From IMG/VR virus record IMGVR_UViG_3300030333_006847, positions 1 to 46,752 of that record: a stretch of 46,752 nucleotides of DNA; one strand, given 5' to 3'. Made by a program: the position numbers and the translations under genes. Under the pieces are notes generated by a model. It saw nothing but the letters and a program-made list of their open reading frames with translations, ran no database searches and was not told the origin of the DNA. Source of the DNA: a virus. Within the stretch, counting starts at the first letter, position 1, and every line of letters starts with the position of its first letter. This document shows, piece after piece, positions 1 through 46,752 of this stretch.

Positions 1-161
1 TTACCAGCAGCATAAAAAGTTCCATATTTTAACAGTTCTTTGTATAAATCTTTAAAGAAAGGTTCTTTCTTTTTGATTTTAACTGCTTCTGTATAAGTTA
101 TTTCTTGAGCATTTATATTACTAGAACATAGTAATATTATTATTAATAGTAGTATTCTCAT
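1..161 (-). CDS. Secreted or periplasmic phage protein, partial (C-terminus beyond window)
   Basis: Reading leftward from an ATG at 161, I translated 53 codons that stay open to the window edge, so the gene is cut. The product begins with a clear signal peptide: MR, a run of Leu/Ile (about residues 3-11), then CSSNINA followed by Q. Signal peptides ending in A-Q are typical of Bacteroidota. The Cys is preceded by Leu, so a lipoprotein signal is unlikely. The mature part starts QEITYTEAV and then has a KKKEPFFKDLYKELLKYGT segment. I recall similar short secreted proteins at the end of structural blocks in uncultured marine phages, without a known function. It lies 46 nt beyond the 2977-aa gene and is probably cotranscribed, although a candidate leader motif lies just upstream. 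Confidence 0.75.
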   Translation of the reverse strand, partial: MRILLLIIILLCSSNINAQEITYTEAVKIKKKEPFFKDLYKELLKYGTFYAAG

Positions 162-170
162 AGTTTAGTC

Positions 171-191
171 TTTATATTCTTATATTATCAC
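171..191 (-). promoter_or_regulatory. AT-rich leader element upstream of the secreted-protein gene
   Basis: On the minus strand this reads GTGATAATATAA followed by GAATATAAA and ends 9 nt before the ATG at 161. The 12-mer GTGATAATATAA recurs upstream of the coiled-coil gene (180-191 and 30129-30140). The 13-nt AT-rich part next to the start recurs upstream of the 270-aa gene (11324-11336). It may be a promoter -10-like element or a translation leader. AT-rich sequence makes chance matches easier. Confidence 0.3.
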
Positions 192-207
192 TTATTTTCT
201 TTAATTT

Positions 208-3200
208 TTAATCATATTTTATTGGAGTTCCTCCAAGTTCTCTTATTAATTTTTCTTCTCTATTTTTCTTTCTAGTGTTTACACCTTTCTTTATAGATTT
301 CTTTTTCTCCTCTTCTTTATCTGAAGGTAACTCTAATTGCCATTCAGGCCAACCGCCGTATAAAGCCATTTTTTCCCAAGTTTTAACATCTTCACCATTC
401 GCATCTTTTATATTTTCACCAATGATTAATGGTCTATCTAAAGGAAGGTTAACAGCGGCTGATAAAACTTTTGCACTTGCTAAAACAGCAGGATTATCTA
501 AACTAAATCCTTTTTCTTTAACTTCATCCATTTCATATTCAAAAGTATAACCAGCTTGCATTAATTTAGATACTTTTGAATCTATAGGTGGTGATATATC
601 TAAAATTTTTAAACCAACTTTACTGTATTGAGGTCTTTTCTTTTTACTTTGTTTTTCAGCTTCTAGCGCCATGTTTTTAAACGCATCAAGTGCAGCGCCA
701 TATATTCCCATACCTCTTAATAAAGAAGACGCCATACCATTATATAAATCTACTTGTGATTGTTCATCTATTTCTTCATCTTCAAAACCAAATTTAAATA
801 ATGCTTGTTGTAATGCATTGAACATTAAGTTTTGAATAGCACCATAATAAATTATTTTTGATACATTAGCTCTCCAATCACCTCTACCATTTTTCAAATC
901 TAAATAAGCTTTGTTCATTAATCTAGTATACTGAGCTGGTGTGTTACCAAAAGCTAAAACTAATCTACCTAATGTACTAGCTTGTTGTGCACTAATTCTA
1001 TCAACCCTACTAGATTGTTGTGCTTCTTCTGTTAACTCTCTAAAATCTTCAAAAGCTTTTTTCTCAGCTTCTATTTTAGACATACCTTTTTTAAGATAAG
1101 TATTAATTCTATTTCGATACATACTTGCTCCACCGGAAGCAATAGCATGACTATCAGCAATTCTTGTTAAAATAAAACCTTTATTTAATAACCAGCTAAG
1201 AGCTCCATTTATACCTTTTTTATGAGCTGCGTCTGCAATTTCACTTTCTGATACATTGATTTGCAAACCACCTCTTCTTTGAACCATAAAATCAGAGTTA
1301 ATTAATTTCATATAATCCTTCCAAAATTGAGGTTGATTAGCAAATGCTTTAGCAGCTTTTAAAGGATTGTTATCATGCCAGTTTACATAGTTGATTGTAG
1401 ATATAGTTTGAAGTATTGCAGATCTTGTATTTAAAAACATTATAGTACCAACGGAATTGTTAACCCAGTCTAAAGCTTGTTGTTCTAATTTTCCAGCATT
1501 ACCAGGAAGAACATTAGCGTTTTTACCAGTCTTCATTCTTCCCATCATATTTTCCATGGCTTTTCTCCAATTAGTACCTAACGTAGCTTCTAATTTATTC
1601 ATCATTTCAGGAGTAAATATTGCATCCATGTTATCTTGCCATTGTTTTAAATACTTAGCTCTTCTAGTTGTATTCAAACCTCTCATTAAATCTGTAGTTA
1701 TAGTACCCATCAACCAATCACCTTCTGGCTTTGCATAACCTTCACCTAAATTTGTTTCTATTAATCTTTTAGAGAAGTTTACTAATGGTTTATTTTTCTC
1801 AACAAATTCAATAATACTTCTTAAATCAGTTTTAGATATACCAGGTATCTCCATACCTTGTTTATGCCAAGTGTATACTCTTACAGCGTGTTCATAAGTA
1901 TAACCATCTAATTCCTTAACTTCTTTTCTTAAGTTTTTAGGTATACCAGCTTTTGTTAAATCTCTTTTCATTTCCTTAAACTCCGCCATCATTCTTATTT
2001 GATCACCAGATATAGCTGTATTAGCTCTTTCCCAAGGTTTAATTAAATGTTCTCTCATCCAAGCCATATCCGCATTACCTTGTTTACCTTTACCTAATAA
2101 TGGATATAACAAACCAACAAAGTCTTGATGAGATGATGCTATTACACTCCATCTACCTGATTTTTTACCTCTTAATTTTGCTTTAACATCAGAGAATCGT
2201 TTTTTAGCATCTACACCATGTGTTCTTTCTATCATCTTATTCATGTCTGCGTTGAGATCGATAGATGCATAAGCTCTTTGAATATCTGATTTAACATCAA
2301 GAACTTTCATAACATCTCTTACTAACTTAACGTTTTGATAAGCGTCATCAACAAAGTAAAAATCATTATAACCTTCCGCTGCTCTATCAATTAACCAATT
2401 TGCTTTAGCAGATGCTGTTCCGTTTTCTAAACCAACAATATTTTTTAAAGGTATTTCTAATCCCATGCCTTTTAAAAACGCGTGTATAGCAGCTGCGGAG
2501 GCTTGAGGTCTAGCTGTTAATATAAAAATATCTTTACTACCAAACTTCTCTTGACGTTTCATTGCGAGATCAAACAATGGACCTTTTTTACCTTCAATTA
2601 CCTTTTCAAATTCTTTAAAATTAAATTTTGCCCCTTTAGATTCTAGTTCGGCGTGGCGTTTAGCAAAATCAGTAGCATTAATTTTAAATGTTTTTCCATC
2701 AAGTTCAACTATTACTTTACTTTTTGTTTTAGCTATAGTGTCATCAAAGTCAAAAACACTTAATCCTTTTCTTTCTTTATTTCTTATTCTAGCTAGATCT
2801 AAAGCTTTATCAATATTTTTAGCTCTTTCCATTAACTTACCAACATCTTCACCTTTTGAGGCAAATGATTTAATTTCTTTTTGTAAGTTATCTTTAATCT
2901 TTTGTATTTCTTTTACTGCTTTACCAGCGTTGACCACATCTAGAGTTAACTCTTCCCATGTTTTACCTGTTCGTAAATCAAATGTTGTTTCTAATGCTTT
3001 TCTATTAATCAAGAAACCAGCTTTAGCCCAACCATCTAATCTTTCAACTCCAAACTCAGACATAAATGTACCAGTTTTACCAGGAAATCTAAAATCTTTA
3101 CTATCTATAATAGTTTGTAGCTCTTTTGATATTAAACTTTGTTTGTAATTTTTTACTAAATAATTTAATTTTGTATTGAATGCTGCTTTATCACCAACAT

Positions 3201-6200
3201 TTTTAACCATTTCAACCAAAATATTACCTGTAAAGTTTAATAATTGAAGTTCATGTTCAGCATATGATTTGTGTTTACCTTTTTGAATAGCTGTTATTGT
3301 TGCTCCTACTCTAAATATTGAATCCCCCATATTAGTTTGAGCTTGTAACATAGCCATTATATGTTGAATCACTTTTGGTTTTAATTCCTTAGGTGCTTCC
3401 GCATACATATCAAATATTTTATTTATAGTATATGTTAGTAATTTTTCATTAGCTTCTATAGTTTTTTCATATGTAGTTCCTTTAGCTTTTAACCATTTAT
3501 TTCTAAAGTTTATTACATCTGCAGAAGTTTTTATACTATTTAATTCTTTAAGTGATATACTACCTTCTTTATATAATGTTTTACCATTGACAACTTTAAC
3601 ATTATCTATTTCTTTAAATTTACCTTTACCTTTTACTCCTTTAAGATAAACACCACGATCTGCCTCTCTTATTTTGTGTCCACCAACAGTACCACTCATT
3701 CCAGGCATATTAACTATAGCATTTGAATAACCTTTTCCTCTTGACGGTGTAATTAAACGAGAATCAAATCTATTTAATAGGTTAGTTGTAAACTCACCCA
3801 TATAATAATCTTTATCAATATTACCCCAATCAAATTCAATTTCTGGAAATTCCTTTTCTATTATTTTTGTAAAATCATTATAACTTTTACCAGTGTATAT
3901 TGGAACAGCTTTTGTTTTTAATTTATCTAAAGCTCTTAAGGCGTTAGCTCTAGCTATTTGAGATTTTAGTACATCAGTTGGTATAACATAATCCATACCA
4001 TCTTCTATTTGTTTCCAATATTTATCAACAAAATTCTTACCTTCTTTAGTTGTCATTAAAGAGTTTTTAACATCTTCTAATACAACGTAACCAGGTTTAC
4101 TTTGCCAATCTGCATTTTTAAATTCTCTTAATGCTCTGTCTGCTATTTTAAATTCCATTGAAGCAAATCCTTCTGGAGTAGCACCTTTAATTTTTCTTAT
4201 TTGAATTTCCATTTGAAGAGCATCTCTTCGTCCTTTAGGTAATTTAATTTCTGGATTCTTTAAAATATCTCTTAGCATTTGGTTTGTCCAGACACCAGCT
4301 TGTAATTTTTTATAATTATTTTCTTTCTTAGCCCAAGTATCTTTTCTACCAGAGTGTATTATATCAACTAACCTATCATATCGTCTTTCACTACCTGCAG
4401 CTTTATCCCATTTAAAAGTTCTAGCATTAGTTTTTGCAGCATGCTCAACACTCATTTCATCAGACTTAAATTTCTTTCCAGTGTTTGTGAAGAATTCTTT
4501 AAATATAGATTTTAAAACACCTGAATTTTCATAAAACTTAGGATTAGATTGTTTTGGTAAAGCGTCATAACTAATTTTTTTATTATTCTCCCAAAACTCT
4601 CTACCACTCATGAAATCTAATTCTTTAACAACTGTCTCCCATGCTTGTTCATGTATCTTACCATAGGTAAATTCTTCATTAGATATTTTCTTATCGTTTA
4701 ATATTTCTACTAAACGATTATTTATCTTTTCTATAGATTTAGGATTTATAGGTCCCTTTATTTTTTTACCTTCTTCATTTATTCTAACCCACTCATAATC
4801 TTTTATTTGTAAACCTTTTGGAGGTTTTGCAGGATTACTAGATTCTAATCCAAACTCTATTGGTTTAGGTCTACCAGAAGTTGGTTGCTCAAACCCAGTT
4901 AACTCAGATACTTCTTTCGTAGCAAACATACCTTGTTTCTCTAATTGAATAGCCTCAAATTGCTTATCAATACCTCTACCTTTTATCTCTTGTATCCTTG
5001 TATTTAATTCACCAACTATCCATGAACTTAATTTACCTTTATCAGGACTATATCTTCTAAGTATATCTTGTAAACCCCTTTTATCTGCTAAAACTAAATC
5101 ATTTACTAAATCATAATATTTAGTTCCAGGTTCTAGTCTAGAATATTGATCTTTAGGTACTGGTATTCTATATTTTTCAGGGACACGTCTATTGTATAAT
5201 GTGATTGCAACATCTACCAATGGTCCAACTTTATTACCCGCTACTAAATAATATGCATCATAATTAGGATTTCTTGGATCAACTTCCCATCTATTATTTA
5301 TTTTTTTATAACCCATTAGTTCTCTCCAAGCCTCACCTCTTTCTTTAGAACCATGTATATCTTCATTGTATATAGCTTGTAGTGTATTAGATAGTTTCTT
5401 AGCATCTACTTTTCTTCCATCACTAACCTCAAAAGAAACTGATTCCATAGATTTATCAGCTTCCATTTTAGCTTTTGTCCTTTCTAATCTACCATCATAC
5501 TCAAGTATCTCATTGTATATTCTTTCATTCTGAATTTTTCTAAACATGTTAACTTGCTTAGCAGTCATTGTACCTGCTTTAACACTTCTTGAGAAGTTAG
5601 CTAAAAAGTTTATAACATCTTGCTTTGTTTTTAATGTGTTAAATACGTGTGTACCTGTGTATTCAGCTGCAAATTTATCTATATTTTGTTTTAGTGAAGT
5701 CCAACCTTTAGTTTGCACTAATTTAGCATACATTTTAGGGTTAGCTAATATCTCAGCAGCATAAGCAACATATTCAGAAGCTTTTATATTATCAAAGTTT
5801 TTACTAGTACCATAGTTGTTTTTGATGAAATCTTCAAGATTCATTTCCTTCTTCATTCCAACTTCCCATCCTTTTCTTATACCGTTTACCTTTACTATTT
5901 GAGGTATACCATAGCCTTCTTTATTTAATCCATTAAAAGCTTCTTTTATAACCATCTTAAATGCTGTTGCTACTCCCTTATCGTTTTTAAATAGAGCTTC
6001 AAAAACAGCATGTGTAACCTCATGAGGCATTTTACCAGATTCTACAGCCATAACATCAATTAATATCTTACCATCTGTAGTAAACTCTGCTGCAGCTTTT
6101 TTATTTTGAAAACCTTTTTTACCAACAACAGTTTCAAATCTCCAATTTTTACTTGGATCAATTAACTTCATTGTTTCTATATAGTTTCTACCAATCCTTT

Positions 6201-9141
6201 CTAATACCTTTTTAGCTTTAGCTGGATCTTTCCATTCAGTTTCTCTATCAATTATATCTAACCTCTTACTTAATGAATTCCATAAATCTGAATATTTATC
6301 ATATTGTTTTTGTGCTTCTTTGTTTTCAGGATCTTTTTCTAACTCTCTTTCATACTTCTTCATGTTATCATAAGCCTTCTGCTCTGCTTTCCTTATAGAT
6401 TCTGTTTTTCTAAACGCATATTTTATACCACCAGGACCAAGAGCTCCTTTAGCACCTACTATAGAGAATACAGCAAAATCTATAATACCTTGTATACCTC
6501 TTTCACCCATATCGCTATAATGATCTTCAAGATAATTCATTACATCTGAATTACCTTTTAAATCTTCAATTACGTTTTCTAAAACACCTGCTGCTTCTAC
6601 AGAAATCATACCAGCTGTACCTGACCTACCAAAACCTAATAAAGTGTTTCTTAAATTACTTTGACCTGGAGGAAGTAATTTATGTAATCCTCTACCAACA
6701 CCATAAAAAGCAAATCCACCACCTGGATGGTAATAGTCTTCAAATGCTAGTTTCATTTTTAATTCCTCTCTAAAACCCATATAGGTAAAATGACCTAATG
6801 TACCAAGTGGATCTATTTCATCACCCCATCTCATTTGTTTACCTGGTCTACCTCTTGTTGCTGGATTACCTAAAATATCTCTAATCGCTTTTTGATTCTT
6901 AGAGTTTTGTGTCCAAAGGTTGAATTCCATTGTACCAACTTTCTGTCCACTAGCTTTTTCTAATTTATTTAAAGCCTTATAACCTATTCTTTCTCCACTA
7001 GCAGTTCTATATATCCTTGTTACTTTATTTACTAAGTTAGTAACACCACCAATAGCACCAGCAACGTTACCAGTTTGAACCATCGCAGCTTCAATCATTG
7101 CAAACTCAACTATAGCTGGGACAAAACCAGCAACACCTTCACCTATTCTATAAAGAGTACCTCTTTCAATTTCTTCCTTTTGATCTTCTGTTAATGGGAC
7201 TTCTGATGCATTTGATATTTGATCTAGTATATCTAATCTTTTTCTATTTGTCATCCAAGCTGCACCACCTGCACTTTCTCTACTTAAATCCCAGTCTTCA
7301 CCTATGGCGTCTCCTACACCTTCTAACAAAGTTTCTCCAATAAAATGACTTACACCATCAGTTACATTCTCTGCGAACGTATCGTTATAAGAACCTGGAT
7401 CTATATTTAATAAAGCAATATCAGATAAAACAGCATGTCTAGTTAATATATTATGTCTATCTTGTCTATATCTATCTATTTCTCTTTTCCATTCCATGGA
7501 TAAATCGTTATTATTATATTGCTCTTCATCATCATGGAATATACCTAAACTTCTTCTTTCTGTCCAATCAAATTTTTGGTTTTCGCTATGTTCTAATAAA
7601 CCAACATGACCATCAGGGCTATTAAATAAATCTGCCCAATCTCTATCAATTCCTGTTTTAGTAGCTTCGACATTAAAATTAGGATCTCTGGATAAAATTA
7701 ACTGTTTAACCTCTTCTGGTAGTTGTTTAAAGCTAGAATCACCAAAAGTATAACCATCTGATTTTACTATATCATATTTTGCTAAATCACCTTTTCTTAC
7801 ATTAAAAATAAAACCATTATCATTTATACCAACTGGTCGATAATTTTTATTAGATTTATCTTTTTCATGTAAATCTGCGTCTTTTAAAATGTTTAAAAGA
7901 TAATTTAATACTTCATGATCATTTATAACAACTTGTTGTATTTCATTATATTCTCTATCACTATTCCATCTGTTAACACTTGTGGTATTATACTCTTCTG
8001 TAACTATTTGCTCATATGTTCTTGTGTCAGAAACTCTTTGACCAATCTCATCTTTTATTTTAGATTCTGCATTTTGAAATAATTCATTCCAATAGTTTTT
8101 TCTAGGTTCTGGTAACTCAACTAATTCACTATTAGTCTGACCAGTTGTAAAATCATAAGCTGGTACATAACTACCTGTCCACAATTTGTTTCCATCTTCA
8201 AGCATTTGCTCAAATTGATTTTTTTCGTTTGTAAGTTGAGCTTGTAATTCTTTATATTTTTCTGGATCTTCTTCTGATAATTTTTTTGTAAGTTGACTTT
8301 CAGTATTTCTTATTCTTTTTACTTGCGTATATATATTTTGTTTCCATTCAGGCATATTTAATACAGATTGTCCTTCACCCCATTTTTCTATATTTTTTAT
8401 AGCTTCAGATGGAGTAGAACCTATAAAAACTTTTTTAATATTTCCATCTTCATCTCTTATTTCTATATTTTCTTCATTATATACAGCTGATTCTATATTG
8501 AGCATTTGCTCAGTAGCTTGATTTTGAGATCTAATATCTCTTGCTGTTTTTGCCTTATGTTCTATTGATTTTGTTATTATCTTATGTAGATCTTGTTCTA
8601 AGATTTTATCGGAATGTGTTGGGGAATCTAGTTCAAGATCCCACCACTTAGTGTAACCAAACTCTCTTTTTATTGCTTGTGTTAAACTATTTAATTGCTC
8701 TGATGCAGCACCGTCTTCGTAGTATAGTCCACCTTCTTTATCAAGGTACTCCCAAAACGTAGCTTCAGAATCAACTTCTAAATTATCTGGTAATTCTACA
8801 TTTTCTCTAATCCAATCTGCGTTACCTAATAATTCACTTACTGTTGAATGAATATTTTTTGCCTCTGTTTTAAATTCTGGATCTTCTAATCTTTTCTTTT
8901 CTTCCTCATTTTTCTTTCGAACCTCTTCTTCTAGTGCTTCACTATAATAATGTCCAGCTTGCTGTTTTATATCAATTGTATCACCATGTATATTAATCAT
9001 AGTGTTGTTATCAGCATCTGGAATTTCATAATCAATATTCTCTTCTTCTTTTTCTATTTCATCTGGCTCAAGTAAAAGAACTGCATCCTTTTCACTCACC
9101 CCATATGTATCCATTATGTCTTGAATTTTTTTACTCGGCAT
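208..9141 (-). CDS. Giant multidomain virion/ejection protein (zincin motif and HAD phosphatase-like domain)
   Basis: This 2977-aa protein is the last large gene of the structural block, where podoviruses encode internal virion or DNA-ejection proteins. The N-terminal third is charged and coiled-coil-like, with a hydrophobic Gly/Ala segment near residues 675-710. HEVTH near residue 1040 matches the HExxH zinc-protease motif. Residues about 2128-2290 look like a complete HAD-family phosphohydrolase: DFDDT (motif I), LTARP (motif II), a Lys in KANW (motif III) and DDAYQN (motif IV). The rest is largely helical and Lys/Glu-rich. I see no DxDGD or other RNA-polymerase signature, so a virion RNA polymerase is not supported. 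The start is ATG with an AT-rich upstream region. It follows the 443-aa gene by 10 nt. Ejection-protein function is inferred from size, position and domain mixture. Confidence 0.8.
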   Translation of the reverse strand: MPSKKIQDIMDTYGVSEKDAVLLLEPDEIEKEEENIDYEIPDADNNTMINIHGDTIDIKQQAGHYYSEALEEEVRKKNEEEKKRLEDPEFKTEAKNIHSTVSELLGNADWIRENVELPDNLEVDSEATFWEYLDKEGGLYYEDGAASEQLNSLTQAIKREFGYTKWWDLELDSPTHSDKILEQDLHKIITKSIEHKAKTARDIRSQNQATEQMLNIESAVYNEENIEIRDEDGNIKKVFIGSTPSEAIKNIEKWGEGQSVLNMPEWKQNIYTQVKRIRNTESQLTKKLSEEDPEKYKELQAQLTNEKNQFEQMLEDGNKLWTGSYVPAYDFTTGQTNSELVELPEPRKNYWNELFQNAESKIKDEIGQRVSDTRTYEQIVTEEYNTTSVNRWNSDREYNEIQQVVINDHEVLNYLLNILKDADLHEKDKSNKNYRPVGINDNGFIFNVRKGDLAKYDIVKSDGYTFGDSSFKQLPEEVKQLILSRDPNFNVEATKTGIDRDWADLFNSPDGHVGLLEHSENQKFDWTERRSLGIFHDDEEQYNNNDLSMEWKREIDRYRQDRHNILTRHAVLSDIALLNIDPGSYNDTFAENVTDGVSHFIGETLLEGVGDAIGEDWDLSRESAGGAAWMTNRKRLDILDQISNASEVPLTEDQKEEIERGTLYRIGEGVAGFVPAIVEFAMIEAAMVQTGNVAGAIGGVTNLVNKVTRIYRTASGERIGYKALNKLEKASGQKVGTMEFNLWTQNSKNQKAIRDILGNPATRGRPGKQMRWGDEIDPLGTLGHFTYMGFREELKMKLAFEDYYHPGGGFAFYGVGRGLHKLLPPGQSNLRNTLLGFGRSGTAGMISVEAAGVLENVIEDLKGNSDVMNYLEDHYSDMGERGIQGIIDFAVFSIVGAKGALGPGGIKYAFRKTESIRKAEQKAYDNMKKYERELEKDPENKEAQKQYDKYSDLWNSLSKRLDIIDRETEWKDPAKAKKVLERIGRNYIETMKLIDPSKNWRFETVVGKKGFQNKKAAAEFTTDGKILIDVMAVESGKMPHEVTHAVFEALFKNDKGVATAFKMVIKEAFNGLNKEGYGIPQIVKVNGIRKGWEVGMKKEMNLEDFIKNNYGTSKNFDNIKASEYVAYAAEILANPKMYAKLVQTKGWTSLKQNIDKFAAEYTGTHVFNTLKTKQDVINFLANFSRSVKAGTMTAKQVNMFRKIQNERIYNEILEYDGRLERTKAKMEADKSMESVSFEVSDGRKVDAKKLSNTLQAIYNEDIHGSKERGEAWRELMGYKKINNRWEVDPRNPNYDAYYLVAGNKVGPLVDVAITLYNRRVPEKYRIPVPKDQYSRLEPGTKYYDLVNDLVLADKRGLQDILRRYSPDKGKLSSWIVGELNTRIQEIKGRGIDKQFEAIQLEKQGMFATKEVSELTGFEQPTSGRPKPIEFGLESSNPAKPPKGLQIKDYEWVRINEEGKKIKGPINPKSIEKINNRLVEILNDKKISNEEFTYGKIHEQAWETVVKELDFMSGREFWENNKKISYDALPKQSNPKFYENSGVLKSIFKEFFTNTGKKFKSDEMSVEHAAKTNARTFKWDKAAGSERRYDRLVDIIHSGRKDTWAKKENNYKKLQAGVWTNQMLRDILKNPEIKLPKGRRDALQMEIQIRKIKGATPEGFASMEFKIADRALREFKNADWQSKPGYVVLEDVKNSLMTTKEGKNFVDKYWKQIEDGMDYVIPTDVLKSQIARANALRALDKLKTKAVPIYTGKSYNDFTKIIEKEFPEIEFDWGNIDKDYYMGEFTTNLLNRFDSRLITPSRGKGYSNAIVNMPGMSGTVGGHKIREADRGVYLKGVKGKGKFKEIDNVKVVNGKTLYKEGSISLKELNSIKTSADVINFRNKWLKAKGTTYEKTIEANEKLLTYTINKIFDMYAEAPKELKPKVIQHIMAMLQAQTNMGDSIFRVGATITAIQKGKHKSYAEHELQLLNFTGNILVEMVKNVGDKAAFNTKLNYLVKNYKQSLISKELQTIIDSKDFRFPGKTGTFMSEFGVERLDGWAKAGFLINRKALETTFDLRTGKTWEELTLDVVNAGKAVKEIQKIKDNLQKEIKSFASKGEDVGKLMERAKNIDKALDLARIRNKERKGLSVFDFDDTIAKTKSKVIVELDGKTFKINATDFAKRHAELESKGAKFNFKEFEKVIEGKKGPLFDLAMKRQEKFGSKDIFILTARPQASAAAIHAFLKGMGLEIPLKNIVGLENGTASAKANWLIDRAAEGYNDFYFVDDAYQNVKLVRDVMKVLDVKSDIQRAYASIDLNADMNKMIERTHGVDAKKRFSDVKAKLRGKKSGRWSVIASSHQDFVGLLYPLLGKGKQGNADMAWMREHLIKPWERANTAISGDQIRMMAEFKEMKRDLTKAGIPKNLRKEVKELDGYTYEHAVRVYTWHKQGMEIPGISKTDLRSIIEFVEKNKPLVNFSKRLIETNLGEGYAKPEGDWLMGTITTDLMRGLNTTRRAKYLKQWQDNMDAIFTPEMMNKLEATLGTNWRKAMENMMGRMKTGKNANVLPGNAGKLEQQALDWVNNSVGTIMFLNTRSAILQTISTINYVNWHDNNPLKAAKAFANQPQFWKDYMKLINSDFMVQRRGGLQINVSESEIADAAHKKGINGALSWLLNKGFILTRIADSHAIASGGASMYRNRINTYLKKGMSKIEAEKKAFEDFRELTEEAQQSSRVDRISAQQASTLGRLVLAFGNTPAQYTRLMNKAYLDLKNGRGDWRANVSKIIYYGAIQNLMFNALQQALFKFGFEDEEIDEQSQVDLYNGMASSLLRGMGIYGAALDAFKNMALEAEKQSKKKRPQYSKVGLKILDISPPIDSKVSKLMQAGYTFEYEMDEVKEKGFSLDNPAVLASAKVLSAAVNLPLDRPLIIGENIKDANGEDVKTWEKMALYGGWPEWQLELPSDKEEEKKKSIKKGVNTRKKNREEKLIRELGGTPIKYD

Positions 9142-9151
9142 AATAATTTAT

Positions 9152-10483
9152 TTATTTATTTCTAAACAACTTCTTCGATGCAATATGTTCAGCTAAAAGC
9201 GCATATAATTTTTGTGGATCGTTTAACATCTCTTCTGTTAACCAGAATTGTTGCATTCCTGACGCTTTAAATATAAGTGTTGGAACTCCATCTTTGTTAC
9301 CTTGGATAATACTAATTCCTGGTCCAGAAATATTTTGTTCTATCCAACCAGCAATTTGTGTCAATGAAGCATCATTTTCCTTTGTTAAATCTAAAGCTAA
9401 TAATTTACCAACAAGATCATATCCCTCAAGTGCTTCTGCAGCTTGACCAATATAAGCATATTGACTATTAACTCTTTGGTTATAAGAAACGTTTTCAGCA
9501 TCCATTCCAGATTTAATAACACCAGAATAATATTCAGTTAATTCATTTTTTAAAACATCAATATTTTTAGGATCTCTCCAATCCATAAATGTTTTATTAC
9601 CTTTGATAACTTGATCATCATACCAATCAATAAATCTTTGACCAGTCTGTGCAATATCATCATAAGCAAGAGACTTTAAACCCTCATCACCTATTTGAGA
9701 AAATAAATTCCTCATTTGCTGTTCTACTTTAATAGCGTTATATTTTTCACCTCTCTGTGCTGCAGATGTAAAATTAGTCCACATCTTTATATATTGAGCA
9801 CCACCTTTTTGAGTTTTATCAAACCATTGTGGAAGTTGTTTTTCGTTAACAATCATTGGTTTTCCATCTAATCCTGTAAACTCCCAATGTATTAAACCAT
9901 CTTGTCTCCAAGATCTATCATATTTCTTTCTATATACAGTATCTAATATATGCATGTCTAATTCTGAATTACCATCAGATATTAACCCATCATTAAAGTC
10001 TTGTATATATTCCTCTGATAAATCTTTTAATTGAGTATAAGTGTTATTAATATTCTGATACTCTTGCATTATTTTATCATTAGATAATTTAGCTTGAACA
10101 TAAGCCTCAGAAAATGGATCATCTTCTTGATCCATTATTTGTAAGTTTTCTAAATACTGTTGTTGCATTGCCTTAGATTCAGCAGTTAACCATTCTAAAT
10201 CCATTTGAGGTATTTTTTCCTGTTCTAATGTAGGCATTTTATCAATCTCAGCTTTTCTTTCTTTTTGTCTTCTTCTTTCTTCAGCCATAGACATTCTTTG
10301 GTTATATACCATTTGTTGATCCCACATTCTAGCTCTAGTAGCCTCTTGTTTTAAAACTTTGTTAACAGTATTACCTATTGTAGATTCTATACTATAAGGA
10401 TTTTGAGCAGAGGGATTACCTCTTGCTATTCTTGCTTTACTTACTGCTGCATCTAATTGTATTAAATCTTTATATATTGCCAT
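9152..10483 (-). CDS. Probable internal virion protein, coiled-coil rich
   Basis: A 443-aa hydrophilic protein with no signal peptide or membrane segment. Residues about 45-160 are rich in Gln, Glu, Lys and Arg (for example AEERRRQKERKAE) and should be helical or coiled coil. The C-terminal half is more globular, with Trp/Tyr-containing segments. I do not recognise a catalytic motif. It sits between a 270-aa Gln/Ala-rich protein and the 2977-aa giant, with 10-15 nt spacing, an arrangement resembling the cluster of internal core proteins in T7-like phages. An internal virion or ejection-apparatus role is inferred from this context only. Confidence 0.55.
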   Translation of the reverse strand: MAIYKDLIQLDAAVSKARIARGNPSAQNPYSIESTIGNTVNKVLKQEATRARMWDQQMVYNQRMSMAEERRRQKERKAEIDKMPTLEQEKIPQMDLEWLTAESKAMQQQYLENLQIMDQEDDPFSEAYVQAKLSNDKIMQEYQNINNTYTQLKDLSEEYIQDFNDGLISDGNSELDMHILDTVYRKKYDRSWRQDGLIHWEFTGLDGKPMIVNEKQLPQWFDKTQKGGAQYIKMWTNFTSAAQRGEKYNAIKVEQQMRNLFSQIGDEGLKSLAYDDIAQTGQRFIDWYDDQVIKGNKTFMDWRDPKNIDVLKNELTEYYSGVIKSGMDAENVSYNQRVNSQYAYIGQAAEALEGYDLVGKLLALDLTKENDASLTQIAGWIEQNISGPGISIIQGNKDGVPTLIFKASGMQQFWLTEEMLNDPQKLYALLAEHIASKKLFRNK

Positions 10484-10498
10484 TGTTCTTAATATTTA

Positions 10499-11311
10499 TT
10501 AATTACCTTGAGGATACATGTATTGAGAATTAGCGCCAATTGTTTTCATTTTCTCATTCCAATCCATACTTTTCTCTATCCAAGGTTGTGTTACGCCACC
10601 TGGACCAAACTTATCAGGATACATTTGTCTACCACCACCTAAACCATCAGTACCACCACCACCGAAACCACCTGGTGCAGTACTCTTACCAAATATGTTA
10701 GCCGCTTTCAAACCAACTTCAGCTGTAGTGGCTATACCTTGTTCTAAATTTGCTCTTGCTTGAGCTCTAGCTGCTTCAGCTTCTGCTACTCTATTTCCAG
10801 CCCATCCAAACTCTGTAGCATCTTGTTTCATTTGCATTTCTCTTGACATCATCTCACCTTTTGCCATTAGCTCTTGATTTCTACCAGCTGCTCTTGCTTT
10901 AGCCATTTGTTGTCCAGCTTCTTGAGCACCAATACTAGCGCTTGCTTGTTGTAAGTTGGCAGAACCTTGATTTGCCATAGCTTGTGCTAACGCTGCAATA
11001 CCAGATCCACCAGCTGCTCCAGCCATACTAGACATAATATTAGCTTGTTGCTGTGATTGTTGTTGTGCGGTAAATTCAGCTTGTTGCTGATTTACAGTCA
11101 TATCTTCAAATGTATTTTCTAAATTTGCGTATGGATTAGAAGTATCTTGGCTGAGAATTTTTTCTTTCATTCTTTGGTAATCAGCTTTAGCTTCTCTTTC
11201 CTCTCTTTTTCTTCCTCGGCTACCAATAATACCTTGCGCTGCTTGGTATAAACCTTTAGCGCCTTGCATTGCTAATCCAACTGGAAATAATTTTGCTGGT
11301 GAGTTACTCAT
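10499..11311 (-). CDS. Probable internal virion protein, Gln/Ala/Gly-rich
   Basis: A 270-aa protein. A short N-terminal amphipathic stretch and a basic RGRKREEREAK segment (about residues 33-43) are followed by a Gln/Ala/Gly/Met-rich helical region (about 75-200) with motifs such as QQQSQQQAN and GAAGGSGIAALAQAM, then a Gly-rich linker (GGFGGGGTDGLGGG) and a short tail. This composition is common in small internal head or ejection proteins of podoviruses, which interact with membranes. There is no enzymatic motif. It has its own 43-nt AT-rich leader containing a repeated AT element. Function is inferred from composition and position. Confidence 0.55.
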   Translation of the reverse strand: MSNSPAKLFPVGLAMQGAKGLYQAAQGIIGSRGRKREEREAKADYQRMKEKILSQDTSNPYANLENTFEDMTVNQQQAEFTAQQQSQQQANIMSSMAGAAGGSGIAALAQAMANQGSANLQQASASIGAQEAGQQMAKARAAGRNQELMAKGEMMSREMQMKQDATEFGWAGNRVAEAEAARAQARANLEQGIATTAEVGLKAANIFGKSTAPGGFGGGGTDGLGGGRQMYPDKFGPGGVTQPWIEKSMDWNEKMKTIGANSQYMYPQGN

Positions 11312-11323
11312 ATCTAATTTATT

Positions 11324-11342
11324 TTTATATTCTTATTATTAC
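11324..11342 (-). promoter_or_regulatory. AT-rich leader element upstream of the 270-aa gene
   Basis: The minus strand reads GTAATAATAAGAATATAAA, ending 12 nt before the ATG at 11311. Its last 13 nt match the element before the gene starting at 161. It is either a weak promoter or a translation-enhancing AT-rich leader. Confidence 0.25.
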
Positions 11343-11354
11343 AGTTTTTATCAT

Positions 11355-11699
11355 TTATTTACTACTTATAAAAAACTCAGTACTTACTGCGTGTAATTCC
11401 GCAGCTGTTGTTGCATTGTTTTTCATTTCTACTTCAGCATAGTAACCTAATAAACCTGAAGTTCCTACTTGTGTATCTTTTCCAAAAAATACAAAATTTC
11501 CTTCTGCTGGAGCTGTTATATTATTTGGTTTATCGACAGTGATTATTCTACCAGATATACCAATACATGGTCCAAGACGAACTATATTACCAGCACCATT
11601 AATATAAAAAACTATATCATGAGCTGTTAATGTACTATCTGCTTTCTTTTGTAAGGAAATATTTATATCATTCTCAAATTCTAAACTTATTGCTGCCAT
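11355..11699 (-). CDS. Small beta-rich virion protein of unknown function
   Basis: A 114-aa protein (MAAISLEFENDIN...) with alternating polar and hydrophobic residues and Gly/Asn/Pro turns throughout, suggesting an all-beta fold. It has no membrane segment or catalytic motif. It lies 15 nt after the 2342-aa tail gene and 43 nt before the internal-protein cluster. Head decoration or a minor tail protein are both possible. I do not recognise the family with confidence. The upstream region is a TAAA-type tandem (about 11700-11714) with no Shine-Dalgarno. Confidence 0.5.
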   Translation of the reverse strand: MAAISLEFENDINISLQKKADSTLTAHDIVFYINGAGNIVRLGPCIGISGRIITVDKPNNITAPAEGNFVFFGKDTQVGTSGLLGYYAEVEMKNNATTAAELHAVSTEFFISSK

Positions 11700-11714
11700 A
11701 TTTATTTATTTATT

Positions 11715-14700
11715 TTAACAGTTTGTTCCTGATACTCCACTATCTGGTTCAGAATCCGCCAAGCTACTAAAGTGTACGTCACCACTTATATAAGCAGTAG
11801 GAGTTCCATCACTAATACTTGACATGTCTGTTATCTTACCTCTACCGTATTCAGTACTACTACATCCACCAGAGGCTGTTCTCCATCTAACCCAATGATT
11901 TAATTGGAAACATCCACTTGGCATGTTTACAAAACCACCACCATCACATATTTTTTCAGCAGAAACATGGTGTACCCCATTTGGACCACTTCCATCAGCA
12001 TTATATGTAGATATCTCCCATCTTTCATGAGCTACAAAGGTAACCGTTATTGTAAATTCTTTTTCAGTATATCCACTACCATCAGCATCAGTAGATCTAA
12101 CTTTAATTACATATTCATTATTTGTGTTTGCATCTACTGGATTTTCATAATCAAATACTACACTGTTTCTTAAATTATTACCACTTATGTTAAACTTAGC
12201 ACCATCAGGATGTGTACCAGATGTCTCTACTAAAGTATAAGTATAAGTTCCACTACCATCTACATCAGTTGAACTAAATGAACCAATAGTGGTATTGATT
12301 GCAGTATCCTCTGGTTGAGTATTTGCTGATAAAGTTATATTAGTTGGAGCGTCAGGTGCTGCTGCTAAAGTTATTGTAGCTGTAGCTGTATTACTATCTT
12401 CAAAACCATCATTACATTTCCATGTAAAGTTTGTTGTTCCGTTCCAATTAGCCGTAGGTACAAATGTAGCAACACCAGTTGTAGTATTTAAAGTTAAACT
12501 ACCATTACCACCAGTATTATCAGCTACTATTGCATATGTTAATGTATCAGCACCACCAACAGTATCAGCATCAGTAGCTCCACTATTAGCTTTTAAATCT
12601 ATACTTAAAGTAACATCTTCTGTGCCATTAAATGTTTTATTTGCAGCTACAGGTGCGGTATTTAATTGAAGCACATTATCTAAGTTTAATGTTGCTGTAT
12701 CTGCGGCTGTACCTAATAAACTTACTAAATAAGTACCTGTTATTGTAGCTGTATTATTTGCGCCTAATGTATTATTAATAGCTATATCTAAATCAGGTTC
12801 TATTTTACCACCATTTGTTAATGTAGCAATATCACCTGAGACAGAAGCTCCAGTTATGTGGCTAGCCGTTGGTGTTACAGCCGGTCTCCATTTTTTACTA
12901 TTAGCTCCAGTAATAACCCATGATATAACTGGATCTACATAATCATCATCATCAGTTGGGTTAGCATTAGGTCTACCTGTTAATACCGTTGTATTAGTAG
13001 GTAGTGTTATATTAGTAACATCTGTTTTAGATAAATTAAATGTTATTGAACCTTCTGCATATTGATTTAATGTTATAGTTTTTGGTGAGTTACCACTATT
13101 AAACAGAAAAGAATCAGCAGCTATCTCAGTTAAAACAACTTTATATACTACAGTTGTTGCGCCAGAGTTTCCAGGGAAAGTTATATCTTCTTCATAAATA
13201 CCATTACTTGGAATAGTTACTGTTTTTGGTCCACTTACTAAACTAGTGCCTGATGTAGCATTGTTATAAGCATTTAATGTTAATGTTGCGTCTGGATCCC
13301 CAAATATTTTTAGTTTTCTAACTTCACCAAAGTAGTTTATTGATGTCTCACTAAATGTATAATTGTGTATTTTACCAGTAGATACCGCTAGATTTTCAGC
13401 ATTTTCAACTCTCCAATCTATAACATCACCACTTATATCTTCAGTAGGAAATTTATATTTAACTGTAAATGTAACATCAGTTAAATTTTCACCAGCAAAT
13501 GTACCAGTATTTTGTACATATGATACATCGTAGTTTGAAGGAGTATCGCAAGCGCTTAAATCAACTATTGTATCAGGATCTGTTCCAATTTTATAATTTG
13601 CGGCAGCAACAAATTGTTTTGTAAACAATGTTACACCTGTGGTTGTAGGAACGTTTGTTTTACTATAATTAGTAGCTTGATCAGCAGGAGATGTTGTATG
13701 TGTCATATTACCAGGTATACTAACTTTATTAGTACCTTCTATTGATTGACCAGGTACAACAGCTCCACCAGTAAGATTAACAACTATACTTTGATTAGCA
13801 GCACCCATTGTAAATATAACAGGTACAGAAACCGTTACATTATTGGCATCTACTTTAGTAAATGTTACATTACCCTCAACAACACAATTAGTAACAGGTG
13901 AACTTGTTTCACTAGCAGCAGTCATAGCAGCAACACTAGTATCTGTAAACTCATAACCACCATTAGCTGAAAGTGAAAAAGTTACTGCTTGATTTATAGA
14001 AGCTCCATTTCCTTTGTTTTCAATAATTTGAGGTGCACTAGTTGTGTAGTTATTACTTCCAGAATCATTAACCGAAACAGTTATATCGTAACCAGTAACA
14101 GTCGTTGTTCCACCAACTTCTTTAATCTCACCTATTCCTTGTGATGAAAATTCTTGAATATCTATAGTGGTATCTGTTGGCATAACTTCACCTTTTATAT
14201 AGTTATACCACTTACCTTCTTTCTCTACAAACTCATTAACAGAACCTGATTGTTGATCTGTGACTATGCTATCACAATACCAACCATCTTTAGGATCTTC
14301 ATTATAATATTGCGCTCCTATTCCAACACCACCATCACTATCATGACCATCATGTTCTATTATCTTTGATTGTGTACCTTCATAATTTAAGGTTTTAAAA
14401 TTCTTTATCTGAGATGGTCCCTCATTAAATATTAATTTAATTGAAGATCCTTGATTTGTTTCACCATAAAATGAACATCTGGTAGCATTTTTATTATGCT
14501 CCCACATTTCTCCATCTTTAAACGTATAATATTTTCCATTTAATGATATTCCATCCTCTGGAATAAAAGATTTTCTACTTGTCCAACCTCTAACTAGCTC
14601 TGTAAAACTTATAGTTTCGTTATTTATTGTTAAGTTGTAATTACCTTTATCTTCATCATAAGTACCCAATATAATATCTTTAGAATCAATGTTATTAAAA

Positions 14701-17700
14701 GCATCTTTAAAATAATCAGTCATTCCATATCTACTTATCTCTTCTATACCATCTCCAGATAATCTACATACTGTGTTTCTATTTCTATCTGTAAAATATA
14801 TTCTATAACCATACACAGCAAATGATTCAGGATTTGTACCTATTCCATATTTACCAAATGTGTCTGGTATTATTGTTTGAGCTAAAACTTTATTTGTTGC
14901 TGTTAGTTGATGAGATCCATCAGCATTATACAAGGCATCTTTATTAGTTAATATTTTTGCAACCTTGTCTTCACAGAAAGCAAGTACATTTGTTTGTCTT
15001 GTAAATAACTTTTGTATACTTCCATAAGCTGGATTTAAATCTTTTGTTATTTGCTCAGCTTGTATAAATTGATTAGTTTCATTTACACCACTTTGAGAAT
15101 TATATATACCAGAATATATTAAACCAGAAAACTTATGATCTTCTTTATATTGCTCTGCTAATTCAGTAGATACTCTAGGTCCTTTATCAATAGTAGGTGC
15201 ATTAAAATCATCTCTTATTCTATTAGATTCTACTCCATTACCAAAACTAAAACAATTATGCCATTCTATTGTATGAAAAGATCCTAATGTAGATATATCA
15301 TGTGTTTTAGCTGTTTCATAATACAAATTTAAATCTGGTCGTTCCTTTGGTTCTGTTTCAAATATAGCTGGATTATCACTAGAATATGATACTCCAGTAT
15401 TTATTTGTTTTAATATTTGTAGTTCAGTAAAAGAATTTCTTTTACGACCTGGTTTAGCCCACCATGTTAATGGATATTGATTATTACCATCTTTATCGGT
15501 ACTATCTGCTGATGAAGGTGTAACTCCTCCAAACTCACCTGCTTTAGTTGGGTTCCAATTAAGATATTTGTCTAATGTCATTTCATACCTTATAGCATGA
15601 TTACTAGAATCTTTAAAAGCATTTCCGTGATAAGAGTTATTATAACCAACACCTCTATTATAATTATTAAGATGTACTCTTAATACTGATTTAATTTTAT
15701 AAACTTCTTGATCTGGATCATCTTTAAATCTTAATATGGTTCCAGATGCTCTTAGAGCATTGTGTACCGCAAAGTTAGTTGCAGCTGTACCACCTTTACT
15801 TGTATTTTTAAATCTTGATTGGCCAGGAAAATACCATTCTGGATTTTTCTTATTGTCAGGATCTATTTCTATTAATCTAATATCTAAGTATTTACTACCC
15901 TGAACTAAACCTACACCTGCAGCAGAACCATGACCATTTTGAGGTCTAGCATGACGACCAAACGCTCCTTCATCAATACCAAATATCTGATGTCCTTGAA
16001 AATCATCTCTTTCATCAGTGTTAGAAGTAAAATAATATAATTTAACAGAGTGTTGAATCATATATTCTGCGTTAGCATCATTACTCAATAAATACTCTTG
16101 TAATAAAGAATCTCTATTTATCTTAACAAAAAATCTACCTCCAAATTCTGGTGAACTTACTGTTTCTTCAACCGCCCATTCAAACTGCAAACCAGCAGCT
16201 TTACCTTGAGTTTCATTACCTGAAGCCATATTACCAGTAACAACAAAATCTATATCAGATTTAAAAGGTTTTTTACTAGTTATAGTGTAGTAATCATTAG
16301 TGTCATTATACTCTTCATTACCATTTATATCTGTTCTACTAACCGTTCCAACCGCGTACCAATCAGATACACTACCACTTGATGTTTTTATTCTAAAATA
16401 TTTATTACCCACGGTTTCACCAGCAATGTTTTCTAATGAAGAACCAACCATTGCAGCTCCTTTAACTATAACAGTTGTATAATCTTGTTGAGGAACACCA
16501 TCCGTCCAATCTTGACCTCTACCAAAACTAGTTTCCACAACACCTAATGAACTTTTTTGCATTTTTAGAAAATCAGGAGCTTCATTTTCTATTGATAATA
16601 TTTTATATTTAGCTGAACCTTCTAACTCAACAGCTTCGTGTGAATCATGTTTCTTTTTTAATATTAAATAATCATCAATTGTTATTTTGTTTCTTTCTGA
16701 TGAAGGAAAACTAATCCAAACATTACCATCTTCAGCATCATACCATCTATCCATAGCTAAATTATAATACTGATCAGATGGTTCTTTTATATAATATTTA
16801 AAGTGTGTAGCCCAAGATGGAGCATCAGTTGTTACTTTAGCTCTTATTGAATTTCTTTTTTTAGCATCTTTTTGAGGTATTGTAACAGTTGCAGCATCAT
16901 TAGATAAAACTGGTGTTTGTCTACCATATTTATCTAAATAAACAATACCAACCTGATAATTTCTTATAGACTTTAAAGATCTAGTAGGTGTACCCGCGTC
17001 AAGTATTTCTGTTGTATTATGTGTTATAACAAACTCAGGATCTTCCGCTACATTATAATTTTGTAGATAATTAGCATACATCAATCTATTTGCAGATACT
17101 TCTTGTGCTAAAGCTTTTCTTGGTACATTATCCCATGGTCTTAAAGATTGATTAGATGGTATTAAAGAGTGTACTTGTTCATTTGTAATCTCAAGTTCAG
17201 TTTCATTATCTTTTAATGTCTCAACAACATACATATTAGTACTAACAGAATCTTTATAAAGAACATCAACTTCAATAACATCATCTGGTTTAGTTTCAAA
17301 GCTATCAATTGTTAGTTTTCTAACATTGTTAGTCATAGCTAAATTGTAACCATTATCAGCATCATAATCAAATCCACCACTTACATCGGGTAAGAAAGCT
17401 GGTCGTGTCCAAGGGGATATTACAGAATATTCTCCATCTTTATATTTCCATCTATATGCAAATCTTGGAAATTTTAATTCATAAAATGGATCTTTCTGTT
17501 CTAAATCACAAGTCCATGTTAATTCTGAAGATGTTGTATTACTTGATATACTAGCAACGCTACACTTGAATTCTCTCATTGTAGCACTAAAGTTTGTTAA
17601 CTCTTCTAATACTAATCTAATCTCTATTTCTTCATCAATATCGTTTACAGATGTTTCAGCAGTCATTTTTATAGTTTGACCTACCGTCCAAGCTGGTTGT

Positions 17701-18743
17701 GGTGAAAACTGAATAGCACTTGGTAATTTTACTGCAACAGCACTACCAGTACTATAATCATAATATATATTTCCATCAGGATCTTCAACATTACTATCAA
17801 CATTTGTACCAGATGGAACAGGAACTGTATTACCCCCAACACCATCTAAATACGTAAAAAAGTTAGCAGCAGTCGTACAAGTTGATGTTATTGTACCACC
17901 ACTTTCACTAGAACTCATAACTATTTTAGGAGCATTTAATGGATATTTTTTTATTGTAGTTATATGCTCTTCTTTTATATGACCTTTGTCTATACCATTA
18001 ACGATAAGTTTTGTGTGAAGAATATTTGAAGGGGTACCATTTTTACATCTTTTTATATGTATTTTTTTTGGTTCTGTTTTATTATCTGTCCACATTAAAA
18101 AACCATCTAATACATTTATACCAGATATATAATGCTTTGATGTTAAATCATCAGTACCTTGAACAAAATTTAACACCTTATCAGCAACAAATGTTAAAGT
18201 TCCAGATATAACACTAGAATAATCTGATCCTGCGCCAGATAGTGTTAAAGTTGTTCCTGATATACTAGCAACGGTAGTATTAGCTGGTACATTAGTACCA
18301 CTTACCGTCATACCCGCTCTTATGTTGTCATTTCCAGCAGAAAGTGTTATTGTATTTGCTCCACCAGAATGTGAAGATACTGTGGCTTTATCTTGATATA
18401 CATCAACAAAAACAGCTCTAGGAGTAGTTGTATCACCATCTGTATGATACTCTATTATTAAATCTAAACCTTGCTCTCCTGTTGAAGGAACTGGTCCAGC
18501 AACTAACCAATATATTCTATCTTCTCTAGCATAATTTACAACTCCGACGCATCTACTACCACTTGGTGCTAATGCTGAAACAACAGTATTACCAAATGAA
18601 TTTTCTACTACACCAGTATTTGAACTCTCTGATGTAGCAATATCTACATTTAACGCATCTCTATATTCTCCACTAGGGACTAACCTCTCGTCAAGGTCTT
18701 TATTCATTTTCCCTGAGATAAAAGTATTCTTAATTTCTGGCAT
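11715..18743 (-). CDS. Giant tail hub/nozzle-like protein with C-terminal cadherin-like domains
   Basis: A 2342-aa structural protein. The N-terminus (FISGKMNKDLDERLVPSGEYRDALN) matches a family I recall as a large structural protein in uncultured marine podoviruses. It is probably analogous to T7 tail tubular protein B (gp12) or the crAss-like muzzle protein. Residues about 1-1450 are beta-rich and likely form the nozzle. The middle is made of Thr/Asn/Gly-rich Ig-like segments. Residues about 2028-2238 resemble two cadherin/VCBS-type repeats (GTEDVTLSIDL, then STDVDGSGTYTYTLVE and DADGSGYTEKEFTITV). The C-terminal 100 residues contain five Cys (CDGGGF, GCFQ, GCSS, final C). It follows the 375-aa neck gene by 3 nt. 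The C-terminal adhesin-like region may contact host surface glycans or Ca2+, which is inference. Confidence 0.75.
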   Translation of the reverse strand: MPEIKNTFISGKMNKDLDERLVPSGEYRDALNVDIATSESSNTGVVENSFGNTVVSALAPSGSRCVGVVNYAREDRIYWLVAGPVPSTGEQGLDLIIEYHTDGDTTTPRAVFVDVYQDKATVSSHSGGANTITLSAGNDNIRAGMTVSGTNVPANTTVASISGTTLTLSGAGSDYSSVISGTLTFVADKVLNFVQGTDDLTSKHYISGINVLDGFLMWTDNKTEPKKIHIKRCKNGTPSNILHTKLIVNGIDKGHIKEEHITTIKKYPLNAPKIVMSSSESGGTITSTCTTAANFFTYLDGVGGNTVPVPSGTNVDSNVEDPDGNIYYDYSTGSAVAVKLPSAIQFSPQPAWTVGQTIKMTAETSVNDIDEEIEIRLVLEELTNFSATMREFKCSVASISSNTTSSELTWTCDLEQKDPFYELKFPRFAYRWKYKDGEYSVISPWTRPAFLPDVSGGFDYDADNGYNLAMTNNVRKLTIDSFETKPDDVIEVDVLYKDSVSTNMYVVETLKDNETELEITNEQVHSLIPSNQSLRPWDNVPRKALAQEVSANRLMYANYLQNYNVAEDPEFVITHNTTEILDAGTPTRSLKSIRNYQVGIVYLDKYGRQTPVLSNDAATVTIPQKDAKKRNSIRAKVTTDAPSWATHFKYYIKEPSDQYYNLAMDRWYDAEDGNVWISFPSSERNKITIDDYLILKKKHDSHEAVELEGSAKYKILSIENEAPDFLKMQKSSLGVVETSFGRGQDWTDGVPQQDYTTVIVKGAAMVGSSLENIAGETVGNKYFRIKTSSGSVSDWYAVGTVSRTDINGNEEYNDTNDYYTITSKKPFKSDIDFVVTGNMASGNETQGKAAGLQFEWAVEETVSSPEFGGRFFVKINRDSLLQEYLLSNDANAEYMIQHSVKLYYFTSNTDERDDFQGHQIFGIDEGAFGRHARPQNGHGSAAGVGLVQGSKYLDIRLIEIDPDNKKNPEWYFPGQSRFKNTSKGGTAATNFAVHNALRASGTILRFKDDPDQEVYKIKSVLRVHLNNYNRGVGYNNSYHGNAFKDSSNHAIRYEMTLDKYLNWNPTKAGEFGGVTPSSADSTDKDGNNQYPLTWWAKPGRKRNSFTELQILKQINTGVSYSSDNPAIFETEPKERPDLNLYYETAKTHDISTLGSFHTIEWHNCFSFGNGVESNRIRDDFNAPTIDKGPRVSTELAEQYKEDHKFSGLIYSGIYNSQSGVNETNQFIQAEQITKDLNPAYGSIQKLFTRQTNVLAFCEDKVAKILTNKDALYNADGSHQLTATNKVLAQTIIPDTFGKYGIGTNPESFAVYGYRIYFTDRNRNTVCRLSGDGIEEISRYGMTDYFKDAFNNIDSKDIILGTYDEDKGNYNLTINNETISFTELVRGWTSRKSFIPEDGISLNGKYYTFKDGEMWEHNKNATRCSFYGETNQGSSIKLIFNEGPSQIKNFKTLNYEGTQSKIIEHDGHDSDGGVGIGAQYYNEDPKDGWYCDSIVTDQQSGSVNEFVEKEGKWYNYIKGEVMPTDTTIDIQEFSSQGIGEIKEVGGTTTVTGYDITVSVNDSGSNNYTTSAPQIIENKGNGASINQAVTFSLSANGGYEFTDTSVAAMTAASETSSPVTNCVVEGNVTFTKVDANNVTVSVPVIFTMGAANQSIVVNLTGGAVVPGQSIEGTNKVSIPGNMTHTTSPADQATNYSKTNVPTTTGVTLFTKQFVAAANYKIGTDPDTIVDLSACDTPSNYDVSYVQNTGTFAGENLTDVTFTVKYKFPTEDISGDVIDWRVENAENLAVSTGKIHNYTFSETSINYFGEVRKLKIFGDPDATLTLNAYNNATSGTSLVSGPKTVTIPSNGIYEEDITFPGNSGATTVVYKVVLTEIAADSFLFNSGNSPKTITLNQYAEGSITFNLSKTDVTNITLPTNTTVLTGRPNANPTDDDDYVDPVISWVITGANSKKWRPAVTPTASHITGASVSGDIATLTNGGKIEPDLDIAINNTLGANNTATITGTYLVSLLGTAADTATLNLDNVLQLNTAPVAANKTFNGTEDVTLSIDLKANSGATDADTVGGADTLTYAIVADNTGGNGSLTLNTTTGVATFVPTANWNGTTNFTWKCNDGFEDSNTATATITLAAAPDAPTNITLSANTQPEDTAINTTIGSFSSTDVDGSGTYTYTLVETSGTHPDGAKFNISGNNLRNSVVFDYENPVDANTNNEYVIKVRSTDADGSGYTEKEFTITVTFVAHERWEISTYNADGSGPNGVHHVSAEKICDGGGFVNMPSGCFQLNHWVRWRTASGGCSSTEYGRGKITDMSSISDGTPTAYISGDVHFSSLADSEPDSGVSGTNC

Positions 18744-18746
18744 CTT

Positions 18747-19874
18747 CTAATGTTTTGTTACTTTAGACTTACCTCTCATTACTTGAGTTATCTCCTCTAG
18801 TTTAAGATTTGATAATCTTAGTTTAGCTTTTCTTGTTTCGGCAAATCTTTCTTTTTTAAATCTAGCTACTAAATATTCTGGTACATTTGATCTTGTTGCT
18901 AAAATAGCATGAGCAATCCATTTATACATTGCTTCTTCTGCAAACTTATGAACTATTTTATCATCATCAGTTCCAACACCATCACTAATATATTGTAAAG
19001 TAATAATTTTATTAGCTACGTTTGAACTAAAATTTATTGTGCCTCTTGCACTATCTATAAAAAATACTCCATTTTGACCAGCGTGTTCTGGTTCTATACC
19101 ATACCTTTTTCCTTCAAAAAATATCTCATCTATATCGTCAGTATCAGCATCATCTCCACCTGATGTACTTCCACCTTTAAATTTTTTCCATGTTTCTGAT
19201 TCAGAAGCAAGTAATAAATTACCTGCATTATCATATAAATATTCTTCAGCAGTATCATCTTGTAATATAGCTGTAGGATTAGCTGTTTTTCTAGCTGGTA
19301 ATATTAATCTTTGTACACCACTTGAATCAGTCCAACTTAATTTAATATAACTAACAAAATCATGAGGTAATTTCATTGTTAGATTTGCTGGTAATTCTAT
19401 TTCTTGAGTTTTAGTTGATCTAAATACGTCATATGTTAATTCTTGAATAGCTCTTTGAGCATGAAATGCAATATCTGTTCTTCTTACTTTTGGTATTATT
19501 TTATTTTCACCAACATAACTTATAATGAAATTATTTATAATATCATTTAATGTTATAAATTGATAATTACCTAATGATTCTGGAAATGTATTTTGCTTTA
19601 CTAATATAACATCATTAATAGCTGGTTGCGTCCAAGTACCACCTGTTGCATCAAATGTTAAAACACCAGTTGTTGAATTATATGGTGTCGCGTCATAGTT
19701 TGAAGGATTAACTTCATTACCATTTAAAAATACTGTAATACTTGTTACTACAGACGGTAGTGGATCAAATGGTAAAGTTATAGCTCTTGTTGACGCAATA
19801 TTATTTGCAGCTGTTACTGTTACTGAATATTGATTCTCATAATACTGTAAATGTGGTGTTGTAAATAATGCCAT
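18747..19874 (-). CDS. Neck/tail-tubular-like structural protein
   Basis: A 375-aa protein. The N-terminal 100 residues are beta-rich (MALFTTPHLQYYENQYSVTV). The middle has a helical segment KVRRTDIAFHAQRAIQELTYDVFR (about residues 129-152) followed by LPHDFVSYIKLSW. A basic helical C-terminus (KAKLRLSNLKLEEI) ends the protein. The helix-then-LPxDF arrangement is typical of head-tail connector or tail-tubular-A-like proteins of podoviruses, and I recall this family beside large tail proteins in marine phages. It is packed between the 238-aa protein (6 nt) and the giant tail protein (3 nt). The neck role is inferred from family resemblance and order. Confidence 0.6.
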   Translation of the reverse strand: MALFTTPHLQYYENQYSVTVTAANNIASTRAITLPFDPLPSVVTSITVFLNGNEVNPSNYDATPYNSTTGVLTFDATGGTWTQPAINDVILVKQNTFPESLGNYQFITLNDIINNFIISYVGENKIIPKVRRTDIAFHAQRAIQELTYDVFRSTKTQEIELPANLTMKLPHDFVSYIKLSWTDSSGVQRLILPARKTANPTAILQDDTAEEYLYDNAGNLLLASESETWKKFKGGSTSGGDDADTDDIDEIFFEGKRYGIEPEHAGQNGVFFIDSARGTINFSSNVANKIITLQYISDGVGTDDDKIVHKFAEEAMYKWIAHAILATRSNVPEYLVARFKKERFAETRKAKLRLSNLKLEEITQVMRGKSKVTKH

Positions 19875-19880
19875 ATCTTA

Positions 19881-20597
19881 TTATTGTTTTTCTTGTTGTT
19901 CACTTTTAGCATCTTCTCCAGCTGCCATTTGATATAAATTAGGATCATTTAATGTTATACCGGCTAATGCTAATATTTTTATAACTAATTCTGTTTCTTC
20001 AGAAGCATGTAATTCAAAGCTTGCACTATTAGTTGCGTTATATAAAGGATAACCATTTACTAATGTATAATTCCAGTTTACAGCTGCAGGTCTAGCTATA
20101 TAGTTACACTTTACATTTGCTTCATCAGCATCGTTTATAGTTTCTGGATAAATTTGAAAAGTAAGTTCTGTTAATTGTACGTAACACGGACGTGTTTCAG
20201 TAGGTGCTGTTAATGGAGAGTTTTGTATATGATGTATCTGATTTTGATCAATTTTTTCTATTTCGTAAAACGATCCATTAAGTTTGAAATACAATTCACC
20301 CATTCTATAATGTGTTGGAAAGGTACCAACAGCCGCATTAGTCAAGTTTGCTATTGGTTGTCTATATCTTTCAAATATATCTATTTTTTCATTTAACATA
20401 TCAACCATATCAGCATGTGTAGTATCATTACCAGGTTGTTGTAGAAAAAATTCCAAATCGTAAAAATATTGCTCAAAAATATCCATTTGAGCTTGGTTGG
20501 CATGCAAATTAAATTCTTGAGGCGTTATATAACCTCTTTGTTCTTTATTAGCGATTGCCTGAACTCTTTGATAAACTGTATCTATATTTACTGCCAT
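19881..20597 (-). CDS. Virion neck/connector-like protein
   Basis: A 238-aa protein beginning MAVNIDTVYQRVQAIANKEQRGYITPQEFNLHANQAQ. I recall this N-terminal pattern as a conserved structural protein of marine Bacteroidota-type phages. Helical N-terminal half, then a beta-rich part (VQLTELTFQIYPE) and a C-terminal helix ending in SEQQEKQ. It lies immediately before the 375-aa neck protein. Its 59-nt leader contains interleaved inverted repeats and an A-rich run just before the ATG, unlike the other starts here. Confidence 0.6.
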   Translation of the reverse strand: MAVNIDTVYQRVQAIANKEQRGYITPQEFNLHANQAQMDIFEQYFYDLEFFLQQPGNDTTHADMVDMLNEKIDIFERYRQPIANLTNAAVGTFPTHYRMGELYFKLNGSFYEIEKIDQNQIHHIQNSPLTAPTETRPCYVQLTELTFQIYPETINDADEANVKCNYIARPAAVNWNYTLVNGYPLYNATNSASFELHASEETELVIKILALAGITLNDPNLYQMAAGEDAKSEQQEKQ

Positions 20598-20617
20598 AAT
20601 TTCTTTTTTTATAGTAA

Positions 20618-20648
20618 GTGGTCACCTATAGAGATGACCACCTCTATA
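20618..20648 (-). promoter_or_regulatory. Interleaved inverted repeats in the leader of the 238-aa gene
   Basis: On the plus strand GTGGTCA (20618-20624) pairs with TGACCAC (20635-20641), while TATAGAG (20627-20633) pairs with CTCTATA (20642-20648). The two 7-bp helices overlap, so in the leftward mRNA they are alternative folds or, less likely given the very short loops, a pseudoknot. This lies between the stop of the 255-aa gene and the start at 20597. It could be an attenuator, a translational switch or an mRNA processing site. Confidence 0.6.
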
Positions 20649-20656
20649 AATGATTA

Positions 20657-21424
20657 TTATTTTAATCTTTTAGTAATTGTTTTATGAACTTCCATTCCTT
20701 CATCGGTTTTAAACCAAGCCGCTAATGCAGAATATGGATTTTCATCAAACGGGACAGTCATGATTTTTCTACCATTACTTGCCCACATAATATTTCGTTG
20801 ATCTCCAGAAATTTTAAGTAATCCAGCTTCAACAGCTTTTATACCAATATTTCTTAACTCAACATTATCATCCTGAACTAATTCTAAGAATAATTGAGGA
20901 TTTTTTCTAGCCATAAGTAAAATATCTCTTTTTATTTCTTTAGAGGTCAATTTACTTACACCACTTCCGTCTTCAACTCTTAGTATAGCTTCAGCATGTT
21001 CTATATCTAATTGTTTTGCTACATTTAAAGCTTCAATTTCCATTTCCATCCAAGCTAATTGATTAGTAGCTTTCTTAACTGAATCTCTCATCATGATCGT
21101 GTTATTGATCATCATTGGATGATAATGTAAAAATAATTGAAGATTTTCTTTACTTTTAGGTACATTTAAAACACCATTTCTAAAAACAATATGTCCCATT
21201 GTAGCTGTACCTTCTTGTTCATCTAAAAAAGGAGATGGCATATTTGTTGCGTATCTCAGTTCTCTATTATACCCTAATTCTTCATCAAACCATAATAAAG
21301 GCGCTCTTTTAGAATGCCTTGCTCTAATAGTATAAACCAAAGGTTCTCTATCGTTAGCTAGATAGTACTCTCTATCTTTTCTTTCCCAATCTTTGGGTTT
21401 TGTTATTTCTATTTTTTTTGCCAT
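20657..21424 (-). CDS. Conserved virion-associated protein of unknown function
   Basis: A 255-aa protein in the capsid-to-neck interval. The N-terminal half is rich in Arg, Tyr and Trp (KPKDWERKDREYYLANDREPLVYTIRARHSKRAP). The rest is helical with a segment HYHPMMINNTIMMRDSVKKATNQLAWMEMEIEAL. No catalytic motif is evident. It is separated from the capsid gene by a terminator-like TTCG hairpin, so it is probably expressed less than the capsid. A head-completion or assembly role is possible but not shown by sequence. Confidence 0.55.
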   Translation of the reverse strand: MAKKIEITKPKDWERKDREYYLANDREPLVYTIRARHSKRAPLLWFDEELGYNRELRYATNMPSPFLDEQEGTATMGHIVFRNGVLNVPKSKENLQLFLHYHPMMINNTIMMRDSVKKATNQLAWMEMEIEALNVAKQLDIEHAEAILRVEDGSGVSKLTSKEIKRDILLMARKNPQLFLELVQDDNVELRNIGIKAVEAGLLKISGDQRNIMWASNGRKIMTVPFDENPYSALAAWFKTDEGMEVHKTITKRLK

Positions 21425-21454
21425 AATATAATATAATTAAAAAGTTAATAAATA

Positions 21455-21486
21455 AAGGTGTAGGGTACCGAAGTACCCTTTACCTT
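21455..21486 (-). terminator. TTCG-tetraloop hairpin after the capsid gene (partial terminator or mRNA stabiliser)
   Basis: The two 14-nt arms (21455-21468 and 21473-21486) are complementary except for one G-T wobble and one mismatch. On the leftward transcript the loop is TTCG closed by C and G, the very stable UUCG type. The 3' side continues into T-rich TTTATTTATT. It begins 16 nt past the end of the major capsid gene. This fits an intrinsic or partial terminator that raises capsid mRNA over downstream genes. Confidence 0.75.
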
Positions 21487-21502
21487 TAATTTTTATTGCT
21501 AC

Positions 21503-22939
21503 TTACGCAGTTTCTTTGAATAATACAAAGTTGTTAGCAGCTTGAACACATAAACATCTTTCTGACAAGAAGTTTACAGTCATTTCATCCGCATCAGATG
21601 TATAGTTTCCACCAACAGATCCAGTGATCCATGATTTCATCTTTCTATCATCAGCTTCAGAAGCTCTATATCTAACGTGTAAGAATGGTCTAGATATGTT
21701 TTTACCCATACTTTGATCATATACAGTAGAAGTACCTGCTGGTACTAATACACCTTCTACGTCAGCTACTAAGCCTCTAGTTGTTGAATCGTTCATATAT
21801 TTCCAATCAGTTTTATAGAAATCATAAGAACCTCTTCTGAAACCAGAGAAACCTAAATTAAGAGCCATACTCTCTTCGTTATCGAATAAACCATAAGAAG
21901 CTCCGTTGTTGTAACCAGCGTTTAACTGACCTAACATACCATCGATAGATAAAGAAAGATCTCTTGAACAGAAAATCATATTTTCTTCAATAGAACCTTG
22001 CTTGTCTAATTCTTTAAGAATGTTATCAAATTCAACTAAACCTGCTAAGTTAGCAGCGTCAAAGTCTTGATCGTTATAAACGATACCTCTTGATTCCACA
22101 GCAGCGAAAAGACCTTCAGATCCAGAAATACCAGCTGCATCAATAGTTGATGTACCAGATACTACTTTCTCAGCTTCAATCATTGCCATTTCTAATTGAT
22201 CTTCAAATCTAATTCTTGCTTCATGCTCAGATTTTAAGTACCATAAGTACCCGTCACCACCATCTTCAGTAGTAACTTCAACCCAACCAATTTGAGCAGT
22301 ATCAGAACCATTAATGCTATATCTATCTCTTAGAATAATAGGCTTATTGCTATAAGATTGAAATTTAGCGTCAAGAGATCCTGATAGATCTTTTGATCCT
22401 TTTTTGTATTCAGAACCATATACAAACACTTTAAGATCTGTATCATCGTTAGCCATACCTAAGCTAGTTAAATCACCCTTAGTATATGGATCACAAACAA
22501 CAGTTGTGTTAATAACATTACTTACGTAACACTTTAAAGTTTTGTAATCGTGAGCAAGTACTACAGTATCCCCAATCTTTAAATTGTGATTTGGATTGTC
22601 AGCAGTTGAAGCTCCAAATGTTCCAGTTGGGAAAGATATTTTACATTCAGCACTTTCGTCAAGCATAGTAACGCCTTCATATGCAACATGTATTCTTCCC
22701 TGTTCAGACCATACGACTTCATCAGAAGCCATAGGCATTTCAGCACCTACCAATGAAAGGAAGCCTGATACAGTACGATTACCATATCTTTCAACTTCTT
22801 TTTCATAAATTTCCGGTAAGAACTGCTTTGCAAAAGTTTCACCTGAACCTGCGAAACTTAAGTAATTGTCTCCAAATAACCCTTTAACAGGTCTAGGAGT
22901 TAGGTGCGCTAATTCGGCACCTGTTCCAGCTAATGCCAT
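21503..22939 (-). CDS. Major capsid protein
   Basis: A 478-aa protein, within the usual size of HK97-fold capsids, positioned after the portal and scaffold-like genes. The N-terminus (MALAGTGAELAHLTPRPVKGLFGDNYLSF) and the central segments DLSLSIDGMLGQLN and SYDFYKTDWKYMN resemble capsid proteins of marine Bacteroidota phages, distantly crAss-like, as I recall them. The predicted fold is mixed alpha/beta with no signal or membrane segment. Thr/Gly/Asp-rich segments are compatible with surface loops. A strong hairpin follows the gene. The start is an ATG in an AT-only leader. Capsid assignment rests on order, size and remembered similarity. Confidence 0.8.
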   Translation of the reverse strand: MALAGTGAELAHLTPRPVKGLFGDNYLSFAGSGETFAKQFLPEIYEKEVERYGNRTVSGFLSLVGAEMPMASDEVVWSEQGRIHVAYEGVTMLDESAECKISFPTGTFGASTADNPNHNLKIGDTVVLAHDYKTLKCYVSNVINTTVVCDPYTKGDLTSLGMANDDTDLKVFVYGSEYKKGSKDLSGSLDAKFQSYSNKPIILRDRYSINGSDTAQIGWVEVTTEDGGDGYLWYLKSEHEARIRFEDQLEMAMIEAEKVVSGTSTIDAAGISGSEGLFAAVESRGIVYNDQDFDAANLAGLVEFDNILKELDKQGSIEENMIFCSRDLSLSIDGMLGQLNAGYNNGASYGLFDNEESMALNLGFSGFRRGSYDFYKTDWKYMNDSTTRGLVADVEGVLVPAGTSTVYDQSMGKNISRPFLHVRYRASEADDRKMKSWITGSVGGNYTSDADEMTVNFLSERCLCVQAANNFVLFKETA

Positions 22940-22964
22940 AATTTTTAAATTTTAAATGTTTAAC

Positions 22965-24152
22965 TTATTTTCTAATTTTAATTTTAAAATCAGAAGAAGT
23001 ATCTCCAGGAATTGCTCTTACTTTTATTCCACTAGCCATAGCATTTGGATGAGTTTTACGTGGTTCCATACTAACGTTTTTAGATTTTGCCACGCTATCT
23101 TTTATCGCATCTGCTCTGCCTTGCTCATAAAAGTGTTGAGCTACAGCATCAGGATTCATAGCTGTAAATAAAGATTTGTGATAACCTTTTGGATCCATTA
23201 ATCTACTTTGCTTATCTAAAAATTTAGCAGTAAAGTTATTAATATCACTTTGAGCATCCTTAGTCTTATTCACATCTCTAACATTGAAACGAAATTTTTT
23301 ATCTCCAACTTCATATTCAAAACCTTTGAAATCTTTATTAAAAAAGTTGTCTGTTTTTGATAAAAAGACGTCTCTTTGTTCCTTTTCTGTTTTCTCGGCT
23401 ACTTCCGATTCTTGTTTATATCTATTAAAAAATTCAATCGCTTGTTGTTGTTCAGGGGCTAACTTAGCACCGCTCTTGATTTCCTCATAGTATTTAGACT
23501 TTAACCCGTCTAAGTGGTTCTTGGCTGCAGCAACTTGCTCCTTTAAAGCCAATTTTTTTCTACGAACATCTCTTTCTTCGTCAACTTCTTCGTCAACTGA
23601 AAATCGATCTTCCATCATAAAACTAATTTCATCATCAGTAAGATGAGGTTTAGTTTGTTTGTAATATTCTCTTAGTAGTTGATTATCATCATAACTACCA
23701 TAGTCTTGATTTAATTTAACATAATCCTCAAGACTTCCACCAGTATCATTCATAAAGTCCATAACTTTTTGAATATTCTCTGGTAATTCCCTACCAGTTG
23801 TTTCCGCTTCTTTTACAGCTTCTACAACTTCTTCTTCTGTTGGTTGTTCTTCTACTTTTTCTTCCTCATCAGTTATTTCTTCTAAAACTGGTGTATCAGT
23901 TTCTTCTTTAACTTCTTCCTCTTTAACCTCTTCTTTAATTTCCTCAACAACCTCTTCTTTGGTTTCTTCAACAGGCTTTTCAGGAGTTTCTTCTTTAACT
24001 TCTTCTTTAGCTTTTGTTAAATCAACCTTTGCAGGTTCTTCGTCCTTTACTAATTTTTTAGGACGTTTTTTTACTTTAAGAGGTTTATCTACAACCTCTT
24101 CTTGTTTTACTTCGGGTTGTTCTACAACCTCTTCTTTTTTAGTTTTTGCCAT
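22965..24152 (-). CDS. Scaffold-like capsid assembly protein
   Basis: A 395-aa protein. Residues about 1-115 are an extremely acidic low-complexity Lys/Glu/Val stretch (KEEVVEQPEVKQEEVV and similar). The middle (about 160-270) is charged and helical, consistent with coiled coil. The C-terminal part contains a conserved-looking HPNAMASGIKVRAIPGD segment and a basic end (FKIKIRK). An acidic helical protein with a basic C-terminus between portal and major capsid is the typical form of a scaffolding protein, whose basic end docks on capsid subunits. The assignment is by composition and position. Confidence 0.65.
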   Translation of the reverse strand: MAKTKKEEVVEQPEVKQEEVVDKPLKVKKRPKKLVKDEEPAKVDLTKAKEEVKEETPEKPVEETKEEVVEEIKEEVKEEEVKEETDTPVLEEITDEEEKVEEQPTEEEVVEAVKEAETTGRELPENIQKVMDFMNDTGGSLEDYVKLNQDYGSYDDNQLLREYYKQTKPHLTDDEISFMMEDRFSVDEEVDEERDVRRKKLALKEQVAAAKNHLDGLKSKYYEEIKSGAKLAPEQQQAIEFFNRYKQESEVAEKTEKEQRDVFLSKTDNFFNKDFKGFEYEVGDKKFRFNVRDVNKTKDAQSDINNFTAKFLDKQSRLMDPKGYHKSLFTAMNPDAVAQHFYEQGRADAIKDSVAKSKNVSMEPRKTHPNAMASGIKVRAIPGDTSSDFKIKIRK

Positions 24153-24180
24153 AATATAATATTATAAAATTATTAAACAA

Positions 24181-26610
24181 TTATTTTGGTTCAAATCTAT
24201 TCAAACCAAATCCTCCACCCATCACATCATTTCCTGATGATTCAAATTTTTTAGGTGGTAAATCTTTATTCTTTTGATCAATAAGTTCAGATTGTTGACT
24301 AGCTTGTATTCTAGTTCTCTCATCCTTACGATCTTCTTTCATGTTCTCTTTTTGATTACTCGCATCTAATTCCATTCGTTTTAATCTCATATTTAATTCA
24401 AACTCATGGTTCATTAAATCTTTTTTCAATGCAGCTTCATTATTTTGACTTTGTCTTTCAAAATTAGCTTTAGCTTCTTCTAGCATAACTTGTGATTCGG
24501 TTATAGCTTGACTTTTTTGTACCTCAGCTTGAGCTGCTGCTTGCTGTGCCTGAGCATTAGCTTGAGATTGAGCCTGCATATTCTCTTGTTGTATTCTTTG
24601 ATCTTCTTCAGTTTTCTTTTTACGTCTTATCTTAAGAAGTTGATTTGCTAATTTAACATTCTTTATATCTCTAATATCAATTGCATCATCTAAGTTTATA
24701 TTTTCTTTTGACAATGCTATTTGAATATTTTGTTCTAAAAGTTGTTTTTCTTCTTCATCTGGTGCTAACTCTATAAATATACCAAAATCATATAAATGTA
24801 ATTCTGTTAATTCTTCTAATGTACCAACATTGTGAGCACCAATCTTTTGTATAAATGCTTCTTTAGCTGGTGAATACTCTATAATATCAGATATTCTTAA
24901 CGATAAACATTCACATAATTCAGCAGTTAAAAATAATCCAGATTGTAATATATGTCTTGTAGCTGTATTACTATTTGCTGCGGCTAACTTCTGAACACCA
25001 ACTAAAGCTTTAGGATCTGGTGTTGCAGCATCTCTCGCTTCATTTAAACCAGTTACATCTCTTATCATTTGTAGATAATAGTTATAAGTATTAATTAAAC
25101 TTTGTAACTTTTGACTACCAGCACTTGATTGTATTTCTTGAATAGGTACTTTACCCGGATTCATATCACCCTCCTGTGTCATTGATCTACCTATAATACT
25201 ACCAGTTTGGAAGAACATGTTTAATGCTTCTTGTGGATTATAATTTGTACCATTACCCAAATCTATTTCTGCTAATCCATCTGCATCTAAATATACACCA
25301 TCAGGTACCATTCTAGCCATTACCTGTTGAAGTTTTAAATGGGTAATTTGAATCATATCAGCAAAACTAGTTATTCTTTTTACTATTGATTCTATATTAC
25401 CTTGATACATTCTTGGTGCAACTATAGAGTAATTCATTTTTACTTTAGTGTGATCACTTTTAGGCCTCATCATATTTTTAGCCATTTCCCACTTAAGCAT
25501 TTTATCTTGACCTAATATTTTAGCGCCTTCATATAAAACCTCTAAAGATCTTTCAACTTTTTCAAACTTATCATTTAATACATCTCCAGGAGGATTAAAT
25601 TGATCAGACTTAACAACAACTCTAGATCCACCAGTTGCAGTTTGTTTTACTTTATAAACCTCATTCATATAAGTTTTATAATTAAAATATAAAACTTGTA
25701 TTTGATTTCTATCAACTTTATCAGTTTTACCTGTCTTAAAAGCGTGTACTCCAGCTTTTTTATTTAAACCTTGATTGGATATTTCTATCAATTCAGATTC
25801 TGTTAAATCTGGAAATTGCTTTTTTAATTCATTTATAGGAATAGTTTTTACCTCGCCAATATAATATATGTCATCAAAATAAGGTGATTCTGTATGAGAA
25901 TAAACTAAATTAGCAGGATCAACATATTCAATCTTTACTCCTTCAGATTGAGTAAACGTGTTTTTAATAGCACCTATACCTAATACTGTTAAATCATAAT
26001 AAACTCTTTTTTTAATTAATTCATATCTATTACCTTCTAGTAAAACATTAATAGCTTGTTCTTCAGCTAGTTCAACGTTTTGTTTATATGTTAATTGCAT
26101 GTGTAATTGCAATTCTTCTTTTGTTTCAGGTAATTCTTCATTAGGAACACTACTTAATTCTATATTAAGATTATCTCTAACAAAGGTTGTAATTTCTTGA
26201 GTTCTCATTTCATTAAGAACTTTTTGTAAGTATTTACTCCTTTTTTCAATACCATGTGGATCTTGAGAGTATGCTTTTATATCATAAGTTCTCTCAGCCA
26301 TACCATTAACAACTATATCTACAAATTTAGGTATAATAGGTACTGGTTTCCAATCTAAATTTAAGTAAGATAAATCACCATTAATAGATAATTCATCTTT
26401 ATATTTTTGTATACTTTGCTCTCCACGAGCATATAATCTTAATTTATGAAATTGATTTGTGTTATTGTAATATCTATTACTACCACCATCACGGTCAAAC
26501 CACTCTGCCTCAATAGCTTTACCTACATCAAGCCCATACTCTTTGCTTAATTTTTCAATATCGCTAACGACTTGACTTGGAAAATTACCTTTAATAACTG
26601 ATTCAGCCAT
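24181..26610 (-). CDS. Portal protein
   Basis: An 809-aa protein encoded 1 nt after the large terminase gene, where portals usually lie. The N-terminal segment YARGEQSIQKYKDELS... followed by WKPVPIIPKFVDIVVNGM is characteristic of large portal proteins of Bacteroidota phages. The central part has membrane-free alpha/beta segments (VDPANLVYSHTESPYFDDIYYIGEV). Residues about 660-780 form a long Gln/Ala/Glu-rich helix, probably the barrel or coiled-coil region. The length is larger than that of many podovirus portals (500-700 aa) but similar to that of crAss-like portals. It forms the dodecameric DNA channel at the capsid vertex. Confidence 0.8.
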   Translation of the reverse strand: MAESVIKGNFPSQVVSDIEKLSKEYGLDVGKAIEAEWFDRDGGSNRYYNNTNQFHKLRLYARGEQSIQKYKDELSINGDLSYLNLDWKPVPIIPKFVDIVVNGMAERTYDIKAYSQDPHGIEKRSKYLQKVLNEMRTQEITTFVRDNLNIELSSVPNEELPETKEELQLHMQLTYKQNVELAEEQAINVLLEGNRYELIKKRVYYDLTVLGIGAIKNTFTQSEGVKIEYVDPANLVYSHTESPYFDDIYYIGEVKTIPINELKKQFPDLTESELIEISNQGLNKKAGVHAFKTGKTDKVDRNQIQVLYFNYKTYMNEVYKVKQTATGGSRVVVKSDQFNPPGDVLNDKFEKVERSLEVLYEGAKILGQDKMLKWEMAKNMMRPKSDHTKVKMNYSIVAPRMYQGNIESIVKRITSFADMIQITHLKLQQVMARMVPDGVYLDADGLAEIDLGNGTNYNPQEALNMFFQTGSIIGRSMTQEGDMNPGKVPIQEIQSSAGSQKLQSLINTYNYYLQMIRDVTGLNEARDAATPDPKALVGVQKLAAANSNTATRHILQSGLFLTAELCECLSLRISDIIEYSPAKEAFIQKIGAHNVGTLEELTELHLYDFGIFIELAPDEEEKQLLEQNIQIALSKENINLDDAIDIRDIKNVKLANQLLKIRRKKKTEEDQRIQQENMQAQSQANAQAQQAAAQAEVQKSQAITESQVMLEEAKANFERQSQNNEAALKKDLMNHEFELNMRLKRMELDASNQKENMKEDRKDERTRIQASQQSELIDQKNKDLPPKKFESSGNDVMGGGFGLNRFEPK

Positions 26611-26611
26611 A

Positions 26612-28828
26612 TTATACTTTTATTAATTTTGATTGCATACCTTTCTGTTTATATCTAGCTATGCTTATATTTAGTTTTTCTTTTTGTACTTTTGCGTTTG
26701 GAGCATATAAATGTCTATTACATGCCATAACTGCTAAACCTGAACTAATAGTAGCATCAAACTTTGTTCTATTATTAATATCAAATTTAGCCCAATCATT
26801 TAGTGTTCTATTAAAATACATATTTCCATGGGATCCATCTTGCTTCATTCCAACATGATCTTGAATATACATTTCAATAGCTGCAGCGTGTGCTTGTTTT
26901 ATATCTTCACTTGAGTTTGGTATTCCACCAATTTCCTTTTCAGTTGTAGAAAGTTTATTCCAAACCTTATCAGGTCTATTCATTGAATAACTTCTATAAC
27001 CTCTCCTTCTTAAATAATATAATAATCTAGGTTTATTATTTTCACATAATAAAGGCATTCCATAAAATACTAATGCCATTAAAACATCTTCAAAAAATAT
27101 TTCAGCTGTTTGTGGTCTAGCTACATATTCTAAAAAGAATTGACTAGATGGAGCATTTTCCATACTAAACTTTGTTAAACCATGTAAAGAACCTTTTGAT
27201 CCTTGTCCATCAACAGTACCTGATATATCATAACTATCACACCCAAAAGCACCTATATGTTCATTAGCGGGATATTTTCTTCCATTTTTAACAAAATAAT
27301 TATTTTGCAAATGTACTTCTGGTACCCAACTAATTTTAAATCTACCCTTTGCGTCAGGATAGAATATAACTCTCGTATCTTTTATGCCATTAAACCATTG
27401 GAAATTTCCAGTAGTTATTTGACTTATATTAGCAACCTCTTCATTAAAATCTATTTGCTCGTATATTTTTGCTAAATTAAATATACTATTTTGAGTTTCA
27501 TCTCTAAAGGCGTGTTCTTCAGTTCTTGGAAATTGTCTATAAAATTCGTTTAAAGCGTCTCCATCATGTTTTAAACCTTCTACCTCGTTATTCCAATGTT
27601 CAATAATTCCTATATCTATATAATCTCCAAATGGACCTTTAACTTCTTGTTCTGGTGTATCAAATACAGGTAATCCATAAGAATCAATGAATCCCTCGTA
27701 GTTCCATTCCATAGGTATGAACAAACTATATAATCCTGAGCTAGTCTGTCCATTGCGGTTTCTTTTTGTAACATCTGAATCTTTATAAAGTTTCTTAAAA
27801 TTATCTCCTCCTTTATCTAAAGCGTTAGATGTACTTCCCATCATACATTTACCTATAATTCTACTACCTAATCTTAATGTGGTTTTTGTTACTCTCCAGT
27901 TATTTAAAATATTATTAGGTCTTTCCCATTTCCCACTTTCATCATGTGCTAATAGTTTTAATTTTTCACCATCATAACTATTATCACCAGTATTTTTCCA
28001 ATCAATAGTTGTATCTAATCCTTGTAGTTCTTCTTGTTGATCAGTTATTTGTATATTTCTTCTAGTTAATTTACTAGCTGGTACTCTATAAGCTAATTCT
28101 GTTTTAGGTCGATCCATACCATCTTGAATCGGTTTAAAGAAAAACGGATAATTAACTGATATAGGTACAACCTTGTCAGTAAACATTTTTTTAGCATCTG
28201 GTCCAGTTTTAGATAATATACCAAATCTTGAATCACTAGATATTGTAGCCATATTAACTAGCTCTCCAGAAGCCATAAAAGAAAATCCAGAACGTCTATT
28301 TTTTAAATAACACATTCCGTAACATCTTTGATCTGCTTTACAACCTTCCCAAAATAAATAGAATAATCTATTAGCTTCTCTAAAATCTGGGTGACCAACA
28401 TCAATTTTTGACCACTGAAGATACATATAATGTGTACCTGTTATATATGTCGGTATTCCTTTATTATAATACCAAAAACCTTCATCTCTTCTTTTAAACT
28501 CTTCTTCTATATAATCTATATATTGATTTTTAAAATCCTCTGGATACTCTTTCCAATCAAATATAGTTTTAATTCTTTGTAATGCTTTAGGTTGTTCAGT
28601 TACCTCCCATTTGTCACTGTCAAACTTGTGTATTTTTTTTGGTGCTGGAGGTAGAGCTATTTGAAAGTTTTGAATTTCGTATATCTCACCTATTTGACCA
28701 GTTTTACTTATAACAACTAAATCATGTTCTTTGTTGTAACCATATTTCCATTTTTTAGACTTATTAAGTCTTTTAATGGTGTTTATTTTTATAGGTTCTA
28801 CAACCTTATATAAAGTCTGTTCGTACAT
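26612..28828 (-). CDS. terL: Terminase large subunit
   Basis: A 738-aa DNA-packaging motor ATPase/nuclease. The ATPase part shows a Walker A-like KNRRSGFSF (residues 176-184, with Ser/Phe where GKS/T is usual), a Walker B LLAHDES (292-298) with catalytic Asp/Glu, and a GSTSN coupling motif (331-335). The N-terminal GIPTYITGTHYMYLQW segment (124-139) is typical of the large terminases of Bacteroidota phages. The C-terminal RNase H-like nuclease shows acidic residues in GCDSYD (D531) and CENNK (E596). Its ATG overlaps the stop of the putative small terminase by one base (TAATG). Confidence 0.88.
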   Translation of the reverse strand: MYEQTLYKVVEPIKINTIKRLNKSKKWKYGYNKEHDLVVISKTGQIGEIYEIQNFQIALPPAPKKIHKFDSDKWEVTEQPKALQRIKTIFDWKEYPEDFKNQYIDYIEEEFKRRDEGFWYYNKGIPTYITGTHYMYLQWSKIDVGHPDFREANRLFYLFWEGCKADQRCYGMCYLKNRRSGFSFMASGELVNMATISSDSRFGILSKTGPDAKKMFTDKVVPISVNYPFFFKPIQDGMDRPKTELAYRVPASKLTRRNIQITDQQEELQGLDTTIDWKNTGDNSYDGEKLKLLAHDESGKWERPNNILNNWRVTKTTLRLGSRIIGKCMMGSTSNALDKGGDNFKKLYKDSDVTKRNRNGQTSSGLYSLFIPMEWNYEGFIDSYGLPVFDTPEQEVKGPFGDYIDIGIIEHWNNEVEGLKHDGDALNEFYRQFPRTEEHAFRDETQNSIFNLAKIYEQIDFNEEVANISQITTGNFQWFNGIKDTRVIFYPDAKGRFKISWVPEVHLQNNYFVKNGRKYPANEHIGAFGCDSYDISGTVDGQGSKGSLHGLTKFSMENAPSSQFFLEYVARPQTAEIFFEDVLMALVFYGMPLLCENNKPRLLYYLRRRGYRSYSMNRPDKVWNKLSTTEKEIGGIPNSSEDIKQAHAAAIEMYIQDHVGMKQDGSHGNMYFNRTLNDWAKFDINNRTKFDATISSGLAVMACNRHLYAPNAKVQKEKLNISIARYKQKGMQSKLIKV

Positions 28829-29100
28829 TATCTAGATCTTCTTTCAGCAAAACCTTTAAAAGTTTTTTCTTTTTTTTCTACAGGTTTTTCGTTTATTATT
28901 GCTTCTTCTTCTTGTATTTTAGTTAATATTTCAAAAGCATCAAATATAGCTAATTTCTTAGTAGCAGCTGCATTTTTTAATCTATCAGCAGATATATCAT
29001 CATCAGAATCAACAATAGGTTCTTTAGCTACTTTAATTAATTCATCTACTGCTTTCTGTCCAGCTTGGATTATATTCTTTTTCGTTTCCTTTATATTCAT
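28828..29100 (-). CDS. Putative terminase small subunit
   Basis: I chose the ATG at 29100 (MNIKETKKNIIQAG) instead of the longer form from 29148. This cuts the overlap with the upstream gene from 107 to 59 nt and matches the start of related proteins as I remember them. The 90-aa product is helical with a basic C-terminus (KGFAERRSR) and ADRLKNAAATKKLAIFDAFEIL in the centre. It lies directly before the large terminase with TAATG overlap, the classical position of the small subunit, which recognises DNA. It is smaller than typical small subunits and has no obvious helix-turn-helix, so the call is by position. Confidence 0.5.
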   Translation of the reverse strand: MNIKETKKNIIQAGQKAVDELIKVAKEPIVDSDDDISADRLKNAAATKKLAIFDAFEILTKIQEEEAIINEKPVEKKEKTFKGFAERRSR

Positions 29101-29641
29101 ATTTAATTGCAATATCTTTTGTTTGTACTCTATATAATCTTTCACCATCTATAATAAACTCGTATTCACTATTAGGTGTAAAACCTATTAAATCTCCATT
29201 TTTTAAAGACAAATTATTATCTGTATATTTTAATATACCAACCAATGGTTCTTCTTTATTTTCTAAAATAATATTATTAGAATAAATAGGTTTAACAAAA
29301 CAATAATTCTTAACAGCTTTCCACTTATTGTTTCTTTTATAAGCAAAAACCCTATCAGGTTCTAAAAAATATAAATTATCTTTTATATAGTTGAAACTAT
29401 TTTGTTCTCTACCTTTAACATCTTTCCATCTTCTAAAAACATTATGATGAACTATTATATCATCACCAGGTTTTATATCTGTTTCAAAAAACTTAGGTAT
29501 ACTAATAACAGTTGCTTCTCTACTTACGTATTGATGTTGAAAGTTATCAGTATTAACTATTAAATCTTTATCACCTATTTTTTTGATATTATTGTATCTA
29601 TCTTTTTTAGGTTTTATTATAAAATATAAAATACTATTCAT
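29042..29641 (-). CDS. GroES-like (Cpn10-fold) candidate in the packaging cluster
   Basis: A 199-aa protein. Residues about 10-75 show KPKKDRYNNIKKIGDKDLIVNT, then ATVISIPKFFETDIKPGDDIIVHH. This resembles the Cpn10 beta-barrel pattern in which a variable loop is followed by VIxIP...IKPGDxVIVHHN. The C-terminal half (YCFVKPIYSNNIILENKEEPLVGILKY...LKNGDLIGFTPNSEYEF) repeats a similar barrel-like pattern, so the protein may hold two tandem GroES-like modules. It is larger than the 85-aa groES product near groEL. The start overlaps the stop of the 73-aa gene by one base. Its role in capsid folding is inference. Confidence 0.5.
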   Translation of the reverse strand: MNSILYFIIKPKKDRYNNIKKIGDKDLIVNTDNFQHQYVSREATVISIPKFFETDIKPGDDIIVHHNVFRRWKDVKGREQNSFNYIKDNLYFLEPDRVFAYKRNNKWKAVKNYCFVKPIYSNNIILENKEEPLVGILKYTDNNLSLKNGDLIGFTPNSEYEFIIDGERLYRVQTKDIAIKYEYKGNEKEYNPSWTESSR

Positions 29642-29862
29642 TAATATTCTAGATTGTATTCAACTGCTATTGCCATGTTTTTATTAAAATCTTTCCAAGG
29701 GACTTCCTCGTTATTCTTTTTAATATAAATACTATACTTATCTTCTTCCTCAAGTATATTAGATATAACATGTCCACCATATACCTCTTGCTCTACAGCA
29801 TAGTGCATAGCTTCGTTTTTATAATCTTTACCGATACTAATTTTTCTTATTAACCTGTCCAT
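29641..29862 (-). CDS. Small conserved phage protein of unknown function
   Basis: A 73-aa soluble protein (MDRLIRKISIGKDYKNEAMHYAVEQEVYGGHVI...). It overlaps the coiled-coil gene upstream by 26 nt and the GroES-like gene downstream by 1 nt, so it is translationally coupled. I recall similar small proteins beside packaging genes in uncultured marine phages. No domain is recognised. The Ile/Tyr/Lys pattern suggests a small alpha/beta fold. Confidence 0.55.
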   Translation of the reverse strand: MDRLIRKISIGKDYKNEAMHYAVEQEVYGGHVISNILEEEDKYSIYIKKNNEEVPWKDFNKNMAIAVEYNLEY

Positions 29863-30106
29863 TTTCCATTGGTTTTAAAGATCCATCATTGATATTAACA
29901 GTAACGGTACCATATTTTTTATTTAAAGAATTTTGAACAGCATTTAAATTGATCTGCAATTCTTTTAATCTTTCGTAGGCCATATTTTTTTGTATTTCTA
30001 ATCCACCAATTTCCATTTGTAGATTATTAATACTACCAACCTTTTCCTGTAAGTTTTCTAACTCCTCTTTAGTTACTTTAGTAGGAGCACTTTTTTTATT
30101 TGCCAT
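29837..30106 (-). CDS. Small coiled-coil protein
   Basis: An 89-aa protein. Residues about 12-62 form a heptad-like helix (EELENLQEKVGSINNLQMEIGGLEIQ...ERLKELQINL), followed by a short beta-like YGTVTVNINDGSL tail. A prefoldin-like or oligomerisation module is possible. It opens the packaging subcluster after a 50-nt gap that contains a possible promoter-like element, and overlaps the next gene by 26 nt. Confidence 0.55.
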   Translation of the reverse strand: MANKKSAPTKVTKEELENLQEKVGSINNLQMEIGGLEIQKNMAYERLKELQINLNAVQNSLNKKYGTVTVNINDGSLKPMENGQVNKKN

Positions 30107-30128
30107 TTTATTAAATTTTAATTCACTT

Positions 30129-30151
30129 TTATATTATCACGCAATTGTCAC
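30129..30151 (-). promoter_or_regulatory. Candidate promoter/operator before the packaging cluster
   Basis: The minus strand reads GTGACAATTGC and then GTGATAATATAA, 22 nt before the ATG at 30106. The first part matches 11 nt of the strand-switch repeat at 45725-45735. The second part matches the leader at 180-191. TGATAATAT resembles an extended -10 element. Confidence 0.35.
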
Positions 30152-30156
30152 ACTTT

Positions 30157-31065
30157 TTACTTCTTAACAACTTTCTTTTTTGGCTCTGTTATAAACCAAT
30201 CTTTATAAACATCACGTTTCTTACAAATATAATCTATATATTTATCTACTTTTTCTTTCCAATTTTTGTCTACAGCTGGATTTACAATACCAGATTTATA
30301 ACTAGAAAAGCATTTATTTACATAATCTTTTATATGATGTTGATTTGTAAATAATTCTCTATTGATAGCTTCAAAAGAACCAAACTTAAGTTGATTCCAT
30401 GTATCAATAGGTTCTATTCTTTTACCTAAAACAGCAGCATAAAGAGCGCTTTCGCTTATATGTGTTGTATATATTGTTTTAGCTTTTTGTAAATAATAAT
30501 ACATATCAACCTCTCTTGGTAATATGTTTTCCTCTCCAAAAAAATCTTTTAACTCACCTATTATTTGATGAGTTGTTATTGGATGTGGTTTAAAATATAC
30601 ATTATCACCATGTTTTTTAGATATAGCTTTTAATCTATTTAAACAAACATTAGTTTTAACTTTATTTGAACCAGGTAATACAACTAAATAATCTTTAGCT
30701 GGCCATTTTTCAATTTCTTCTTTTCTATTTTGATATTTATTAGCTGCCTTAGATTGTATATTTTTTATAAAATAAGATGACCAATCGTTAACTTCTTTAA
30801 CATCATCATTCCAAGCATCAGTTAATTGTTCAATTCTAAGTTTTGAATTTAGAGGTTGAAAATAAAAATTAGTAGCAAATTCTGTATATCCCATAGTTTT
30901 AAAATAAGGCATTTCTTCTGCCATCACATCGTAACTAGTTTCAATATTTTTTTCACTACATTTACGTAAACAATAACCCTCAACCTGTTCTAAATTATCA
31001 AGAGCTTTGTTTTTCTTAAGTCGTCCTATTCTTTGAGATAAGACCTTTTGATTAAACATTTCCAT
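30157..31065 (-). CDS. GT-B-like glycosyltransferase (capsule/Kdo-transferase-like)
   Basis: A 302-aa protein. The C-terminal half carries the signature of the capsule-polysaccharide or CDP-glycerol-type glycosyltransferase fold: DYLVVLPGSNK (about 126-136), GDNVYFKPHPIT (about 154-165) and a sugar-nucleotide-site-like ISESALYAAVLGKRIEPID (about 206-224). The N-terminal part is helical and basic. A phage-encoded enzyme of this type could modify a virion protein or a host glycan. It lies immediately downstream of the two Thr/Asn-rich giant proteins, which offer many possible acceptor residues. That pairing is inference. The 61-nt AT leader contains GTAATAATAATAATA, so separate expression is possible. 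Confidence 0.6.
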   Translation of the reverse strand: MEMFNQKVLSQRIGRLKKNKALDNLEQVEGYCLRKCSEKNIETSYDVMAEEMPYFKTMGYTEFATNFYFQPLNSKLRIEQLTDAWNDDVKEVNDWSSYFIKNIQSKAANKYQNRKEEIEKWPAKDYLVVLPGSNKVKTNVCLNRLKAISKKHGDNVYFKPHPITTHQIIGELKDFFGEENILPREVDMYYYLQKAKTIYTTHISESALYAAVLGKRIEPIDTWNQLKFGSFEAINRELFTNQHHIKDYVNKCFSSYKSGIVNPAVDKNWKEKVDKYIDYICKKRDVYKDWFITEPKKKVVKK

Positions 31066-31126
31066 ATTATTAAATTTAATTATTATTGTATTATTATTAT
31101 TACATATTTTTTTACTTTTCTAACTT

Positions 31127-34100
31127 CTATCCGCCTCCTCCACTTCTATCAAGATCTTCCCTCTCTGTAGAATAATCTTCTCTATACGTGCTATAATTTG
31201 ATTTCTTCGTATTATACCCAGTAGTAGTACTAATAGTAGTTGTAGTTGTAGTACTAGTATTAAACGATGTAGATGTTGATTTGCTAGTTTGTACTACAGT
31301 AGCGGTTGATTTACTTGTCTCATATGTTGTTGTAAATAACGTTATTGTATTAGTCGCTGTATTATACGTAGTTGTAGTAGACTTAGATGTACCCCATGTG
31401 GTAGTAGTTGATTTACTAGTGCTCCAAGTAGTACTTGTTGATTTTGTTGTCAACGTACTTGTGTTAAAGGTTGTAGTTGTATTAGTTGAAGTATTATAAG
31501 TCGTAGATGTAGTTTTAGACGTTTCATGTGTAGTCGTTGTGCTTTTACTAGTAGCCCATGATGTTGCAAACACAGTTGTTGTAGCTGTTTGTGTGTTGTA
31601 AGTCGTTGTTGTACTTGTGCTAGTATTATATGTTGTTGATGTTGTTTTATTTGTCTCGTAAGTAGTAGTCGTATTAGTTGACGTGTTATAAGTCGTAGTA
31701 AATGCAGTCGTTGTAGCAGTTGATGTGTTAAACGTTGTAGTGGTAGATTTACTAGTTAACCATGTTGTATTTGTAGATTTACTAGTTATAGAACTTGTTT
31801 CAAATATAGTTGTTCTACTTGTCTCCCAAGTTGTAGTATATGTAGTTGTAGTGGCAGTTTGAGTATTGTATGTAGTAGTAGTACCCTTATCTGTTTCATA
31901 AGTAGTAGTTGTAGCAGTAGACGTATTAAACGTCGTGGTTGTACTAGTACTAGTGTTATATGTTGTGCTAGTTGCTTTACTTGTAACTGTAGACGTATTA
32001 AATGTTGTAGTAGTAGCAGTTTGGGTATTATACGTTGTAGTTGTGTTTGTAGCTGTATTATATGTAGTTGTTGTGTTTTTATTAGTACTCCAAGATGTTG
32101 TTGTAGATTTACTAGTTAAAGTACTAGTATTATAAGCTGTTGTAGTACTTTTATCTGTACTCCACGTTGTAGTAGTAGACTTACTAGTTGATACAACTGT
32201 ATTAGTACTTTTACTTGTTATAGTAGAAGTGTTAAATACTGTTGTCGTACTCTTACTAGTTTGAACAACCGTGTTTGTAGATTTTGATGTATTATAAGTA
32301 GTAGTTGTACTCTTACTAGTAGATACAGTTGTGCTAGTACTAGTGTTGTAAGTCGTTGTTGTAGCTGTAGATGTATTATAAGTTGTTGTTGTGTTAGTAC
32401 TAGTATTATAAGTTGTCGTTGTACTTGTAGACGTATTATAAACAGTAGAAGTAGAATGTTGAGTTGTTGTAGATGTATTGAACGTCGTAGTTGTACTCTT
32501 CGAAGTTGACCACGTAGTTGATGTTGACTTGCTAGTACTTACAACTGTTGATGTTTGTGTGTTATATGTAGTTGTGGTAGCAGTTGTTGTATTATAAGTC
32601 GTTGTAGTACTCTTTGAAGTATTATAAGTTGTAGTAGTACTCTTACTTGTTTCATAAGTTGTAGTTGTAGATTTAGATGTATTCCATGTAGTAACTGTAC
32701 TAGTATTATACGTCGTAGTAGTGTTCGTACTTGTGTTATAAGTTGTTGTAGTAGCTGTAGAAGTATTAAATGTAGTAGTAGTACTTTTATTTGTAGACAC
32801 TACAGTATTAGTACTTTTATTTGTATTATAAGTTGTACTCGTTGCTTTACTTGTACTTACTACAGTAGTAGTTGCTGTATTATATGTAGTGGTGGTAGCT
32901 GTAGACGTGTTAAACGTAGTAGTTGTTGCTGTACTCGTATTAAACGTTGTTGTAGTTGATTTATTTGTACTCCATGTAGTAGTAGTACTTTTACTCGTGC
33001 TAACAACAGTTGTTGTTTGTGTATTATACGTTGTTGTTGTACTTTTTGATGTGTTATATACTGTATTAGTACTTCTAAGTGTATTGTAAACAGTTGTAGT
33101 GGTTGTACTTGTGTTAAATGTTGTTGTAGTAGATTTATTAGTGCTCCAAGATGTTGATGTACTAGTGTTGTACGTAGTTGTTGTATTAGTTGATGTATTA
33201 AATGTAGTTGTAGTATTAGTTGATGTATTATAAACAGTATTAGTAGATTTACTAGTTTGAACCACTGTATTAGTAGATTTACTAGTCTCGTATGTAGTAG
33301 TTGTTGATCTACTAGTTGACCAAGTTGTAGTTCTACTAGTAGACCATATAGTTGTATATGTTGTTAAAGTACTAGTATTAAACGTAGTTGTTGTATTATA
33401 TACAGTAGTTGTATTTTTTGATGTAACCGTACTTGTATTATATGTGGTAGTATAGGCCGTAGATGTACTTTGAGATGTTGTAGTACTTGTATTGTAAGCT
33501 GTACTAGTTGCTTTCGTAGTGTTATACGTTGTGGTCGTATTAAAGGTAGTTGTTGTACTTTTAGATGTTATTGTATTTGTGCTCCACGTAGTAGTATAAT
33601 CGGTTGCTGCACTTTCAGACGTAACGGTAGATGTATTATATGTAGTGGTATAAGCGGTTGTTGTGCTTTTAGATGTAACAGTTGATGTGTTGTAGGTTGT
33701 TGTATACGCGGTACTTGTACTTCTACTAGTTGTTGTTGACGTATTATAAGTTGTACTTGTTGTTGTGTTTTTAGTAGTTGTTTTACTAGTACTCCAGCTA
33801 GTATTAAAAGCAGTTGATGTATTTTTTGATGTAACTGTGGTAGTATTATATGTAGTTGTAAACGCTGTACTAGTCGTTTTAGTTGTTACAGTACTAGTAT
33901 TCCACGTTGTAGTCCAAGATGTAGTAGTGTTCTTAGATGTAGTAGTACTTGTGTTATATGCTGTTGTTGTAGTTGTGCTAGTATTAAACGTGGTTGTTCT
34001 ACTAGTTTCCCACGTTGTAGTATAAGCGGTTTCTGTTGACTTACTAGTATTATAAACAGTCATAGTATTTCTAGATGTAACAGTAGAAGTATTATATGAT

Positions 34101-34759
34101 GTTGTTCTACCAGTGGACCACGTTGTTGTAAATGCTGTCGTAGTGGTTCTGGAGGTTTGAGTGGTGGTATTAAACGTAGTGGTCCTAGTTGTGTTATGAC
34201 CCGTAAACCAACTAGTTGAAGTAGTATGTTGTGTTATAGTACTAGTGTTATATGTGGTAGTTCTAGTTGTTTCATACGATGTACTTGTAGAATGTTTTGT
34301 TGTTGTTGAGGTGTTATAAGCAGTTGTTGTAGCATACTGAGTTGTGGTGGATGTTGCTTTATCAGTAATAGTAGTAGTATTATATGCTGTGTTATACGCG
34401 GTGGTTGTACTATGTTGGGTTATAGTACTAGTATTAAATGTTGTACCTCTAGTAGTATTCCACGTTGTAGTGTATGTTGTTGTTGTACTAGTACTAGTAT
34501 TGAACGTAGTTGTTCTACTAGTTGACCAAGTAGTGGTAGTACTCCTGTTTGAACTTCTTGATGTACTTACTGTCGTAGTTCTTGATGTAGTTGTGCTTGT
34601 GTTAAAGGTAGTTGATATAGTTGTAGCTCTACTAGTACCATATGTAGTAGTTCTATCAGTTCCTACAGTATATTCAGTTTGACTTTCTGGAGTAAGCGTA
34701 GTACTTGTAGATCTAGAAGTACCTCTATTAGTTTGTACACAGGTTTGAGTATTAGGCAT
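31127..34759 (-). CDS. Giant Thr-rich repeat protein 2 (probable fibre)
   Basis: A 1210-aa protein that is dominated by Thr, Ser and Asn, with Tyr/Phe/Trp/Val markers. After a short head (MPNTQTCVQTNRGTSRSTST) almost the whole length is built from 10-residue units such as YNTSTNTTTT and YNTSKSTTTT, interspersed with 8-, 12- and 14-residue forms. Lys/Arg occur mainly at a fixed place (TSK/TSR). The end is different and charged (REDYSTEREDLDRSGGGG). The parity-preserving repeat suggests beta structure. It belongs to the fibre region and is paralogous to the 1203-aa protein. The start ATG overlaps the methyltransferase-Hint stop by 8 nt, and a perfect AAAGGAGG lies 8 nt upstream. Fibre or adhesion function is inferred. 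Confidence 0.75.
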   Translation of the reverse strand: MPNTQTCVQTNRGTSRSTSTTLTPESQTEYTVGTDRTTTYGTSRATTISTTFNTSTTTSRTTTVSTSRSSNRSTTTTWSTSRTTTFNTSTSTTTTYTTTWNTTRGTTFNTSTITQHSTTTAYNTAYNTTTITDKATSTTTQYATTTAYNTSTTTKHSTSTSYETTRTTTYNTSTITQHTTSTSWFTGHNTTRTTTFNTTTQTSRTTTTAFTTTWSTGRTTSYNTSTVTSRNTMTVYNTSKSTETAYTTTWETSRTTTFNTSTTTTTAYNTSTTTSKNTTTSWTTTWNTSTVTTKTTSTAFTTTYNTTTVTSKNTSTAFNTSWSTSKTTTKNTTTSTTYNTSTTTSRSTSTAYTTTYNTSTVTSKSTTTAYTTTYNTSTVTSESAATDYTTTWSTNTITSKSTTTTFNTTTTYNTTKATSTAYNTSTTTSQSTSTAYTTTYNTSTVTSKNTTTVYNTTTTFNTSTLTTYTTIWSTSRTTTWSTSRSTTTTYETSKSTNTVVQTSKSTNTVYNTSTNTTTTFNTSTNTTTTYNTSTSTSWSTNKSTTTTFNTSTTTTTVYNTLRSTNTVYNTSKSTTTTYNTQTTTVVSTSKSTTTTWSTNKSTTTTFNTSTATTTTFNTSTATTTTYNTATTTVVSTSKATSTTYNTNKSTNTVVSTNKSTTTTFNTSTATTTTYNTSTNTTTTYNTSTVTTWNTSKSTTTTYETSKSTTTTYNTSKSTTTTYNTTTATTTTYNTQTSTVVSTSKSTSTTWSTSKSTTTTFNTSTTTQHSTSTVYNTSTSTTTTYNTSTNTTTTYNTSTATTTTYNTSTSTTVSTSKSTTTTYNTSKSTNTVVQTSKSTTTVFNTSTITSKSTNTVVSTSKSTTTTWSTDKSTTTAYNTSTLTSKSTTTSWSTNKNTTTTYNTATNTTTTYNTQTATTTTFNTSTVTSKATSTTYNTSTSTTTTFNTSTATTTTYETDKGTTTTYNTQTATTTTYTTTWETSRTTIFETSSITSKSTNTTWLTSKSTTTTFNTSTATTTAFTTTYNTSTNTTTTYETNKTTSTTYNTSTSTTTTYNTQTATTTVFATSWATSKSTTTTHETSKTTSTTYNTSTNTTTTFNTSTLTTKSTSTTWSTSKSTTTTWGTSKSTTTTYNTATNTITLFTTTYETSKSTATVVQTSKSTSTSFNTSTTTTTTISTTTGYNTKKSNYSTYREDYSTEREDLDRSGGGG
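31240..34690 (-). repeat. Coding tandem array, about 30-nt degenerate units (array 2)
   Basis: The array of Thr-rich units is repetitive at the protein level but scrambled at the DNA level, because Thr and Ser codons vary from unit to unit. ACTAGT (Thr-Ser) is conspicuously frequent. Antisense reading frames remain open by virtue of the codon pattern and are not genes. Confidence 0.8.
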
Positions 34760-35834
34760 TTGTAAATCCTCCTTTCTTAATTAAAATGTCATTAATAAAA
34801 TAATTATAATCACTTTGTATATGACTAATTTTATAAGCATTATCGTCACTACTATCGAATTCTAATTTTGTTATTTCTACTTCAGTATTATTAATTTTAT
34901 GCAATTTATCTCCAACAACTAATTCATTTACATTTTTTTCAATCCAAGATCCATCACGTTTTACTATCATAGGTTGATTACCAGAAACTGTTAATAAACC
35001 ATCATTTATTTTCCACATTCCATAACATGTAATACCCCAACAGGTATGGCTGCTTCCTGCATATGTTAAAACAGGATTCGCAGGATCTTCACATGTTAAT
35101 ACACTATATGCTTGCCCTGCTTTTTCAATAGGTATATGTCCAATAGTTTTTCCTGAATAATGAAGAAGTTTAGATCCATTAACAAAACCAGGTATTTTCT
35201 TCAAATCAGGTGTTAATGTTAAAACTGGTAACTTCATTGTAGTTTGATTAAAATATGTATTTTCAGGTGGGTCAACTGTAATGTTTGTAAATACAACATC
35301 ATTAGCCCAAGATGTTGGTTCAGTACAATCAAAAAGCATAAAGGGATCTGTTGTACCAGCTGTAAAATTCCACCATGTTACTTTACAATTAGGTTTAGCT
35401 TTATTTCTAGCAAAATGACGGAATTTAGTATGTAATAAATCGTCTGCGTATGCAAATAATTGAAATATTGCATCGTAACGAGTGTGGTGTTCAGATGTTA
35501 ATGTCCACCAATGATCTTCTACAACTCTAACATTTGATTTACCAACAGCCCAAGCTTTTGCTTTCTCTATTAAGTCAGGATGTGATTCAGTTATAGTATG
35601 AGAAGCAGGATTTCTTGCTTGAATAGCATCTGATAACATACCCATACCAAAACCACATTCTAAAACATGATCACCATCTTCGACGCATAGCTCGGCCGCC
35701 TTAGTATGTATCGGTTGTTCCCATGACATTTGAACTTCTCTCGTGTCACCTAAATCCGAAACCCAAGTAATCTTATCATCAGCAAATGTTAAACTTGCTT
35801 CTAAATACGTCTTTCGTCTAATTGTTGGTTCCAT
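34752..35834 (-). CDS. GAMT/RMT2-like methyltransferase fused to a degenerate Hint-like domain
   Basis: A 360-aa protein. Residues about 45-160 are a class I SAM-dependent methyltransferase: motif I VLECGFGMG (57-65), then HTITESHPDLIEKAKAW (79-95) with the acidic ribose-binding residue E83. The pattern resembles guanidinoacetate or arginine N-methyltransferases. Residues about 264-356 look like a Hint (hedgehog/intein) module: TCWGITC near its start, GNQPMIVKRDGSW (285-297) in place of the usual NHPxxxxDGxW, ELVVGDKL (304-311) and a final YKISHIQSDYNYFINDILI (334-352). The block-B His is Asn, and no terminal His-Asn is present, so self-cleavage is doubtful. It lies between two giant fibre-like genes. 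A role in fibre modification or attachment is inference. Confidence 0.7.
   Translation of the reverse strand: MEPTIRRKTYLEASLTFADDKITWVSDLGDTREVQMSWEQPIHTKAAELCVEDGDHVLECGFGMGMLSDAIQARNPASHTITESHPDLIEKAKAWAVGKSNVRVVEDHWWTLTSEHHTRYDAIFQLFAYADDLLHTKFRHFARNKAKPNCKVTWWNFTAGTTDPFMLFDCTEPTSWANDVVFTNITVDPPENTYFNQTTMKLPVLTLTPDLKKIPGFVNGSKLLHYSGKTIGHIPIEKAGQAYSVLTCEDPANPVLTYAGSSHTCWGITCYGMWKINDGLLTVSGNQPMIVKRDGSWIEKNVNELVVGDKLHKINNTEVEITKLEFDSSDDNAYKISHIQSDYNYFINDILIKKGGFTNA
34768..34775 (-). promoter_or_regulatory. Perfect Shine-Dalgarno before the 1210-aa gene
   Basis: AAAGGAGG on the minus strand stands 8 nt before the ATG at 34759. It lies inside codons for the KKGG end of the Hint-like domain. 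The other starts I inspected in this window have AT-only leaders without a comparable sequence. Confidence 0.5.
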
Positions 35835-35852
35835 ATTTTATATATTTACATA

Positions 35853-38800
35853 TTATATACAGTTTCTAAAGCATCCACCATATTGCGTCATCCAACATGA
35901 ATGATACCAAGTTGTCCATGATGTAGTATATGTATATGCTGTTGTATCTTCATCTACTAAAATTGTGGTATTATAAAAAGTTGTATGACTAGTATTCCAA
36001 CTCGTATTATACGTGGTGTTTCTACTGGTAGCCCAAGCTGTATTCCAACTGGTAGTAGTAGATGTATTAAACGTAGTTGTAAATACAGTATTTGTTGTGG
36101 TACTAGTATTCCAAGTAGTTGTTCTACTGGTAGCCCAAGTAGTGGTTGTACTTTTAGTAGTTTGTGTACTAGTATTAAATGTCGTATTCCTAGTGGTGTT
36201 CCATGTAGTAGTATAAATAGTTGTTGTACTATGAGCTGTTACAGTACTAGTATTATATTGCGTTGTATATATTGTTGTTGTATCTGTTGACTTACTAGTT
36301 TGTACTTGAGTACTTGTCTCCCAAATTGTTGTGTAAGTGGTGACTGTATTAGTACTTGTGTTATATGTTGTATCTCTACTAGTATTCCAAGTAGTTGTAT
36401 AAACAGTAGTTGTGTTTTTACTAGTTTGAGTGGTGGTATTATATGTTGTTGTTGTGCTAGTATTATATGAAGTATTAAAAGCTGTAGTTGTGCTCCTACT
36501 TGTTACCGTAGATGTATTAAAAATTGTACTCGTACTTGTGTTGTACGTGGTAGTATAAGCGGTTGTTACATTAGTACCTGTTTCAAAAGTAGTCTGTGTA
36601 GATATTGTGGTAGTGGTAGATGTATTATATGTAGTAGTCCTACTAGTGTTCCATGTAGTAGTTGTGCTAGTACTTGTATTGTATGCTGTTGTGTATACCG
36701 TTGAAGTAGTTTTAGCGGTTTGTGTACTAGTATTATAATTTGTAGTATATGCAGTAGTAGTATTTTTACTAGTCACAGTACTAGTATTATATTGTGTTGT
36801 ATAGGAGGTGCTAGTGCTTACAACAGTAACAGTACTAGTATTAAAAGTTGTTGTATATTGAGTTGTTGTACTTGTATTGGTACTAGTATTGTAAGTAGTG
36901 GTATAAGCCGTAGACGTAGTTCTACTTGTTACTGTACTCGTATTATATGCTGTTGTAAAAGCTGTAGTGGTATTTTTACTTGTTACTGTACTCGTATTAT
37001 ATGTTGTTGTAAAAGCTGTAATTGTACTCTTGATTGTTACTGTACTTGTATTATAAGTTGTAGTATATGCTGTAGTAGTACTTCTACTTGTGGATGTAGA
37101 TTTACTTGTTTCATACGTTGTTGTTGTATTCGTAGAGGTATTATAACTTGTTGTCCAACTAGTTGTAGTGTTTTTTGACGTTACAGTAGTTGTATTATAT
37201 GTTGTTGTATAAGCCGTTGTTGTACTTCTTTGTTCTTCTGTTGTTTTAGACGTAGCCCAAGTAGTTGTATGTTTTGTAATGGTAGAGGTATTAAACGCTG
37301 TAGTTGTACTAGTATTAAAAGTGGTTGTAGTATCAGTAGATGTATTATAAGTCGTAGTGGTCGCAGTTTGAGTATTATACGTGGTTGTAGTGTTGTGATT
37401 TGTTGACCAAGTAGTGGTAGTACTCTTGTTAGTTGACCAAGTTGTTGTTGTGGATTTACTAGTTGAAACTGTTGTGGTAGTAGACGTATTAAAAGTTGTT
37501 GTGGTACTATGATTTGTTGACCACGTGGTTGTTGTTGACTTAGTTGTATTATAAGTTGTATTAGTACTTCTTTCAGTATTGTACACGGTGGTAGTTGAAT
37601 GACTAGTTTCAACTACTGTATTAGTAGCAGTATTATAAGTTGTAGTAGTATTTGTACTTGTATTGAAAGTTGTAGTAGTGCTTTTATTTGTTGACCACGT
37701 TGTTGTGGTACTTCTACTTGTGCTCCATGTGGTCGTTGTAGATTTTGAAGTACTAACCACTGTACTCGTACTAGTGTTATATACTGTAGTAGTATTAGTA
37801 CTAGTATTGTATGTGGTAGTAGTTGCCGTTTGAGTATTATATACTGTAGTTGTATTTTTATTTGTACTCCAAGTGGTAGTAGTGGATTTACTTGTTTCTA
37901 CTACGGTAGCAGTTGCTTTACTTGTAGATACAACCGTTGTTGTAGATGTATTAAAAGTAGTCGTGGTACTTGTACTAGTATTATAAGTTGTAGTTGTAGA
38001 TTTACTAGTTTCGTAGGTAGTAGTGGTACTCTTACTAGTACTCCAAGTGGTATTTGTACTTTTGCTAGTTTGAACCACGGTAATTGTACTCGTGTTAAAT
38101 GTGGTTGTGGTGTTAGTTGAAGTATTGAATGTTGTTGTTGTACTATTACTTGTCGCCCAAGTAGTATTATAAACAGTTGATGTATTAGTACTGGTGTTAT
38201 ATGTAGTAGTTGTATTTTTAGATGTTTCGTATGTAGTAGTAGTAGACTTACTAGTCTCATACGTGGTAGTTGTATTTTTACTTGTACTTACGACAGTTGT
38301 AGTAGATGTGTTGTAGGTTGTTGTTGTAGACTTACTAGTCTCATATGTAGTGGTTGTCGCTGTAGTTGTATTGTAAGTAGTAGTTGTACTTTTGTTAGTA
38401 CTCCATGTTGTTAAAAACGCGGTAGTAGTTGCTGTTTGAGTATTATAAGTTGTAGTAGTTGCAGTACTAGTGTTAAACGTAGTAGTAGTACTTTTTGATG
38501 TTTCCCAAGTAGTATTATAAGCGGTTGTAGTAGATGTTGATGTATTAAACGTGGTAGTAGTACTAGTTGAAGTATTATAACTTGTAGATGTTGTTTTACT
38601 TGTAGATACAACTGTATTTGTAGATTTATTTGTGCTCCAAGTAGTTACATAAGCTGTTGTTGTATTAGTAGAAGTATTATATGTAGTAGTTGTTGACTTA
38701 CTGGTAGACACAACAGTATTTGTTGTTGTGCTAGTATTATATGTGGTTGTAGTGCTTTTTGATGTACTTACAACAGTATTTGTACTTTTACTAGTTATTG

Positions 38801-39464
38801 AACTAGTTTGAAATATTGTAGTTTTACTAGTGTTCCACGTGGTAGTATATGTCGTTGTCGTAGCCGTAGTTGTGTTATATGCTGTTGTTGTTGACTTATT
38901 TGTGCTCCAAGTGGTATTTGTTGATTTACTAGTTACTGTACTAGTGTTATATGTCGTAGTAGTAGATTTAGTTGTATTATATGTTGTAGTTGTATTAGTA
39001 GAAGTGTTATAAGTAGTAGTCGTACTTTTAGATGTTGACACGACTGTATTTGTAGATCTTTGTGTTGCGGTGCTAGTATTAAAGGTCGTTGTAGTATTAG
39101 TAGATGTGTTATATGTAGTAGTGGTGTTAGTAGATGTATTGTATGTGGTTGTGGTACTTTTGCTAGTAGCCCAAGTAGTATTAAAAGCAGTGGTAGTTGT
39201 TGTGCTTGTATTAAAAGCTGTGGAAGTACTCGTGGATGTATTAAAAGCTGTTGTTGTAGACTTACTAGTAGATACAACCGTTGAGGTTGATTTTTGAGTA
39301 ATAGTACTAGTATTATATGCTGTTGTTGTATTGGTTGACGTATTATACGTCGTAGTGGTAGACTTGCTAGTTGACCAGGTTGTGGTAGTCGACTTCGTAG
39401 TCGCAGTGGACTTTGTCGTTGATTCGTTCCAAAATTCTTTCCTGAAAAATCCTAACCATTTCAT
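35853..39464 (-). CDS. Giant Thr-rich repeat protein 1 (probable fibre)
   Basis: A 1203-aa protein and paralogue of the 1210-aa protein. A short head (MKWLGFFRKEFWNESTTKS) leads into units such as YNTSTNTTTT, YETSKSTTTT and, in the C-terminal third, YTTTYNTSTVTSKNTTTA-type composite units. The unique end contains WTTWYHSCWMTQYGGCFRNCI, a cluster of three Cys and several aromatics not found in array 2. There is no signal peptide. It follows the 276-aa adaptor-like gene by 15 nt. The head is unusually short for a tail-anchored fibre, so anchoring may use the preceding adaptor or the Cys-rich end. Function is inferred from context. Homologous repeats make precise boundaries with other phages hard to judge. 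Confidence 0.75.
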   Translation of the reverse strand: MKWLGFFRKEFWNESTTKSTATTKSTTTTWSTSKSTTTTYNTSTNTTTAYNTSTITQKSTSTVVSTSKSTTTAFNTSTSTSTAFNTSTTTTTAFNTTWATSKSTTTTYNTSTNTTTTYNTSTNTTTTFNTSTATQRSTNTVVSTSKSTTTTYNTSTNTTTTYNTTKSTTTTYNTSTVTSKSTNTTWSTNKSTTTAYNTTTATTTTYTTTWNTSKTTIFQTSSITSKSTNTVVSTSKSTTTTYNTSTTTNTVVSTSKSTTTTYNTSTNTTTAYVTTWSTNKSTNTVVSTSKTTSTSYNTSTSTTTTFNTSTSTTTAYNTTWETSKSTTTTFNTSTATTTTYNTQTATTTAFLTTWSTNKSTTTTYNTTTATTTTYETSKSTTTTYNTSTTTVVSTSKNTTTTYETSKSTTTTYETSKNTTTTYNTSTNTSTVYNTTWATSNSTTTTFNTSTNTTTTFNTSTITVVQTSKSTNTTWSTSKSTTTTYETSKSTTTTYNTSTSTTTTFNTSTTTVVSTSKATATVVETSKSTTTTWSTNKNTTTVYNTQTATTTTYNTSTNTTTVYNTSTSTVVSTSKSTTTTWSTSRSTTTTWSTNKSTTTTFNTSTNTTTTYNTATNTVVETSHSTTTVYNTERSTNTTYNTTKSTTTTWSTNHSTTTTFNTSTTTTVSTSKSTTTTWSTNKSTTTTWSTNHNTTTTYNTQTATTTTYNTSTDTTTTFNTSTTTAFNTSTITKHTTTWATSKTTEEQRSTTTAYTTTYNTTTVTSKNTTTSWTTSYNTSTNTTTTYETSKSTSTSRSTTTAYTTTYNTSTVTIKSTITAFTTTYNTSTVTSKNTTTAFTTAYNTSTVTSRTTSTAYTTTYNTSTNTSTTTQYTTTFNTSTVTVVSTSTSYTTQYNTSTVTSKNTTTAYTTNYNTSTQTAKTTSTVYTTAYNTSTSTTTTWNTSRTTTYNTSTTTTISTQTTFETGTNVTTAYTTTYNTSTSTIFNTSTVTSRSTTTAFNTSYNTSTTTTYNTTTQTSKNTTTVYTTTWNTSRDTTYNTSTNTVTTYTTIWETSTQVQTSKSTDTTTIYTTQYNTSTVTAHSTTTIYTTTWNTTRNTTFNTSTQTTKSTTTTWATSRTTTWNTSTTTNTVFTTTFNTSTTTSWNTAWATSRNTTYNTSWNTSHTTFYNTTILVDEDTTAYTYTTSWTTWYHSCWMTQYGGCFRNCI
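35960..39420 (-). repeat. Coding tandem array, about 30-nt degenerate units (array 1)
   Basis: Same architecture as array 2 and in the same orientation. Homologous recombination between the arrays would delete the intervening methyltransferase-Hint gene, but codon scrambling leaves only short identical tracts. Confidence 0.8.
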
Positions 39465-39479
39465 ACAGTCTCATAGTTT

Positions 39480-40310
39480 TTAAGCAAATTCACTAATATA
39501 ATTTATAAGTACCTTATCTGTAGCAACTACAATATATGATATAACAGATACAGCGTTTGCAGCTACACTGAAATTTACATTTGCTCCAGCAGGTACTTTC
39601 ATATAACTAGGTAGACTAGTATATGTACACGATCCAACACTCGAAGGATTGTTTAATATAATACAACCAGCTTGTCCAATATTCTTAGAAGCTACGGTTA
39701 AAGCTATAGTATTAGCCTCATTAGCTATTGTTAAACTAAAATTTTCATTAACACTTAAGTCACATGTATGTGTAGATGTTCCACCTGCACTAGATGCAGT
39801 AACACTTGTTATTGAATTGGTATTATATCTACCTATTGTATATATTTTTCCATCAGTTAATGTACCATTGTTTATATGTACATTTGTTAAGCTCCAATCA
39901 TAGTTGTTTGATGATCCGTCTTGAGTTATACTATTTACTCTAAAAACACCATAATTATTAGGATCGTCACTTTGGCATATTATTATATGTTGTCCAGATA
40001 AGATAGAGAAATAATTTTCGAAGGAGGTTGTAGTATCTCCATAGACATATTTATTTGTTTTTAGAGATGTTATTGTTGAAAAAGTAGATAAATTACTACC
40101 CGTTTGATCAAACTCTCCAGATGCCGGACTTCCACTGTTTTTAAGTCTCCAATTAAACAAAACTGGAACTCCAGATGAATTTATATCTGCAAAATAATTT
40201 GAAATGCTTTCTATTGTAAAGTTTTTAGTTACACCACCTTCATTAGAGCCTATAAGTTTATCTGTGTTGGTAACAGATGTGTCTTGAACATATGTACTAA
40301 TTCTTGCCAT
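39480..40310 (-). CDS. Tail fibre/adaptor-like protein
   Basis: A 276-aa protein. The N-terminus (MARISTYVQDTSVTNTDKLIGSNEGGVTKNFTIESISNYF) is the DKLIGS...TKNFTI pattern that I recall at the N-termini of marine phage tail-fibre proteins. The middle is Ser/Thr/Asn/Gly-rich and beta-like. The end is hydrophobic and beta-like (VNFSVAANAVSVISYIVVATDKVLINYISEF). It begins the fibre module directly after the holin (2 nt) and before the first Thr-rich protein (15 nt), so it may be the virion anchor for the giant fibres. Confidence 0.6.
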   Translation of the reverse strand: MARISTYVQDTSVTNTDKLIGSNEGGVTKNFTIESISNYFADINSSGVPVLFNWRLKNSGSPASGEFDQTGSNLSTFSTITSLKTNKYVYGDTTTSFENYFSILSGQHIIICQSDDPNNYGVFRVNSITQDGSSNNYDWSLTNVHINNGTLTDGKIYTIGRYNTNSITSVTASSAGGTSTHTCDLSVNENFSLTIANEANTIALTVASKNIGQAGCIILNNPSSVGSCTYTSLPSYMKVPAGANVNFSVAANAVSVISYIVVATDKVLINYISEFA

Positions 40311-40312
40311 TT

Positions 40313-40711
40313 TTAATTCTTTTTAAATTTTTCAAAACTTCGTCCGCCGAAATAGGCCCCAATGGTAGTCATTAGAACTAGCTGAAGTAAGTCGGTCCAT
40401 TTTTGCTCAACGTTAAAGGTTATTGAACCACTATCAATAAAAACCATTAAAACTGTTGCTACTATAAGAAAAATTAGAACAAGTGGACGAACTGATCTAG
40501 TTAACCAGTTTCCATGCTGTAAGTCTGCTTGCCATCTTTCTGTAACATTTTTTTGCATAGCTGCCTCAGCATCTATAAATATTTCAGTCATTTGTTTTTC
40601 AAACTCAGCTTTTTCGTCTTTTGTTCTAATAAATCTATCAGCAACGCCAGCTAGTTTATCTACTACACTACCTCCAGCATTGCCAAATAGTTTACCTAAT
40701 ATTTTACTCAT
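40313..40711 (-). CDS. Holin, GTA_holin_3TM-like
   Basis: A 132-aa protein. An amphipathic N-terminal region (KILGKLFGNAGGSVVDKLAGVADRF) precedes a charged helix, and then come membrane segments at about residues 76-93 (LVLIFLIVATVLMVFI) and 106-122. TRSVRPL before the first and GGRSFEKFKK at the end are characteristic of the three-TM holins of gene transfer agents and many marine phages. It would permeabilise the inner membrane at the end of infection. No endolysin was recognised nearby, so the murein hydrolase must lie elsewhere, be unrecognised, or be one of the HExxH proteins. Confidence 0.8.
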   Translation of the reverse strand: MSKILGKLFGNAGGSVVDKLAGVADRFIRTKDEKAEFEKQMTEIFIDAEAAMQKNVTERWQADLQHGNWLTRSVRPLVLIFLIVATVLMVFIDSGSITFNVEQKWTDLLQLVLMTTIGAYFGGRSFEKFKKN

Positions 40712-40713
40712 AA

Positions 40714-41919
40714 CTAAGAATTATGCCAATTAGGTCCTCCTTGCGTATACCTATTTTTCCTCCTATTGGATTTTGTTTTTCTTGTGCCTCTAACAGCAAC
40801 ACTTTCCTGATTATCGTATCCAGCACCCATGTTTTGAGACCAAGTGCCGCCAACGATAGTATCTTTATTATCATTTACATTATTAGCTATTTTGTCACTA
40901 TCATCATCAGATTTAGGTACCCACGTATTAGTCGTGTCATCCCAATGACCTTGTTGATTTGGATTATTTGGATCTATAGCTGTTTTACTAGTATTCCAAG
41001 TTGTTGATGGTTTATAACCATCTGCTGGATTATTAGTTTCTGTTGTTATAAGCGTAGTATTAACGTTACCATAATCGCTTTTCTTAATTTTGTATTGACC
41101 AGGATTATGAGAATAAACATTTTCTCTATGTCCACTATCTAAAGCTTTACCACTCTCTGATCTTTGCCTAATAGCTTTAATTGTTGTTTTATCATCTCCT
41201 TCACCTATCGTTCTATCACTTGTTGTACTTTGCCAGTCATCAGCAGCACCACCTAATCCAAGAAATCCTTTTTTCTTTTTACCACCTTTGTTATAACCAC
41301 CTGTTATTGATAATGCATCTATTATATCTTGATTACCTGCAGCAACCTCTTCATCTATATTAACTCCTTTTTTTATTAGTTTATTTATATAGTTAGTTTG
41401 CTTTCTTACATTCTTCGCGTCACCTTTTCTATATTTATTAAGCTTTTTATTCTGCTGTCTTACTTGCCAAGGTTCTGCAACATCCATGTAACCACCAGTT
41501 ATTTCAGTACTGATGCTTTGACCTTTAACTTCAGAAGTACTTCCGCTTGTTGGTATATCTGAGATTGTTGATTTACCTTTTGTGTTTACTTCTTCATAAT
41601 CAAATTTTTTAACCCATTTTTTAAATTCTGGACCATCTGGATCCCAATCAGGATTAAAACCACCAGCTATGTTTGTTGGATTATTGAAACTATTAAAATA
41701 GTCTTTACCTGTTAAAAGTTTAGTAATTTTTTTCTTTTTTATAGTTTTTCCATCAGCGCCTTGGGTAACTATTCTTTGATTACCTGTACCAGCATCATCT
41801 ACTTTAAAATGTTTGTGTTTAATGTTTTCACCATTTACATCACCAGTTTGGAAATCTTCATGTTCACCATGATGTGCCGGGCTTTTCCATGCTTTACTTA
41901 TTTTTGCTTTATGTGCCAT
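40714..41919 (-). CDS. Low-complexity basic protein of unknown function
   Basis: A 401-aa hydrophilic protein rich in Lys, Asn, Gly, Asp and Thr, without a membrane segment or signal. The N-terminus is His-rich (KSPAHHGEHEDFQTGD...KHKHFKV). The middle has a basic helical part (QQNKKLNKYRKGDAKNVRKQTNYINKLIKK). The end is Arg/Lys-rich (RGTRKTKSNRRKNRYTQGG). It may bind DNA or be packaged in the virion, but no family is recognised. It lies 2 nt upstream of the holin and 10 nt downstream of the small HExxH protein. Confidence 0.5.
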   Translation of the reverse strand: MAHKAKISKAWKSPAHHGEHEDFQTGDVNGENIKHKHFKVDDAGTGNQRIVTQGADGKTIKKKKITKLLTGKDYFNSFNNPTNIAGGFNPDWDPDGPEFKKWVKKFDYEEVNTKGKSTISDIPTSGSTSEVKGQSISTEITGGYMDVAEPWQVRQQNKKLNKYRKGDAKNVRKQTNYINKLIKKGVNIDEEVAAGNQDIIDALSITGGYNKGGKKKKGFLGLGGAADDWQSTTSDRTIGEGDDKTTIKAIRQRSESGKALDSGHRENVYSHNPGQYKIKKSDYGNVNTTLITTETNNPADGYKPSTTWNTSKTAIDPNNPNQQGHWDDTTNTWVPKSDDDSDKIANNVNDNKDTIVGGTWSQNMGAGYDNQESVAVRGTRKTKSNRRKNRYTQGGPNWHNS

Positions 41920-41929
41920 AATTTTTTAT

Positions 41930-42370
41930 TTATTTATTTACGCTTTCAGCTTCTTGTTCCCAAGGAAACTGTCCAGATCCCTCTGGAAGTTTTATATATG
42001 TACCGTCTCCGGCTGGCCACATAACATGACCATCTTTTGTTCTTTTATATGATTCACCTTCCCAAATAATTTGACTATTATCATAATAAAATCTAGCCCC
42101 ACCTTTTGGACCCTCTTGTTCAAACTGCTTTATATGCTCATTTTCATGCGCTATAACTTTTCTACCCTCTTCACTGTTTAAATCAATAGATGGATCTACA
42201 AATATAGTTCCATCGTTGTTAGCCTCAGCTTGAACTCCTTCATCTAATTTCTTTATTATTATAGGTGCTGTATTAGGTGCATTTTTATTGGTAGGGTTAT
42301 TTTTTATACCCTTATCTCCCCTTAATACATCAGCAGGATTAAACCTTGGTGATCCTAACTTAAAAGACAT
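41930..42370 (-). CDS. Small HExxH protein (metallopeptidase-like)
   Basis: A 146-aa protein. The centre contains VIAHENEHIKQFEQ (about residues 73-86), a HExxH motif followed by IKQ, as in DUF4157-type domains of phage and toxin proteins. Before it lies TIFVDPSIDLNSEEGRKV, a typical approach to this motif. A third zinc ligand is not evident. The C-terminus (WEGESYKRTKDG...WEQEAESVNK) includes a possible downstream WEQEAE Glu. The ATG overlaps the stop of the upstream gene by one base. A virion protease or a structural domain are both possible. Confidence 0.55.
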   Translation of the reverse strand: MSFKLGSPRFNPADVLRGDKGIKNNPTNKNAPNTAPIIIKKLDEGVQAEANNDGTIFVDPSIDLNSEEGRKVIAHENEHIKQFEQEGPKGGARFYYDNSQIIWEGESYKRTKDGHVMWPAGDGTYIKLPEGSGQFPWEQEAESVNK

Positions 42371-42864
42371 TACTTACCGTATTGATACTTATTTCTATGC
42401 GTTGGTGCGGGATGGAAATCTAATGATTCTGTAGCAGCTTTAGCATCATACGTAGATGGTACTCTTTTAGCAACAGTTCTTTTAGGTCCACCAGCTGTAT
42501 CAATATCCATCATTTCTGAATCTGTAGGTTTTCTATCACCATTTCCTTTACCCTTATTCATAGTACCAGCTATATTTAAAATACTACTTAAACCACCTAT
42601 TCCACCTGCTGCTCCCATTGCTCCACCTGCTGCTCCTGCTCCACCTGCCGCCGCGGCTCCACCACCTGCTGCTGCTGCCGCTACTGGTGCAACTTTAGCT
42701 GGGGATCCTGGTTCTTTGCTATATTCTGGGGTAACATGTGATATACTAGTATCCGTTCCCGGTTTTCCTCTACCTGGGATTTCAGCAACTTTAAATTTAC
42801 TAGGGTTTCTTTTCGATATTTCGTTTATTATCGATCTTGCTTTTGTGTTATTTACTATTCCCAT
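42370..42864 (-). CDS. Ala/Gly-rich protein of unknown function
   Basis: A 164-aa protein. Residues about 58-92 are a near-pure Ala/Gly tract encoded by a local GC-rich stretch (about 42590-42690). The flanks are hydrophilic and basic (GRGKPGTDTSIS; GGPKRTVAKRVPSTYDAKA). Ala/Gly tracts of this kind can be membrane-active or flexible linkers, and internal virion proteins of podoviruses often have them. No homologue is recognised. It lies 2 nt after the winged-helix-like gene. Confidence 0.5.
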   Translation of the reverse strand: MGIVNNTKARSIINEISKRNPSKFKVAEIPGRGKPGTDTSISHVTPEYSKEPGSPAKVAPVAAAAAGGGAAAAGGAGAAGGAMGAAGGIGGLSSILNIAGTMNKGKGNGDRKPTDSEMMDIDTAGGPKRTVAKRVPSTYDAKAATESLDFHPAPTHRNKYQYGK

Positions 42865-42866
42865 AG

Positions 42867-43307
42867 TTATCTATGTTTATCTTTGATCATATCATCTATA
42901 GCTTTATTATAAACTTTATCAGTATATGATCGGTTATTAAAAAATATGTTTTTCTCGGAAGTGGGTATATCCTCCTCACCCAATAAGATTCTGTATATAC
43001 GGGATATAAGTTGACTGCATTTAAATGATGTTTTGTATATACTGTATTTAATTGTTGTTCTATTTCGATGTCTCCATACTTCGATCCAACCTTCTCGTCT
43101 TAATCGTTCCCAGCGATTTTTATCCCAGGACATTGTATAAGAGCCATCTATAAAATTATTACGTGTAAATCGTGATTTGCAATCTAAATAGACTAAAAGT
43201 TCTAAATCAGCATCTTTTAAATTATAAGTTTTACATGCCCATTTTCTAACTAGTCTATAATATTTAAATAATTGCATCTCACGAATATCCGATGCTGTTA
43301 ATCTCAT
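42867..43307 (-). CDS. Winged-helix-like regulator (MarR-like)
   Basis: A 146-aa protein. The segment MQLFKYYRLVRKWACKTYNLKDADLELLVYLDC is followed by a probable recognition region (YTMSWDKNRWERLRREGWIEVWRHRNRTTIKYSIY), a winged-helix arrangement with a GWI...TIKYSIY wing. I recall this family in uncultured marine phages as a putative DNA-binding protein. It is basic overall. It overlaps the groES stop by 4 nt (ATGA), so it is coupled to the chaperonin genes and could regulate the late block. Role inferred. Confidence 0.6.
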   Translation of the reverse strand: MRLTASDIREMQLFKYYRLVRKWACKTYNLKDADLELLVYLDCKSRFTRNNFIDGSYTMSWDKNRWERLRREGWIEVWRHRNRTTIKYSIYKTSFKCSQLISRIYRILLGEEDIPTSEKNIFFNNRSYTDKVYNKAIDDMIKDKHR

Positions 43308-43561
43308 TCTACTATAACTACATCTTGTATTTGTATAACGGAATATTGTTTTTCTTCAAATGTTATACTATGACCTCTAGTTTTGTCATAATGTATAATA
43401 TCATTTATATTGATTCCTTCTACTTTATTACCAACACTTATTATTTTAGCTTTTATATATCTATTTTCAGTGTCTAATTTATCTGTTATTTCTAAACCGG
43501 CGATTTTTTTCGGCGATTTTTGAAAATTTTCTACTATTATATAATAATTAATTGCTCTCAT
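43304..43561 (-). CDS. groES: Co-chaperonin GroES-like
   Basis: An 85-aa Cpn10-like protein, slightly shorter than the usual 95-100 aa. It starts [11 protein letters not shown] (like the KPLxDRVIV strand). KKIAGLEI corresponds to the mobile loop (the SAGGIVL region), followed by YIKAKIISVGNKVEGININDIIHYDKTRGHSITFEEKQYSVIQIQDVVIV. The roof loop is reduced. It overlaps the end of groEL by 14 nt. The gene order groEL then groES is the reverse of the bacterial operon. It should cap the phage or host GroEL ring during folding of virion proteins. Confidence 0.75.
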   Translation of the reverse strand: MRAINYYIIVENFQKSPKKIAGLEITDKLDTENRYIKAKIISVGNKVEGININDIIHYDKTRGHSITFEEKQYSVIQIQDVVIVE

Positions 43562-45119
43562 TTCTTACTCTTACATTAGAAATTACACAATCTGCAGAGA
43601 TAATAGTAGAAACAACACTTACTGCGTTTTTTAGTGCTGTTTTTGTAACTAAGACGGGGTCTACGATGCCAGATTTGATCATGTCGACTTGTTTACCGGA
43701 AATTACATCAAACCCAATACCTTGTTGAGTGGGTATTTCGTAGTTTTCAATACCAGCGTTTGCCATAATGGTTAAAAATGGAGATTTTATAGCCTCTACT
43801 AGTATTTTCTCCCCAATATTTTCAACTTTTATGCTATTTGCAGCATTTAATAACGCAATTCCACCACCAGAAATGATTCCTTCTTGTAATGCAGCTTTTG
43901 TTGCGTATATAGCGTCTTCAACTCTGTCTTTTTTCTCTTTTAATTCGACTTTTGAGTTAGCACCTACTTTAATAAGACCAACAGAACCGGAAAGCATAGC
44001 TAATCTATCTTGTAGTTTACGCTTAAAGTAAGGTTCTTTTTCTTTTTTGATCTTATTTTTAATGTCTTTTACTCTTTCTTCTAGTTTTTTATTTGAAATA
44101 CCAGTTGTCAGGACGGTAGTTCTGTTATTTGTTACAGATTTGACTACTTGGCCAAGACAATCTGGCTGGATTAGATCTAAATCATCTCCAAGCTCTTCAT
44201 TCATAACTTGTGCTCCAGTTAAAAACGCCAAATCTTCAATAGTATCTGACTTAGAAGCACCAAAACCAGGTAAATCTATAATATTTACATTTATATTACC
44301 CTTTACTTTATTCATTAATAATGCTGACTTCACCTGCTGATCAACTTCTGCAATTATTAGTAAAGGTTTTTTGTTTTTAATAACATACTCTAGTATGTTT
44401 TGTATCTTTCTTATATTAGGAATAGGTGAAGAAACGATTAAAACACATGGATTTTCTAACTCTGCGGTATTTCTATCTTTGTTTGTTACAAAGTGTGGCG
44501 ATGTTAAACCTGAATCTAACTGTATACCATCTACTATTTCGTTAAAAGTGTCTTCAGTATCACTTTCTTCCATTAAAACTACACCATCTTTACCTACTTT
44601 CTCGTAAGCTGTCGCAATAATGCTACCAAGTTTCCTATCATTATTACATGAAATAGTCGAAACGTTGGTAAGCATGTCACCAGCCACTGTTTTGGCGTGT
44701 TTTGAAAGGTATTCATTAACCTTTTCATATCCTGATTTAATTCCATTTTTAATATCTCTTGTAGAACAATCCATAAATTCAGGATTATTCACTGTTTTTA
44801 ATAGTGATTCGGCAAGGACGATAGCCGTTGTGGTACCGTCACCTGCTTCTTTCACAGTATTGTTAGCAGCTTCTTTTATTAGTGTTGCACCTATATTCTC
44901 AACAGGATCTAATAATATAACTGATTGCGCTACGGTTACACCGTCTTTAGTAATAACAGGTTTACCTAATCCATCTTCATAGATAACGCATTTACCTGAA
45001 GCTCCCAGGGTAGATTTTACTGCTTTTGCTAGTTTATCTACGCCGTCTATAACTTTACTTTTGGCATTATCGCCAAAATTGAGATCCTTAACGATCTCGC
45101 TAGGGTGATTAAATTCCAT
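43548..45119 (-). CDS. groEL: Chaperonin GroEL
   Basis: A 523-aa protein that is complete along the family (about 545 aa in bacteria). The ATP site GDGTTTA (93-99) with D94 and the second catalytic Asp in DAIYATKAA (D402) followed by SGGGIALL are conserved, so ATPase function is likely. It lacks the C-terminal GGM repeats of bacterial GroEL. The apical part ([34 protein letters not shown]) is intact. It lies 19 nt downstream of the 96-aa gene. A phage-encoded chaperonin with its own groES probably folds the capsid or the giant fibre proteins. The leader is AT-rich and no heat-shock (CIRCE) element is seen. Confidence 0.92.
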
Positions 45120-45138
45120 TTAATTAAAATTTTAGTTA

Positions 45139-45429
45139 TTAAAATGTTTTTACAACTTTAGGTCCTTTTGTGAACTCTAACTTTTTGTTGTAATGTTCGA
45201 TGCTTCCATCAATAGCTGCTTCTGCAGATTCTATTGTTTCACGTCTTGTAACGTCGTACCATACATCTTCTTTTTCGATGTCTCGGTATTCGGTTTGATA
45301 GTATCCATTGGGTAACTGAACTATTCTCCAGTTTTTCTTCTCAGCAAGGTGTTTCCATGCTGTAATGGCTTTTTCATCGGTTTGTGGTTGACTAGACCAC
45401 GTATTAGTCTTGTAATAAAAATACGTCAT
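45139..45429 (-). CDS. Small conserved phage protein of unknown function
   Basis: A 96-aa protein, MTYFYYKTNTWSSQPQTDEKAITAWKHLAEKKNWRI..., rich in Tyr/Trp, with a C-terminal helix EAAIDGSIEHYNKKLEF. I recall near relatives in uncultured marine phages, always short and without annotation. It lies between the basic 77-aa protein and groEL. No domain is recognised. Confidence 0.6.
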   Translation of the reverse strand: MTYFYYKTNTWSSQPQTDEKAITAWKHLAEKKNWRIVQLPNGYYQTEYRDIEKEDVWYDVTRRETIESAEAAIDGSIEHYNKKLEFTKGPKVVKTF

Positions 45430-45453
45430 AATTTTGGTATTTAAGGTTAAAAA

Positions 45454-45687
45454 TTATCCAACTTCACCTCTAGAGTGAGTTGCTCGGTTATAGGCAATAG
45501 ATGTTCTTCTTATTGCACCACTTTTAGTATGGTGTAGATCAGAATCACTTCTTTGACCAATGGCTTGGTTTTCTCTTTTTTTCTTACGTCTAGCTGGTGT
45601 CATAGCTGCTGCTTTGTCTCTAGCTCGTTTTCTTCGTAATGCTGCGGGGCTCAATCCCTGAGAGTTCCCTGGTCTTTTTTCTGCCAT
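45454..45687 (-). CDS. Small strongly basic protein
   Basis: A 77-aa protein rich in Arg/Lys (SPAALRRKRARDKAAAMTPARRKKKRENQ), likely to bind nucleic acid. The C-terminal part (SDSDLHHTKSGAIRRTSIAYNRATHSRGEVG) contains His/Asn residues but no clear HNH motif. It is the first leftward gene after the strand switch, so it may be the first product of the leftward transcript. A DNA-packaging or DNA-condensing role is possible. Confidence 0.6.
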   Translation of the reverse strand: MAEKRPGNSQGLSPAALRRKRARDKAAAMTPARRKKKRENQAIGQRSDSDLHHTKSGAIRRTSIAYNRATHSRGEVG

Positions 45688-45724
45688 ACAATTATAATTA
45701 CATAGTAAATAAAAAATTTACATA

Positions 45725-45824
45725 GTGACAATTGCCTGTTACTAACTATACTTAACCTAAGGATTATACTTAGTATAATCCTATAAGGGGAAAGGGTGAC
45801 AACAGCCTATTACTTAGGTATACT
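45725..45824 (+). repeat. Diverged direct repeat at the strand switch
   Basis: Two copies begin GTGACAA, continue GCCT and TTACT, and end TATACT: 45725-45752 and 45796-45824, 71 bp apart start to start. Copy 2 continues into a hairpin and copy 1 does not. They are probably protein-binding sites or part of an origin. Confidence 0.6.
45761..45781. promoter_or_regulatory. Perfect 10-bp palindrome with 1-nt centre
   Basis: GGATTATACT, one T, then its exact reverse complement. Located 74 nt upstream of the first leftward gene. It could be an operator for a dimeric regulator or a cruciform near an origin. There is no U-run on either side, so a terminator is unlikely. Confidence 0.65.
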
Positions 45825-45840
45825 ATAAGGCTACTGTCAC
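45796..45840. promoter_or_regulatory. Two-step hairpin, strand-switch region
   Basis: GTGACA pairs with TGTCAC, then AGCCT with AGGCT after a symmetric 2x2 internal loop, leaving an apical loop of about 19 nt. The plus strand runs on into TAAAAAAAAG, so this is not a rightward intrinsic terminator. The minus strand continues into CCCTTTCCCC. More likely a binding or origin element. Confidence 0.55.
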
Positions 45841-45865
45841 TAAAAAAAAGTTATTAGATATTTTG

Positions 45866-46146
45866 GGAGGTAGTGTTGCCCCCTCCCTCCTCAACCACCC
45901 CATCCTAGGGAAAACCGATATTATTGACCCAGCCCCACCTTATCTATATATCCCTGCTTATATTGCCTCATATACCTGTCTCATCTCTCTCATTCCTTTC
46001 GTCTGTCTCATCTACCTCGTCGATGTGTATAGCATTCCTCCTCCTCCTATCCTATTATCCTCCTTATCCCATCCATGTATAGCATCCTCCCTCCAACCGT
46101 GTATAGCACCCCCTCCCCGGCCCGTACCGCCTGCCCTACCCTGCTT
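45866..46146. other. Pyrimidine-rich island, candidate replication/control region
   Basis: About 280 nt are strongly C/T-biased on the plus strand, rich in CCTCC/CCCC runs and poor in G, with far higher GC than the surrounding AT-rich genome. It contains three copies of TGTATAGCA (46026-46034, 46076-46084, 46100-46108), each followed by a pyrimidine run. An open frame through it (45863-46153) is Pro/Leu/Ser-rich and looks like a by-product of composition. It sits at the strand switch, which fits an origin or a non-coding control region. No gene is supported here. Confidence 0.55.
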
Positions 46147-46168
46147 ATTATGATATTATTTCCATTTT

Positions 46169-46191
46169 AAATACGAATATAAATGGATAAT
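46169..46191 (+). promoter_or_regulatory. Bipartite promoter-like motif, copy 1
   Basis: AAATACGAA, six variable bases, TGGATAAT. The ATG of the 81-aa gene lies 33 nt downstream. It shares the flanking CATTTT with copy 2. Confidence 0.65.
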
Positions 46192-46224
46192 AATAGTAAA
46201 TAACACTAATAAAATATATATAAT

Positions 46225-46470
46225 ATGACTTATAATAAATTAAATTCTATATTACCAGCTAACTCAGAAATACACTATAAAACTGACTGCTCTCAATTTT
46301 TCCTAGATAATAATCTTAATATCAATGATTATTCTAAATATAAATTTATACTATTCGAATATACTACTGACTATCTACCTGCTACTATAGCCTCACTAGA
46401 TTCTAATAATATAAACTATAAAATTAAAACTGATGACTGGAATTTAAAATATATTTTAATAGAAAAATAA
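46225..46470 (+). CDS. Small unknown protein (first rightward gene)
   Basis: An 81-aa protein (MTYNKLNSILPANSEIHYKTDCSQFFLDNNL...). It is hydrophilic, rich in Asn/Tyr/Lys/Ile, with a terminal strand-like YKIKTDDWNLKYILIEK. There is no signal peptide and no domain is recognised. It follows a promoter-like motif and is followed by another copy of the motif 8 nt past its stop, so it forms a single-gene unit. Probably an early, host-takeover or regulatory protein, by position only. Confidence 0.6.
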   Translation: MTYNKLNSILPANSEIHYKTDCSQFFLDNNLNINDYSKYKFILFEYTTDYLPATIASLDSNNINYKIKTDDWNLKYILIEK

Positions 46471-46477
46471 ACATTTT

Positions 46478-46500
46478 AAATACGAAACTATTTGGATAAT
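46478..46500 (+). promoter_or_regulatory. Bipartite promoter-like motif, copy 2
   Basis: AAATACGAA, six bases, TGGATAAT with exactly the same spacing as copy 1, 22 nt before a 29-codon ORF. CATTTT directly precedes it, as in copy 1. Confidence 0.65.
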
Positions 46501-46522
46501 ATATATAAATAAAGTTTTTCTA

Positions 46523-46612
46523 ATGAAAAAAAGTTTTAGAGAAAGAGAGAAAGTGTGGTATACTTTCATAACAAAAATAACTAATAAACAAATTATCTAC
46601 TTTTACAAATGA
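46523..46612 (+). CDS. Possible 29-aa small protein
   Basis: The ORF from ATG at 46523 to TGA at 46612 encodes 29 residues: MKKSFREREKVWYTF, then ITKITNKQIIYFYK. It is very basic with an amphipathic or hydrophobic second half. The only support is its position between motif copies 2 and 3 and the promoter-to-start distance similar to that of the first gene. The stop overlaps motif copy 3 by one base. It may instead be an untranslated leader. Confidence 0.35.
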   Translation: MKKSFREREKVWYTFITKITNKQIIYFYK

Positions 46613-46634
46613 AATACGAACTAAAATGGATAAT
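46612..46634 (+). promoter_or_regulatory. Bipartite promoter-like motif, copy 3
   Basis: AAATACGAA, six bases, TGGATAAT. Upstream flank AAATG differs from CATTTT of copies 1 and 2. The next ATG is 46 nt downstream. Confidence 0.6.
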
Positions 46635-46680
46635 AAAATAAAGAAAATTAAATAAATATTAACAATTAAATTTTATAACT

Positions 46681-46752
46681 ATGAGTAACTTAATTACAAA
46701 AAGATTTGTCGTAAGACAATCACTAGTCGGAAAAAATGTTACCTTCGACTTC
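46681..46752 (+). CDS. Rightward protein of unknown function, partial
   Basis: From ATG at 46681 the frame is open to the window edge (24 codons): MSNLITKRFVVRQS, then LVGKNVTFDF. I recall a similar N-terminus (ITKRFxVRQ...VxFDF) in early genes of marine Bacteroidota phages but not its function. The C-terminus is outside the window, so nothing more can be said. Confidence 0.5.
   Translation, partial: MSNLITKRFVVRQSLVGKNVTFDF

Follow-up and report, generated by a model that had tools for sequence, protein, structure and literature searches.

The question raised by this locus is why two genes of a virus should encode giant threonine-rich proteins whose repeat units vary in length almost only by steps of two residues. 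The window, by which we mean the whole 46,752-nucleotide stretch that was analysed (IMG/VR record IMGVR_UViG_3300030333_006847), contains the two genes, here called A and B, on the same strand.

35853..39464, minus strand: gene A, an open reading frame of 1203 aa, the proposed first fibre strand; N-terminal MKWLGFFRKEFW, Thr-rich stem up to about residue 1185, C-terminal ...GGCFRNCI
35856..35879, minus strand: C-terminal motif GGCFRNCI of A, like the GGCxRGC[IMQ] tails of other A proteins that lack S74
31127..34759, minus strand: gene B, an open reading frame of 1210 aa, the proposed second, antiparallel strand; N-terminal MPNTQTC, Thr-rich stem up to about residue 1185, C-terminal STYREDYSTEREDLDRSGGGG
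31130..31207, minus strand: C-terminal tail of B, residues 1185-1210, placed from the register i+j=1198 (see below) and family comparison

Threonine makes up approximately 48% of the residues in A and likewise in B, and the turn residues Gly, Pro and Asp are very scarce in both. Other residues keep to one of two alternating positions: by index parity (modulo 2) over the whole protein, A has N 111:1, S 175:2, Y 62:4, W 28:3, K 44:2 and R 14:0, and B has N 98:1, S 186:5, Y 62:1 and W 22:0. One face thus carries Thr, Tyr/Phe/Trp and Lys/Arg/His, and the other Thr, Ser, Asn, Ala and Val. An earlier sequence-only reading had described this alternation, which stands, but it had put Val on the aromatic face, whereas Val lies mostly with Asn and Ser (30:16 in A); the Val residues that are on the aromatic face are mainly the second V of 'VV'.

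With units delimited inside the stems by successive aromatic residues (a VV counting by its second V), the steps range from 4 to 26 aa, with 4, 8, 10 and 14 the commonest. Odd steps number 0/122 in A and 2/115 in B, and the even-step rule claimed for both proteins therefore holds for 122/122 and 113/115 steps. A two-state phase model calls one slip in A (residue ~1174, at its extreme end) and none in B, compared with approximately 23 slips in composition-shuffled versions of A. There is good support for the earlier suggestion that selection maintains beta-strand parity in a very long beta fibre. What that reading did not contain is the complementary partnership of the two genes.

A and B are complementary antiparallel partners, residue by residue. 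The stems of A and B are equal in length within each genome, and we therefore scanned all A/B registers. Reversed B lies against A in a single fixed register (0-based i+j=1198) with both ends flush and 1171 residues paired without a gap; in 1-based numbering, B residue j is opposite A residue 1200-j at these 1171 positions. The mutual information of A[i] and B[S-i] at S=1198 is 0.577 versus a mean of 0.222 (z=13.2), whereas the parallel scan gives z=3.1, without a comparable peak. Basic residues are paired with aromatic ones, with 60 of the 62 in A and 67 of the 72 in B opposite Y/F/W, and the pair counts are Y:K 30 (4.8 expected), K:Y 26, F:K 15, K:F 14, R:F 8 and F:R 8. Phenylalanine is opposite K/R essentially always, tyrosine is opposite K/R/H or T, and tryptophan is mostly opposite T. 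Summed over eight bulge-free genomes there are 621 aromatic:basic pairs, 8 basic:Thr pairs, and one each of basic:basic and aromatic:aromatic. The code also has a diagonal preference (chi-square p about 1e-14), such that a W four residues ahead of the base goes mostly with a facing F, and a Y in that place mostly with a facing Y. The window contains 127 rungs, and the order in which one chain or the other bears the base is aperiodic; the true register was recovered from 150-residue pieces in all 51 tested. The scan has an asymmetry between S-10 and S+10 as well, which we do not claim as a second register with a second neighbouring strand and which may stem from the unit grammar.

The observed rate is 0.1085, whereas the best rates after the units of B are shuffled are 0.034 +/- 0.0045 (z=16.5); with shuffling confined to 200-aa blocks, z=20.6. 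When 15 A proteins were combined with 15 B proteins, the cognate B ranked first for 14 of the 15 A proteins, and the reverse comparison gave the same result. A full-length self-pairing register was not found in A or B alone, except in L033 (see below). Where Thr is opposite Thr, the third codon bases are the same no more often than chance predicts, and the matching therefore acts at the protein level; DNA-level palindromy is ruled out as its cause.

Relatives were found in many IMG/VR contigs with a degenerate DNA pattern, and their gene order is fixed, with A (M[KR]WL..DFWN...) followed by B (MPNT...). Every one of the 21 complete A/B pairs examined, a set in which several pairs are related, has the end-to-end antiparallel register: the mutual-information peak is at this register in the 15 pairs scanned at the outset, and in 6/6 further complete pairs it falls 1-5 residues past the end of the A stem. 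For pairs truncated by the contig, the register predicted in advance was correct in six of seven; L092 is off the predicted register unless its B starts ~30 aa later. Stem lengths of A and B are matched over a range of 268-1185 aa (Pearson r=0.9995 for 20 pairs), with a largest difference of 24 aa. A scan of GTDB genomes yielded 19 pattern matches, of which one is a real A/B pair (L144, in a Flavobacteriales MAG).

Two pairs, L016 and L097, fit poorly to one register and require bulges. With gapped pairing of 15 pairs, 1225 of 1300 basic residues (94%) are opposite an aromatic residue, at a cost of 0-9 register shifts per pair, mostly of one residue. All nine phase slips called from one chain alone in L016 coincide with register shifts, and the slip/shift positions elsewhere are 291/294 in L062, 173,194/177,197 in L067, 388,404/385,403 in L097 and 271/274 in L125. 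Odd-length slips together with one-residue register shifts are the behaviour that would be expected of beta-bulges. Residues 159-553 of L016 A are organised in modules of ~98 aa with single-residue bulge pairs at 238/258, 336/356 and 434/454; within them FV[GR]NSISTLITA of A is opposite NTLST..INRNT...ITITA of B, a recurrent non-canonical joint of the proposed fibre.

Length changes are also coupled between the two genes, as seen when the window is compared with the relative L127, with which it shares two collinear segments:

37995..39434, minus strand: A residues ~11-490, collinear with L127 at an offset of +1; mirrored by B ~709-1189
31193..32635, minus strand: B residues ~709-1189, collinear with L127 at an offset of -455; the mirror of A 11-490

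The summed A and B offsets equal the register change (-454) at every 40-aa step, and in both genes the collinearity breaks off at the mirror position. On the far side of the block, A is shorter by 454 aa and B by 455 aa. The comparison is restricted to the block itself and this net difference, fine gap alignment outside the block being unreliable.

In the related phage L033 both strands are contained within one 1704-aa protein, the halves of which pair around residues 823-889 (axis 857.5), the sole non-repetitive domain of the protein, with basic residues opposite aromatic ones in 54/69 and 56/63 cases. In this self-pairing form L033 is a fused hairpin version of the A/B pair. The relatives of its linker in IMG/VR are identical copies only, and an AlphaFold2 prediction of the hairpin tip (311 aa, no alignment) has a pLDDT of 33, too low to be informative.

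In the relatives, A ends in either an S74 chaperone domain (PF13884) or a GGCxRGC-type tail, the latter being the case in the window. Genomes of both types share the Thr-rich dyad stem, the A-then-B order and the antiparallel register. PF13884 scores 23.9 and 27.4 bits in A of S74-type relatives (cutoff 22) and is absent from window A and B by Pfam search. Fold matches of the S74 tip are viral 'intramolecular chaperone auto-processing' proteins; a search of PDB folds with a model of the tip returned nothing significant. In L047 a Hint region is fused to the C-terminus of A itself.

A and B sit between holin plus GroEL/GroES genes and the terminase. For its terminase (phrog_6681) and its portal (phrog_6547) the window has relatives in podophages of Flavobacterium (elemo), Cellulophaga and Tenacibaculum, and this kinship, together with the pair in a Flavobacteriales MAG, makes a flavobacterium, presumably a marine one, the probable host. 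The same neighbourhood in Cellulophaga phage phi13:2 encodes structural proteins and pectate lyases. Two further genes lie in the region:

39480..40310, minus strand: 276-aa protein directly upstream of A, with an N-terminus resembling that of a fibre-like protein in podovirus MW202828 (NTDKLIG...TKNFTI); a probable short fibre or adaptor
34752..35834, minus strand: 360-aa protein between A and B, resembling SAM methyltransferases (guanidinoacetate methyltransferase-like), its C-terminal region Hint/intein-like

Residues 33-159 of the methyltransferase-like protein match the catalytic domain of guanidinoacetate N-methyltransferase in 3orh (E=2.6e-5), 1xcj, 1p1b and 1khh in a phmmer search of the PDB (E 2.6e-5 to 4.1e-5), and PF13649 is matched weakly, under its cutoff. 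Nearly all of the relatives inspected have a methyltransferase-like gene in this position, some with the Hint-like part and some lacking it, and in the S74-type genomes the methyltransferase-like protein is shorter. Hypothetically, the enzyme could act on the fibre, methylating the Lys/Arg partners of the aromatic residues and altering their interaction. A homologous gene is located at 8970-9567 in L169 (LR745206.1, the record of an uncultured phage, 634,780 bp), immediately following two long ORFs that look fibre-like and with no Thr-rich pair near it, and this gene order suggests that such methyltransferases may have a wider link with fibre genes.

Downstream of B, a 302-aa protein (30157-31065; phrog_26179, a family with no assigned function) has glycan-transferase-like features by eye and is a possible candidate for fibre or surface modification. 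The phage GroES and GroEL genes (43304-45119; phrog_3188 and phrog_5725) are found also in related Flavobacterium podophages and are possibly relevant to the folding of giant fibres. A 2342-aa virion structural protein (11715-18743; phrog_14478) has a weak match to the crAssphage muzzle C-terminus, and cadherin/Ig-like domains near its own C-terminus.

We propose that A and B very probably make up a single heteromeric tail fibre, in which two antiparallel beta strands are kept in alignment by an aperiodic aromatic:basic code. The two proteins would run antiparallel along their whole length, paired as beta-strands over ~1,171 residue pairs, and the fibre would measure ~0.39 micrometre if fully extended (our estimate, at 3.3 Angstrom per residue). 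The register would be set on one face, where K/R/H nearly always meet Y/F and sometimes W, the remaining positions being mostly Thr:Thr or aromatic:Thr. An aperiodic barcode with a single good alignment would arise from three features together, namely which chain bears the base, which aromatic residue is used and how the even unit length varies, so that near-repeats of 1,200 residues could not slip. Since a change in one strand would need a match in the other, only even-step indels or single-residue bulges would be accepted and lengths would co-vary; parity would thus be kept in each chain because of the required match to a second, different protein in antiparallel register.

The base of the fibre would be formed by the N-terminus of A with the C-terminus of B, and the tip by the C-terminus of A, S74-bearing in relatives, with the N-terminus of B. 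The C-terminal tail of B, at the same end as the A N-terminus, is a candidate virion anchor. S74 tips suggest that three A:B pairs, and hence six strands, may assemble into a trimer, whose topology would resemble that of the T4 gp37 needle (see below). We infer the virion location, the choice of base end, the binding of a host receptor and the atomic detail of the beta geometry; the residue complementarity, matched lengths, bulges and single-chain hairpin version are read directly from the proteins. As a whole, the pair is likely to be a protein analogue of complementary strands, in which two ~1,200-residue proteins hold a unique register over hundreds of nanometres, with matched mirrored indels and maybe with Lys/Arg tuned by the methyltransferase.

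S74 domains work on homotrimers in known fibres, and among the relatives S74 is on A only, as would be the case if A and B formed separate homotrimeric triple beta-helices whose antiparallel likeness came from shared ancestry and mirror-like repeats. However, ordinary duplication cannot yield a match in reverse order, and the third bases of the paired Thr codons are at chance; the match is complementary (basic to aromatic) and cognate-specific rather than one of identity; and the code, the length coupling and the bulges need direct contact of A with B. We therefore regard separate homotrimers as very unlikely. Still less credible is a single-chain beta-solenoid, beta-helix or ice-binding-like Thr array in each protein, the class favoured by the sequence-only reading. 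The steps of 4-26 aa provide no fixed coil length, turn residues are almost absent and neither protein has a self-pairing register, and although the TxT Thr-rich pattern and even unit lengths would suit such an array, it leaves the cognate antiparallel complementarity without explanation.

The antiparallel pairing itself could also be correct and the product something other than a tail fibre, for example a filament on the host surface, a scaffold inside the cell or an inhibitor filament produced during infection. We consider this improbable, because A of relatives is capped by S74, the genes lie among late structural and lysis genes, with holin, terminase and portal as neighbours, and related phages have pectate-lyase receptor-binding genes at the same site; on the other side, A and B are known here from genes alone, window A is without S74, and fibre operons do not usually include a methyltransferase.

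Neither A nor B has a match in Pfam, NCBIfam or PHROGs, and B has none in a PDB sequence search at E<=10, solved needle domains included. DNA and protein searches of named phages with A, the S74 tip and the middle methyltransferases gave no Thr-rich relative, in searches where low-complexity masking hides repeats, and literature searches yielded no description of such fibres.

Ordinarily, the register of a protein fibre is fixed by the identity of its chains, by coiled-coil heptads or by folded domains. Here, separately encoded chains, each too repetitive for the usual rules of alignment, would specify both partner and register by a readable residue-to-residue code, providing insight into how repeat proteins can extend without slippage, with partner and alignment predictable from sequence alone, and a template for the design of very long addressable beta fibres. 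The pair also suggests that phages whose hosts are probably marine flavobacteria carry an adhesion organelle of an unusual, heteromeric kind. If the code is true, matched synthetic fragments of A and B should bind and mismatched ones should not.

In heterospecific coiled coils a side-chain code along the repeat likewise sets partner choice and register, but these are alpha-helical and far shorter, whereas A and B would combine beta alternation, antiparallel orientation, aromatic:basic pairing and an aperiodic barcode. The pectate-lyase tail spikes of phi13:2 (Pachyviridae) share the neighbourhood upstream of a related terminase; however, those spikes are enzymatic and the Thr-rich pair is not annotated in phi13:2. 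S74 (endosialidase chaperone) fibres and spikes, including T5 pb1 with its C-terminal auto-cleaved chaperone (PMC12750041), have this C-terminal domain in common with A of relatives (PF13884), but known S74 stems are homotrimers, whereas the A stem is proposed to partner a second full-length antiparallel protein, and window A has the Cys-containing GGCFRNCI tail in place of S74. The tip of the T4 long tail fibre, the gp37 'needle', is six-stranded and antiparallel (PMC7291167) with iron ions along its length (PMC6957217), and the hairpin form in L033 would be very like it in topology. The needle is, however, one short segment of one protein, whereas the up and down strands of the A/B fibre would be encoded by two genes, extend for up to ~1,200 residues and be aligned by an aromatic:basic code.
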